From assembly GCA_951394405.1 (NCBI GenBank), contig OX596335.1:248001-312000 (forward strand): a stretch of 64,000 nt of DNA. The letters run 5' to 3'. Under the pieces are notes generated by a model, which was not told the origin of the DNA, did not search any database, and saw only the letters and a list, made by a program, of their open reading frames with translations. The position numbers were made by a program, and so were the translations under genes. Source of the DNA: Coprinellus micaceus. Taxonomy: Eukaryota; Basidiomycota; Agaricomycetes; Agaricales; Psathyrellaceae. Position 1 is the stretch's first letter; each line of letters opens with the position of its first letter. Of this stretch, positions 1 to 64,000 are shown piece after piece.

Positions 1-591
1 GGCTTCGGTCGCAGCTGGGGTGAATAGTCGGTGGTCGTCGTCGTTGTCCCACATTCGATGGTGTCTGTTGAAGTCGCCTGCCCAGATCATGTGTCTTTCA
101 TTGCCACAGAGTTCATTTCTGTTTGCGTCGATGTAGCGCTGGAGTGCTGTTGTGGAATTGTCGTCGTTGCAGTCATTGTATACGTTGAAGATCGATAGTC
201 GGCCAAAATCGCCTGTCAGGCATATCGCCGTAATATCTGGGTCGTCGCCCAGGTCCAGTTCGCTCCAGGTGTTCGTTGATATTTTTTCGTTGACCCATAT
301 GGCTGACCTTGGCGTCCTCTCCTTCCTGGCCTTCTTCGATGGGTATACTGGCCTGTAGCCTCGGGCTGTTGCTATGCTATCTGCGAAGTTCCTGTAGGGT
401 TCTTGGATCAGTATTACATCCCAGTCCTCGTGGTAGTTACCATTCATCAGCTCGTGGTGTGCAGCTGGCGATCTGTTTATGTTGAGCTGGAGTATCTTGA
501 GGTGCTTGGGGTTATGCTTCTCGGAGTCTGGTTCGTGTTCTCGCTGCGGATATGTTGGTTCCTCGTCGCCGTTGTGTTGGTCTTCGTTCAT
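1..591 (-). CDS. LINE ORF2, N-terminal endonuclease domain (partial)
   Basis: The frame opens at ATG 591-589 and stays open to the window edge (197 codons). After an acidic leader it reads LKILQLNINRSPAAHHEL, then WDVILIQEPY, and near the end IWAGDFNRHH followed by WDND. These match the N-QE-GDFN-H signature of endonuclease/exonuclease/phosphatase domains in LINEs, which nick target DNA for target-primed reverse transcription. The start overlaps the stop of the preceding frame as ATGA, an arrangement used for coupled termination-reinitiation in some two-ORF elements. Reverse transcriptase and RNase H parts are outside the window. Confidence 0.82.
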   Translation of the reverse strand, partial: MNEDQHNGDEEPTYPQREHEPDSEKHNPKHLKILQLNINRSPAAHHELMNGNYHEDWDVILIQEPYRNFADSIATARGYRPVYPSKKARKERTPRSAIWVNEKISTNTWSELDLGDDPDITAICLTGDFGRLSIFNVYNDCNDDNSTTALQRYIDANRNELCGNERHMIWAGDFNRHHRMWDNDDDHRLFTPAATEA

Positions 592-953
592 TTAGGCGGG
601 AACGTCGAGCTTGGTTCTTCCGTGTCCCACTCGATGTCCGTGTGCAGCTGCGGTTCGATCGGGCCCTTCCTCGTCAGCTGATTCCCAGGTGGGAACGACG
701 GTTGAGGCTGGGACTGGGTTTGTGTGGGGCCCGGTTGCGATTGGGTCATGGGGAAAGGGGCTGGCGTCCGCTTTGGATCAGGTCGCCTGAGTTGGCGTGC
801 TACGTCCTCGTCCTCGTCTGAGAAGGTGGAGAGTGGTGGCGATAGGCTTCTGGGTGTCCCCGTGGTGTCAGTTCTTGCTTTCTTTGCCTGCTTGGCTTCC
901 CATTGTGAGTTTGGCCTGAAGGTGGGTTCTATTCCCATCAGTGTCTCGTCAGC
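588..953 (-). other. in-frame continuation of LINE ORF1 beyond a TGA
   Basis: After the ORF1 TGA the same frame stays open to TGA 590-588. It encodes a Pro/Gln/Ser/Thr-rich, acidic segment that includes the runs TQTQSQPQPSFPP and IEWDTEEP. Its stop overlaps the ORF2 start as ATGA, where one would expect the genuine ORF1 end. The simplest reading is that the TGA at 954-956 is a point mutation in this copy. Readthrough or a small intron is also possible. There is no independent function assignment. Confidence 0.6.
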
Positions 954-2423
954 TCACCTGCCTACCTCTCTAATCCTTTCTGAGTTTAGCTGCGTTCTCT
1001 TGAGCCAGGTCATCGGGTCCTCTGTGATGTGGAAGTGAGTACCTTTAAGTGGGTTGAGACGACTTGCCTCTGATGCATGCCTCATTTTGGTGGGACATCT
1101 GGGGTTCTTTGCGTTGTGCCCCTCCACGTTGCATAGGGCGCACTTCTTGACTTGTTGGTTAGGGCACGGGGCTGCTTTCGTGTCTGAGTGGCCTTCCTCC
1201 GCACAGTTGCCGCATGTAGGTTGAGTCGCCGTGCATGCCCTGGCCATATGGCCCACCCCCTGGCACTTGTAGCACGTGAGGATCCCCCTCTCGAGCCTTT
1301 CTGTCTTCCTGTATTCGCTGTGGATTAGGGTGCCCTTGGCGGCCATCCGGTTTGCCACATCGGCGTCTCTGTATGTTACCTTGAGGTTCGCTACTCGCTG
1401 GCCCGGGTATCGGTCTTCGATCTTCTTCATCCATTCTATCTTGATGATGTCTTCCGGTTCTACGTCGTTGGCGGCACAGAATTCCTCCAGGCCATTGTTA
1501 ATGTCAAACTCTACCGGGGCGCATCTTACCATGTTGCAGAAAGTACCCCTTTCAACTGTTGATCCTAAAAGCGCTGCCAGCTGGTTCGCTCTGTTGCCCG
1601 TCTTGATCCACTCTTTGGAGCCGTCGTCTTGCATTTCGAGAATGACTGTCCCTGTGTTAACCCAGATTGTTGCCGTTCCGATACGTACCTTCGCTGGGGC
1701 CTTCATCGTCTCCGTTAGTGCGGCCTGTGCGAGGGTCTTGACTTCGTGGTTCGTTTTCCCGCATAGTCGCTCCTTCCCGTCTGCTCCTAGGTGTAGCTTC
1801 ACCTTCCTGAGTTGGATCATTATGACCGCAATCTCCGCCGGCGTCAGCTTGGCTCCTTGAGGATACGTTGCTTGAGCGTTTGCGAGTGTTTCACTTGTGC
1901 TCGTTCCTATCAGGGAGGCGTACGTCTTCTTGCTGTTCACCGATAGGCCCGTGACCGAGTTGTGTACTTGCTCAGCTGAGTTTCTTACCGCCGTAACAGC
2001 CTCCTCGGTGGCGGACTTTAGCTGCTCGAGTCCCTTCGCTAATTCGCTCTTGATTTCTGTTGCCACGCCGTCTAGGGATTTCGAGAACTGTTCCTGTAGC
2101 GAGAGCTGGACGGCTGCGTATCCCTTGCTATGTTCCTCGATGACTATTGCCAGTGCTTCATATATCTTCGCATCGAGCTCGGAGGCCTGTAGTTGGGGCT
2201 TATGCCCGGGTTGCCTTAAAGTTCGGGACCGTTGACGGAGCGCACTGATTAGTAGGCCTAGGTTTTGGACTTCTACGTCCTTCTTGATTATGCCGGCCTG
2301 TTTAAGTATCTTAGTAGCTGCTTCATACGATTCTGTGTTTGCTCCGGCGTCTGCCGTGGCTTGTAGTTTGTTGCCAGATGCTTGTGCTCTCGTAGTGGGA
2401 CCTGGCGCTCCTGCTCGACTCAT
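954..2423 (-). CDS. LINE ORF1, gag-like protein with CCHC knuckles
   Basis: This is a 489-aa protein. The N-terminal half is helical and rich in Ala, Gln and Glu, consistent with coiled-coil assembly. The C-terminal third has three zinc-knuckle-like clusters: CYKCQGVGHMARAC, a CGNC...H...C cluster, and CALCNVEGHNAKNPRC. This is the usual arrangement of nucleic-acid-binding ORF1 proteins in Tad/I-type LINEs, where it packages element RNA. The frame ends at TGA 956-954 but stays open for another 122 codons to 588, so the true ORF1 may be longer (see the next entry). Confidence 0.82.
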   Translation of the reverse strand: MSRAGAPGPTTRAQASGNKLQATADAGANTESYEAATKILKQAGIIKKDVEVQNLGLLISALRQRSRTLRQPGHKPQLQASELDAKIYEALAIVIEEHSKGYAAVQLSLQEQFSKSLDGVATEIKSELAKGLEQLKSATEEAVTAVRNSAEQVHNSVTGLSVNSKKTYASLIGTSTSETLANAQATYPQGAKLTPAEIAVIMIQLRKVKLHLGADGKERLCGKTNHEVKTLAQAALTETMKAPAKVRIGTATIWVNTGTVILEMQDDGSKEWIKTGNRANQLAALLGSTVERGTFCNMVRCAPVEFDINNGLEEFCAANDVEPEDIIKIEWMKKIEDRYPGQRVANLKVTYRDADVANRMAAKGTLIHSEYRKTERLERGILTCYKCQGVGHMARACTATQPTCGNCAEEGHSDTKAAPCPNQQVKKCALCNVEGHNAKNPRCPTKMRHASEASRLNPLKGTHFHITEDPMTWLKRTQLNSERIREVGR

Positions 2424-4160
2424 GTTGCCTAGAGGTAGTAGGGTATAGAGGGAAGCAGGTAATTTACACTTATTCTATCTCCTTCTTAGCCCCCAGACGA
2501 ATCCTTCTTGCTCTCGGTGTAGGCCTTGAGCGTGGGAAGAATCCGAGGTCCTGGTGGTTCGGGATCAAGATGTGTCCTCGTTTGATTTACCTATGCGAAG
2601 AGGAAACTCCTCAACGTCGAACTGATCTGACGTTTGCATAAGTTAACGCAGTTCTGGATCCCATATCACCTGCACGAGGACGCCGCGTGGTGAGAGCGAG
2701 CCCTTATCGATATGAAGCTGCACCGGGATATGGGCGCTTAATTTAGAGGAGGCTGATGATCGGATTCAAGCCTCGTTGTGGCCTCGCTGACTGGACCTGG
2801 GTAGATTTAATTCAACAGTGGAGCGAAGATGAAGTGAGGGTGAGTACATCTTTGGCGTATGCAGAAGATTACGGGCTCGATATCAAGTGTAGTTCAAGCC
2901 GCGTAGCGTTGCCTGCGAGTCATGAATGGTTCGCGTATCGGACGGGGAAGGCGACGCGTCGAACGTTTGAAGCGAGCGTCCGGTGCCCAGTAGCGAAAGC
3001 CGCGCGACCCTGTTCATATAACTCGAGAACATCTATAAGCCTCGTCGGCCCACTCGATCACAGTGTCCTTCAAACGCTCAGGCCTCAGGGGCCTTCGGGG
3101 AGGACAAGGTCTAGACCTCGCCAACTTGAAGGACCAGAACGCGTGACGTCATATATAGGCATTCGTCGGGTTTTAAACCTATATGCAGACGAGCCGACTC
3201 CGTCGCGCTCGCGTTGGCTTTACACCACTACCACTACCACTACCACCGCGCTAGAGCTCTGTTCCTCTCTTCGCCTTTCAAGAACCCCGTTACTCTTTGA
3301 CCTGCAGAACGTGTTCAAGATGCAAGAGGTGTAAGAAGGGTTTGAGGATCGAGAGGCGGGATCTGGGTCTAGGCGACGCCATGGTGGGAGGAATGCGGAG
3401 GATTGGCAATTACTGGTTGTATAACTTGAATCCATATAGAGTAACACTGACTAGAATTCATGGTATCAGGTTTACTCTCACTATGGACTGCGCTAGGTTG
3501 TACTTGGGGGACTGTGAGCTCTTTGAACAGACCTGTCACCGTTCACGTCGAGATGGATCCTGTTCAATGCTCATCCGATGCGCAGGTGTAGGTGCGCTCT
3601 CCTTCGTTCCGTCTGGACATCCAGAGTACGTTTCCTTGCTCCTTTGAATTCATCGCGATCGCAGTGGTTCCTGCTTGGTAACACCCCTCTCGCCTAGTCC
3701 TTCCTGCTTCCTGCTTGTTGTTTCCGCCGCTGTCGTTTGATCGTGCTTACAACTCCGATCCAACTTGGTCGGTGGCGATCCATCCGAGGACCTCCTAAGT
3801 AATCCTCGTGATTGGGATAGTGCAGAATCGAAATAACTCGTTGCTTTTGATAACTGACCCCTAACCTAACCTTCCACACTAGTCTTCTCGGCAAAACCTA
3901 GGGCTCTTCGATGTTCGTCGCCCAGCTTCGTATCTACCTTCGTCTTGCTTTATAGGGATACTTGAACTCAATCATTGCCTTCTTCGCTTCTTGGTTCGTA
4001 TCGTATATACCCATTCATTCGGGTGTTTCTTCCAAGAGGCTTGGGAGAGGAACTTCAGTGCTGACTTCTTCTTCGAGAATCAAACGTGAATAGGAAGAAG
4101 AAATCGGTCTCCTGACATATCAAAGCCCCCACTACGCTACTAGGTCGTCCACGGGTCCCC
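2424..4160. other. no gene assigned
   Basis: This stretch of about 1.7 kb lies between the LINE and the first DUF1996 gene. The open frames in it (for example 2756-3334) show no recognisable domain, no signal peptide and no coherent intron chain. It probably contains LINE 5' UTR on the left and DUF1996 upstream sequence on the right. A short trinucleotide repeat is annotated separately. Confidence 0.5.
3224..3247. repeat. (CCACTA)n microsatellite
   Basis: Tandem ACC/ACT triplets form about four hexamer units, ending just before CGCGCTAGAGC. This would read as poly-Thr on plus and poly-Val on minus, which explains spurious open frames on both strands here. Confidence 0.8.
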
Positions 4161-4506
4161 ATGCCACTCCCAAACCCCCTCCTCCCCCTCATTCTCGCTT
4201 TAGCGGTAACACGCTTCGTGCACGCGTTCATCCGCATCCCATGTTCACAGCTCGTCACTGAGCGGTTCGATCCGTACGTACGTTCGTTCTTGACCATCTC
4301 GTTTTGCGCCATCCAAGTTTCTTATCTCGTTTTGAGGTTCTTGAGCTGATAAGCTATTTGTGTATGGATGCAGGTTGGTGACTCCAGGTATGGTGTCGCC
4401 CCACGTACACCAAGTTGTCGGCGGGGTGGGTCTCTTCCGAATCTCCACTCCACCCTATCAGAGCGTGGACTTACAAATCTGATGTTTTTGGTTTCATCCA
4501 ATGCAG

Positions 4507-4511
4507 AACGC
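4507..4511 (+). other. 5-nt micro-exon of DUF1996 copy A
   Basis: The bases AACGC are flanked by ...ATGCAG on the left and GTGAGTCCC on the right. They supply Asn plus two bases of Ala in the conserved N-A-F-N-L motif. Without them neither frame nor motif is preserved. The paralogue has the same exon at 20748-20752. Confidence 0.8.
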
Positions 4512-6248
4512 GTGAGTCCCGTCGTTCCAAACCATCGTTCAACATCGTCGGCTAGACATTGACAAACCAACGGAACCCCAGCTTCAACCTCACGGTGCAC
4601 CCAATCCTCGACCTCCCCACGCTCGCGAGTTGCACGAGCTGCCGCGTCGTGGAGGATAAGTCGAATTATTGGACGGCGGCGGTGTATTTTAGGCATCGGA
4701 ATGGGAGTTTTGTGAGGGTGAGTTAGGCTTTTTAACTCTATTGCCAATGGACGAGGGTCTGTCTCTTTTCGTCCTCTTTCATTCTTCGAACACTCGCTTT
4801 TCGTGTTACATTCGTCATTTGAAACTCACTTTTTGGCCGGTTCGTCCAGGACTTGAGATTCCTGACGCTAACATGACTCTTCCCATGTGGCTCGACGGTA
4901 TCAGGTCCCACAAATGGCGAATCACCACACTGGGCCAGGGATCATGAACGGGGGTATGACGGTGTACTACTTCCAACCTAGGGCGCCTACGAAGAACTTG
5001 ACGATTGTGCCCTTCCAAAAGGTAAGTCGTCCTTGGCCCCCCCCTTCTGGATCGCTCGCTCGCTCCCCATTCTCGACTGTTCTCCTTCAACTACGCATCC
5101 TGTTGTAACTTGAAATTTCTTTCAGGGCAAGTGTATATTGACGACTCTGCACAGGGGTTCCGAATGACCGTAGGCCACCCCACCCGCCGGAGCCCGAACG
5201 ACGTCGACCCCAGCCTCACCGAGGCAAAAGCGACGTCGTTCAGGTGCTTCGAGGACCCGTTGGTTATTGGGGAGGAACCACCAGCGAGTGGGCCGCAGGA
5301 CTCTGTGGGGTTTCCTAGGGGGATGTGTCCTGCGGGGATAAGGTCGAATATTTATTTTCCTCAGTGAGTAGTTGCTACTTTGTCACGCATGGTCGACGAG
5401 TCCTGATCCAGTTCGTATATGCATTGAAGGTGCTGGGACGGGATAAATCTGGATAGCGAGGACCACATGGTAAGCCGTTCGTTTCCCTGCCCTCCTCCTC
5501 CTCCATAACTATAACTCACTCACCTTTGCATACATACATTCTACTACTCCAGAGCCACGTCGCCCACCCATCCGGAGAGCCGTCTGCGAGCGGGCTCCAA
5601 TTCTTTGGGACCGACTGTCCCCCAAGCCACCCCGTCCGGCTCCCCCTGCTCTTCCTCGAGATCGTGTGGGACACGCGCCCATTCAACGATCCAGAGATGT
5701 GGCCGGAGGATGGGAGCCAGCCGTTTGTGTTTAGTATCGGCGATCCGTAAGCCACTTCTCGGGAAATTGAATCTGCAGTGCTCATGGACGTCCTCGTTGT
5801 TGTTGGTGTAGAACGGGCTTTGGACAACATGCGGATTATGTGTTTGGGTGGGAAGGTGACGCGCTTCAGCGCGCTATGGACGTGTGTACTCTCGGAGATG
5901 GGATAATCACCAACTGTCCTGTTCTCACCGTTCAAACCATGGACGAAATGAATGCCTGCCGTCTGCCAGCACTCGTTCCTGAGCCCATCGAAGAGCAATG
6001 TACGTATGAAATTACTCTCTTGCTCCCTACCCCGGCTCATTGTCTCGAACTGGTATAACTGTCGTAGATATCCCCGTCCTCCCAGGGTGCAACCCCATCC
6101 AACCAGGACCTCCCCCAGCCACAGCTGTAGTCCCATGCGATTCGGCGCCCTCAACGACGACGCCGCCTCCAGTGTCCAGTAGCCCTCCACCGGCGATTGT
6201 CACTCCGCCGTGGACGGTGTGTCATGAAGGCCCGGGGAGTGAGCCTAA

Positions 6249-6419
6249 GGGCCTATTCGGAATGTCCGGGAAGCTAGGCGTACGCCTACGGCTACAGCCA
6301 AAAATCATCAAATTCAGGGTCCCATAGGCGGACGGCACCGTCTAGGCGTACGCCTAGACACGATTTCCCCGCCAAATTCTAGGCGTACGCCTAGGTAGCC
6401 GGACATTCCGAATAGGCCC
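6249..6419. mobile_element. 171-bp MITE with TAA target duplication (Harbinger-like)
   Basis: The element has perfect terminal inverted repeats starting GGGCCTATTCGGAATGTCCG on both strands (21 bp). It is flanked by TAA at 6246-6248 and 6420-6422. A 3-bp TAA/TTA target site duplication is characteristic of PIF/Harbinger elements. Inside are three copies of the palindrome CTAGGCGTACGCCTAG (6274-6288 with its last base changed, 6342-6357, 6379-6394). It has no coding capacity. Excising it with one TAA aligns the flanking codons with the intact paralogue. Confidence 0.88.
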
Positions 6420-7158
6420 TAATGTCCCTGGGTGTGACTCTATCCCGACGGCCACGACGACGGGGGTGAGTTGAATTGCTTGAGATGAGGGGTGAGCGAT
6501 TGAAGGAGCAATGGTGGTGTATATTCCTGGGTAGGGGAGAAGCTCGAAGTGCGGTGGAGTTCAGTTAGGCCGTTCGCTGGGGGTTGGTTTGTACTTCTTT
6601 ATGGGGTCAAAGGGCGACACACTCCAACGTGCTATAAACGTATGCACGCCAGGCGTCCTCCTGAGACCGAAGTTATAATTGTTCGGACGATGAACGGGGT
6701 GCTCTACCCGGGCTCCGCGCGGCCCTCCCCCGCCTCCTCCGAGTGCCGTCAACGTTCCAAAGCGCGAGGATCCGATACTGTCCAGGGGTTAACACTGAGC
6801 ATGTCGATAAGTATAAACATATAGATACAGTCCCATGTGGTGCGCTGATCCATACCACCTGGTTCTGGATCGACGGTTTCCTCATACGTATACACCGCAA
6901 TTCGTCAGAGTGTTGTGGAGCTCGGCGAGTCAGGCTCGGGGTCATCGAGATGTATCCAAACGAGCTTGACGTGGGTATCGAGGAATGTTTGAGAGCCGCA
7001 TTTATTATCAGGGACCTCTAAGCAATAGGGTACATATGTGCAGCGACTGTTCGATGGAACGTGTATCTTGAGTATCGGAGAGATAGGGAGAAGGTAGTCG
7101 AAGAGTTGGAGGGTAGGAATGGGGAGTGAATATGGGTGATGTCGCCTGGGGTGGTTGA

Positions 7159-7439
7159 TTACCAGCATGGGGTATTCCGGGTTCCGCAGGGCTCAGCCTT
7201 CATTTGGATACGTTGTTAGGTCACGGGGAGAAGTGAAGGAAGAGAGCCAGAAGCCTACCTCAGCTGCGGGCAAAGCATCGCGAGCCGCCGCTCGTTTAGG
7301 TGAAGGGGCGGCGAGAGCACCAAGGCCTATAAAAAGAATGGTCGATGGGGATTAACTCGATGTGTCGACAGGTGCCACTAGCAAACGTACTCTGGGCGAA
7401 GACAGCAACGACGATGGTGGCGATGACGGAGAACTTCAT
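7159..7439 (-). CDS. alpha-pheromone-like secreted peptide precursor 1
   Basis: Three exons, 7391-7439, 7259-7326 and 7159-7197, encode 51 aa. The start is a signal peptide, MKFSVIATIVVAVFAQ. After a KR and then an Ala-Arg come five X-Ala/X-Pro dipeptides (DA LP AA EA EP) and the terminal nonapeptide CGTRNTPCW, followed directly by TAA. This is the logic of alpha-factor precursors: secretion, Kex2-like cleavage after a basic residue, then Ste13-like removal of X-A/X-P dipeptides, leaving a short peptide with a Cys pair and C-terminal Trp. Exon 1 length (49 nt) and both intron phases match gene 2 on the other strand. Canonical basidiomycete pheromones are farnesylated CaaX peptides, so the function is unproven; it could also be another signalling peptide. 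Confidence 0.72.
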
Positions 7440-9274
7440 TGTTGCTTAGGACAAAGGCACGGGCTGAAAGAGTGGAGTGGGTTTGTTTGTTGAGAGCGAG
7501 GGAAACCACAGGGACGGGGGTGAAGACACGAGGCAATGGGGGTACTGGCCACCAATATGGCCCCGCCTGTCTGGTATTTGAATACCTACCTCCAGCCCCT
7601 GGGAACACCCATCTCGGGTCAATACATTTCTTGTTTTTCCAGGACTGTGAATCTGTGACAGGGTGATTGTTGGATGGACAGGTGAGTGACGTTTTCAGGC
7701 ACTGGGGGGTATATGGTCCTTGGTTGCTTGGCACCGGACAGCTGAAGGTCCTTCGAGGGTGACTAACATGGGACTTCGGAAAATCTTGTCGTACTTACCC
7801 TGGTCACCGGTGGGGTGACGTTGACGGCGACCGGGTTTGAGGTGTTTGTGGGAGGACGGAGGGAAGGCCAGATCTGAGTGTTGAGATAACCGTACCAAAC
7901 CAAGTTCTTGGGCGAGTCAGTGATTCCGTGGCGTTGAATACAAACCGAGCTGATATATATAACTATGTGTAGCCATCAAGTGGAATGCAAAGAGTCCGCC
8001 TGCGAAATCGTTTGAACCAAGTTGAGGCCCGACAGAATGAATGCTGAGCGAATTGGCACGTCAAGGGAAGGGAAAGCAAAATCCATTCATTGTCTCCTTC
8101 ATCTTTGCACGCTATGTAAGTTGGCCAAGGTCGGGTAGCAACCTCTCCCTCTGGAGCCTGGACCCATGCCAATGATTGAGGAGACGCCGGTCTCTCAGCG
8201 CTCAGCCTCGATCAGTTTACGTTTTCCCGACGAACCCCGGAGACCCCCAATGAGCACTTACTTACATACACACCCCTCTCGGTGGGCGGTTCCACATACG
8301 AAACCTGTTCAATGAAGGCCGAACGGGTGGACCGGGTGACATGTACGCCGTGAAACCTCACGGAGAGACGGCTCACCCTCCATCCAACTGCCACCCTCTG
8401 CCACTCCCTCTAACTTCATCTTTCATTCCGTCAGAAAAGCTCGTAACCAAGTCGTAACTCAACTCTATTGCGACAGCCCTTTCGAGGAAGGTTTTCACTT
8501 CGGGTTACGTTTGCCGGTTACAAATTCTGCCACCCAGGGCGCTTACGGATAGGGGCCCAGGTCTCGGTCGACCGGACCTTCTGTCGTGTGTCTCTTTTTC
8601 TTGCGTTTATGGTTAGAATTGCTCAAGTTGGGAAAGATGAGACACAAACATACATACTTGGAGGCGCCACTGTCTATTTGTGTGAAGCGTCGAGACCCCG
8701 AGGGAGGTTTGTGCGGTACCGGCACGTCCAAGCTCTGCCTCGCTCTGCCCATCACATATCCCTTCACGACCTCGCCTTCACCCTCGTTCCGTCACTTCCC
8801 AATCCTTGCTCATGGGCTGGCAAAGCTGCGTCCCCTACCACGCACCCACTCGATTGTAGATTATGACCGGAACTGGGGGTGCTTATCTCCAGGGACATGA
8901 AGTCGTGGTGTGCCTGGCCCTGGACCTCGATCAAAAGAGGCGTTGGAGGTCCGCCAATCGAGCTGAACTCTCATCGCGTCCTGTTCGCATCCTCCTACCC
9001 CGCGCCCGCCCATCCTTCCAATACGAGGCCGTACTCTCCCATGATGACCACCCACCGCCTCGCGTTCGTATCATGCCTCGCGTCCTACCTCGGGAATGAA
9101 ATCTCGACGGCCGCGTCGTCGTCGTCATACATAGACGAATAACTATGAATAGTATTGTTCCCGGAAATAAGATCCTCTTGTTGGTGCGTCGACAGTGGTG
9201 GGAGCGGGAGTCTTTCGTTGACACTCAGAGACGTCACAAGGGGAAAACAGGGTGCCTCGTTCTCGCAAGTTGAG
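7440..9274. other. spacer between divergent peptide genes; no gene assigned
   Basis: About 1.9 kb separates the two head-to-head start codons. I searched both strands for a third precursor (MKF start, Cys-Trp-stop) and for conserved domains and found none. Short open frames here have no signal peptide or paralogue. The region should hold the promoters of both peptide genes. Confidence 0.5.
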
Positions 9275-9282
9275 TATAAATA
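9275..9282 (+). promoter_or_regulatory. TATA box of peptide gene 2
   Basis: TATAAATA lies about 105 bp before the ATG at 9388. It is followed by a pyrimidine-rich leader (TCTCCCTCTCACCGTCTCC) typical of fungal transcription starts. Confidence 0.6.
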
Positions 9283-9387
9283 GATAGGAGACTTTGGGAG
9301 CGGGGTTTCTTTGTCTCCCTCTCACCGTCTCCATCCTTTCGCGCCCTCTCACACATCACCACCTTGCGACCTCAAAACACCCCAACT

Positions 9388-9679
9388 ATGAAGTTCACCG
9401 CCGTCGCGTCTGTGGTCGTAGCCATCCTTGCTCAAGGTACGCATCGCGACCTCGGTTGAACTTTGCATTAATGTCGGAGCTAACTGGTTTCTCCGGCGCC
9501 CACATAGGTCTGCTCAGTGTGGCATCACCAATTCAACTCGAAGCCAGGGAGGCTGCACCTGTAGCTGAGGTTCGTTTTACATTCCGTCCTCTTTCCTCAA
9601 TCTATCGTTCTGACTTGTAAATCTCCATCGATGGCAGCCAAACCCTTGCTCAAAGCCTGGCGGACCTCCTTGCTGGTAA
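9388..9679 (+). CDS. alpha-pheromone-like secreted peptide precursor 2
   Basis: Exons 9388-9436, 9508-9569 and 9638-9679 encode 50 aa. The signal peptide is MKFTAVASVVVAILAQ. The propeptide contains LEAR, then five X-Ala/X-Pro dipeptides (EA AP VA EP NP), then CSKPGGPPCW and TAA. Organisation, exon-1 length (49 nt), intron phases 1 and 0, the A-R before an acidic-Ala dipeptide, and the Cys-Trp terminus all match gene 1. The mature core differs strongly (CSKPGGPPCW versus CGTRNTPCW) while the secretory leader is similar. That pattern is expected of a signalling peptide whose specificity lies in the core. It lacks a dibasic Kex2 site, so cleavage would have to occur after a single Arg. Confidence 0.75.
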
Positions 9680-12600
9680 CTTTGGCCTGATATGGGCTCG
9701 ATGGAAACTTCAGCATAGAACGGGTGCGTCGCCTTCATTCCTTCTCATACTCTTCGTCTTCTGATCTTCGTCCAGGTAGTTGAATTAATTGCTCCCATGT
9801 ACCCCGCCATCTCGCACTAGAATCATCTTCATCCCACTTTCGCATTCCGTTATGACGAGCTATGCTTCCCTTCTCTCTGCTCCACATTCCGTAATCCTTA
9901 CCGCAAATAAACAAGCCCATTCCTTTTCTACCCTCATCCCGTGCGATCATCCTGTCTAAAACGTGTCGACGGCTCCATGGGCGCTTATCCTCCTCGCGGC
10001 CATCAACTTCTTCGCGTAGAAGCGCACGCGCGGATCGAAGTGCTCACGTTGCACGCACTTCTTTGTGGATATTCGGCCTCGGGGACCTACCGTGGACCGA
10101 CTCCGTTCAATTACCTTCCGTTATCCTTCATTCCTTCTTCCTTTTCACCGCCACCATTCTCGAGGGTCGCCAACTCTCGTTATTGATATCAGTGTGGTAC
10201 GCATCGCTCTCTCTTCTGACTCGCCTTCGCGTGCCCACAAATGCAGATTAAATCCTGGTCGGTGGTAGTACCCTGCAGCACCTCACCGCTGTCGGTCAAC
10301 GTTACGAATCGTTACGTTTGGCGAGGGCTTCGATGTCGTGAACATGTGCTACCTTGGCTAGAAGTGTTAGTGGCATGGAGTGGGACTCGTATTGCTCTTT
10401 GAGGTCTTCTCTGTCGAGGAACACCTCCACGACGAGATCCTACGTACAACGTACCCTTCGCGAAGGACAACCCCCGCGGCCGCCCACGGACCGTTGACAT
10501 TCACCGATATGGGCCATGCGAGAGTCGGGACAAAGGCGACACTGGATCATCGGTTGACATAGTCTTGCCTTCTCTTCGTGCTATGCTTGCCTGGTGAGCC
10601 TTCGAGTTCCCGTAACCTACTAGCGATTCCCGTGCTAACGCCCCTCTGCCAACTTCGCCGCTTTACGATCGCCCATTGAAATGTGGAGTCTTTCGAGCGG
10701 AAGCACCCTTCTTCCAGACGCTATGTATTCCACCCCTTAGGTCGCTCCAAGGCGACGATGAGATGGTCTGTGGCCGGATCGTCCTTGGGGCCCATACCAA
10801 GATCACTTTTGTCGTTCGTCGTACACTGGGTGCTCCATCTCTGACCCGACTCTGGGAGCCATGCCAATGACTTTCGATGACACGGTTTCATCGAAGTGCG
10901 TCTCACGCCTTGACAAGGCAGGGTTGCGTCGCATGTGGATCGTACTCGGTATCCATCTCACCAAGCATGTTGCCCTGGACTGATGTTCCATGCCAGTTCC
11001 ATTCAAGAGCCCCCATGCCGCAAATTATACAAACCCACACCACCATATAGGTTGCTCTCTCAAGAGCTGTTGGAAATCAATGCTTCTACAAACAGGTGAG
11101 TGTGGCCTTCTGCGGCCAGGCAAGCCGGTAGGCGCTTGGTAGGCGCCCGGGACCCAGACAACCGGCGCCACCATCTCCCGACTCACCTCCACAATTCCAT
11201 GCTTGACATCCTGTGTCCGACTTACGCCTTACCCGCTCACGATCCAGTTCTATCTTAGTTGCTGCCTTTCTCAAGTCCTTCTTACCCACCAACCCAAATC
11301 CACTCAATTGCAATTCAATTGGCCTTCTCAGTGTCCAGCGCCGAAGGGGGTAAGCAAGAATACCGTGATAAAGTGCTCTTGTTCACCGGATCCCTGTGAC
11401 TTCGCTATAACAATGGCCGAGGCCCAATGGTGCACACCAAAGGCAAATGATATCCGCCGAAGCCGACTCAGCACCTCAAGTGCCTGACATTGGGCGCTTG
11501 GATAGCGCCACCATCTCCCGCTCGCAGTCGGCTTGGGTTTCTTGGGATTAATTTCAATTGGAGTCCTTCCATATCCACGCGTTTAGTTATGCCTCCGCCC
11601 TCTGGTTGCCGGCGATGATTCGTCAGTGCGACAGCAACAATTACTAGCACCATCCCCGGGTGTCCGGGGGGGCATGGGGCCCGAAGCATACCTCGTTATC
11701 TCTGAACATTAATGAACGTTTGTGGCCTTTCCCTTTTTCCGTGCATTCTACTGGAGATTGCGAGCTTGAGGAAAGTCGTGGTGGTCATCTGCCCTTCACA
11801 ATCTCTGCGCGGGCACCTCGAGGCGGGGCGATTGCGGGGGTCCACATGCATATGATTTCCTACGAGCGCCTATCTTCAGCTTCTGTACCTTGACCCGGAC
11901 TGTTCCGTCGCATTGCGATTATAGAAGAGGTCCGTGCGCACTCGGTCCGAGGGGAGGCTCTTTGCCCAGCTGAGCAGATGACAATGGAGTACGCCGCGCG
12001 TAGATCCACAAGTCTGCGAAAGGCAATTTTCAAGTCGAGGGTCGTATCAGAGGCTCGGGCGGAACTGGCTGGCGTGAAGCTTTGCCACACTGTGACAGAC
12101 ACGCCGCCACACCTCGCCACACGCCCTGGTCCCTCTCTGGTCAATCACACTATCTCTCACCTCGCAAGCTTGAAGCTTCAAAACTCCCGTTGCAATGATG
12201 CAACATCGTCATAGCGCTCTTATCTAGAGAGGCCACACCTGAGTCAATAGCCTGTTCAAGCTTTTGCACGTCGAGATTGCGCAGTATACTCCACGCAAAG
12301 CAAGCTTGGCCGAGGAGCAATGTATGTAAAGATAACCACCATATCAACCTTCGCCAGGTAGACGTGCACCTTGGCTTCTGGCCTCTAGGTCGGCCGATAC
12401 CACCGCTGCCGTGTCCAAGTGAAGTAAAGCGTGTCTAGGAATAGAGAAGTCGTATGCGTAGGAAGCTGTTTCTATTCTTCATCCAGCTCGTAGTCAATAG
12501 ATAAGGAAGGAAGAAGTGGACTATTATGATACAATGTGCAGTAAGTATAGTACATGCCAAAGCACGAAAGCGGAGGAGAGAAGAAGACGATCCAGATAGC

Positions 12601-12844
12601 ACCTAGAACCCAAGACAGGAGACCCATGATTAAAAAGCAGCAGAACGTGATGAAGCGACAGACTGAGGAGGGATGGAGGGTGCGAGCAGGGGAGGGTGTG
12701 GTCCGGGTATCAAGACCGGTATAGGAACGTACGGGGCGGCGACGGGGGGCGAGTCGAGTGGGTATAGGTAGGTTGTCCATCCAGAACGAAGAGAGCGAAG
12801 GAAGAGATAAGCAAAAACAGACAGTATCAAGGGAAAGGAAGGGG
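9680..12844. other. no gene assigned
   Basis: About 3.1 kb contains only scattered open frames without recognisable domains, and no consistent intron chain was found on either strand. A duplicated GC-rich block occurs around 11.1-11.5 kb: GCGCCACCATCTCCCG appears at about 11165 and again at about 11505, each preceded by a GCGCTTGG...GCGCC motif. The part next to 12845 is probably the 3' UTR of the coiled-coil gene. Confidence 0.45.
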
Positions 12845-14274
12845 TTAACCCCCAACACGAACCTTGACGGGAGCGATCGCAGCCGAGCGTCCTCCTCCCA
12901 CCCGTATTCTCACTGCCTGCTCTTCCAGATCCGGCGAACTCGAGAACGCATCCAGGAACGTACGTTCCAACACGACCTTTGGAGGTGCGAGCGGGGGTGC
13001 ACGGGGCGCGAGTCTCTCCATTCGCGAGAGGAGCCCCAGGCCCACGGTGGCGACGACCCGGTCGTTCGCGGAGGGGCGCTTCTTGATTCCGAAGATTGAC
13101 CTTTTCGCCGGGGCGTAGGCGTCGACCATCACATCGGGCATGGAACTGAAGACGGATCCGGGGCGGGGGAGGTGGACGGAGACGTCCTGTGAGTATGAGG
13201 AGATGTCGTCGAGGGCTTTGCGGAGAGTCTGGATAGTGCCAATGACAGGGGTGAGGGGGACGCGGTCGTCGCTTTTCTTGAACGACCAGCCAGCGATAAC
13301 CATGACGTCGTGTATACAGCCCATGATGCTGGCGAACCACTTTTCGCTGTTCGGAGGACATGACTCTAAGGAACGGAGGGCTCGTTGCCAAGCGCTAACG
13401 TCGTTGGTACCTGAAGCGCAGTCACAATCTGGAAACAACAAGGGAATACTATTGTGCTCACCTGATTCGTCGATGGTGTCGTCTGCGTAACCAAGGATGA
13501 AGGCTGCCCATTTAGCGAAGATGGCCTCGAAGACGATTTGGGTGAGGAGAGTAGGAGGGTCGCGGTCGACAGCGTTCTTGGGAAGAGGTTGCGTGAAAAG
13601 CGCCTGGGGTACGCGGTCTCCGAGAAGCCACGAGGCCCGGGTAAATGAGCCATCTATCCCTTCCACCGTCTTCCTGTCGACGTTGACGAGGATGTGGTTG
13701 TAGCGAATGCGTTTACAGAGGCTGTGAGCCGTGGTGACAAGGGCGGTGTTGACGTCGTGCAGCTTGCTCAGCAGGTCTGACTCGAGGTCATTTTGACTGA
13801 TAGTGGTAGCCAGAGAGGTGCGGGTATCGATGGGAGTAAGGTTGAGACTGCTGAAGCCGCTAGACATCGAGCTAGACATCGAGCTTCGATCTCTTCTGGG
13901 AAATATGGGTGGTAAGATGACGGGAGGGTCCGGGCGCGTTCGTCGTGCTGCATCCAAGTCCACTTGAAGCTGGCGAACGACGGCCTGCAGGTCCCGATTC
14001 CGGCGGTCCGAGTCCTCAAGCTGTGAGCGTAGTGAGCGGATAAGGGCCTCCTGGTCCTCCCCGCTATCTCCGTCATAAACTACCCGCTTCCGCTTGTTGT
14101 GCTGGCGCTCGTCTTCGATGATAGCGATGAGCTCTCCACGAGAGAGGTTTTGGAGGTACATGAGTTCGTGCTGGGAGGGCTTTAGTAAACACGTGGGGTA
14201 GCACGACGGTAGCCACTCACACTATCGATGTCCTCCTCCTCTTCCCGGCGGTACCGACCATCCGAGGTCGACAT
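12845..14274 (-). CDS. coiled-coil protein of unknown function
   Basis: Exon 1 (14221-14274) encodes an acidic N-terminus (REEEEDIDS). A GTGAGT...CCCAG intron leads to exon 2 from 14170. The protein has a basic stretch (KRKRVVYDG) followed by a predicted coiled coil of about 50 residues (SLRSQLEDSDRRNRDLQAVV), a Ser-rich linker, and a long helical C-terminal domain without a known family. A 51-nt segment with GTGAGC and TTCAG ends (13411-13461) is open in frame and could be an intron or coding. Total is about 440-456 aa. The bZIP-like basic-plus-coil start is suggestive but too weak to call a transcription factor. Confidence 0.75.
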
Positions 14275-15759
14275 TGGGGGCAGTGGTGAAGGTGGTATGA
14301 GATGGAGGTTCGGGTAATGGCAACGAAGGGTTACAGCGCCACGTCTATTAACGTGCTGAGCATAAAAAGCCTTATCGTTGTGGGAGTTCTTGCTAGGGCA
14401 GGGTTCTGTCCTTATCAGACGCTCGCACGCACTGCGGTCAATTACAGCTGTGTGCTGATAAGCAATCCAACAGGATAAATGTACGGCATCATTAAACGTG
14501 ACGCGATGTTCCTTATCTGAAACACACTTTAGAGTACATAACCTATAGAGAAAGCCAGAACGTACCTCGGGGGCATGGGCAATGCGAGTCTGGACATCGT
14601 CGTCCAGTGCAGAGTCGCAGCACTTGGGCTGAACCTACCCGACTCGGAGCATGCTCCTGATCCGGCGGGGAACACAGCACCCGTAACTCGGTTGGCCCTT
14701 GCCCCGCATGCACAGATACGGACTGATAGCTCGGACCGCGCCGACGAGGTCGACGGAGGCTACCTGCCTGTTTGGGTCTATGTTTCCGTCGGATTCTGAT
14801 TGGTGCCCCATACTCTGTCGGGAGCACTGCGAAGTCTTTCTGTGCATGGATATGGCGTCTTATCGCGCGCGCTCCATACCTGGGCCATCTTCCAATTCAC
14901 TCAATCTGAAGATTGAATTCACCGCAGGTCCCTCTGTTGAGCTGGAACTTTCGAGACTCGCAGATCGCCCAGACCCCCCCCTGTGGCGGGGAGATAGGGC
15001 TGCTAAAATTACTTCTTGACCGTTCACGCCGCAGAGGGTACGGGGTTATCATCGAGGAAGAAGCAAAATCATGCATGGCTTCGGAATTGAACGCAAAGCC
15101 TTGAGCAGGTGGCTTATCGCAGATATGGTAAGCGAGTATGATATCCAACTCTTCCATGTGCCGAGAGTCTCTTGGGCGCTTATTGACCTCCTCGGGACGC
15201 GGGTGCAATTTCCTTCCTCGAATGACCGTTCTCCGCATTATCGTATCTATATAGCTTAAGTGTATCCTAATTCCAGCCCCTCTCTGAGTTCGCCCGCATT
15301 AGAAGGGTCCCCTAAACCACTCCGCATCCTTGGTATGTTCTTATGGCATTCCAGCACCTTCCATACCACTATCTATCGCTCTCATGTGGTGCTATATTAC
15401 CCCGCTTGGCAGAGGCACACTTCCCTTGCAGAGTGTCACATTCACCTCTATCTATGACGTGGACAGCCGAGGGATTTGCAAGATAGCGTCAAGCCGAGTG
15501 GCGAAGCTTGCCTTGTATGCACGTTGCGGTTCAAGGCATTGTGTAAAGGTGTAGCCCGCCGTGCTGTAAAGATGTGGTAATTCTTGTGTTTTCCCCACAT
15601 GGATTTCCGCAAGCCGTATCCCAGAATGTACTTCATCATAACCGACCATCGAAAGCATTTTCCAGAACGTTGATACTTGACGCCGCTCCGACTCCCGAGC
15701 AATACCGTGGATAGGGTTGACACATTCCCCTCGCCGCTCGTCCCGCCAAAAAGATCACA
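14275..15759. other. no gene assigned
   Basis: Neither strand shows a domain or a spliceable gene in this 1.5 kb. The right end abuts a tRNA gene. Confidence 0.5.
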
Positions 15760-15831
15760 TGACCATCGCAGGGGTCGAACCTGCAATCTCCTGATTCGTA
15801 GTCAGACGCGATGCCATTTCGCCAGACGGCC
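15760..15831 (-). tRNA. tRNA-Arg(ACG), copy 1
   Basis: The minus strand folds into a full cloverleaf: acceptor GGCCGTC with GATGGTC, D stem GCGA/TCGC, anticodon stem TCTGA/TCAGG around loop CTACGAA (anticodon ACG), T arm GCAGG-TTCGACC-CCTGC, and discriminator A. No intron. It reads CGU/CGC arginine codons after A-to-I editing. A second copy lies at 19048-19119 on the other strand. Confidence 0.93.
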
Positions 15832-16588
15832 GCTTGGATTCGTTCTCCCGTTTTCCGATCAGGAGCGCGCGGTGCGAGGTGATAGGAGTGTTTGCTTTGA
15901 CCGAGCCTGATCGGGAACCGGACGGCGCAGAGTGATGATCGCGGCCGGAGCGGTACTCGGGACCCTTATCTGGGAGGACTTGGCGGGACTTGGCGCCCTG
16001 CCTCGTTCAGCGCCTATTCGCTCACGAGGGCCTTTGAAAGGAATTATAGCGTTGGGCGGGGAGAAAGCAAAGGCCCACACGAGCTTTTCGTAGGGGCGAC
16101 CTCCCCAAGTTCGCTAGCCTTCCAGAGGTACGCAGCACTAGATTTCAGGGGCGCGCGGTCTTTCCTTATCGCAAGGGCCGATACCGAAGGAACGGGGGCA
16201 AGGCGTAAATCCAAAGGGACACCATGATACATATAGGTGCTCGGAAGGAAGACTTGGCGGAGCGAGAAGCCACAGCACCCGCGTGGACCTAACGCGGAAA
16301 TAAGCGCCCACCCCGGCGAGGTCTCAGGCCGGGGCTTGGCACTAGTTCTGGCGTTGAGTTGGCGTTGAGTTTGTCATTCGGTTTTAGCTTTGACACGGGA
16401 AGGACCTCAAGTTTGTGTGACGCGCACTCCAAGGGGCTTATGGTATACAAATTGCCAGCATACATACGTACAATGGTACAAATACAAGGTTTGGGTTCAC
16501 ATAAAGCTATTTTTACTATTCATTAAAGTCCGAACAAAAGGAGACCAAGTCCGCGCGGTGCGAAGTCCGAAGGATGGTAACAGAATAT
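15832..16588. other. no gene assigned
   Basis: The sequence between tRNA copy 1 and the 7-TM gene has no supported gene. It includes the tRNA 5' flank and the likely 3' UTR of the 7-TM gene. Confidence 0.5.
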
Positions 16589-18239
16589 TCAGTGCCAAGT
16601 CAGCTCCACTGCTCTCGTCGACGCAGTGGACCCTCCAACATAGTGAGAGGCGCGATTCGTTGCCGGATATCGGTACTCTTCTGCGGCGTCGCGGAGGTTA
16701 AGGACCAGCCTTGAAATCATTAAACTCGTTATTCTGCACAACAGACAGGGGTAGGTTGGTTTAAAGTTTAGTTCACCATTGCGAGGAAACATTACGTTCA
16801 CGTACAGTGTGCTGAAACTCGCGTTGATGACTTTGATGTCCTCTGGCGCGAGCTGATTGAAAGGTAAGTTATCGTCAAGTGCCATGGTGAAAAGGGATCA
16901 GCTTACGAAAACCATGAATACAGTCACGAAATTCGCGGCGAAGATGACTGCGAAGTATATCACACCTAGCAACGGTAGTTCAGTTCGGGTCCGAGAAAGA
17001 GACCCCCGAGATTGAAGGACAGACCATCTCGGACAATGAGGTTGAGGAGGGTGATTTTCTTGTTGCGCTGGTGCCGGTAGTACATGATGGTTCGTCCAAG
17101 CGTCAAAGCAAACATCGCGGTATCTGTGTGAACCAGAGTGAGAATTGGTGAGGCGGAGGGTTTCACGGAGGAGAAATGCAGTTTTACCAAACCCAAGCTC
17201 CGCTATCCAAGTGAACGCAAATCTCCTGTGGAGTCGCGTTAGACGGTGCCTTTCGCACTCTGTGTCTATTCGAAACGAAACGATGACTTACGTATGGTTC
17301 TTGCCAATGAGAATACAACCGACAAGTTCTGTCAAAGTGCATCAGCGAGTTCTTGAAACCAAGTAACCAGCCTCGCGACGTACCTTTCGGTAGCTCCAGA
17401 GCTACGCCGTCGGTAAACGCCCACTAAATAACGGTCGTTAGCCATGCCAAATTTCATCTTCGCGAGCGCCACAATCATTCCTCGAGAACTCACTATCTTA
17501 ATCACGATCTCCGCGAGTAGCAACGTCGCCCCGAATGCCATAATCGCTCGATTGCCACCGTACAGCGCGTAGAGTCGCATGAGAAATATAACTAGAAAGT
17601 CGAGACAAACATGTTCAGCATCATTTGAGGGAAGCGCTTGAGGGTAATTGAGAAAAGACACACCTCCAATCACAAACGCGGTGACGACCTTTAAAGCTTC
17701 CGGAAACAGGATGTATCGATTGCATACATCGGGAGACCATGGTTGATGGAAAGCTATTGATGCCAGGGACATTAAGCGGGGCCACGAGCGAGAAGGGAAG
17801 GACGGAACTCACAAACAATGATGACGATGTAGCCAAGAGGGGAGAGATACCGGTTCTGTTGTCACAACGAAACTCGTCAACTCGAGATCGCCTTGCGTCG
17901 GTAGGAGGGGAGGTGATACAGCAAAAGAGTGAGGGCGACGACGTACCAGTGCCCAAAGGAGGGTCATCCAACTGTACTTAGGCTTGAGCCAGATGCTCTC
18001 CATCTCCCGATCGAAAGTCAAGACGATATCATAGAAGAGCATCACTGATGATGCGGTAAAGAGTCAAAATTCAATTCAAGGAAGCATTGCAGGTAGGCTC
18101 GCACCGCAGGAGGCCAGTGAGTACATCTTCGCAGCCATCCTACGATAGATTCCAGTCAGCGGGACATAAAATTCGTAGAGTAATGGGCTCACAGGTAGTA
18201 CGCGACTCGTGCAAGCTCAGGATCCGGAGGGGACGCCAT
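16589..18239 (-). CDS. seven-transmembrane protein, DUF6533-like
   Basis: About thirteen short exons can be joined in frame from ATG 18239, including 18193-18239, 18105-18139, 17947-18044, 17813-17855, 17664-17753, 17494-17591, 17384-17423 and 17292-17328, ending at stop 16589. The N-terminus carries the family hallmark FYDIVLTFDREMESIW. Several hydrophobic helices follow, including VVTAFVIGG, LMRLYALYGGNRAIMAFG and VIYFAVIFAANFVTVFMVF. A cytosolic tail contains SRLVLNLRDA. This is the layout of the expanded basidiomycete DUF6533 7-TM family, for which a ligand and signalling role are not established. Many exons are only 35-100 nt long with about 50-70 nt introns. It is not recognisable as a STE2 or STE3 pheromone receptor. 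Confidence 0.85.
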
Positions 18240-19047
18240 GCTGGGAGCGCCAGCTCCTAGCTAGAAGAGAATGCGAAAGGGAATTGTGGGGTATATGACA
18301 GAACTTAGGTGGATGTGCGACATCGCCCAAGCTTCGTATTAATACTGCACTCTGATCAGGGCTCCATGGCTAGAGATCACTACCCTACAGCACTTTAAAT
18401 CCTAACGCCCACCTATCACCCATTGGTGAACGAGTTCAAACTCGGAACTTCCTCAATGCGGAGCTGACACTCATCGAAGTTGGACCCACCTCTTGCATGA
18501 GGCAGGGACATCATTTTGCAGTGATCGATACAGCAGTGACGCCGAATTAAAGCTGTCGAGGGAATATCCCTGGTCGCTATGTTTCATGCCCCCAACCAGT
18601 CGGCATTCGCAGAGGGGGTGCAGGGTGCCTCAGTGAGGTGGAAGTGCATACTAGTCCGGTCACCGTTGGAATACAGACTCAACGCCACGGGGTATATCAT
18701 GGTATTGCATATGGGCGCTTCCTTCCCCGTTACACCCATTTGGCCTTGCTGTGCCTTCCAGCGGCCCGCGGCATCGAGATGGTGGGCCGAGCATTGGTAG
18801 GTATCATATTAGTACGTGCTTTGACTGACACCTCGTCTCGGTTCCACTGTTAACGGACCTTTGTGCTGACTAGCCACGGTAAAATGCGCATGTACCTGCG
18901 TTCAGCATTCTCAGGGTCGTCCCAGCCCAATCTCACCTCGGCGCCTGTCGCAGCCCTCTCGAGGCTTCCGGCGCTTCCAATGGCCTAAACACCCACCGTT
19001 ACCGGCTACAGAAGAACATGCGGGCTCAAAAAACATCTACTCTATCT
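18240..19047. other. no gene assigned
   Basis: Upstream region of the 7-TM gene and 5' flank of tRNA copy 2. No coding potential supported. Confidence 0.5.
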
Positions 19048-19119
19048 GGCCGCCTGGCGAAATGGCATCGCGTCTGACTACGAATCAGGAGATTGCAGGT
19101 TCGACCCCTGCGGTGGTCA
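19048..19119 (+). tRNA. tRNA-Arg(ACG), copy 2
   Basis: It is identical to copy 1 in the D, anticodon and T arms. It differs at two acceptor-stem positions (GGCCGCC with GGTGGTC) that keep pairing, i.e. a compensatory change. 72 nt, no intron, anticodon ACG, inverted relative to copy 1. A T-rich stretch follows about 20 nt downstream (GTTGTTTTTGTT), a plausible Pol III terminator. Confidence 0.94.
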
Positions 19120-19127
19120 TGCGTTGT

Positions 19128-19138
19128 TTTTGTTCCTT
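19128..19138 (+). terminator. Pol III T-tract after tRNA-Arg copy 2
   Basis: T-rich run shortly after the tRNA 3' end, as expected for RNA polymerase III termination. Confidence 0.4.
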
Positions 19139-19786
19139 CTGCTGAGATCAGACCGACCCTTTTTTGAAGTTTTAGCGTTTCAAAAATTCAAATATATATT
19201 ATACACCGGGCACCCCAATGGCACCTAGGGCCATACGCTCACTCGAGGATGGAATCTTTCGAACGATGCCCCGAATGCCACTTGCACTCCTGGTGTTTGC
19301 TCCCGACCTCGACAGCAAGCGCCCGCTCGCTCGAACCGCAGAGCTATCAAAATTTACTGACTGCCCGCCAGCTTGGGATACCCAGTACGCCTGCATATGA
19401 TATCTTAAAATTGATCTTGTTATCTCGTTGGGTCGTGCACGCTCTGTGAATATCAACGGACTCGTCAAGGAATCTTGGGCGGCAAGTGGCGATCAATTCA
19501 TTCTTCCCTGTCAAAGCCGTGACGTCACATTTCTTCCCTCGTTCTCAACCATGATGTCCTCTGTATAGTGTCGTCTTCCTACGCGCCTGACCGTCTTGTG
19601 CTATTCAACGGAAGAACTCCCATTCAATTGGAGAAACCGCGGCCTGCTCTGAGGGCTTCTTCCCCGAGGCAGACTGCGGCTCAGAGAGTCGGCGTACGCT
19701 GTGGTCAACTGACACGGTTGCCGACTACTCTCTTTCCGTGCGCTCTGAACCTCTGGAGAGATATCGCCCCTTTCCAAGACAATTGC

Positions 19787-20232
19787 TTACAGCTATTTCG
19801 AAAACCGTAGACGTTTTCCAAATTTCGGGTACTCCGCCGTTCCTTATGTAAATACACAGATTTAGAAGGAATGACGCAAGCCCGTCGAGCATTACCCGCC
19901 ACTTCAACCACCACCGCCGCTATTCAACATCCTCCACCACGAACCGAGGGACACCTCTGGTAGTATATTAATGTCCTTGGGTGCTATTCCACGACTGAGT
20001 AGGCATATGAGGAGAAATTTCTGAGCTTCGAGGATGAATGAGCACTTTGCTGGGGCTGTTGTGGACGTAGGTAACTGGAGAGGGTGTTGGATTAGAGGGG
20101 CGGGCCCTACGCAGCACCTGGCCACCCCACAGTGGAGTGCTGGGCGGCACGCCAAATGAGTGTATTTACATAAGAAATGGCGGGGCATCAGAATTTTGGA
20201 AAACGTCTACGGTTTTCGAAATAGCTGTAAGC
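19787..20232. repeat. ~75-bp inverted repeat pair around a 0.3-kb spacer
   Basis: The left arm (about 19787-19857) contains ACAGCTATTTCGAAAACCGT followed by AGACGTTTTCCAAA, and ends TTATGTAAATACAC. The right arm (about 20160-20232) is its near-perfect reverse complement. No open frame or clear target duplication was found. It could be a MITE-like element with long arms, or an inverted duplication. It lies just upstream of DUF1996 copy B. Confidence 0.7.
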
Positions 20233-20400
20233 TACGCACTCCACTCTTTGCCCCAAGGCGAGCCACCTTCTTGTGAGTAGGGGTGAACTTCGCCGGTAGA
20301 ATTCAGCTGAACACTTCCTCTCTATTAATATTGCAGTCCGTTCTCTCGTCATTACCCACGACGGAAGAACATTTATCATATCAAAAGAGGTTTGCCCCCG

Positions 20401-20408
20401 GTATATAG
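20401..20408 (+). promoter_or_regulatory. TATA box of DUF1996 copy B
   Basis: GTATATAG lies about 50 bp before the ATG at 20454, a typical spacing in this window. Confidence 0.6.
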
Positions 20409-20453
20409 ACGAAGAACCGCTCTGTGTGGGCACCCTTTGGCCCTTCTCACATC

Positions 20454-22284
20454 ATGCTACTGTGGTCGCTTCTTGCTCTCGCGATCCTCGCTGTACCCCA
20501 AAGCTATGCTCTCATTCGCTTTCCATGCTCCCAGCTTGTGACCGAGCGCTTTGACCCGTAAGTTACCTTGTGGGCACCTGCTCGAAACGAGTCGATGATC
20601 AGGATATTCCCTCGTGGGCCAGGCTTGTAACTCCGGGCATTGTATCACCCCATCTTCACCAGATTGTCGGAGGAGTGAGTAGCGGAAGTCCACCGACAAT
20701 TCATATGAGGTCGAGGCTAACTGCCTGACTCTCGTCACAACCATCAGAATGCGTACGTTTCGTTCCCCTTACGGTTTCACCACCCTCATTCGTTACGCAG
20801 GTTCAACCTGTCGATGCACCCAGACAATGACCTCCCAACGATGTCGTCTTGCACGACCTGCCGATTTGTAGAAGACAAGTCAAATTACTGGACGGCAGTC
20901 ATGTACTTCAAGCACCCGAACGGAAGTTTCATTCGAGTGACCATACCCCTTAATCTCCCTGCTTTTGGTTCTATGCTTACCCTCCAACTAGGTACCCCAA
21001 ATGGCGAATCACAACACTGGGCCTGGGCTTCAAAATGGGGGCATGACCGTCTACTACTTCCAACCTCGCGCCCCAACGAAGAACCTCGACATCGTGGCTT
21101 TCCGAAAGGTACAATAGGCTAGTCCAACATGATAAATTTTCCTTGTCGAGCTGACAGGGCGTACCTAGGGCTTCAGGATGATCGTTGGCCATCCCAACAG
21201 GCGCAGCTATGATATCGATCCAAACCTGACCGCGTCGAAGGCGGTTTCGCTCAGATGCTTCGTCCAAGAGTTGGATTTAGGTTCTGGTACACCTGGCGTT
21301 GGCCCTGAAGATTCGTTCGACTTCCCCGAGAAGATGTGTCCCGGTGGCATCCGGTCCAATATCTACTTCCCCCAGTGAGTGGCTCTGGCTCCGAGTCAGC
21401 TGAAACAATGACTTACTTTGACGAAAAGGTGCTGGGATGGCGTGAATTTGGATAGTGAGGACCATGAGGTCAGTATATCACGTCCATCTTATACCGGGCG
21501 TGGAACTCACATCTCCACTCTCCAGAGCCACGTCGCGCACCCATTCGGCGTACCATCTGCCGAAGGTCTTCAAATCTTCGGAACAGACTGCCCCGACAGT
21601 CATCCTGTGCGACTTCCTCTTTTGTTCTTGGAGATCGTCTGGGACACTCGTGCCTTCAACAAGCCTGAACTGTGGCCGAAAGATGGCAGCCAACCATTCG
21701 TGTTCAGTATGGGTGATCCGTAAGAGTTTATATGAGCTGTCAAACGACCTAAGCTCACTGCTGCTCCGCCCTTGTAGAACCGGATTCGGACAGCACGCCG
21801 ACTATGTCTTCGGTTGGGAGGGCGACTCCCTTCAGCGAGCAATGGAGGTATGCACTGGAGGCGACGGTATCCCAACAAACTGCCCTGCACTCACAGTTCA
21901 AGATATGGATTCCATGAACGACTGCCGTTTGCCTGCTGTCGTTCCTGAGCCGGTAGAGGAGCAATGTACGTGCGCCTCTACCTAATCTTTCGCAATGAAG
22001 AGGCTGAACAAAGGGGACCGTTAGATCTCGAGCGGCTTCCAGGGTGCAACCCCCTCCAGTACGGACCCACCTCCGCTACCCTCGTCGAAGATTGCGATGC
22101 CCCAGCTACTACTACTCCAGCGCCAGCGTCTAGTGTACCACCGGCTATCGCCACACCCCCTTGGAGTGTTTGCCATTCAGGGCCTGGAAGCGAGCCTTTG
22201 GTACCACACTGCGATTCGATTCCGACCGCCACAACCTCGGTGGCTGGGCCTGGTCCTGCCATGATCACTCAGGTTCCCACCTGA
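20454..22284 (+). CDS. secreted DUF1996 protein, copy B (intact)
   Basis: Ten exons give an uninterrupted 433-aa protein: 20454-20557, 20623-20674, 20748-20752, 20801-20936, 20992-21108, 21169-21374, 21429-21468, 21526-21719, 21778-21965 and 22025-22284. The signal peptide MLLWSLLALAILAVPQSYA precedes IRFPCSQLVTERFDP. Conserved blocks are SPHLHQIVGGNAFNL, MTVYYFQPRAPTKNL, FRMIVGHP, CPGGIRSNIYFPQCW, SHVAHP and ADYVFGWEGD, followed by a Thr/Ala/Pro-rich tail. It is a secreted or wall-associated protein of unknown activity. The DUF1996 domain has a His-rich core (HVHQ, SHVAHP) that could bind metal, but that is inference. It converges on a tyrosinase gene. Confidence 0.92.
20748..20752 (+). other. 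5-nt micro-exon of DUF1996 copy B
   Basis: The bases AATGC lie between ...CATCAG and GTACGTTTC. They complete the Asn-Ala of the conserved N-A-F-N-L motif. Same position and phase as 4507-4511 in copy A. Confidence 0.85.
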
Positions 22285-22729
22285 TAATCGTAACTATGTT
22301 GTTACATGTACAGAAACGGTGAAATGCACAGAAGGAGAACATGAAAGACTACGTCGTCACTTCAACTATCTCACCCTTCCCTGGCATAGCCGTATAGTCT
22401 TGTTGAAGAGGCTCTGGCGGGCGACTCCTTGTCTCCGAAAGGTGTACTGGAATGATAGAGTTCATTGGGCGATGCGGAGTAAACGTACCAAAGAACCTGA
22501 TTCTAAACGGACATTAGCCTCATAGAAGCGGTGGAATACCTTCTCGATCCTTACCAGGAAGTCACTTACCATGAAAGGACGCAGCGGGTCTATATTTAAG
22601 TCGATAACAAGGGAAGGTCGGAGTATCAAAGGAATTCTGTGCCTCGGGAAGGAGATAGGAATGTGTAATCCACCTTCGTTTCCATCGAGTTCGATATTTA
22701 CTCCTCGTTGATATGATTGAAGATATAAC
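22285..22729. other. convergent 3' region; no gene assigned
   Basis: Lies between the stops of DUF1996 copy B (+) and tyrosinase 1 (-). No conserved coding sequence seen; likely 3' UTRs. Confidence 0.5.
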
Positions 22730-24009
22730 CTACGGTTCATATGTGAAGCAGTTGGGCTCCAGCAATGAGTCCATTACATCCCGAATGTTGATAGAAGGGG
22801 CGAGCCCTGGATACTCCAACTGGAAATCGAAGGTAATTTTCGTCGTCGGGTCGTTCTTATCTGTCGGGCCAGAGAGGTCGTACAGCCTCCTCTCAGGGTA
22901 GGCTTGCTGCCAAAGCCACCACAGGCGGTCGAGGTTCCCGTGGTGGAAGTAGAATAGAGGGTCTACCAGAGGGGTCAGCGTCATTACGAGTGGGGGGGCG
23001 GACAGGATTTAAACGCACCTCCTCCTGCCGAGTATAGGTTTGACACTTCGCCACCCACCATCGCATGCCCCGCGGAGTGTATTCCCGTTGCACTAATATC
23101 GATGCCCTGCCTGAACTCTTCGAAGGTCTGGCGTTCCATCAGCCCCTCGATAACCGGCCCACTGAGCTGCTTCCTTCTCGAGGGATCAAACCCTCGAACG
23201 AGACACCTCTCTGTGTAAAGCCTCCCAGGCCCGAGGTGTAGAGTGAAGTTAGCAAACGGGCCATCCTGCACACACCCCTTGTAGCACTGTTCCCGGGGGA
23301 GAAAGTCGGGGGTGGGGGGATTGGTTGACCCAACGTTATCGGGCAGCGGGTCGGGCGGGAGGTCGTAGGTACCAGGGACTCCGTCTCCACCGAATCCGGT
23401 GTTGGGGTCGAAGATCGACCATTGCTCCATCCTTTGTTCGCAATTAAGTGCGAATAGGGTGAATGGGGATGCGGTAAATGGCTTACGGTAGGTCAGAGTC
23501 GACATCGCGAGTCCAGTGCCAGTACGTGCCGGGACCCTTGTACCCACACTCAGTTCGGAGGGCGTTAGTGTACAGGGTCACAAATCCTCGGTGCCAGGGA
23601 AGAAATTGCCCCTGTTGCGAACGAAGATTGAGTATCGGTCGGGCCTATCCGCGGGAGACTGCTGTATTGCTCACCACATTGAAGTGGACTATCCCGGTGA
23701 CCGCGATGTGGGTCTCTTGGAATTCTTCGAATCGAGAAGTGGCTAGGTTCGACGAGTTCTTCGGTGGAAGAGACTGAAAGCAGAGCACGGCTTGGATGTA
23801 GTCGTGGCGCTGTTCATCTGTAAGGTCGCGCCTGGGTGACAATTAGAGACGAGCACAGAGTGAACTTGTATTGCTCGATAAGCCTACCATTCCTTCCGAT
23901 GGTCGATACTCTTGCATGCGGTGCCGTGCGAAGGTTGCGATATCGGAGAGGCGAGGACCATTGAGCATGCTCGAAATGCGAGGACCAGGCAAACCAGGAA
24001 GACTGCCAT
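22730..24009 (-). CDS. secreted short tyrosinase/catechol-oxidase-like protein 1
   Basis: Five exons, 23888-24009, 23675-23831, 23487-23611, 23019-23431 and 22730-22962, encode 349 aa. A signal peptide (MAVFLVCLVLAFRACSMVLA) precedes the type-3 copper fold. CuA-side residues appear as the ETH in FQETHIAVTGIVHF and in FLPWHRGF; the CuB side shows HSAGHAMVGG and PLFYFHHGNLDRLWW. These coordinate two coppers for o-oxidation of phenols or catechols. A Cys-containing loop (CYKGCVQDGPF) sits between the halves. There is no C-terminal lid domain, so it belongs with short secreted enzymes rather than full-length mushroom PPO. The start at 24009 was chosen because it gives a signal peptide and matches gene 2. 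Substrate is unknown. Confidence 0.9.
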
Positions 24010-25657
24010 CCTTGGTCTGTGAATCGCATTTTACCTCCCCTTTTAATCGCGTTCCAGTGGGACTGTTATCAGGGAATTCGGCCTTCGAAGCATTGAAATG
24101 CCCGGGAAGCCCGGTTTCAGGGACCCACAAAGATATCTCTGAGCAATCGAATATGGCACCTGAAGCGAGGTGAGGAGAAATATCGCAGTTTTGTGCATCA
24201 CAGGAAGATTCACCTTGGAGCATCGTGGACGGTTTGTGTACATTTTCGTAACAAGGTTGGGGGACTTCGTTGATGTGTGTTATATAGCGAAGTCAACGAA
24301 GAAAGTCGGAGGCAACCGCCTGTCCAAGTTGTAGGTTCTATCGAGGGAGCGCTCGATTCGCCCTTTCTACCCCTGACCTGGCCAGCAGCCGTACTCGTGA
24401 ATGGGTGACGGGTGAGTCGATGCCCAACGACTATTTCACCCAGGCTTGCTTCTGCAGTGGAACTCGCGAGGTAAGCAGTCCCTTTAACAGGAATGGACAG
24501 GTCTTGGAGCCTTTTCCCGTGTAAGTCGTGTTGAACGTTCCGACGAGAGGCCTGCATGCGCACTTTTACCATTACCCGGATAGATGAAGGGTGCTAGTTA
24601 CCAACATGCCGGACTCAGGATGCGGCCGAAATTCGAACTTTGCCTTTGCTTGGCAACGGCTTCCGCCAACCCATCTCGGGTCAGACTCTCGGCTGCCAAA
24701 AGGTTTTGCCAATTACTGACAAACTCGGCTGGTCAAGCCTGCTCAATCCTTGGTCGAAGTCGGGAGGCTCTCGAATGCTAAACATCACCATCATCTCCCC
24801 CTTCCCGGCCACCTTCACTCCCTGCTCCCTGTCCCCACTCCGGCAACCCCAGACCCCTACAAAGCTTCAAATCTCCCGTCCCGAACCCTTCGGTTGTGTC
24901 TCGACTCTAAATTGGCTGCCGACTCATCTGCAAATCACTGCGTACCCCATTTCGAGCCGCTTCTCTGGCCACAAACCGCTGCTATCCCGCCACTTGTACC
25001 CTCTGAGCTCTGAAGAGGCCACTGGAGGGAGTTCTTCCCTCTCTATCGCTTTCAGTATCGCAAAACGCAGCATTCCGCAGTGTGTGGAAGTCAACTTTCT
25101 GGGTGTCACCGCCTATAATTCATTGGGGCTTCCTTGTAGCCCATGCGACGACCATGAGGCGTAATACTCGCGAACATATTCTCATGGTCTGTTTACTGCC
25201 AACACCACATATAACGGGGGCCATGGCTTCTCATCGCCATGTTAGGATATTCCAGGCTCCGTGGGGTGCTCTTCGCAGACTGCACTATTTCGCGACAAGT
25301 CGAAATGCGACGTCCCCCGCCCCCCTTTCCTTGCTTGAACTCCTACCTACCCAGCCCTAATACCTCTATGGTTGCTCCTCCCCTCTTGTCCTCGCCCTAC
25401 TTCCCTCTCCCTGGCAGCCCTCCTACTCGCAGACAGGACCGAACTACGTGGTGAAGGATCTATGCGCCCGTGCGCGAACCCCAATCGAGGACGAGAAAAT
25501 AACTCCAGGCGCGGACTTCCATGCACTGCTCAATGCGGCGGAACGATTATTCACATTGAGGGTGAGGGAAAATGGTGATGCGATTCAAGCGAATAAAGAG
25601 TAAAAGACGAGGGTATTTAAGAAAACCCCAGTAGGCAGACGGGACAACGGAGACAGG
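24010..25657. other. no gene assigned
   Basis: Region between the two tyrosinase genes. An open frame of 174 codons (24640-25164, +) has no signal peptide, domain or paralogue in the window and is probably chance. The right end is the 3' flank of tyrosinase 2. Confidence 0.45.
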
Positions 25658-26993
25658 TTACTCGTAGGTAAAGCAATTGGGATGCAGGGACGAATCCATC
25701 GTGTCACGGATGGTGATATTCGGACCCAACGCGGGGAAGTCAAGTTCAAAGTCGAGGGTAACATTGTCTCTACCCCGCTGGGTCGTTGGACCCGAGATCG
25801 CATAAAGTCGATTAGCGGGATCGGCTTGCTGCCATTTCCACCAGAGGCGATCCAAGCCACCGTGGTGGAGGTAGAAGAGGGGATCTTGGATGAAGATCAG
25901 TTCGTTTCAAGGTAATGGATTGAGAAGGGGCACTCACCAGCACCAGCAGAATAGGTGTTCGTCATCTCACCTCCCACCATCGCGTGCCCGCCGCCATGAA
26001 CTCCGGGCAACCTGTCGATAATGAGGCGGAACGATTCGAATGACTTGGATTGGAGTACGTTCTCGACGTTCGCAGTGGTGTACGCGCTTCGCATGAATTC
26101 GTTAACGCCACGCACAAGGCAGTGTGCTGTGTTCATCCTCCCAGGACCGAGGTGCACGACCCAATCCTTGAAAGGCCCGTCCTGGACACACCCTTTCCAG
26201 ATCTTCGAAGTCTGTTGGCCCGGGAAAGGGAATATACCGGTCTGGTTGGTTGGATCCGAGGGGAGTGTGTAAGTCCCTTCCACCCCGTCACCTCCGAACC
26301 CAGTGACAGAGTCGAAGATGGGAGAGTTTAGCAACCTGGGGTTCAAGCGTATCAGTGGCAGAAGGCTTTGATGACGAGTGCCTGGAGAAGATTCGGGCTT
26401 ACGGAAGATTCATATCGTCCCTGGTCCAATCCCAGTACCTGCGAAAGGGGGTATGGTAAGACAAGTTAAGAATGAGAAACTAGAAACTGGAGCCTACGTG
26501 GTGGGACCATCATATCCGCACTCCTCTTGAAGAACCCTTCCGTACAGGTTACCAAGGTGCCTGTGCCAAGGAAGGAAGTGGCCCTGCGGTGAGAGCTCAG
26601 CGCTCAGTATTTGTCGTTGGGCGAAAGTATGATGCCCATACCACCAAATGAACCCGATCGGTGAGAAGGATGTGCGTTGCTTGGAACTCTTCGAACCTTG
26701 TAGTAGCGGCGCGCGTCTTGTCCTTCGGAGGTAACGTGTGTAGGCACTTGACAGCATCGATATATTTCAAACGTTGCTCAGCCGTGAGATCACGCCTAAG
26801 AACGATGTAAAGCAACGCTAGGGAGGGGGAGTAGGGGGAGGTAGGATGTGAGAACCTACCATTCCCTACGGTCGTCAATCGTGGTGCACTTTGTCCCAGG
26901 AACCTCGAGTGCGTTGATTGAGGGCTCGTGCAGGGGGACGGCGACCACGCTCTGGATGAGAAACAAAAAGGCGAGGGCCACCAGAGTACGCAT
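25658..26993 (-). CDS. secreted short tyrosinase/catechol-oxidase-like protein 2
   Basis: Six exons, 26860-26993, 26642-26795, 26498-26583, 26403-26438, 25938-26335 and 25658-25884, encode 344 aa. The signal peptide is MRTLVALAFLFLIQSVVA. It is paralogous to tyrosinase 1, sharing the KCTTIDDRREWRDLT start, FEEFQATHILL, FLPWHRHL, GFGGDGVEGTY, HGGGHAMVGG and PLFYLHHGGLDRLWW. All expected copper-ligand motifs are visible. It has one extra intron (26439-26497) that splits the TYWDW region, which is continuous in copy 1. Ends FTYE like copy 1. A TATA-like CATATAAT on the minus strand lies about 45 bp upstream of the start. Confidence 0.9.
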
Positions 26994-27034
26994 CGCTAAG
27001 TTGGGACGCTGTAGGTTACGATACGACAGAGTCG

Positions 27035-27043
27035 CCTATTATA
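27035..27043 (-). promoter_or_regulatory. TATA-like element of tyrosinase 2
   Basis: The minus strand reads CATATAATA about 45 bp upstream of the ATG at 26993. Confidence 0.45.
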
Positions 27044-27382
27044 TGAGAGTTTCATTTAGTTTTATATGGGAGGTTGAAGGCGCACCTCGCGAACGACCGT
27101 CATGAGAGCCAATCGGGGAGCTTCTGATTGAAAGCGTCAAGGGGTCCAAACAGCCAAGACACATAATGGATGGGCAAAAGTTCTTCGGGTGGTGTGCGAT
27201 GCACAACATTGGTTCTCTATACCGTAGCAAAAGATGTCGGAAGATCCTGAGGCTAAACGCAGTTGCTCTTGGCCCAGTCTGCACCTGCCAATTGCAGGTG
27301 CCCAAGCAGGAAACGCTTCGCGAGAACTGGGGGATCCCTAACAGAAGGAACAGTGCAAACCGCCTCACTCCATTGGAGAAGA

Positions 27383-27692
27383 TCAGAAATCCCGACCTTC
27401 AACCAGCGTCACTCTGGGTTGAATGCCGCCGATGGTCGGGAAGTTCTCGAAGTTAAAAAGTGGCTGAACAGATGTTGCACGGTCACCTTCAGCCTCAGCA
27501 GGCGTCGTGTGTACGAAAACGAGTCTCAAGGAGCCAATAGGTGTGTAACCGAGGTGAGCCGTGTCCGTCGCCTTCGCGCTTACAGAGATCTGCAGCACCC
27601 TAGCTCAAGTGCCCCCATGGTAAAGAGAAGGGAGATATACCTGTCTATGGACGCGGGTAGGCACGCCGGGTCCATACGCCGCAAGGGTCATT
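27383..27692 (-). CDS. possible small gene, unknown function
   Basis: A minus-strand exon ending ...VTLVEGRDF-stop at 27383 can be joined by a 51-nt GTATAT...TGCAG intron to an upstream open segment starting near 27692. The upstream limit is uncertain because a stop interrupts the frame before a further open segment at 27794-28045. The sequence is not low-complexity (for example HLGYTPIGSLRLVFVHTT), but no family is recognised. It might be a gene with more introns than I could resolve, or a relic. Confidence 0.3.
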
Positions 27693-28060
27693 TGGGTGAG
27701 ATAGGGGCTTCAGCCGTCCAAGGAAAAGCACTGTCCGACTCTCGCGGTGGGGGAGTGGTTCTTGATTCTTCGTCCGGAACCGTCAAGAAGTCGTCAAGCC
27801 AAGCCCTCTATCGGTTCCTTCCAAGTGGGAGTAGTCTGGAGGGAAACACAGGTAAATGTAAATCCTTGGACCGGTAGACCACTGGCAGCGACCATCGTGG
27901 CAGATAAAGGGGCGATGACGCAACGTCTGTTGCCAGGTGGCATGCTGTGCTCATTGAAACTCCCCTTCAAATTAAGCGCTGGAGAACTGCTGTGCAAAGG
28001 AAAGGCTTGCCACTCTTTGTTCTGAGCCTCTTCCTCCGCCTCCATTCGTCTGAAACTAAC

Positions 28061-30242
28061 ATGAGCTTTGGAATCGACCTTGGAACTCAGTCTTGGTACG
28101 TTCCACTATGCTTCCACTCGAGCCCAAGCTCACGAACCGTCATTGACAGTCGAGCCGCAGTGTGGCAGGATGGGCAACCTATGATTGTCCCCGATGAAGA
28201 GGGTAATCGAGCGCTCCCTAGCTATGTGGCATTCTCAAGTGAGGGAAGGAAGTTTGGGTCTATTGCCAAGGCCCAGCAGGGGGCAAACATTGAGAATACG
28301 TGAGCCTGCCACATGTGCATCGAGATAGACATTACTGAACGCGTTCGAACCTCCGTCACAGGGTGTTCGGCATCAAAGGCTTTCTGGGGCGCGACATACG
28401 TGATGCGGTTATTCGGAGCAGGCTGAATCGCATGCCTTATCGCACATCGCGCACAGCAGGAACCGCTGTCATCAAGGTGGAATACCTGGGAAACCAGGAA
28501 ATGTTTGTAAGTGTTGACGCGTACCCGTCAAATTGAGAAACCCGTCCCACATTCGATCTAACGCAGCACCCCAGGCGCCAGAGGAGATCGTTGCTATGCA
28601 GCTCTCGAAGCTTCGAAGGCTCGTAGATGCATACACCGAGTCAGAGAATGACTGGCCGGTCATTGCCATCCCTCCTGGGTTCAGCAGGCATCAGCGACAA
28701 GCCGTAGTCGATGCATGCGACATTGCGGGACTGCGCACTCCATACCTCATTGATGACACCTCAGCTGCTGCTCTATATTACGCCTTTTACTCGTCTTCTC
28801 TATTACCTCAGCCCAACGACCCTCCGTCCATCGAAAGGCATGTTCTTGTCTTGAACATGGGCGCAGGAATCACGAGCGCCAGTATAGTGTCGATCGAGCA
28901 AGGCATCGTCGAAATCAAGGCCGCGTTGAGCAACCTCGCCCTTGGCGGTGACCATTTCGATGAGGCGATCTCCAAATCCCTTGCAGCACACCTCAAATCG
29001 AAGCATGGGATAGACGCCTCAGAGAACCCCCGAACTCAAGCACGATTGCTTATACTGGCAGAGCGTGCGAGGAAGGAGCTGTCATCCGCGATTAGGGCCA
29101 CGATTGACATGGAGGCGGTATCCCAGGATATTCAAATCACCCCTGTAACGATCACACGGGACTACCTCAACGCACAGTGTGCATTCGTTTACGATGAAGT
29201 GCTCAAACTCATCAGAACTGTCTTCCAGCGATCCGCCTTTACCAAGGGGGACATCCAAGAAGTCTTACTCGTCGGTGGTGTCACAAGGATGCCAGGGGTC
29301 CTCTCCAACATCCAGTCCTATTTCTCCAGCGACATTCCCGTTTGCTCAGTCCGAAACATTGACGAGGCGGTATCGTTAGGAGCGGCAATATACGGAGTGC
29401 TGAAGGGACATCCTATGGGCCAAGCGATGCCCAAGAAGTTGGAAGACATGCTCCTGATGGATGTCGTACACGATGCCCTCGGGGTCGCCGTTCTTGCGGA
29501 TTCGAACGACCTGGAAAGCCCACCGATTCTTCCAGCAGATGGCGGTTCCCTCCACGAAAGCGTCTTCAAGGTGGTCATCCCGAGAAACACGACCTTTCCG
29601 TGCCGAAAAGGGTTAGAGTTTTCGGTCGGTAAGCAGGGAGATAGGACAGTGAATATTCAGGTATACGAGGGGGATAGCAAACAGCCTACGTCGAACGCAT
29701 ATTTGGGTAGCTTCGAGCTTCACGATATCCCCGTTGTCCCACCAGGCTCAGACCGCCTCGAAGTCGTCGTCGATTTTGACATTAACGCAGACCACAGCGT
29801 TGTCGTGTCTGTCAGGGACAGCAAGCACCGTAAACGCAGCATGACCATTCGAGTCGGGCGGTTTTCGAAGAGCGAGAAGGAAACCATGCGGCAGAAGGCC
29901 CAGCGCTTCGACGGTACGTGTACTATCTTCGGATGTTTATAGTTGCTAATTTCCTTAACTGTGTGGTTACTAGAATTTGATAGGATGCAGGAGCATCGTC
30001 TCCGCAAAAGGAATGACTTTGAGGAATACTGTTACGGCGCGCGAGAATCCATCGAACGGCTGCAAGCCGGAGTTCATGAATGTCTCGATTGGCTCCAAGA
30101 CGCTGCGTCAACGTCAGCAGTCTCGCATGTGGACCTCGAACAGAGGAAGGAGGGAATCGTAGAGTTATTGAGGAAGGCATTACCCCCGGGTTATTTCATT
30201 GCCCGAGAGGCTGGGGACTGCGCACCTCAGGCAGACCCATGA
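28061..30242 (+). CDS. divergent Hsp70-family protein
   Basis: Five exons, 28061-28095, 28150-28299, 28362-28506, 28575-29913 and 29974-30242, encode 645 aa, normal Hsp70 length. The N-terminal phosphate-1 loop is present (GIDLGTQSCRAAVW), as is FGIKGFLGRD. The connect-1 region reads IAGLRTPYLIDDTSAAALYY and the adenosine motif LVGGVTRMP. The phosphate-2 motif, normally DLGGGTFDVS, is NMGAGITSAS here, losing the catalytic Asp and Thr positions. A substrate-binding beta domain (SVGKQGDRTVNIQVYEGD) and helical lid follow. The C-terminus lacks EEVD. It is probably a cytosolic chaperone-like protein with weak or no ATPase. Exon 4 could also begin at 28567, but the frame favours 28575. Confidence 0.9.
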
Positions 30243-32057
30243 AAGGTGTATGTACTCAGCAAATCTAACATATATGAACTCGGTTCCGTACTTCCAATCG
30301 TATCTTGCACTTTGGCCTGTTGCGATATGCAGTCGTCCGATTTTGAGACCCCACTGCCTTGACCGCGTACTGCATGCATCGGCCGACAACAATTCGATAA
30401 TTGCGATGTGGCGGGAGGACGGACCCTCAACTGCAACGAGGTTGAACGCGGGCAGGAGCAGGGGGCCGCGCTATGCGCCCACAGGCCGCATGAAACGTCA
30501 CATGCACCGTCCCCTCGAAGTCAGTCACGATGCTGGGCGGGTGGTCCGCCCATTTTCGCAGCATCCTGAACCCTGGACGCGTGATTCGGACCACCCTTGC
30601 TTATCCCAGAGCCGAGTTTACCTCAAATGGAGCGAAATTTGACGTGTATTAATATGCCAGACTAAGGTGGAAGGGTGTCGAGAACCAGGCGACAGCGAAG
30701 TGGGAGCGGGCTCGCACCGCGCACTCGTACACAGGTAGCTGAGGACCGTGACGACGGAGGGGTGACCGCGATACGGCCGCCCTGCGTCGACCAGCGTGGA
30801 ATGCGTTATTGCCGAGAATAGTGGCCCAACGGGAAGGCTTTGGATGTTGGATTAATGGAGGTCATGAGTGGGCGCCTGGTGCAAGCCGAGGTGAGTACTG
30901 TAGAACCCCCACCTCCTTAGGTCACACGGTTAACGGGTGAAAGGTCACGCTCACCCAGTACCTGGCTGATAACTGGGTGAAATGCAACACGGTATAATTC
31001 ACCACGCAGGCCAGGGTGAATTCTGGTCACCTGGATATAGAGTGAATTTCAGTGCGGCGATCCGTGGACTCTAGCCGAGGAGAATTTATTGTATTTATGT
31101 AGTGAGGGATACATGGGAAGCAGTTCTAGTCGTCTCGTACGTGCACGGCTTGTTGAACCTCACCTGTACGGTCGATAATCGCCCATTGGGTACTAATTGG
31201 GACCCTACCTATGAGGCATTGAACCGAGGTGATATCAACCACTTCAATGCGGCCCATCCTGTCGTAAATGGGCATATTCATAGAGTTCCGGGCACTGACC
31301 ACACAACGATGCACTAGTGGTCCAGCCCATACCTGATTGATGATGACGTTTAGCGCCCGTTTAATTGGTCCGATCCTCATCCCTATTTAGGGGGATCCTT
31401 GAGAGAAAGTGGTGAAATTTAGCCAAGCCGCCCTGACCAATGTTTCCTCGCTGCTTTCTCCAGAACCATCATCTCTGCCCACGATACAGCCACAAGTCCT
31501 GGTTGCGCTTACCACCGTCCACCATGAGCCAATCAGAGACACTCACTGGAAAGAGGTCCACTCGCTTCGCTTGTGTGTCTGGTTCTGGCCTCACCACCAA
31601 GTTCTTCCTCCTACCTGTTCGTTTTCCTTTCCTCTGGCGTCGCTCGGAACCCCGCAGCTTAGGCATCATCAATGCATATCAGAATCAAGGGCCCGAGGCC
31701 GCCTCAAAGTCCCCTGTGCCTTTATAAAAATAAATTTGCTGGCCTATCATCGGGGACGTTGCTTAGCATCAGCCCATTCCATTCCGCCTGTCGCAACGCA
31801 GCACCGCGCTTTGCTTGCGCTCCCTCTCGAGGTCCAATCTTACTCCAAGGGTCTCATCGTGCTCAGGGCCAGGGCACTGAACTTCGAGCATCATTTCAAC
31901 TGTCAGCTCGAGGGTTTTATCATCTGCTGGCCGCGCACTCGCTCTCCCAGAAGATATAAGATAAAGACAGAGGGAACTGGACCCGGCCGTTATTTCTTTC
32001 TGCCCTTCTCGTGCCTTATCGCTCTCTCTCTTTCATCCCTCACAAATACATTTGCCA
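30243..32057. other. no gene assigned
   Basis: About 1.8 kb without a supported gene. Around 30.9-31.06 kb there are several GGGTGAA/TTCACCC copies in both orientations, suggesting a short hairpin-forming repeat. A long open frame from 31409 runs in phase into the CPL1-like gene but has no homology. The gene start at 32058 is preferred because it gives a signal peptide. Confidence 0.5.
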
Positions 32058-32794
32058 ATGGTCCGCCTCGGTCCTTACAACCCCTGCGGCCGATTCGGAG
32101 GAACGCTCTTGCTTGTAGCTTTCTTCCTCTCACCAGCCAGTGCAGCTGTCATCGATGGAGGTGGTGGAGGAGGCGGCGGAGGAGGGGTAACATGCTCGAA
32201 CGGGTACGCGTACCAAGGCATCTAACTAATACTTACCTAAACCTCTCCGCTCACTTGACTTCACTTAGATTCCAACCCGCGGCTAATAACCCCCTCACAT
32301 GTGTCTGCCCCTCGCCCAAGACCGTCTGCGGCGTAACTTGCGGGACGTTCTCCGCGTGCCAGAGCGGGATTCCCGTCGTTCGGCGTGCCGCCGACAGCAC
32401 CTACGCTGATCTACTCCCGCGCTCCTCGCGCAGTGGTAACAGGGCACTGTGCCCCCCACGCAAGACACCGTGCGGCATACTCAACAAGGGACCCAAGGCA
32501 TGGGAGTGCGTCGATACCGAGAGAGACTTGTTTAGTTGTGGGGGTTGCGCAGTGAGTGGGCCGTTCGGACAGGGTATGCAGGGGGGGTGGGATTGTAGTA
32601 CGATTGAGGGCGCTGCGGCAGTAAGGTGTAACGGGGGCAGGTGTGTGGTGGAGAGCTGCACGGGAGGGTACGTCCCGTCTAAGAACGCGTCCGCGTGCGT
32701 GGTGGAGGAGCAGGAGCCTGAGGAGGAGCAGGAGGTTTCGCTGGGGAGTGTGTTGAGGGGTGGGTTGAAGAGTGTGCTTGGGGTTGGGGTTTAA
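32058..32794 (+). CDS. secreted Cys-rich CPL1-like protein
   Basis: Exons 32058-32203 and 32269-32794 encode 223 aa. A signal peptide (GGTLLLVAFFLSPASAA) is followed by nine consecutive glycines. The Cys-rich core includes CPPRKTPCG, WECVDTERDLFSCGGC, GPFGQGM, WDCSTIEGAAAVRCNGGRC and SCTGGYVPSKNASACV. This spacing matches the basidiomycete CPL1-like domain, named after a secreted Cryptococcus protein. The C-terminus is Glu-rich then basic. It is likely extracellular and disulfide-bonded. The precise role of this family member is unknown. Confidence 0.85.
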
Positions 32795-33103
32795 GCATAG
32801 TTGATCCATTTCGTTGACGGGAGGACAGCGCACCAGTAGACTTTCGTTTAACTACTCCTTCTAGACTTCGTCGCATTCTCCACCCTCCCTGATATCATCG
32901 TCATTTCAGTCGGTGACGTAGTTACAGGGAGGGAAGACTCTCCTTCGACATTTTGACATTCCTATTCTACACATAGACCTCCCGTCCTATTCCCATATTT
33001 CATGTGCAAAAACGGCATGATTGGCCAATAGGGTAGTCCCCACAAGGTGGTGGAAAGCACTGATCCATTATGGATGAAAGAGGATGGATTTATCTGCGCT
33101 AAA

Positions 33104-33201
33104 TCAGAATAGGCGTCCAGGCTGGGCAGATAATGAAATTTCATGCCACATGGGAGCCTCATTCCATCTTACCCGTAACCACCATATCCACCAGCTACTT
33201 C
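33104..33201 (+). pseudogene. relic of a NACHT gene promoter and start codon region
   Basis: AGAATAGGCGTCCAGGCTGG, then GCCACATGGGAGCCTCATT and ACCATATCCACCAGCTACTTC align with the 5' flanks and first codons of NACHT1 (36163-36271) and NACHT2 (44404-44513). The start codon is ATA instead of ATG, and similarity ends soon after the sixth codon. It marks a former third copy, now truncated. Confidence 0.75.
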
Positions 33202-33328
33202 ACCAGGGCCTAGCTGGTCAAATCAACGAGATTGTGTCATTTCTTTCATTCGAATACCCGGCCGTACTTTATGCTCCAAGTTTCCCCAGACAGTCTAGGA
33301 ATCGAAAGCCTACTATGGTTACTTAGAT

Positions 33329-34631
33329 TTAAATTAACCATCCCTTTGCAATAGCATCGACAACCAGATCGCGCATCGTCTCCTCCTTCGACTTCCATTC
33401 CATCCCCAGCAGCCTCTTCTCCTTCGACGTGTCGAATTCGACTGCGTATGTGACCTGTAATGTTGGGGTTAGGTACACGATTTCTTCGGTAAGTATATTT
33501 GGCGATTGGGCAAAACGAAACGGGTTAACGCACCGTGTTCTCCGTCAACTCGGGGTATCCTTTCGCTGGGGTAAACGCTGGCCCCGAACTCGACCACGGA
33601 ATGGAAGCCCAGATCGAGTTAGCTGTGTCGAGCCATTCTTGCCATAAAAAACTCTCTGTTCAATTCGTTAGTCGTCTCCTTTCTTCCTCGCAAATCAGAA
33701 CAAGTACGGATGAGCCGGAACTGACCTGAGGATAGGATAACCCTTTCACCTCCCGCCTCACTTCGTTCTAGAGAGCGTACGTGGGCCTCAGCCGCGTCTC
33801 GGATGTCCAGCCATGCATCTCCCGTTGAGAGGATGTCCTTGGATGGGGACTGCGATTGCGTGCCAGAGGAAGAGGGGAGGAAGTGTAGTGTATCGAGGAA
33901 CATCTTGTGTGTACCCCCGAGGCCGGTGGAGGGGTATAGTGGGGGACCAAACATCTGTACAGTAGGTTTGCCTCTTCGTCAGCAATTTTGGTTAAGTATG
34001 AAGAGAGGAGTGAAGGACGTACGAAAGTGGGCAGGAGGACCGTCAAATCCCACGCGACAGAGGACTTGTGAGCTTCGTACCAATCCCAGGCAGCTCGTTC
34101 GGCGAGGGCTTTGCTCGCTCTGTATAGGTCCACACCGGCATCTGCCTTCCCTGCTTCGACATTATCCCAGTCCGCTTCGCTAATGCGCATCTTCTCGGTG
34201 GAAGCCGAACTGGGGAAGGCAGCGGCGCTCGACGTGATGACGATGCGCTTCAACGTCTCACCCCCATACGCCAGGGCACTACGGAGCAGGTTAAGGTTCC
34301 CCTCCACCGCAGGCCGTATGATCTCGTCTGCTGGTGCGTTGGGGTTTCGGAGTATAGAGGGGGACGCCGTGTGTATTATCGCGGATACGCCTTGGACTGC
34401 GTCGTCGAACGAGCCTTCTTTCTGCATGTCTTCCACAATCGCGGGTTGCAGCGTAGCCTGAGCGTGGGGGAAGATGGCCTGGAGTTCGGTGATCTTCGAC
34501 GGAGAGCGTACGGCTGCGCGGACGGTGTATCCGCGTGAGAGGAGGACTTTGATGATGTGTGCGCCGAGGTAGGATGATGCGCCTGTTACGAGGATGTACT
34601 GGGACGAGGGAGGCTGAGGGAGAGAAGGCAT
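33329..34631 (-). CDS. NAD(P)-dependent reductase, SDR A (Gre2/DFR-like)
   Basis: Four exons, 34023-34631, 33726-33954, 33534-33655 and 33329-33454, encode 361 aa. This is an extended SDR: Rossmann motif ILVTGASSYLGAHI, NADP-type basic loop (VRAAVRSPSK), active-site Tyr-Lys in LYRASK, and C-terminal WQEWLDTANS and the KSKEETMRDL helix. Such enzymes reduce aldehydes or ketones (for example Gre2 methylglyoxal/isovaleraldehyde reductase, dihydroflavonol reductase); substrate here is unknown. The reductase copies in this window range from close to distant paralogues. A TATA box lies about 108 bp upstream. Confidence 0.92.
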
Positions 34632-34738
34632 GCTTGTGATGTCCGAGTTTGCGAGTGGCGAGGGAAGGATGGATGTGCGCTGGGGTACGAGGTGCCACTG
34701 GCGTTTGAGGTTGCAGGAAGACGGGGTGGGCGCGCTCG

Positions 34739-34746
34739 TTTATATA
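34739..34746 (-). promoter_or_regulatory. TATA box of SDR A
   Basis: The minus strand reads TATATAAA about 108 bp upstream of the ATG at 34631. SDR C, D and E have TATA boxes 85-107 bp before their ATGs. Confidence 0.6.
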
Positions 34747-34986
34747 CCCTCGTTCGAGAGCTCCGATACGGATGCACGGATCCTCCCTCCTCTCATCCGT
34801 CCACCTCGGCTAATGAAGATGACGCACCAAACGCGACTCGGAGGGACGAGTGCGGAAGGATATTAAGGTCAGGTGAGGTAGATTTATCACTAAGAAGCTA
34901 CGTCCTCCCGACTCGGACGACAAGACTCGTATGACTTCGAAGCGTCACCGAAATAGCCTAGCGTGGGATCTGATCTAATCGCTATG

Positions 34987-35890
34987 CCCCTATCTTGGGC
35001 GCTTAGTGCCGGACCGGGCGGGATGCTTGCCGGAATCTGGTGACGCACTCGCTTGTTTGGGTTGCTTTCACCTTTCTCTCTCGTTCCTCCTTCAGAGTTC
35101 GTCTTGGAGACGAAGAGCGCGGCTCAAAGCGGAGGACGCGTGTGCAGACGGGAAGTGAGCGACTGCGTCGGCTTGTGGACACCCATAGTCCTCCTCGGAC
35201 CTCAAGCGCGGGGCGCCTTCCTTCGCAGCGAGTTCAGGTTCCAAGGTCTCAAAGGTCGAAGAATCAAAGCCCTGGTTTATGGACGTCGCCAATCTAACGA
35301 AGGCCTGGGAGGACGCGTTGGGCGAGGCGGTCGAGGGAGCTAACAAGGGCGAGTACTACTATTTCGTCACAGATGCATTGAGGGCTGACAAGCGAGGTAG
35401 GTAAACAGATACCATCCACCCAGAGGACGACGCAACCGTAAGCATGCTCAAGGGTGTGCTCAGCAGTCCATCCCATCCCCCGCAGGCCAGGCTATGATGG
35501 CTATCGGTGGACAATACCGTTTTCAGCGCTCCCAAGGCGGAGAGAGTGCTGGGCGGGGGTGCATGGCTTGGTACGCCGAGGATTGTGGGGGATGCGCGCA
35601 TTGGAGAAGCAAGAGGCGGGGGCGGGGAAATCTCGGCGTCTGGTGACAAGCATCGAATTTTCAGTACAATTGAAACACGGGGAATTGAAGACGATCTAAA
35701 GCTCGTGCATCTGGAAGGGATCAACCGGCGTCGAATGACATGTGCCCTTGCACTGGTTGCTGGCCTCCCTTCCTCGCCCGAGGGCTACGCCGAGCTCATC
35801 AACCCAGGCAAGGGAGTCGAATACCTCCTGAGTTCGGCGATCGGGAACTTGGAGGAGCAACAAGGTCCCCGGGTTAGTGTGCTGCACCAA
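34987..35890 (+). pseudogene. SDR pseudogene B
   Basis: The 5' flank matches that of SDR C (TATCTTGGGCGCTTA at 34991-35005, then GGACCGGGCGGG and GTGACGCAC). Downstream, frame-broken stretches align with SDR D. At about 35175 the remains of GLWT-VLL-RG appear. At about 35330 GEYYYFVT resembles the FFYYRASK region. At 35550-35600 the GGGAW motif appears, at about 35690 EDDLKLVH, and at 35760-35810 the LPSSPEGYAELINPGKGVEYLL segment (written here in pieces: LPSSPEGYAEL, GKGVEYLL). Multiple frameshifts and stops prevent one frame. It is a dead reductase copy directly upstream of NACHT1. Confidence 0.72.
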
Positions 35891-36162
35891 GGTGGGTGCC
35901 CTGCTTGATATATTTCAGGGTGGGGAGGACACTAGGTGACTCTGAAGGGAGTGGATCCGACGAGTCTACTATTACTATGGGTAGTTTAGCTTGGCCGGTG
36001 GTGGCATGATATGTTTCGAGTTCAACCTGCCAGTGACCGTAATATTCAATTCACACGACCAATCCGGGAGTGAGTTTGAGTCATCCAACAGCATTAACGC
36101 TGAAGGTAATGTGCGATTGGTCAGCAAGGAATGAGCTTATGCAGGGTGAAGTATCTACCCTG

Positions 36163-36251
36163 GGTCAGAATAGGCGCCCGCGGCTGGGCATTGACAGGTT
36201 TGAGAGGCCGCGCCACGTGTGAGCCTCGTTGGATCTCTTCTCACTACCACC
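36163..36251 (+). promoter_or_regulatory. conserved NACHT upstream block with E-box
   Basis: AGAATAGGCGCCCG...GGCTG and GCCACGTGTGAGCCTCGTT precede the NACHT1 start codon, with CACGTG at 36214-36219. The same ordered motifs precede NACHT2 at equal spacing (CACGTG at 44457-44462), while flanking bases differ, suggesting retained regulatory function. Confidence 0.6.
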
Positions 36252-37958
36252 ATGTCTACCACCAGCTACTTTTCCAACGCCAGCGATGTCCGTATCGAGA
36301 ACCTCAACCTGGTGGGCGGAAACCACTCGAGAGGCTTGGAGGAGGCTTTCAAACGTGAGGCTTCGAACGCTCCGCCTTTCGAACCGCCAATTTAATGGGA
36401 TCTCGGGCATAGATCTGTACGATAGCACCGCAATAGAAGCCGTGCACAACTCAGCAGGACGATACGGCGCACCGAAGTGCCACGAGGACACCAGGAAGGC
36501 GGTCCAAGGGGACATCCACAGTTGGATTGAGGATGGCGACGGTGAGGATGAGCCGAAGAGGATTCTATGGCTGACCGGACCTGCTGGGGCGGGGAAGACC
36601 GCCATTATGGGCACCATGGCGGACAAATGCGAAGCTCTGGGTCTCACAGGGAGCTTCTTCTTCTCGTCCTACACCGGGAACGAGAAGAGACGCTTGAAGG
36701 GGTACTTGGTCCCGACCTTGGTGTATCAGTTCATCGCACTGCTTGACGTAAAGCATCCCTTACGCCGCGCTGTACTGACAGCGATTCAACGCGACCCTTC
36801 TATCTTCCAAAGGCAGTTGGACTATCAGTTCAGAGCCCTTCTCATCAAGCCTTTTAGCGACACTAGTCACCAGTTCGATCCGTCGACTATCCCCAGGGTC
36901 TTCATGATCGATGGATTGGATGAGGTGGAAGCGGTAGGCTCTCGGGAGCCCGGCCGGGACCAGCACGACGTCCGAATAGGAAACGAGGACGACCAAGAAG
37001 AAATTCTATCCGCCCTACTCCACGTTACCAGGCACCCCACATTCCCCTTCCGCATCGTTCTCGCTAGTCGCCCCGAACGTGCCATCAAGACCTTCCTCTC
37101 ATCAGAGGCGGGCCACGTCACCCAGGAGATCTTCCTCGACGACAAGTACGACCCGGATACGGATATCGATCTATACCTCCGCGCTAGCTTTGCCAAAATT
37201 CGGAGGAGGTACCGGCTACCCGCTTCGTGGCCCGCGGAAGCTACCATGAAGAAACTGGTGTTCCGAGCGTCAGGTCAATTCATTTACGTCGCCACTATCA
37301 TCCGCGCTCTACAATGTGGGAAGCACCCGAACCCCAGAAATACTCTACGTACCCTCCTGGGACCGGAAGGCCGAGGCTGTGAAATTGACGTTCTGGCATC
37401 CTTGGACGCTCTCTACATCCGAATACTGAAGTCGAGTCCTGACCCAGTCTTGGCGGTTCGATGGATACGTGTAATCGTTGAGAAATCTTGGCGGGGTCTC
37501 TCCGCGTTCTTCATGAACCAACTAATGCAAGACCATGATGGCCAAGCCAGCTATTTGTTGGAAAGCCTCGCATCGCTTGTGTGGATACCCCCCGTCGAAG
37601 ACGAGGCGTCGCCTTACCACTTGCATCACAAATCATTCGCTGACTTCCTCGCCGACGAAAGTCGATGTGGTCATGAGCTTCATCACGCATTCCAAGGCGG
37701 CCACGAAGTCTGGATCGAACGCTGTGTCGATATATACAAGAGTACGTTCATGGCATACTTTCAACGTGACCACACAGTGACCGCCTTACGAATAGATAAA
37801 TCCCCCGTCACCGTTCTACCGGAACCGCAACAGAGATCCTTTCTACGCGAGTTCATCCGTCAGGCCGAGGGTGGACAAATACTAGCTCAATCCCTCCATG
37901 CCAAAGGGGGCATCGAAAAGCTGGCCAGGTGCGATGTGGTATGGTGGGTCCACTTTGT

Positions 37959-38957
37959 GGGGGTGTCCAATCCCCGTATGTCACGCGGCTGGCCCGTGTC
38001 ACAGTGCGTCACGGTGTCACGCGGAAACTCGAAACAGGGACTTACCGAAGCACCTTTCGTGCCATCCTGTCTCTTGTCCCCTAAATATAAATATTGAGAA
38101 GGTAGAAATCGATTTTATATGTATATAGGCGGGTAATGTAACTCATTTCGCTGCGCCAACATATGCGGCCTGCCAACGAGAGGACCAAAGGGCTCTGAGG
38201 CGCCCATGTCACGGCCCTATTTCCGTTTTTGGTCACGAGCCCGGTCGCGCTGAACACGAGCACCCGGCACCTTCTGCCCCATGGCTCTCCACTGAGTCCA
38301 CTTAGAGCCATATAAAAGACACCCTCATGAAGCTAAGCTGCTACTCTATATTTCTACCATAAATTGGTGAGATTTATATCTTTTGGTGTAACGCAAATTT
38401 GGGTATCACAAGGGGCAACTGGACACTCTTGTAAAGAATAGAACTCAGTACGATCTGCTCAGACGAGCAGGGTTTGTAGAGACTTTCACCTCCGGTGGCT
38501 TCTGGCTATAGAACTCCAGGATTCGATTTTTGATTAAAGGCCTACAAGTGTCAGATACTACCCAGTGAAAGGAGGTATCTCAGGAGGGAAGAAACCTACA
38601 AAAAATAGAATCGTGGAGTTCTGTTAGGATCCCTCTTCGCTACAAAATCGGTCTATAAATCATCCCAGTACGTGCAGTCGTTCTTGAGTTCTATTCTTTA
38701 CAAGTTTTCCCTGCCAAATTGGCCGTGACTTGAGGTGAATTCCCAGATATCTGGTCCCGTACCTGGCTTAAACACTTTTAATTTTGCCAACGCACTAATA
38801 TACCATGTGTACATCCATTCCGCATTTTATTTGAGTTGGATCTGCCGTGTAGAGCCTGCAGTCGAGCAAAGCACTCTCGGTTTCACCTATTGGCCTGTGA
38901 CACGCGCGTGACGCCTTTGTCACGCGCGTCGGCCGTATAGGGAATTGGACACCCCCA
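37959..38957. mobile_element. ~1.0-kb non-autonomous DNA transposon in NACHT1
   Basis: Terminal inverted repeats begin GGGGGTGTCCAATCCCCGTA on the left and (T)GGGGGTGTCCAATTCCCTAT on the right (reverse strand). CACTTTGT at 37951-37958 is repeated at 38958-38965, a 7-8 bp target duplication compatible with hAT-type elements. Subterminal TCACGCG and GTGTCAC motifs occur near both ends. It has no transposase frame. The interior holds a large imperfect hairpin (38428-38704). Confidence 0.82.
38428..38704. repeat. nested 277-bp imperfect palindrome inside the transposon
   Basis: CTTGTAAAGAATAGAACTCA at 38428-38447 is exactly inverted at 38685-38704. Further in, TAGAACTCCAGGATTCGATT (about 38508) pairs with the complement of AATAGAATCGTGGAGTTCT (about 38606). 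The two halves are imperfect reverse complements over most of their length. It may be a second MITE nested in the first, or a structural core of the element. Confidence 0.75.
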
Positions 38958-39734
38958 CACTTTGTTGTGGGTGAGGTCCGACACAGCCACCATGGAACCA
39001 GGAACCGCATATCTCAGCTTGGTTTGACGCAATTCACAAAAGGGTAAGTGGAGCTTTGACGCCATGGATAGGCTACTCATTGTTTGAATCCTCCAGTGCT
39101 CTTCTCCAGGCAAGTGCCTTCCCCAATGCCAACACTGGAGAAGCAATATACTTCGAACTTGCAAGGAACTGGGCTGGGATGTCCCGAATACCGTTGCCTT
39201 GTTTCGCGAGGCGTTGTACAAGCGGCTATATGTTCTCCTTGGAGACTTGCTCTGGGATATCAACTTTCACCGCCTATACTCTGATTCACGACATGACCAG
39301 CTAGAATCGGGCGATAATCCCCTTCCAGCTACGGTCACTCGCTACACAAGTGACGAAGACTATCAGGCGGAGCTCGACCTTGTTGGGGTCATGTTCTCTC
39401 ACCTACCCGCAGATTGGGAGTCCCAACTTATGCCGGAGGTGCATGGAGACCCAGCTGCCCTATGGAGTGGCTTTAAGCCCGTCATCGAGAATATAAGGCG
39501 AGAGCTCGGGATACAGGAACCAGACCAGGCGCCGACATGGGAAGCCCGCGGCATCCTTGACCCTTACTTGGGCTTTGATCACTCTATTAAAGACCTCGTG
39601 CTACTCCGATGACGCAGTTAGGGGACGTCGACGCAATCCTCCCCCTTACCTCCTGCGGTCGAGCCGATGTCCCTCCCCACAAGTCACGATCGGGGTCCAT
39701 CATGGCCTTGTCCACCGCCTTGTTTCCGAGCCCC

Positions 39735-39749
39735 TATCTTGGGCGCTTA
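39735..39749 (+). promoter_or_regulatory. shared SDR upstream motif (SDR C copy)
   Basis: TATCTTGGGCGCTTA is identical at 34991-35005 (before SDR pseudogene B) and 47467-47481 (minus strand, at the NACHT relic). Here it lies about 400 bp before SDR C. At each site a CGG(A/G)(C/G)CGGG(C/G) stretch and a GT(G/A)ACGCAC motif follow. Confidence 0.6.
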
Positions 39750-40054
39750 CCCTCGGACCGGGCGGGTAAAATTCGCCGGGGCCTTGTGACGCACCTCCCT
39801 TTGCGGGGCTGGCATTTTGCTTCCGCTTTCAACCTCCTCTCGTCGCCCTCCGTCGTGCTGGTTGCAGCCCCACCTCGTCCTACCTCGCTGCAACGCATGG
39901 TTGCTACCCACACTCGGCCTTCGACGCCAAGACTGTTGGAGGCGCCTACTTGATGACGTAGGAGGGCTCAAGCAAAGGAGGAAGGGGAGGTGAACCGGCA
40001 GAGCACCCGATGAGATCGATACGACATCCTTAGTCACCCTGTGACGATTGGCCT

Positions 40055-40062
40055 ACTATAAG
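40055..40062 (+). promoter_or_regulatory. TATA box of SDR C
   Basis: ACTATAAG lies about 85 bp upstream of the ATG at 40146, with a CT-rich leader after it. Confidence 0.5.
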
Positions 40063-40145
40063 GCGATCGATCTCTCCCCTCGTTCGCGTCCCGCTATTTG
40101 TGACTGCACGACTTCAATCCCACTCGATCGATACTCGCGACCACG

Positions 40146-43100
40146 ATGCCCACCATCCCCAAGAACGCCCTCGTCCTCGTCACAGGCGCGAACGGCTACA
40201 TTCCCATATGGACCGTCTCCTCCCTCCTCTCTCGGGGGTACTCCGTGCGCGGCACAGTCCGTAGCGCTAAGAAGGGCGACCACCTCCTTTCCTATTTCGA
40301 TGCCTACGCGAAGTACGGGAAGTTCGAGTTGGCTATTGTGGAGGATATAACGAAAGAGGGCGCCTTCGACGAAGCTGTGAAAGGTGTAGATGGGATCGCT
40401 CATATGGCGAGCCCGTTCCATGAGAATGTGGATGATCCTGAGGGTGCGTTGGCTCTTCCCCCTTTCTTCTCCTTCCCCCTACTCTCCGATAACCGAACTA
40501 ATTCCCTCTCCGAACAGAATTTATCCGCCCCGCCGTTCAAGGCACGCTCACCCTCCTGCGCTCCGCCCAAGCCCACGCAGGCCCTCAACTCAAACGGGTC
40601 GTCATCACCTCCTCCTGCGCCGCCGTCATTACCCTCCAACCCACCGCACGCACCTTCTCCGAACTCGACTGGAATGAGCAGTCTATCGACGAAGTGAAAG
40701 CGCAGGTGCGTTATCACCATGCGACGAGGATGAGAGCGAGTGCTAACGAGAACCCGAACAGGGCCGCGCCGCACCCCCAATGACGAAGTACCGTGCGAGC
40801 AAGACCCTCGCGGAGAAAGCTGCGCTGGAGTGGTTTGAGGAGAGGAGGGGAACCCTTGGGTGGGATGTAGCTTGGATTAATCCGCCGTTTGTGTTTGGGG
40901 TGCGTTCGTCATTTCGTTCATTCTTTCATTTCTCTTCTTGGTATTACCGCTTCGCTTCGCTGTATCGATTCGACTACGTCGCTGCGAGGTTCGACCTCTC
41001 TCTTCGTAACATGGCAGCTTCGTCCCTTCCACGTTTCGTTTCTACAGTGCGAGAGTATGGGTACTAATCTAAGTACGTTTGTGCAGCCCGCGATACACGA
41101 GATCCCAGGGAACAAGCCAGAGAACTTGAACACCTCGCTCAAAGCGTGGTACGATTTCGTGCTTGACACCAAGAACCCGAAGGGAAGGGAGGCAGTAGCG
41201 CTGAGCAATGCTTGGGTGGATGTGAGGGATTTGGCGGTACGTACCTATTCTCTGTTTCTATTTCCCTCGTCCTCTTGATCGATTTCCCTGGCATTTTGCG
41301 ACCCCTCCATTCAAGTCCACTTCTTGTCCCCTTTCATTCCCCTGACACAACGTATTTCGCCCATCGTCTGTTCGCTCCTTGAGGAAATCGAGAAGCCTCC
41401 GTGTACGCCCTGCGGTCTGACCGATTCCCGGGTCGGAGCTGTGGGTTGTGCGCTGGAGTAGTCCAGAGTGGACCTACTCGGGCGGGCTCGCTGGTCAGGC
41501 TGGTGCGCTGGGCGACGTTGGCTGGGCACCTCGGTATAGCGTCGAGGGCAAGGAGTGGTATTGGTTCCGTACACTGCTGGCATCTACATCAGATATCATA
41601 ATCTAATCTAATCTATAGCGACGCTGGCTGTGCTGGGCGCCTAAGCGCCCTGGCACATGTGCCCACCCCCTCTTGTAGCAACGCCCTCGTTGCGTCACCG
41701 AACTTGTGTCCTCCAATCATTGAATGTCCAGAAAGTACTCGGATCGTGAATGTGGGAGAAAATGCAAGGACATAGCGGTTGTGTGAATCGTCGGCATGAA
41801 AAGTGGGAAGGTGTCAAACGGGGAGGTCGAGTGAAGTCGGAGCGGGGTTGTCTACGGTATCGGTTTCGAGAGGTCCTACGGTGGATACTCACCCACGGTC
41901 TGGAACGTGAATCTGACCGCAGGGATGAGAAGTCGCGATGGTCGGGCCGACATCGACCGGATGAGGGAGGTTCGGAGTGTGATGAAGCCTCCTGCAACGG
42001 TTCCTCTGACCATACGACACGAGGAGATGGCGTCCGAATGACCTGGGAGCGGGGTTCTGGTTCGGATGATGAAGGACTCGGCTTGGTGAGACTGGGTACA
42101 GTCTCAGTCGGTGTCAAGATATGTGAGGGGTTCGAGGATGGATGCGGAAGAGGGTGTGAGGTGGTAGAGAAAGCTGGCGAGGCGGGGTTATTGTTCTCTT
42201 GTGGATGACCGCGTGCTTCGAGTCGTCCGGCCTCGAGCCCTTTCTTGAAGGCGTAGTTGGTGTCTTGCTGCCGCTGTGGCATCATGTTCTCTTGAGCTTG
42301 TGTCCATCCCACCTTTCGCCCTTCCTCGAACGCCCCTGCAATCGCTTCGGCATTCTTCTCCGACATGCGCTCAAGCACGAAATTAATGCCCCGGCCGTAT
42401 CCGTGTTCGTGACCACGCTTGAAGATGATGCGTTGGTTGGGGGTGAGAAGGCTGAGGTCGTGCTCGTCAGGTACCGGCTCGTCGTCTGAGTGTGCGGTTA
42501 CGGCGGTAGTGGTCGTGGGTGAAGAACGGGGTTCGGGGTCGGATGCGCTCGCTTGGTTCTCTGTAGACTGAGCTTCCCATCGCGCACGCTCGTCGGCAAT
42601 ACCCTGCTCGTAGGCAGCATTACGGAACTCTTCGAGACGCGCTTCATAGTCGATGATAAAGGCGTGGACTTGCTCATCGAGCTCGTCGTATCGAGCCTTG
42701 AACCGCTGGGTCGCTAGAGTGCACCCACCGCGAACACCGCTCCTGAATGCCTCGGCGATGACAGGCCCGGCTACAGGGTCTTGGAGTTCGAAGCGATCGG
42801 CGAGCCTGGTCAGAAGCTGGTCGAGGGAAATGGCTTCGTCTGGGTGGTTCTCGTCCGTTGGCGGGCTCGGTGCGGTTGGCTGGGAGTCAACAGGGAGTGG
42901 GGGAAGGATAATATGGGACTGGGATGAGGTCGCTTCCGCTGTTCGAGCAACCTTGTTGGCTCGTTGCCGTGCTCGCTTCGCTGGTGTAGCAGCCGGCATT
43001 GAAGTATCCTTATCCGGGTGAATGAAAAAAGACGGTATGATATCGGAGAAGGTCGAGAGTGGTTCGGGAAAAGTCGGTTCTGGGTTCGCGGCGAGGTAGT

Positions 43101-44077
43101 CTCTTCGTCGCGTGGTGTACTCGGTATGGGGTTTTCTCGGATTCTCTCTGGCTGTTCACGGCGCGCTCTAGTGGGTGTCGAGTTTCCCGATGTTCTCGAT
43201 GGTATCGAGAAGGGACTCGCGAAAGGGTTACGGTCTCGGAAGTACGACAGAATCGAGGGATCGGGGTATGTGCTGGCGGTCGAGACTCGACGGTAAGCGC
43301 TTGGGCTTGGTTCGAATCGCTCTGTTGTCACCAGATGGAGTAGTCCAGAGTGGACCTACTCGGGCGGGCTCGCTGGTCAGGCTGGTGCGCTGGGCGACGT
43401 TGGCTGGGCACCTCGGTATAGCGTCGAGGGCAAGGAGTGGTATTGGTTCCGTACACTGCTGGCATCTACATCAGATATCATAATCTAATCTAATCTATAG
43501 CGACGCTGGCTGTGCTGGGCGCCTAAGCGCCCTGGCACAGCGCGGGTACTGTTTCATTTCTTGAAGAACTTCGGACGTGTGGGTTTGGAACCCACTTATG
43601 CGCGGGGAGGGAACCCTGAGCGTCGTGTTCAGAATGTCGATGCTCAATTCGTGTCCTTTCACCCCGACCTCTTTCAAATTCTTCCCTTCCATCTTCTCCG
43701 ATATTGATTGTGATATGTAGGACGCCCACGTCCTCGCTCTAGAGAAAGAAGCTGCGGGCGGGGAGCGGATTATCGTCACTGCTGGCGCGTATGTGTGGCA
43801 GGAGTGGCTCGATATCGCAAACGCCGTCGCGCCTTCTGTATACCCTGGCAAAGGTACGTTTTTATCATTCCGTAAACCACGAGAACTGTTGCAAACTCTA
43901 AGCGTCGTGATTATCGTAGAACTACCGAAAGGATACCCCGACGTTCTCGCTGAAGGGCCGCAGTACAAGGTCACGTACGATACGAGTAAGGAGAGGAGAG
44001 TTCTTGGGGTGGGGTATAGGACGAAGGAGGAGACGGTGAGGGATACGTTGGGGGATTTTAAGGGGAGGGGGTGGTGA
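40146..44077 (+). CDS. NAD(P)-dependent reductase, SDR C, with a retroelement-enlarged intron
   Basis: Six exons, 40146-40443, 40518-40705, 40762-40899, 41087-41236, 43721-43853 and 43920-44077, give an open 354-aa frame. Motifs: LVLVTGANGYIPIW (Rossmann), VRGTVRSAKKGD (NADP loop), VVITSSCAAVITL, YRASK (catalytic Tyr/Lys), WINPPFVFG, AWVDVRDLA, YVWQEWLDIAN and YRTKEETVRD. Intron 4 is 2,484 bp because it contains a 2.09-kb LTR element in opposite orientation. All exons keep frame and splice sites, so the gene could still work if the intron is spliced. The Gly-Tyr-Ile-Pro in the cofactor loop (usually GYIG) is unusual. Confidence 0.87.
41454..41657 (-). repeat. 3' LTR (204 bp)
   Basis: TGGAGTAGTCCAGAGTGGAC...GGCGCCTAAGCGCCCTGGCA(CA) on plus, identical to 43336-43539. 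It includes an ATCTAATCTAATCTATAG stretch that reads TATAGATTAGATTAG on the element's sense strand, a possible promoter element. Confidence 0.88.
41658..41676 (-). other. polypurine tract of the LTR element
   Basis: ACAAGAGGGGGTGGGCACA directly precedes the 3' LTR on the element's sense strand, the position used to prime plus-strand DNA synthesis. Confidence 0.6.
41695..42999 (-). CDS. gag-like or captured protein inside the LTR element
   Basis: The first ATG after the leader opens a 434-aa frame, sense to the element. The N-terminus is basic (TPAKRARQRANKVART). A helical middle part contains LLTRLADRFELQD, YEQGIADERARWEAQ and repeated Gly-spaced motifs FKRGHEHGYGRGINFVLERM and FKKGLEAGRLEARG. 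The C-terminal third is Pro/Ser/Arg-rich. No CCHC knuckle, protease or RT motif is present. It could be a diverged Gag or a captured host protein. Its last codons lie 38 bp before the 3' LTR. Confidence 0.7.
   Translation of the reverse strand: MPAATPAKRARQRANKVARTAEATSSQSHIILPPLPVDSQPTAPSPPTDENHPDEAISLDQLLTRLADRFELQDPVAGPVIAEAFRSGVRGGCTLATQRFKARYDELDEQVHAFIIDYEARLEEFRNAAYEQGIADERARWEAQSTENQASASDPEPRSSPTTTTAVTAHSDDEPVPDEHDLSLLTPNQRIIFKRGHEHGYGRGINFVLERMSEKNAEAIAGAFEEGRKVGWTQAQENMMPQRQQDTNYAFKKGLEAGRLEARGHPQENNNPASPAFSTTSHPLPHPSSNPSHILTPTETVPSLTKPSPSSSEPEPRSQVIRTPSPRVVWSEEPLQEASSHSEPPSSGRCRPDHRDFSSLRSDSRSRPWVSIHRRTSRNRYRRQPRSDFTRPPRLTPSHFSCRRFTQPLCPCIFSHIHDPSTFWTFNDWRTQVR
43309..43333 (-). other. 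tRNA primer-binding site of the LTR element
   Basis: Two bases after the 5' LTR the sense strand reads TGGTGACAACAGAGCGATTC then GAACC. TGG pairs with a tRNA 3' CCA, and GATTCGAACC is the complement of a T-loop GGTTCGAATC. The match therefore seems to extend from the acceptor stem into the T arm of a tRNA not present in this window. Confidence 0.65.
43336..43539 (-). repeat. 5' LTR (204 bp)
   Basis: Identical over all 204 bases to 41454-41657, as judged by reading both copies. It begins TGTGCCAGGG and ends ACTACTCCA on the element's sense strand. Confidence 0.88.
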
Positions 44078-44403
44078 GTTAAAGTTAAGTGGAGTGGAAG
44101 GGTGGGGGAAGGAGGCGTTGTATCGCTGTAGATCCTGATATGGTCACCGGGTACTCCGAGGTTCAGCCGAGTGGGTGGTGATTACACGGACACGCGCTCG
44201 GAGTGTCGAGGAACGGGAGATACAAGTACTGTACTCCCAAATTTTCGTGCTTGAATACAGGAGGTCTGGGTCGCAACGGGCTCATCGCAAGCGGACTAGG
44301 TGCCTACGTCTCCAGTTTATAGATGCCAATCAACACGCCCTACTACTCCTCTCCTCCATCATGGTGGACAAGTTCAATGATTACCCAGCGCAAAGCCTGC
44401 CCT

Positions 44404-44493
44404 AAATAAGAATAGGCGCCCGAGGCTGTGTTGAGGTTAAATGACAGGTGCATGCCACGTGGGAGCCTCATTGCATCTTCAACTGCAACCACC
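44404..44493 (+). promoter_or_regulatory. conserved NACHT upstream block of NACHT2
   Basis: AAGAATAGGCGCCCGAGGCT ... GCCACGTGGGAGCCTCATTG sits directly before the NACHT2 start, with the same motif order and spacing as before NACHT1, including the palindromic CACGTG. Confidence 0.6.
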
Positions 44494-46757
44494 ATGTCGA
44501 GCACCAGCTACTTCAAGAACGCGAGCGAAGTCCGTATCGAGAACCTCAATCTCGTGGACGCAAGTCACTTAGTAAGGGGCTTGGACGAGGCTCTTAGGCG
44601 TAAGACTTCCTACTTCCTCCTTTGGACCCGATCGTTCAACTGGCGGCCTTAGATCTGTACGATAATATCGCGATTGAAGCTGTACACAACTCGGCGGAGC
44701 GATACGGCGCACCGAGGTGCCACGAAGACACTAGGAAGGCGGTCCAGGGGGACATACACAGCTGGATCACGGATGGTGACGACGACGATGAGCCGAAGAG
44801 GGTTCTGTGGTTGACTGGGCCTGCTGGGGCGGGGAAGACCGCCATCATGGGGTCAGTCGCGGACACATGCGAAACGCGGCACCTCCTTGCGGGGAGCTTC
44901 TTCTTTTCGTCGTTCGCTGGGGACGAGAAGAGACGTTCGAAGCGATACCTGGTGCCAACGTTGACGTATTATCTCGTCAGCCAGCTTAAGGTAGAACACC
45001 CCCTCCGCTGCGCGATACTCACAGCAATTCAACGCGACCCAGCGGTCTTTCAGAAGCGATTGGATTGCCAGTTTAAATCCCTTCTCCTCCAGCCCTTTAG
45101 GGACACTAATACCCTGTTCGATCCGTCGACTATCACCAGAGTCCTCATCATTGATGGTTTGGACGAAGTAGAAGCGGCGAAGTCTCGAGAACATGGCCGC
45201 GACCCACACGACATCCGAACTGAAAACGAAGAGGATCAACAAGAAATACTCTCTGCCCTCTTGCACGCTACCAGTGACCCCACATTCCCCTTCCGCATCG
45301 TCATCGCCAGTCGCCCCGAGCGTGTTATCCAGAGTTTCTTCTCGTCTGAGGCAGCCTGCATCACACGGGAAATCTTCCTCGACAACAAGTACGACCCGAA
45401 TACGGATATCGCTCTGTACCTCCACGCCAACTTTGCCAAAATTCGGAGAAGATACCGGCTTCCCGTTTCGTGGCCTTCAGAGGAGACTATCGGCCGGCTA
45501 GTGTTCACAGCGTCAGGACAATTCATATACGCTGCAACCATCATCCGTTATCTACAAAGTGGGAAGCACCCCAACCCTCAAACTGTCCTCGATAGCCTTC
45601 TGGATTCGAAGATCCAAGGCTGTAGGATTAACGCTCTGGCTCCCTTAGACGCTCTTTACATCCGCATACTGAAGTCGAGTCCTGACCCAGCCTTGGCAGT
45701 TCGATGGATATATGTAATTGATGAATATCGAGAATCTTTGTGGGGACACCTCTCCGCAACCCTCACGAACCAACTACTTCAAGACTACGATGGCCAAGCC
45801 AGTTATTTGTTGGAAAGCCTCGCATCGCTCGTGTGGACACCTCCCATAAAAGACGAGCGGTCGCCTTACCGCTTGCACCATAAGTCATTCGCCGATTTTC
45901 TCCGAGACGATGGTCGATGTGGTGAAGAACTTGGTGAAGCCTTTCAAGATGGCGGCCGCTTCTATGTCGAACGTTGTACTGATGTCTTCTTGAGTAAGTG
46001 TCCTTGTCACCATCTCTCTGACGAAAGAGTAAACTCTTGCTAGATAAATCCCCTACTACCCACCTACCAGAACCACAACTGATACCCTTTCTCAGAGATT
46101 TTGCCCGACTCTCTGGCTTGTCCTCCCGGGGGGCGCCCGAAAAGCTGGTCAGGTGCGATGTGGTTTGGTGGGTGCAGTTTGTCAGAGATGACTCCCGTTT
46201 CGGTGAAGTGGAACTCCCCAAATCGGACTGGTTTGGCGCCATCCACCTTGATGTATGTCACAGAATCGACTCCCTACGGCTGCGTACTCACTGACCGATG
46301 TCCACAGTGCCCTAGAGGCTCTCCCGGAAAATGCCTTCCTCACTGCACGCATTGGAGAAGCAACATCCTCCGAGTCTACAAAGGACTGGGTTGGGATGTC
46401 CCCAATGTTGTTGCTTTTCTTCGCGAAGGGTTGGAGTGGGAGGCAGAGGACGATGAGGTAGGCTTCCACATTGACTTCCTGGGTGGGTTCTGCCAAAAAC
46501 CGCGACGAGGTCAACTGGACTCGAGCGATACGGAACCACGGGCTATGGTCACTCGATATACAGCCGACCCTGACTATGAGGCGACACTCGACCTTGTCAG
46601 GGCCATGTTCCCTCACCTCCCCGCCGATTGGGAGACCCGATTCCAAGAGGAGAGAAGAATAAACCCAAAAGCGGTGTACACCGGGCTTGCAGGAGTTATC
46701 GAGAAGATAAGGCAGGAGCTAGGAATTGAGGCACCAGATGTGTTACCAAGGTGGTAA
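44494..46757 (+). CDS. NACHT-domain STAND protein 2 (intact)
   Basis: Exons 44494-44599, 44653-45993, 46044-46252 and 46308-46757 encode 701 aa. The N-terminus (MSSTSYFKNASEVRIENLNL) is a short segment found in many basidiomycete NACHT proteins. Walker A is LTGPAGAGKTAIMG, Walker B VLIIDGLDEVEA, and the sensor region VIASRPERVI. The winged-helix-like part ends in YRLHHKSFADFL. No WD40, ankyrin or TPR repeats follow; instead there is a conserved C-terminal region (CPRGSPGKCLPHCTHW, then YTADPDYEATLDLVRAMF). NLR-like NTPases oligomerise on sensing a trigger. The C-terminal module is probably the variable or sensor part, but that is inference. It is a close paralogue of NACHT1. Confidence 0.9.
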
Positions 46758-47399
46758 CTTCCTCCTGGTAGTGCAGAAACTCTCATGCCTGACTATGACT
46801 CGGATAGGTACCCGCACGATTACGCTTAATCTGCACCGACTGCTCTTGACACCCAGTTACATCCATGCATACACTCATATATATCCTGTCGAGTCGAAGC
46901 GCACACATCGTCGTCCGTCTCCAACTGCCCCCATCCCACTTTGTATATATCCATTCTGCGAACGACCAAATTAAACCCATTGGAATTATCCACTCGCATT
47001 TTTGGGAAGCCCGTGGGTGGATGGTGGTGGTGGTGGTGTATACGGCACTAGGTCCCTATAAAGGAACGGCCGGTTTCCGTGCTCTTCCTCACCCTTTCGA
47101 GTGAGACCACGGAACGCTGGTCAGGATTGCTGGGTCGACGACAAAATCAGACGTTCGCTCCTGCTAGGCTCCCTAGCTACCCTGCTATTCTTATCCCCAA
47201 CCTCAACCTCAACCCACCTCCACCTGCCCCGCACGCGTTCCCGTACTTCTAAGGGAAGGGACGCAGGCTCATGATGGACTCACTTGCACGTGGGCGTATG
47301 TATGTCATCACCCGAGTGTGGACGCTTGTTCCGAGGAGTCAGGGAATACAGAGCCTAGATGAAGGTCATAAGTGCACGTCTGCGGGACCAAAGCGAAAG
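46758..47399. other. no gene assigned
   Basis: Downstream of NACHT2. A short (GGT)n run lies near 47023-47036. No supported coding sequence. Confidence 0.5.
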
Positions 47400-47665
47400 G
47401 AAAAGCGAAGGACGAGAGTGCGTTACCGATTTCTGGAAAACTCACCCTCTTCCCCCGCCCCGAGAGTAAGCGCCCAAGATATTGCAGTGCGGAGGGGATG
47501 TTCTGTGCGAAGGCGGGCGATAAGATAATAAATCAACCTTGGGACCAGGTACCGCTTCGAGCGCCTCTTCTCGTTCCCATCGAACGAAGAGAAGGGGAAG
47601 CCCCCTACGAGGAGACACGGTGCTTCGCACTTGGTATGTAGTGAGAAGAGACGTCAATGCTGTCA
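47400..47665 (-). pseudogene. NACHT fragment fused to an SDR-type upstream sequence
   Basis: On the minus strand 47665-47482 aligns with the region just after Walker A in NACHT2: TTCTCTTCGTTCGATGGGAA, then CGAGAAGAGGCGCTCGAAGC and GGTACCTGGTCCCAA. It then runs directly into TATCTTGGGCGCTTA (47481-47467) and a GTAACGCACTC motif, which occur upstream of SDR C and SDR pseudogene B. So a NACHT piece is joined to an SDR upstream region in the order seen at NACHT1-SDR C, with the rest of both genes lost. Confidence 0.72.
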
Positions 47666-47944
47666 TACCTGCACCGACTTGGGCGTCTATTCTGATTTCA
47701 GGCGGGCACTCACTTCGCTCTGGGTGAGCTTCCTCCCTCTTCGGCAATCGCACATGGCCTTCAACGATGTCACGTAACCCAATACCCTTGTTCGTCTCGC
47801 ATTCAAACCACGCGAATTGGTCCAATGGGGCTCAAGGTATCATCGGTCAAAATGCAGTGTCCGTAGTAAAATCTAGTCCATTCGCGTTCTACCCATATTC
47901 ATCTATTCGAGAACCCAAACGATATCGAGCTCATTAGGAGCTCC

Positions 47945-49297
47945 TCAGAGTCTACTGTCTTCCGAGATGCCCTTCCACCACCCCCTCTTCTCCGCATCCT
48001 CGAAAATAGCGCGCAGCGTCTCCTCTTTCGACCTATACGTCAATCCAAGAATCCTCTGGCTCTTTGTGTTGTCGAATTGCAGGAGATACCCCACCTTTCC
48101 TGAGCTAGTCAGGTCGGCGTATCCCTCGGGCAGAGAAGGAAGGACAGTCGCCGGGGCCACGGTACGTGCAATATCGATCCATTCTTGCCAGATGTACGAG
48201 CCTAAGACTATCTTCAGTTCTCCGCGTCCCCATTATGTCGAAAACTTGACACTCACCAGCAGATGCCGTAATCCTCTCACCACCAGCCGCTTCCCTTTCC
48301 AGGGCACGAACATGGGCCTCTGCGACGTCCTGCACATCGACCCATGCACCCCCGCCCGGGACACCCAGCCCCTCCTTCGTCTTCGGGGTGTTCGCAATGA
48401 CGTTATCCCACCACATACCCTGGCTCCCCCCAACGGCTGCTGGGGAGGAAATGGCCGGGTCCAGGGGCGGGCCTTGGACGAAGGATGGGTTGACCGTCGT
48501 GAGGTCCCACCCGACGGAGGACTTGTGGGTTGCATAGAAGTCCCAGGCCGCTGTTGTGTTGTAAACTAAGTACCGCTTTCGTTGTATCGAACGACTATAA
48601 TGCGTACCCTTCTCAGCCAACGTCTTGCTGGCCCTGTAGTAGAAGAACGGGTTACCCGACTTGATGTCCGCCTCGACGCCCTCGTTCCAGTCGGCCTCGG
48701 TGTAGATCTGAGGTTCGGTGCTGTGAGTGGCCTGTGCGGCGATGCTCGAGGTGACTACGATGCGCTTAATGCTCGACCTAGAAGTGCACCCAGGACGAAG
48801 GATACAAGAAGGAAGTATCAATGAGACGCTCGGCGATACCTAGGAGGGTATATATGGGCTTACCCGTTCTTGAGGGCGCTCTTGAGCACGCTGACGGTCC
48901 CGTCAACCGCTGGGCGGATGGTATCTGGTATCCCGACTCGCTCGTCAGATTTCAGATCTGTAACAGAATAGTGCCTGGGCAAATGCGTACCTTGGGGATC
49001 AGGACTCGCACTGGGCAAAGGTGACGCCATATGCACGACCGCATCAACACCCTTGACCGCCTCGTCGAACGCGTCTTCCTTCGTCAAATCGGCGACATAC
49101 GTAAACTCGAGCTTGGAATCTTTCACATAGCTGGGAAACACGTCCTTGAGAACCTGGGCCTTGGGCTCGCTTCGGACAACGGCGCGCACAGTGAACCCGC
49201 GCTCGAGGAGGACCTTAACGGTCCACAAGCCGATGTAGCCGTTCGCACCTGTGGCGAGGACCTTAAAGGTGGATGCGGTTGAGGTGAGAGCTGGCAT
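47945..49297 (-). CDS. NAD(P)-dependent reductase, SDR D
   Basis: Five exons, 48991-49297, 48864-48924, 48608-48777, 48257-48550 and 47945-48201, encode 362 aa. Motifs: KVLATGANGYIGLWTVKVLL, VRAVVRSEPKAQ, DAFDEAVKGVDAVVHMASP, RIVVTSSIA, YYRASKTLAEK (Tyr/Lys), AWVDVQDVAEAHVRALE, YIWQEWIDIARTV and YRSKEETLRAIFEDA. The cofactor loop has ATGANG where most paralogues have VTGANG. TATA box about 100 bp upstream. Close to SDR E in sequence but with more introns. Substrate unknown. Confidence 0.92.
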
Positions 49298-49395
49298 AGT
49301 AGCGTCTTGACTTCTTTCTGAGTTGGTTGAGAGTTGAATTTGAAAAGGCGAGATAACCTGGGTGCGATGAGAGATGGGAGCGGTCATTGAGGAGC

Positions 49396-49403
49396 TTTAT
49401 ATA
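49396..49403 (-). promoter_or_regulatory. TATA box of SDR D
   Basis: The minus strand reads TATATAAA about 100 bp upstream of the ATG at 49297. Confidence 0.6.
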
Positions 49404-50425
49404 CCCGCCATTCTTCCCCTCAGTGAACCAACGTTGCCTACGCGTCGCGTAGATTCCACTCGACATTGCGATCGGTCCACCTGCCTGACCAATCCTCCCA
49501 AGGCGGAGAGGCGCAAGATTCAGAAGATCCTGTCATGCCCGATCAATCCAGTCCATTTCTGAGTCAGCCCGGACTGAACCCGCGCCACCCCACTTCCGTT
49601 TTCCCGAGTGCTTGAGAATTGAAGTCGCACAATCGCAATGCGCCATTGCGTGTGTTATAATCAAAACATTACAATACGTGACGGTAGGATTTGCGGGGTG
49701 GTCGATCATCTGGGGCGATGGGTATTAGATTAGATTAGATTCACGCCCGCCTTGCGTTCGATGCCTGCCCGTGTACAGTGAATGGGAAGACGGTCGGGAC
49801 TCGGGAGGAGACACTATCATTCATGAAGGCACCTTTGAGTCCTCCCCTCGCCTTGTTTTCGTTACAGTTGCCTCTGGGTGGTGTGGAATTCCGAAGACGG
49901 CAACCAATGCCCCGGTTCCCGAGCTGTAACCAGAACCGTATCGTTAGGTAGCGATACATCTCGCACGTAGGTATGTTTCAAGTCAGTTTCGAAGTTATGG
50001 TCCATAAGACGGGCAGGGGGCCTCGACCTCGCGATGAGCCCCACGCCTGAGGATAGGCCACACACACAGAGACATCGGCGGCTTCGGAGTTCGGCTTGGC
50101 ACGGAGACCGCCAATAGTCCCATACATAGAGCACGCGAGGTGCGTAGAGACGTACTTGACAGATAGGCACCCTAAATGCCTTCTGATATCTATAGGAAGC
50201 CAGAATATGCGCTCATGCATAACCCCGGGGATTGAGGCAAAGTGGGCGCCAAATGATCGCGTCATTCGCTGATTAAGGCAAGGAGTTCGCAGATTACGAA
50301 GCGACGGGCGCTTATCGCATAGGTGGGAGCTGACTACTTTGGGGGAGACGCGTCCTCGGGGATCGGCGTGTCCTTTCTGTGAATGCATACCGATAATTAT
50401 ATCCTCGGTGGGCGCTCGTGAAAGG

Positions 50426-50433
50426 TATAAAGG
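50426..50433 (+). promoter_or_regulatory. TATA box of SDR E
   Basis: TATAAAGG lies 97 bp upstream of the ATG at 50523. Confidence 0.6.
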
Positions 50434-50522
50434 CTCTGTATCCGTGCCTTCAATCGCTCAGAAACCAACTTCAACTCTCAGATCGACAAGTACAGTGCAC
50501 CAACAAGACAACGATAACTGCA

Positions 50523-51664
50523 ATGCCGTCCCTCGCTTCAACCAACTCCAAGATCCTCGTCACGGGCGCAAACGGCTACATCGGCGCTTGGGTCGTCAAG
50601 ATCCTCCTCGAACGGGGATATTCCGTCAGAGCTGTGGTACGCAGCGCTACCAAGGCGGACGTCCTCAAGAGCCTCTTTGCTGAGCGGGTCGAGAATGGCG
50701 ATCTCGAGTTTGCGTATGTTGCGGACTTGGTGGAGGTGAGTGCACCATACGTTCGCGTGGGATGGGGATGTGCTAATGCCACAAATAATAGGAAGGTGCC
50801 TTCGACGACGCAGTCAAGGGCGTCGACGGAATCCTCCACCTTGCCTCCCCGCTCCCAAGCCCAAGCCCCGACCCTCAAGCAACGATCCGCCCTGCCGTGG
50901 ACGGGACCCTCGGTGTCCTCAAGAGCGCTTTGAAGAACGGGAAGGATGTCAAACGCATCGCGATCACCTCCTCCACTGCTTCGCTCACTATGCTCGCCCC
51001 TGTCTCCGACGCTCCCACAACGTTCACCGAAGCCGACTGGAACGACGCCGCTATTGGTGCGGTCGAGGCCGGGTCGACGAACCCATTCGTGGTGTACGCT
51101 GCGAGCAAGACCTTGGCCGAGAAGGCTGCATGGGAGTTTCACAGTACCCACAAGCCCACCTGGGATATCACCACGCTGAACCCGCCTTTCGTTTACGGAC
51201 CCACCCTCCTTCCCGCTAAGACCCCCGCCGACATCGGAGGTACCCAAGGCATCTGGTATAACACTGTCATTACGCCGGGCGAGAAGGATAAAGCTCAGCT
51301 CGGAGAGAAGAACGGGTACGAATGGGTCGATGTGCGCGACATCGCTGAAGCGCATGTGCGATCGCTTGAGAAGGAGGGAGCAGGAGGGGGGAGGATTGTT
51401 ATCTCTTCCGGGGCGTACGTTTGGCAGGAATGGCTTGACGTCGCCAATGCTGTTGCCATTTCCCCCGATTTCCCCTTCGGTCCCCAAGCACGCCTCCCTA
51501 AAGGATTCCCAGAGCTGACATCCGAAGGGGTTACCCATTTCGTGAAATTTGATAATGCGAAGAGCGAGACGGTGCTTGGATTAAAGTATAGGACCAAGGA
51601 GGAGACGGTTCGGGATATCTTGGAGGACGCCGGAAAGAGGGATTGGGTCACGAAGGCGAATTGA
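50523..51664 (+). CDS. NAD(P)-dependent reductase, SDR E
   Basis: Two exons, 50523-50735 and 50792-51664, encode 361 aa. Motifs: KILVTGANGYIGAWVVKILL, VRAVVRSATKAD, FDDAVKGVDGILHLASP, RIAITSSTAS, YAASKTLAEK, TTLNPPFVYGPTL, YEWVDVRDIAEAHVRSLE, YVWQEWLDVANAVA and YRTKEETVRDILEDAGK. It has lost most of the introns found in SDR D and F (a single intron remains), which suggests intron loss by gene conversion with cDNA. Complete active site, so probably functional; substrate unknown. Confidence 0.94.
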
Positions 51665-51853
51665 TCAGAGTGGTAGTAGTGGATTAGGGATAGGATACAT
51701 AGATGCTGAATCAACGTGGATGATTGAAGCCTTCATTTATCACTTTCTACAAGCGGAAGACCGAGATAAGATAAGATCAGACTGATAGGTCCGTGCGAAT
51801 CCTTTGATACTCACTTGGGATTTACTTCTCTTCCAACAACTTGAACCATTGCC

Positions 51854-53345
51854 ATGGAGCCTCAACCAGGGCCAAGCACTGAAGATCTTCCTCCCGAGAT
51901 CCTGACCCAATTCTTTCTTGCACTCGTCCCATATCCTACTCAATTTGACTCGGGCCGCGCATCTCTCGCACTCATCCAGCCGTAATCCTCAGCCACGCGT
52001 GCCGTGCATGGCGCGAAGTAGCCATCGGAACCTCTCAACTTTGGTCTAGTATCCATCTTGAGACACCACGCGTCAATGATAGTCAGAGATACAGTCTCGA
52101 CGAGTGGCACGCTCTGGACAATCAAGTGAACAATGCCCTGGGCGTGGGTCCCCCGATCAGGAAACCACTCACTTACCACCGCACTCGACATCCACGAGTA
52201 TAGCCCGCCCCACGATGGGGTCTGTTGGTCTAGCACGCACCGCGGCGCTACTATGGGCACAGTATTTCAGCACTCGAAAAGGTGGAAACGGCCCACCGTC
52301 ATGATTAACCCCTACCCAAACGCCATCCCGTGGTTCCTTCTGGCCTGCCAGCACCTGTTCCCGAACGACGCTCTGACGCCCGAGTATCTGGCGGTAAACA
52401 TACTTCCACATCCCCCAGCGTTCATTTTAAGCTACTGGTCCCTCGGTTTTATGTGTCGCAGCTTGTTCACGGGGCGTTCCTTGCGCCACGTCAAGCCGGA
52501 GGGACATTGGTATATAGGGCCGTCTTTACGATGGAGAAACTCTCTATGTCATTGGTCTCAACTGGCAGAGGTTGAGATCAAGCTGTGCCCCAGCCGGAGG
52601 CGCCGACCCGACGGAAAGCCGGCTTAATAGCTCTCGTGTTCTCCAACTCCTCGAGGCGTTTCCCTGCCTACAGACAGTATCTTTCACCCTTCAGAGCGAA
52701 CCACCGGAGGAAGATATCGATATGACGAGCCCGATTATACTCCCTCACCTTGAGCGTCTGTCCCTCCAAGGAGTCTCTATGGGACCTAGATTTGCCCAAT
52801 CCCTCGAGCTGCCTTCGCTTAAAGCCTTGGTTCTTGGATTCTCTCCTTACTCCAATATCTTCCCTACCTCGATCCACTCGGCCGATCCTCCGCCTAGCTA
52901 CGGAGAGGGCGTCCTCACACTCCTCCGTAAGTTTGGAGGGCAGCTGAACGCGCTTCTTCTCAACTAGGACGTGCTCAATAGCTCATCTTTCCCCGCCTGT
53001 CTGGACCTTTTGGACAATGACCGGCTTCGCACCCTCAGTTTCATAACGATCTCTCAAGCACGACCGGCAGTGAACGTCCCCTTGCACACCGCAAACCAGT
53101 ACTGAGATTACTTGGCGCTGGGGTACCTCGCGAATTGAAGCCTTCGGTGTTCCCCAATCTGGAGCGCCTCGTGATGAGCACCAGACACCTGTCCGGGAAG
53201 GCGCTCATTGACGTGCTATATGGGCGCCCAGGAAGCGCGCGATCGGACTGTTCGGAAGGCTGGAGGTTTGAGGGGGCATTTACTTTGCTGGAAAGCGGAC
53301 CGGCCAGGGATGGGGTGTGCTGTTCTCTTGGCTCGGAACCCTGAC
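51854..53345 (+). pseudogene. decayed F-box/LRR-like gene
   Basis: The start reads MEPQPGPSTEDLPPEILTQF, an F-box-like opening. After a 1-nt frameshift near 51982 the frame continues with VILSHACRAWREVAIGTSQLWSS, given here in two pieces: VILSHACRAW and REVAIGTSQLW. That is the basidiomycete F-box pattern. Later segments in other frames (for example FPCLQTVSFTLQ, LPHLERLSLQGVSMG, LPSLKALVLGF) have the leucine spacing of the usual C-terminal repeats. At least three frameshifts or stops break the gene, so no product is expected. Such F-box genes are numerous and turn over quickly in these fungi. Confidence 0.7.
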
Positions 53346-54604
53346 TAGACTTCGGAGACGGCAAAAGCCCCAGGTGAGGGTACGCCTCAATACTCAGTGG
53401 CGAAAATCTCGCCGGAGAATTGTGACTTTTATAGTTAGTGTAGTGCGTTGACCATGGTGTAAGCAGCACGCCTCGTATCTCTCTGGTTTACCCCTTCCTT
53501 TCGATAATTTGATAAGATTAGATTATTCTTGGCCAATCAGCACCGTGTGAATCAGACAGCATCTCACATTTCTCGTGTTCGAGATCCAAGGCCGCTCTTG
53601 CTCTCCACCAACGACCATGGCACCCTTGTGACTACCCCACTCGATCCTACAGCGTATGCGACGCTGCAACAGACCCTTTCCTGTAACGTATACTGAATCT
53701 GTTGGGGACTTGCCCTCGGTTGTCCTTTCTCTTCCCTGGTAGGCCTATACCTCGTGCTCCCTTGCTCTGGAGAATCCTGTTGTTGTGATTGAAAATGTCT
53801 CGTCACACTACTGCCGGCTTCCCCAACCACTCCTCCGGCGAAATGAACTTCCTGAGGCCTGAACCCTCGGCCTCGGACTCTTGCCAAGACCTTTCATTCG
53901 TCCCGCCCTTGACATCCTTTGACGCCCTTCGCCCATCTGGTCCCCCGCGTTTTCGACCGCTCGTCGTGCATTAGCGCTCGAGATCTCCAAGTTGCCCGAG
54001 CCTTATCTGCATAACATCAGTAATTACAGCAATTCACGGGCGTCTATCACGATAGCGACCGACATTGTGATCAATCTGACGGCAACCATCCTTGTATTCT
54101 GCTTCCCGGGTTAGCCGCGGATCTTCGTTTCCTTCACAGCAGCTACAAGGACCCTCATTTCCAAGTCCCACCAATTGAATATTTACTTAAACGTTCCAGC
54201 CCCCATGACGTTGACGTTCAGAATCCATGCGGTCCGAGGCCGCCTCTCTAGCCTTTTTCGGCCTCTCGAGGACCATGAGCGTAGAGCCAAGCAGAAGCGG
54301 TCGTCACGCCACCTATGAATCTGTCAATTGGAAACACGAAGTGTACGTTTGCTGTGGGTATCTATGAGACCGACATACTGGCTAACTTTCTCTCCTGCCT
54401 CTCTCAGATTCGTTGTACTGTCAGTCTCGCCCAGCCCTCACTGGGCCGCATTGCTTAAAACCCTCCCATCGCGGTATGTTTCGATATAATTTTTGTTCTG
54501 TTCATCCTTCCTTTCTTCCAATCTTCTGGAGCCAGAAACTCCTTTTTTTCACAATCCTTCTCACCAGCAACACTCATTCGTTTGTTGACTTACACCGGTC
54601 GTTC
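53346..54604 (+). other. possible gene relic; no intact gene
   Basis: Plus-strand fragments look coding but do not join cleanly: MSRHTTAGFPNHSSGEMN from about 53795, LEISKLPEPYLHNISNYSNS from about 53980, then a hydrophobic stretch ending near 54113, and HAVRGRLSSLFRPLEDHERR before a stop near 54315. They may be exons of one decayed or unresolved gene. The final part is the leader of the next gene. Confidence 0.3.
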
Positions 54605-56066
54605 ATGATGACTGGCTTTACCTTTTCTTCTTTATACACCCTCACGCTTCTTGCGACGTCGACCTGGCTGTCGACCACACTAACTGGTGCTACGCCGGTG
54701 TACCCGCACCAGAGGGTGGCCCGCCGCCAGATCACGACCCAGTCTGTGTCATGCTTCCCTCTGCAGATGAAAGATGCTGAGAAACGTACGTGCTCACGTC
54801 GTGGTGAACCATACACTGGAGGCTGATTGAGTTGTCTGGACAGTCCCTGCTTGGAACAAGGTCTCAGAGTACCTCGACGCAGAGTTCGGAAGGGGCTATA
54901 ACTCCCTTCACTTCAACGACGCAGAGGTGCATACAGCCTGATGATATTATGAATGATGCTCTTTTCTGATACGCTATTGGTGTGAACTTTACAGTACCCC
55001 CAGGTCACGGCCGATGTTTGCATGGACGTTGCCTCAGTTCCCGTTCGTTTCGCAGGCACGTTCTCCATTATAACACAGCTGGCCCCTCAGTTGACACCCG
55101 GTCGAATTTACAGAGCAACCAAGGTGCAGCACCTCCAAGAACGAGATTAAGGGTTCCGTAGACGGGACAAATCAGACAATCAGCTTCACTGAGAAAATCG
55201 GGACGGAGCAGAAGGTGTCTTGGACCGTCACCAGTGCGTATACCGCCCATTTGACTCATCTAATTCTGAGGTGCCCTGTGTCATAGCCGAGGCCACTATC
55301 GGTGCTAGCGTGGAGTTCAGCGTTGGATTTGATATCCCCCTGGTCGGAGAAGGTGGAGTGAAGACGACCCTCAGTGGGGAGTTTAAAAACACTCGGTCGG
55401 ATAGGTGAGCGGAGATCCTGGTACCGTGCCTCTAACAGTGCCTATTCTGACATATCTACTCGTAATCTCCAGCTTCGAAACGACCTCTAGCAATATGCGT
55501 GAGACCAAGTTCGAGTTCCTGAACAAGGACGGGCACTCCTGCAAGTTTGAGGTCGAGTCGGAATCGTGCACGGCAACTGCCATGGGGAGCGCCCCTGTCG
55601 TTGCAAAGGGTAGGATCTTCGTCAAGTACCCTAACCGCGTATGTCACGTCTTTTAAATAACCGACGCAAAACTAAAAGCTTGATAAACCACTTTCTCTGT
55701 AGCGCCCTCGACTCGCTGACCCCGACGGCCCCAAGCACTTCCACTGTGGGTCTCCCTTCCCTTGCCGAACTGCTACCAGTTGCGCATGAAGTCTCACATA
55801 ACTCCCTCCCCTCTGTCATTTCAGGGTTTGTTCCGCTTGAGAGTGCTCTCACCCTGGAAGAGCGTACCAGCTACATCGAGTTCCAAGGCCCCGTGAGCGT
55901 CGCAAACAGCGCTGCTTACCAGACCGATTGCACGGATGACAACGCTCCAGCGCCCCCGCCCGTCTGTTCCGCGCCGCCCGCTACTAGTACTGTCAGGGCA
56001 AAGGCAACCGGGGTTGTCGTTTCCGCTGTAGCTCCTGAGAGTACCCCGACCCCTCTGCCTTTCTGA
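54605..56066 (+). CDS. secreted aerolysin-like (ETX/MTX2-type) protein
   Basis: Eight exons, 54605-54785, 54844-54926, 54995-55055, 55114-55233, 55287-55404, 55473-55638, 55703-55745 and 55825-56066, give about 337 aa. A signal peptide follows the start. The middle exons encode long beta strands rich in alternating Ser/Thr/Val residues, with a Gly-Phe-Asp-Ile-Pro turn and a Gly-Glu-Gly motif between them. This is the pattern of the amphipathic hairpin in ETX/MTX2 aerolysin-family pore formers. The C-terminus is Pro/Thr/Ala-rich. Intron 3 appears to use a GC donor (55056-55057). Fungal family members include lectin-linked and stand-alone forms; target and activity here are unknown. The assignment rests on pattern, not full-length similarity. 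Confidence 0.65.
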
Positions 56067-56545
56067 GCCTTCGTGGATATTTTGGGAGGGACGGCTTCGC
56101 TTGGTGCTCTTGCATGGCTCCCACTCACTTGGGGAACTCGTCTCTTTGAGGGTGTATTTATCTTAATGTTGGTCCTTTTTACTCGTTTACGAGTTTTGTT
56201 AATACCATCGATACAGTGACTCGGAGCCGAATCGTGCCGCCCTGGGCGCTTGAGCACATATAGACCCCGGGATCAGTCTACGTCACATTTCAACACGACC
56301 ATGACGGCTCATCAAGGCGAAATGCAACCTCCGTTCGTTCCTTGACCAGTGGCGTTATGTCACCCTCCAGTCCCTGTAGTCGTGGTCTCCTCTCCAACAG
56401 CAGTCATATACCGGACATGACCATCATATCGGCCTTCATTTGCTTTCGCTCGCTTTCCAGTCTCTGATTCGTTAAGGGTCTTGTTTTCCCCCTCTACCTC
56501 CCATTAGAGCCATCCTCCGGCGCCTCCAGTCCCCTAGGGAATTCC

Positions 56546-57834
56546 ATGAACCTATCACCCACCAGCCCCTCGCCAACAATCGCCTCATCCTCAGCACTGA
56601 CAGCCATCCCCGGCTGGGATGGCCTCATCAAGTCCGACTTCTGGTTCAGCGACGGAAACATTGTGCTACTTGCAGGCAACGCGGCATTCAAAGTCCATCG
56701 TGGCCAGCTCGAGCGGCAGTCGGAAGTCTTCAGGGACCTATTCTCTATCCCCCAACCCCAGGACCAGGAGATGATCGAGGGGTGCGTGTGGATAGAGTTG
56801 CATGACCGGCCGGCCGACGTCTTCCACTTTCTGAGTGCGATCTATGACGGTCTGTGAGTGCCTCCATCCCACCGAGTTTCTACAACACCTAGAGCGCACA
56901 TCGCCGTTCTGATGTGACGCTGCTCAGGTACTTTAGGCCTCCCGGACGCTCGGGCGACTTCGCTATTCTCTCCGCTGTGCTGCGCCTTTCGACAAAATAC
57001 CTCGTCGAGTCCCTCCGCACCCGATGTCTTGCGCGTCTCGAACTCGACTGGCCAACGACCCTCTCCGGGTGGGATTCTCGGGAAAATGCTGCACTTGACG
57101 CTGGGTCTGGTCGCTACCTCCCTCGCGAGGTCTGTGCGCACCCCATTCTCCTCCTGGAGCTCGCATTGGAGCTCAGCATCCCCCACCTCCTCCCTTCCGC
57201 CTTCTACGATCTCTCGCGATACGGCCCTTCCAAGATCATGGCGGGCACAACTCAAAATGCGCTCGCACTGGACGTAGCTGCCAGCAGGGACCCCGTGGAG
57301 GCGAGCAAAGGCAGGAGCGTCGTACTGAGCAAGGAGATGCTGGTGAGGACGTTCAAAGGTCGAGAAGCGAGCCAGAGATGTGTCTCCGACTTTGTTGCGA
57401 GGGAGTTGGAGAATCGATCCCCTTCGACGGACTGTTCAAATTGCCCTCGGCACGCGACCTCGAACCCACATATCAATGACGCTCAAAGTCATGCTGGCCG
57501 ACCGAATGTCTGCCTCGAATCCTTCTACTTCATCATGCTCAACATCCTTCGGAGCGTTGGCGGGATTGCGTGCGGACGTGACGCGGACCCGCTCTTCACG
57601 CTCGTGCAGGCGACGGAGATGTTGACTCGAACGGACTTCTCGGACGGTCAGAGGCAGATGGGGCTGAGGATCTGCTCGTCGTGCAAGTCTGACTTCAAGA
57701 AGAGCGTCGCGAAGGCGCGGGAGGACGTCTGGAGGGGCCTTCCCGCGTGGTTTGGTTTGGACGGAGAGGTTGGGGGATGGGGTGAGGCGGCTTCCGGTGC
57801 GCCGCATGCTCACGTCGCCCCATCTCCACCCTGA
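56546..57834 (+). CDS. BTB/POZ-domain protein
   Basis: Exons 56546-56853 and 56928-57834 encode 404 aa. After a Ser/Thr/Pro-rich start comes FWFSDGNIVLLAGNAAFKVH, RGQLERQSEVFRDLF and VWIELHDRPADVFHFLSAIY, a clear BTB fold with the basidiomycete DGN-V start. A C-terminal region contains LSTKYLVESLRTRCL and a CSSCK pair late in the protein. BTB proteins dimerise and often serve as Cul3 adaptors. This type, with a C-terminal helical region and no Kelch, is common and uncharacterised in mushrooms. Confidence 0.9.
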
Positions 57835-58264
57835 ATACAGACACCCCTTCTCGTTTTACATTTATTCTATCCCACCCGAGTCTATCTTTTACCATTGCTT
57901 TGATTTTGCTTTTATATCGTTCTGCGCTGTCGAGTCACCGAACTTGGCCACATTCCTTGCACCCTCGCCTCTCTATCTATCGTCCATTCCCCTACCCACA
58001 CTACATATTTTGACGCACATATGCACCTCGCATACCTCCTACCTGCCGGCACTTCCTATCCCCCATATCTGGCCACTGAGTTCATTCTTCATCTATCCTA
58101 CACACACGACTGAGGATACAGAATATGATGACACCGAATTTCACGATCTTACACCTTCTTCCATAGCCAAATCTTACTGGCGTGCGTCGATGAAAGGGCT
58201 TTCTGTGAATTTTCGGGGTGGAGACCCCCGATAGTTGCTCAACGAAACAAATTTAAACGACTTT
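57835..58264. other. 3' region of the BTB gene; no gene assigned
   Basis: T-rich, C-rich sequence without coding support, likely 3' UTR and spacer. Confidence 0.5.
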
Positions 58265-58445
58265 GCCCACCGCGTCAGAAGATGCAGCCCGGCAATTGCC
58301 GGGGTCGGACTTGTATGGGTTGCTTTGATCTCAGTTCTTCGTCTCAAACCACCATATCTACTGCCACGACACTTGGAAGCTCTCAATCAGACTATGCCAA
58401 TTAATCCAATCTCTGAAAGGGCATGTTAGATGCTCGAGCCTTTCG

Positions 58446-58729
58446 GTGAACGTCGTCAAGAACGAGGCGACCCGGGAGTGGCGCGCACGGCGGGCCCTCC
58501 ACCTGATGAAGTGTACGCCGTGCAGTAGAAGAATGGAAGGAGGAGGAGGCTACATAGATGTCCACAACCAGCCTGTGAAGTGCGCAAACGAGACGCGTGA
58601 GCGAGCTTACAACGCCCCTCCCCCTCCGAACCGCTTGCTTACAAGTCCCATCCTACAGGATGCTTTTGGTCCCAATTTCGGTGTCACTATCCTGATATCA
58701 CGACCTTTCGTTGCGTAAGACAAAGTTCA
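58446..58729 (+). other. possible conserved exon pair with Cys motifs
   Basis: The segment reads KNEATREWRARRALHLMKC then TPCSRRM and DVHNQPVKCANET. A GTGAGC...CTACAG intron could join it to CFWSQFRCHYPDITTFRC. In copy 2 (about 62241-62520) both 3-nt length differences keep frame and the Cys residues of the first part are conserved. This suggests coding or former coding sequence, possibly zinc binding. No family recognised. Confidence 0.35.
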
Positions 58730-59152
58730 AGTGAACAGAGAACAAAGTACCAACGCTGCCACACCGGGGCGAGGAAAAGCGCGGGTTCGCTTTCGCCGAT
58801 GTCGTCGTAGTAAGCAAGGGTGCGGACTTCCCTCGTACTTTGGGCTGATATGGAACTTTTGCCCAGCCTTTCAGAACATTTTACCGAAGTACGGCCAAAT
58901 ATGTTCTTTCTCGACCCGGCCTTGTCGGGCGGACCAATCTTACGAGCGCTACAGCTCGTGTGGGTAAGTATGGGGGTGCGACCCATGACAAGTGGCTATG
59001 AATAGTCGTAATGGCCTCCGAAACGGACGACAGAATCGCGACAGGTGAGGTATTTCCCTTCTTCTGGAGATTTTCATGCACTAAATCTTAATCAGAGCTG
59101 TAAGACCTCGGGACCAATGGTTCTACTCTGGGCCGTAGGCGTATAGAAACAG

Positions 59153-59159
59153 TATAAAA
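59153..59159 (+). promoter_or_regulatory. TATA box of SDR F
   Basis: TATAAAA, 272 bp upstream of the ATG at 59431, with a CCAAT motif about 40 bp further upstream. Conserved in the duplicate (62955-62961). The long distance implies a long leader or an unseen leader intron. Confidence 0.45.
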
Positions 59160-59430
59160 ACGTCCCAATTACTCGGGCGCTAGAGTTCTTCTGACAACGA
59201 TTTGTCAGATTCTGATTGAACTTGGTCTCACCACTTCGCCATTTGCCCGTCATCCATCCCCTATCGCAGATCCTGCGGTGCGGCTTACACATGCTCTTGG
59301 GACCATAAGTCTTGGAATCAGAGGATAAGAGCGCTGTGAAGATAATGGCGCACTCCCAGGTCATTCTCGTCCTGTTCTACCTCCTGCAAAGCTCTACCAG
59401 CTACCCCCCAACCCACGGACCGTCCAAGAA

Positions 59431-60853
59431 ATGCCTACTCTTTCCTCTCCCACCTCCAAAGTTCTTGTCACCGGCCCCAACGGATACATAGGCCTATGGG
59501 TTGTTAAGACTCTCCTGGATCGTGGCCACACCGTTCGCGCAGCAGTGAGGTCTGAAACTAGGGCGAACGACTTGAAGACCCTATTCCCGTCAGCAGCCGA
59601 CAAGTTGGAATTTGCGATCGTTGAAGATATGTTACAGGTACTCACCCGTTTCTTCGGGAGCGCGCTCATGGTGAAGCGTTCGACCTGACCTCGTTTTGTA
59701 GGAAGGAGCCTTCGATGAAGCCGTCAAAGGCGTCGACGCGATTCAGCACTTGGCGTCGCCTTTGGCGGGCAAAGCTCAGACAAACGAAGGTAGGATGTCT
59801 CGCCCCTTGTGTCATCGGGCTTAGAACTGATCAGCACTGATCCCGCAGGGTATATTCGACCTGCAGTTGATGGAACCCTTGGGATATTCAAAAGTGCTCT
59901 AAAGAATGGGTGAGTCTGGGCGTTTGTCTAGCGATCAAAGGAGAGCATTTGACAACCGCATACCAGGTCGAGCGTCAAGCGTATCGTAACTACCTCTAGC
60001 ATCGTATCCGTCTGGAGTGTCTATAATCAGGAGGTGAAGACCTTCACCGAGCAGGATTGGAACGAGCGGGATCTCGCCTGGGTGAAGGATGAAACTAAGG
60101 GCTTCGACCACATTGCGGCTTATTCTGCCTCAAAAACCTTGGGTGAGAAAGGTAGGATGCCCGTTCAGTTATTCGACCGCTCGCCCCAAACTTATACTCA
60201 ATGACGCTCCGACAGCTGCTTGGGATTTCTATAACGCACATAGGCAAGAGATTGGATGGGACGTCACCTTCATCCTTCCTTCCATGGTAAGCGCCTCTCG
60301 CCTCTCACACAAGCGTTGAACCCCACTTGGCTCATCAATGGTAGGTATTCGGCCCTCCGGTTCAGTCCTTCGGATCTCCCTCTGAGCTTACCGGCACTCA
60401 AAAGACTTGGTGGGATGGCGTCGTGGGCAAAGAGGGGAAGACGAAGGAATTCCTTTCACAGGGGTCTAACTGGATCGACGTGCGAGACGTTGCCGAAGCC
60501 CACGTCAAGGCGCTAGAGACGGAAGACGCTAGAGACGAGCGATTCCTCGTAGTAGCGGGTAAGTCCTTGATCCCGTGTATGCCATGAGTGTTCGAAAGAG
60601 CTAACACTTATCATAATACCACACAGGGCCGTACGTCTGGCAGGAATGGCTGGACCTCTCGAACTCGACGTTGGCTTCGCTTTCTCCGAGTTCCACCACA
60701 CACTTCTCGCAAGGTTTCTCGGATATCGAGAACCAGGTTCCGACTACGTTTGATACGTCGAAGGCGAAGAAAATCCTTGGCCTCACGTATAGGACGAAGG
60801 AGGTGACCACGAAGGACGTGTTGGAACAAGCCGTTAAACTGGGGTGGATTTGA
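59431..60853 (+). CDS. NAD(P)-dependent reductase, SDR F
   Basis: Seven exons, 59431-59637, 59702-59789, 59849-59909, 59967-60151, 60216-60286, 60345-60558 and 60627-60853, encode 350 aa. Motifs: KVLVTGPNGYIGLWVVKTLL, VRAAVRSETRAN, FDEAVKGVDAIQHLASP, RIVTTSSIVS, YSASKTLGEK (Tyr/Lys), NWIDVRDVAEAHVKALE, YVWQEWLDLSN and YRTKEVTTKDVLEQAVK. All splice sites are GT-AG and the frame is complete. It has the same intron positions as SDR H, its tandem duplicate. Substrate unknown. Confidence 0.93.
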
Positions 60854-61375
60854 GTAAATTGTTGTAGCCGTGCGGCTGCCACTTGTTTCAACCGATGTAT
60901 GTCACCGTTCGCGCATCATTCCCCCTACTTACCGTTTCCAACTTGCTAGCTGCTGTACTACTCGTAGTACGTGTTGTGAATTATTGTTATTCGCCAAGGC
61001 TGGTGATAAACCAGCCAGGCGCCGACTTTAGCGCCGGGTGACCCTCGTGGTGCCTTCAACGGCATCCGCCTTTTAGACCGAAGATGCACAAAAGGAAATA
61101 TCGAGAAAGGCGTTCGTGACGGAGAGGTACGTCACGCTCGTTGTAAGCTGCGGGACGCCGAGTACCGCACATTGCACGCCGCCCTCTCTTGTTTTCTTCC
61201 TCCGGTTCGGCATGGCTGAGAGTAAAGTGCCGTCCGTCTAAACCCATTCGACAATCGCAGCGGGCAGTTTGGTGCATGCTCGGTATGACACGGTTTGGCA
61301 TTGTTAGCCAGAGGTGTCTCAGAACATTTAAAGTCGGACTGGAAGCCCCAACGACCCTTCAACTCGAACCAGAAC
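60854..61375. other. spacer between SDR F and SDR G; no gene assigned
   Basis: Two adjacent hairpins occur after SDR F (GGCTGGTGATAAACCAGCC and GGCGCCGACTTTAGCGCC, about 60999-61037). Otherwise no supported feature. Confidence 0.5.
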
Positions 61376-62013
61376 ATGCCTGCCCTCCCTCCCAACACTG
61401 ACTCCTCTCGCTCTAGGGTCCTCATCACTGGGGCGTCCGGATTTGTTGGTCAATGGGTCCTCAGAAGCCTGTTAGACAGGGGCTATTTCGCTCGTGTTGT
61501 CATCAGGTCGGAAGAGAAAGCGAAGGCCGTCAAGGAATGGTTTCCCGACGACCACGAGCAGTTGGAATTCGTCATAGTCGAAGATATGACCAAGGTGTGA
61601 TTTTACGTTTCGGGAACATGCTGAGGAGCTGAACCGTGTCGAAAGGAAGGAGCATTCGACGAGGCTGTAGCCGGAGTCAACGCCATCGCTCACGTAGCGA
61701 CCCCATTCCCGTCCCCGAACGAAAGCGCGGAGGACACCATCCGAATCGCTCAGGAAGCTACCGTCAGCGTTCTGAAGAGTGCGTTGAAGGACGGGTATGT
61801 CGCAATTTTGTGTCGACCTCGAAGAGTGTTAGCTGATTCAGGACGCATTGTGGTTCTTGTTGGCTTAGACGTGATATAAAGAGGGTTGTGATCACCTCCA
61901 CCATTGGGACAATTTGGACAGATGAGCCTCGCCCGAGAACCTTTACCGAGGATGATCACAACGGCGTCTCCCAATTGACCGAGACCGTCCAAAAAACGGA
62001 TCTCACGATGTGA
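61376..62013 (+). pseudogene. SDR G, truncated reductase
   Basis: Exons 61376-61594, 61646-61794 and 61869-62013 give 170 aa. The Rossmann half is good (RVLITGASGFVGQWVLRSLL, VVIRSEEKAKAV, FDEAVAGVNAIAHVATP, RVVITSTIG). The frame then ends at TGA 62011-62013 before the catalytic YxxxK region. About 50 bp later the sequence switches to the second duplicated upstream block. The 3' half is therefore missing, most likely cut off at the duplication breakpoint. Without the catalytic Tyr/Lys it cannot be an active SDR. Confidence 0.82.
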
Positions 62014-62062
62014 CTGGGATCGTTCCTGGCTCGCTCAATTGGGAGAGGATGGGTAGCCGAGA

Positions 62063-63175
62063 CTACACCGCGTCAGGAGATGCAGCACGGCAATTGCCGG
62101 GGTCGGACTTGTATGGGTTGCTTTGATCTCCGTTCTTCGTCTCAAACCACCATCTCTGGTGCCACGACACTTGGAAGCTCTCAACCGGACTATGCAAATT
62201 AGTCCAATCTCTGGGCATGCTAGGTGCACGAGCCTTTCGGTGAACGTCAAGAATGAGGCGACCCGGGAGAAGCGCGCACGGCGGGTTCTCCACCTGATGA
62301 AGTGTGCATCGTGCAGTAGAAGAATGGAAGAAGGAGGCTACATGGATGTCCACAACCAGCCTGTGAAGTGCGCAAACGAGACGCGTGAGTGAGCTTACAA
62401 CGCACCTCCCCCACCTCCCCCTCCGAACCGCTTGCTTACAAGTCCCATCCTACAGGATGCTTTTGGTCCCAACATCGGTATAACTACCCTGATATCAGGA
62501 CCTTTCGTCTCGTAAGTCAAATTTCAAATGAATAGAGAACAATGTGCCAACGCTGCCGCACCCGGGGCGAGGAAAAGTGCGGGTTCTTCTGAGCCGATGT
62601 CGTCGTAAGCAAGGCTGCGAACCTCCTGCCTTCCCTAATACTTTGGGCTGATATGGAACGTTTTTCCAACACTTTCAGAACCTTTTTACCCAGGTACGGC
62701 CAAATATGTTCTTTTCCGACCCAGTTTCCTTGTCGGACGGACCAATCTTACAAGCGCTACAATGCGGGTGCAACCCACGACAGGTAGCTATTAATAGTCG
62801 TACTCGACGGTAATGGGCCCCGAAAAGGGCAACAGAATCGCGACAGGTGAGGTATTTCCCTTCTTCTGGAGATTTTCATGCACTAAATCTTAATCAGAGC
62901 TGTAAGACCTCGGGACCAATGGCTCTACTCTGGGCCGTAGGCGTATAGAAAAAGTATAAAAACGTCCCAATTACCCGCTAGTTTCACCACTTCGCCATTT
63001 CCCCGTCATTCATCCCGTATCGCCGATCCTGCAGTGCGGCTTACACATGCTGTTGGGACCATGAGTCTTGGAATCCGAGGATAAAAGCGCTGTGAAGATA
63101 ACGGTGCACTCCCAAGTCATTCCCGTCCTGTTCAACCTCTACCAGCTACCACCCAACCCCCAGATCGTCCCAGTA
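62063..63175 (+). repeat. duplicated upstream block, copy 2
   Basis: Near-identical to 58265-59430 with small indels. Offset is about 3,798 bp at the left end and 3,745 bp at the SDR start codon. Left boundary lies just after truncated SDR G. Confidence 0.8.
62955..62961 (+). promoter_or_regulatory. TATA box of SDR H
   Basis: TATAAAA about 215 bp upstream of the ATG at 63176, conserved with the SDR F promoter. Confidence 0.45.
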
Positions 63176-64000
63176 ATGCCTACTCTTTCCTCTCCCACCT
63201 CCAAGGTTCTTGTCACTGGCCCCAACGGATACATAGGCCTATGGGTCGTTAAGACTCTCCTGGACCGTGGCCATACTGTTCGCGCAGCAGTGAGGTCTGA
63301 AACTAGGGCGAACGAGTTGAAGGCCCTATTCCCGTCAGCAGCCGACAAGTTGGAATTTGCGATCGTTGAGGATATGTTACAGGTACTTACCTGTTTCGTC
63401 AGAAGCGCCTTCATAATGGAGTGTCCGACCTGACCCCGTTTTTTTAGCAAGGTGCCTTCGATGAAGCTGTCAAGGGCGTCGACGCGATTCAGCACTTGGC
63501 GTCGCCCATAGGGGGTAAAGCTCAGACCAATGAAGGCAGGATGTCTCGTCCTTTGTCTCATAGGGCTGATAACTGATCAGCACTGGTCCCGCAGGGTATA
63601 TTCGACCTGCGGTTGACGGAACCCTTGGGATATTCAAAAGTGCTCTAAAGAATGGGTGAGTACGGGTGTTTGTCTAGCGATCGAAGAAGAATATTTGACA
63701 ACTGCATACCAGGTCGAGCGTCAAGCGTATCGTAACTACCTCCAGCGTCGTATCTGTCTGGAGTGTCTATAATCAGGAGGTGAAAACTTTCACCGAGCAG
63801 GATTGGAACGAGCAGGATGTTGCCTGGATGAAGGATGACACTAAGGGCTTCGACCACATTGCAGCTTATTCTGCCTCCAAGACTTTGGCTGAGAAAGGTA
63901 GGATGCCCATTCAGTTATTCGACCACTCACCTCAAACTTATACTCAATGACGCTCCGACAGCTGCTTGGGATTTCTACAACGCGCGTAGGCAAGAGATCG
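63176..64000 (+). CDS. NAD(P)-dependent reductase, SDR H (runs off the window)
   Basis: Exons 63176-63382, 63448-63535, 63595-63655, 63713-63897 and 63962-64000+ follow SDR F one for one, and most residues are identical (KVLVTGPNGYIGLWVV, VRAAVRSETRANELK, YSASKTLAEK). The catalytic Tyr/Lys is present. The second intron has a GC donor (63536-63537) where SDR F has GT. The C-terminal half is outside the window, so completeness is unknown. Confidence 0.9.

Follow-up and report, generated by a model that had tools for sequence, protein, structure and literature searches.

Do filamentous basidiomycetes encode secreted peptides of the ascomycete alpha-factor type, and what purpose would such peptides serve? 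The question is raised by two small divergent genes, A and B, in a stretch of 64,000 nt of Coprinellus micaceus DNA (hereafter the window; positions refer to this whole stretch unless a contig is named). All sexual pheromones described from basidiomycetes are a-type lipopeptides, and published work leaves open what the alpha-type precursors of the phylum do (PMC6339444, PMC9769878).

Design and predicted processing of genes A and B

Both genes lie on contig C2 in a head-to-head arrangement, with their start codons 1.95 kb apart, and each is predicted to comprise three exons.

Gene A: 7439-7159, minus strand; three predicted exons, 51-aa precursor
Gene A exon 1: 7439-7391, minus strand; 49 nt, secretion leader MKFSVIATIVVAVFAQ
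Gene A exon 2: 7326-7259, minus strand; 68 nt, pro-region (..LGALAAPSPKRAAAR) and dipeptides DA-LP-AA-E..
Gene A exon 3: 7197-7159, minus strand; 39 nt, dipeptides ..A-EP, core CGTRNTPCW and TAA stop
Gene B: 9388-9679, plus strand; three predicted exons, 50-aa precursor
Gene B exon 1: 9388-9436, plus strand; 49 nt, secretion leader MKFTAVASVVVAILAQ
Gene B exon 2: 9508-9569, plus strand; 62 nt, pro-region (..LLSVASPIQLEAR, with an LxxR-type site) and dipeptides EA-AP-VA-E..
Gene B exon 3: 9638-9679, plus strand; 42 nt, dipeptides ..P-NP, core CSKPGGPPCW and TAA stop
TATAAATA box: 9275-9282, plus strand; 113 bp 5' of the gene B start codon

The predicted products are MKFSVIATIVVAVFAQSLGALAAPSPKRAAARDALPAAEAEPCGTRNTPCW for gene A and MKFTAVASVVVAILAQGLLSVASPIQLEAREAAPVAEPNPCSKPGGPPCW for gene B. 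In the predicted splice forms, all four introns run from GT to AG, measure 61–71 nt, and interrupt the frame first in phase 1 and then in phase 0. After Ala-Arg, each precursor continues with five dipeptides, all of the X-Ala or X-Pro type (5/5 in both), which read DA-LP-AA-EA-EP in A and EA-AP-VA-EP-NP in B. A single core follows; repeated cores between Kex2 sites, as in KEX2-processed repeat proteins (KEPs), are absent. The precursors carry a secretion leader and end in Cys-Trp, and the C-terminal CaaX of lipopeptide pheromones is lacking. A third copy, C, is located on contig C1 and is described below. The leaders of A, B, and C all consist of MKF and a hydrophobic stretch, with a mean hydropathy of 2.1–2.4 over 13 residues, and all three cores are short, with two cysteines and a terminal tryptophan. 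The initial annotation had described two precursors of ~50 aa with the same exon design, five dipeptides, and these cores, and its coordinates, lengths, and phases all proved correct.

The coding pattern is more than chance would be expected to produce. Frames matching [AP]-C-x4-9-C-W-stop occur twice in the 64-kb window, as A and B, and A and B are still the only frames found when the [AP] condition is dropped. Among 100 windows generated by a second-order Markov model, 94 contained no [AP]C frame and 6 contained one, never two (mean 0.06). In the 15 kb to the left of the window, a scan for C-x4-9-CW-stop found no frame. The global alignment score of A with B was reached by none of 5000 region-wise shuffles, in which the leader and the remainder were shuffled apart. 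Together with the shared exon plan, this result bears out the earlier view that A and B are paralogs with a conserved leader and a divergent core. No Pfam family fitted A or B: the alpha-factor models, which represent the alpha-mating factor of yeast (PMC7329392), were unmatched at E up to 10, and the single match of gene A (RTP801_C, E 0.15) is at chance level.

The leader, the Arg site, and the train of X-Ala/X-Pro dipeptides form the signature of the alpha-factor pathway, which involves signal peptidase, Kex2, and Ste13. We infer that both genes are expressed and that the leader targets the precursor for secretion, with signal peptidase acting first. A Kex2-type protease would cut after Arg, at LEAR in B and, in A, at AAAR or the KR directly preceding it. 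The five dipeptides would then be stripped by a dipeptidyl aminopeptidase of the Ste13 type, which would halt at the core. The mature peptides are predicted to be CGTRNTPCW (A) and CSKPGGPPCW (B), each with a free C-terminal Trp; because the stop codon directly follows the core, no C-terminal trimming or Kex1 step would be needed. Each core probably forms one disulfide, as suggested by its two cysteines, spaced by 6 or 7 residues, and the terminal Trp.

The extended Kex2 motif is LxxR, with Arg at P1 and Leu at P4, and the best-accepted P2 residues are Lys, then Arg, Thr, Pro, Glu, and Ile (PMC8528282). A Kex2-type site precedes the dipeptides in both genes: LEAR of B fits LxxR, and A offers KR and AAAR. 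The P2 residue before Arg is Ala in both, which is outside the preferred list of that paper. Of the two possible cut sites in A, only AAAR gives five removable dipeptides in register, while a cut at KR leaves AA-AR ahead of the train. The genome contains candidate enzyme genes, namely two matches to the P-domain, as would be expected of Kex2-like proteases, and one DPPIV_N locus (DPPIV/Ste13-type) in three pieces on contig C1. Both the architecture of A and B and these candidates support the alpha-factor-like precursor design that had been proposed.

Relation to known peptides and likely role

Precursors of this kind are already known. Alpha-type repeat precursors with Ste13 signatures were reported in basidiomycetes by Le Marquer et al. 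2019 (PMC6339444). Umemura 2020 named six such basidiomycete precursors and counted 76 homologs, and among 216 precursors resembling pheromones of ascomycetes, only two were basidiomycete (PMC7329392). In Pleurotus, processed Trp-ended peptides, probably arising via Ste13 activity, were detected by mass spectrometry in 2022 (PMC9769878). The initial description of A and B as an undescribed family is therefore too strong, since basidiomycete alpha-type Ste13 precursors are in print, one of them with a Cys..Pro-Cys-Trp core (PMC6339444, PMC9769878, PMC7329392). What appears new is a small paralogous family of single-core, three-exon, Cys-Trp precursors in a filamentous basidiomycete, a form that did not show among the matches listed from the titles and abstract openings of open-licence PMC papers.

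Comparison with individual systems places A and B close to alpha pheromones. Ascomycete alpha-pheromone precursors, of which single-copy forms exist (PMC6339444), likewise have a leader, a Kex2-type site, an X-Ala/X-Pro run, a two-Cys core, and a terminal Trp. WCMWRGQPCW of Fusarium has the same Cys-x6-Cys-Trp spacing as A, but in its precursor the core is repeated 11 times, with KR or RR sites (PMC10057649). The KEPs of Agaricomycetes come from mushroom-group fungi and share the Ste13 motif and Trp-ended cores with A and B; in contrast, they are repeat precursors, and cores such as SGVAADW of Pleurotus and QYKAPSW of Coprinopsis, the latter from a protein made in Pichia, are without cysteines (PMC9769878, PMC7329392). 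The yeast Trichosporon oleaginosus has a core, QSWGGCGGRGTPCW, that was likened by the authors to Sordariomycete pheromones (PMC6339444). Its alpha-type KEP resembles A and B in its basidiomycete origin, the Ste13 dipeptides after a Kex2 site, the two cysteines, and Pro-Cys-Trp, but it belongs to a yeast, contains repeated cores per precursor, and has a Trp before the first Cys, whereas A and B are single-core precursors. By eye, CGTRNTPCW of A equals CGGRGTPCW of T. oleaginosus at seven of nine positions; the comparison covers nine residues from a single species. With the four fixed residues (Cys, Pro, Cys, Trp) excluded, three of the five interior positions agree (p ~0.003 against random residues, with an assumed residue composition and uncorrected for the three cores compared). 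This match is suggestive, not proof, of common descent, and it suggests, without showing, a family spanning basidiomycete classes.

We know of no dipeptide run and no disulfide in Qsp1 of Cryptococcus neoformans. Like A and B, Qsp1 is a short basidiomycete peptide (11 residues) derived from a small secreted pro-peptide, and it affects mating; unlike A and B, it is matured extracellularly by Pqp1 and imported through Opt1 (PMC7537855).

Considering these likenesses together with the gene architecture, we regard it as probable that A and B encode alpha-factor-like prepropeptides that are trimmed to disulfide cores. Most likely, the peptides would carry extracellular signals from hypha to hypha, by way of a receptor that is not Ste2 and apart from the STE3/lipopeptide mating system. 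The cores may serve as the specificity-determining ligands that the initial annotation saw in them. Single-core genes with exactly predicted products of 9 and 10 residues lend themselves to testing more readily than repeat precursors do.

Alternatively, the peptides could be processed and secreted but act outward on bacteria, fungi, plants, or animals, in defence or interaction. Divergent cores on a conserved leader may also fit an arms race, although Pro-Cys-Trp cores of 9–10 residues stand nearer to the alpha pheromones of Fusarium and T. oleaginosus than to the defence peptides familiar to us. In Coprinopsis, knocking out six repeat-type precursors caused no apparent phenotype, and roles in the biotic environment are favoured in that study; against such a role, its synthetic peptides were inactive on the bacteria assayed (PMC9769878). 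We consider outward action unlikely.

Returning to signalling between hyphae, the receptor genes of the genome bear on whether such a signal would take part in mating. The STE3 model gave 25 exon-level matches, in a cluster at C8:933840-969957 and also at C13:62847-65417 and C3:2870604-2871621. None is located on C2, which carries A and B, or on C1, which carries C, and the family is thus unlinked to STE3. The clustered matches likely represent the conventional pheromone-receptor mating-type region of Coprinellus micaceus. Ascomycete alpha pheromone is read by Ste2, a receptor that is not known from basidiomycetes. A search of the genome with the Ste2 model (PF02116) gave 0 matches at E up to 10, with one candidate scored, which is weak evidence of absence, as the model was unmatched in control genomes too; a search of the same type readily detected STE3. 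If the proposed receptor exists, it and its ligand would make up a novel pair of peptide and receptor in a phylum not known to have Ste2.

A true sexual pheromone, that is, a second mating signal beside the STE3 lipopeptide system, is quite improbable: the architecture of A and B and the way their cores end strongly recall the alpha-pheromone precursors of ascomycetes, but the contigs with STE3 matches are different ones, the Ste2 search is negative, if weakly so, and A and B are adjacent in one assembly rather than alternative alleles. We rate a non-mating signal as more likely than a mating pheromone. As a wider proposal, which we advance tentatively and consider doubtful, basidiomycete yeasts and mushroom-group fungi may keep a Cys-Trp disulfide family of the alpha-factor type, with a non-Ste2 receptor, that is used outside lipopeptide mate choice, and A and B would be two signals of one such system.

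A multi-exon gene with a DUF6533 match is located ~9 kb from A (16600-18240, minus strand; limits and splicing assigned by eye). Its largest single open frame alone had no Pfam match. We take its product to be probably a seven-helix protein, and its linkage to A is no evidence for a receptor. Together with the clustered STE3 matches, the DUF6533 match suggests a filamentous basidiomycete.

Paralog C and the extent of the family

Paralog C (contig C1, 4995103-4994820, minus strand; product MKFSVIAAMVIAVFVQSLGALGAPPSKQDAVLPTPKAEQCGHGNAPPCW; core CGHGNAPPCW) was found among 34 Pro-Cys-Trp-TAA places that an ungapped pattern identified in the 50.3-Mb genome. The 49-nt leader exon, the exon plan, both intron positions, and the CW-stop are common to A, B, and C, and all three retain open frames and splice sites. 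The similarity between A and C extends beyond the genes.

6992-7779, minus strand: segment common to gene A and the C locus, 70% identity
6841-6886: further short piece shared by A and C

The longer segment consists of gene A with ~340 bp of 5' flank and ~170 bp of 3' flank. In C, the Arg site is lost, and with it the Kex2-type site ahead of the dipeptides; the dipeptides left are LP, TP, and KA, and EQ stands directly before the core. The processing signature that had been called conserved thus holds in A and B, with the Arg site and 5/5 dipeptides, and fails in C, which weakens the claim of strict conservation across members. Paralog C may be decaying, or it may be processed in another way.

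Between A and C, identity amounts to 80–84% in the exons, 80% in intron 1, and 69% in intron 2, with indels of 9 and 3 nt in exons and of 4 and 5 nt in introns. The Nei-Gojobori method, applied to a hand codon alignment with coding gaps of 12, 3, and 3 nt, gave, on few sites, dN/dS of ~0.17/0.29 overall; for the leader the values were ~0.11/0.47 (4 synonymous changes over 11.5 sites and 4 replacement changes over 39.5). The core exon contains 1.5 synonymous changes over 8.5 sites and 5.5 replacement changes over 30.5, corresponding to a dN of 0.21 and a dS of 0.20. By these counts, on few sites, the leader appears constrained and the core is without sign of constraint. That the genes are decaying or non-coding relics, left from an ancient alpha-pheromone-like family that has become weakly constrained, is very improbable: copy C without Arg site and register, the similar dN and dS of the core exon, and an intron 1 about as conserved as the exons point in that direction, whereas the intact open frames, splice sites, and CW-stops of A, B, and C, the apparent constraint on the leader, and the TATAAATA box at gene B point away from it.

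Copying of A and B as a pair is not supported: the 3.2 kb upstream of C contains no second C-x4-9-CW-stop frame and hence, by this test, no B-like partner. The genome contains 146 PCW-stop places (34 TAA, 40 TAG, and 72 TGA), of which 67 were read directly upstream (34/34 TAA, 30/40 TAG, and 3/72 TGA). Apart from A, B, and C, 13 of these 67 have a Cys and 4–9 residues before CW, and Ala or Pro precedes that Cys in none of the 13. For 64 PCW-stop places, the 800 nt on the upstream side were checked for a hydrophobic leader of 16 aa with GT after exactly 49 nt, so that a first exon of any other length would escape; A, B, C, and one unrelated place had such a leader. Further family members may exist beyond the 67 places read, and the pattern misses paralogs that do not end in PCW-stop.

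At the DNA level, gene B matched only itself in the genome, and gene A matched A and C. The protein query of B matched B alone, as three exon pieces, while that of A matched its own three exons and one place on contig C4 (E 0.095, 41% identity), judged by eye to be a chance match. Because A and B as protein queries detected neither each other nor C, the protein search is blind to distant paralogs. One locus elsewhere has an ascomycete-like look, with CLFSGEPCW-stop, and was rejected: a stop stands two codons before the Cys, and the surrounding frame is of sirtuin type, presumably that of a sirtuin-type gene.

The motif ACAAAGGGA, which we take to be the Ustilago pheromone-response element, has no copy in the window. 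Two copies are located at C1:4995822 and 4995862, ~720–760 bp upstream of C and outside the segment shared with A; the motif occurs once in 183,732 bases of other loci, and these copies are not counted as evidence. Further upstream of C, a stretch at C1 4996734-4996932 is 89% identical to a ~200-bp repeat found in the window at 41458-41657 and 43340-43539.

Other features of the window

The remainder of the window contains mobile-element-like sequences and several open frames and tRNA genes.

1-2474, minus strand: retroelement-like open frames, comprising a zinc-knuckle protein and an endonuclease-like frame, the latter assigned by eye
6249-6419: MITE-like element of ~170 bp with terminal inverted repeats of ~21 bp (GGGCCTATTCGGAATGTCCGG), by eye
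22987-23577, minus strand: tyrosinase-like open frame with a Pfam Tyrosinase match
25900-26409, minus strand: tyrosinase-like open frame, by eye
36223-38094: nucleotide-binding open frame with an NPHP3_N match, NACHT being below the cut-off
44604-46040: nucleotide-binding open frame that resembles the 36223-38094 frame by eye
15760-15831, minus strand: tRNA-Arg(ACG) gene
19047-19120, plus strand: tRNA-Arg(ACG) gene

A comparison of a tyrosinase exon with the PDB gave no match. The two tRNA-Arg genes are ~3.2 kb apart.
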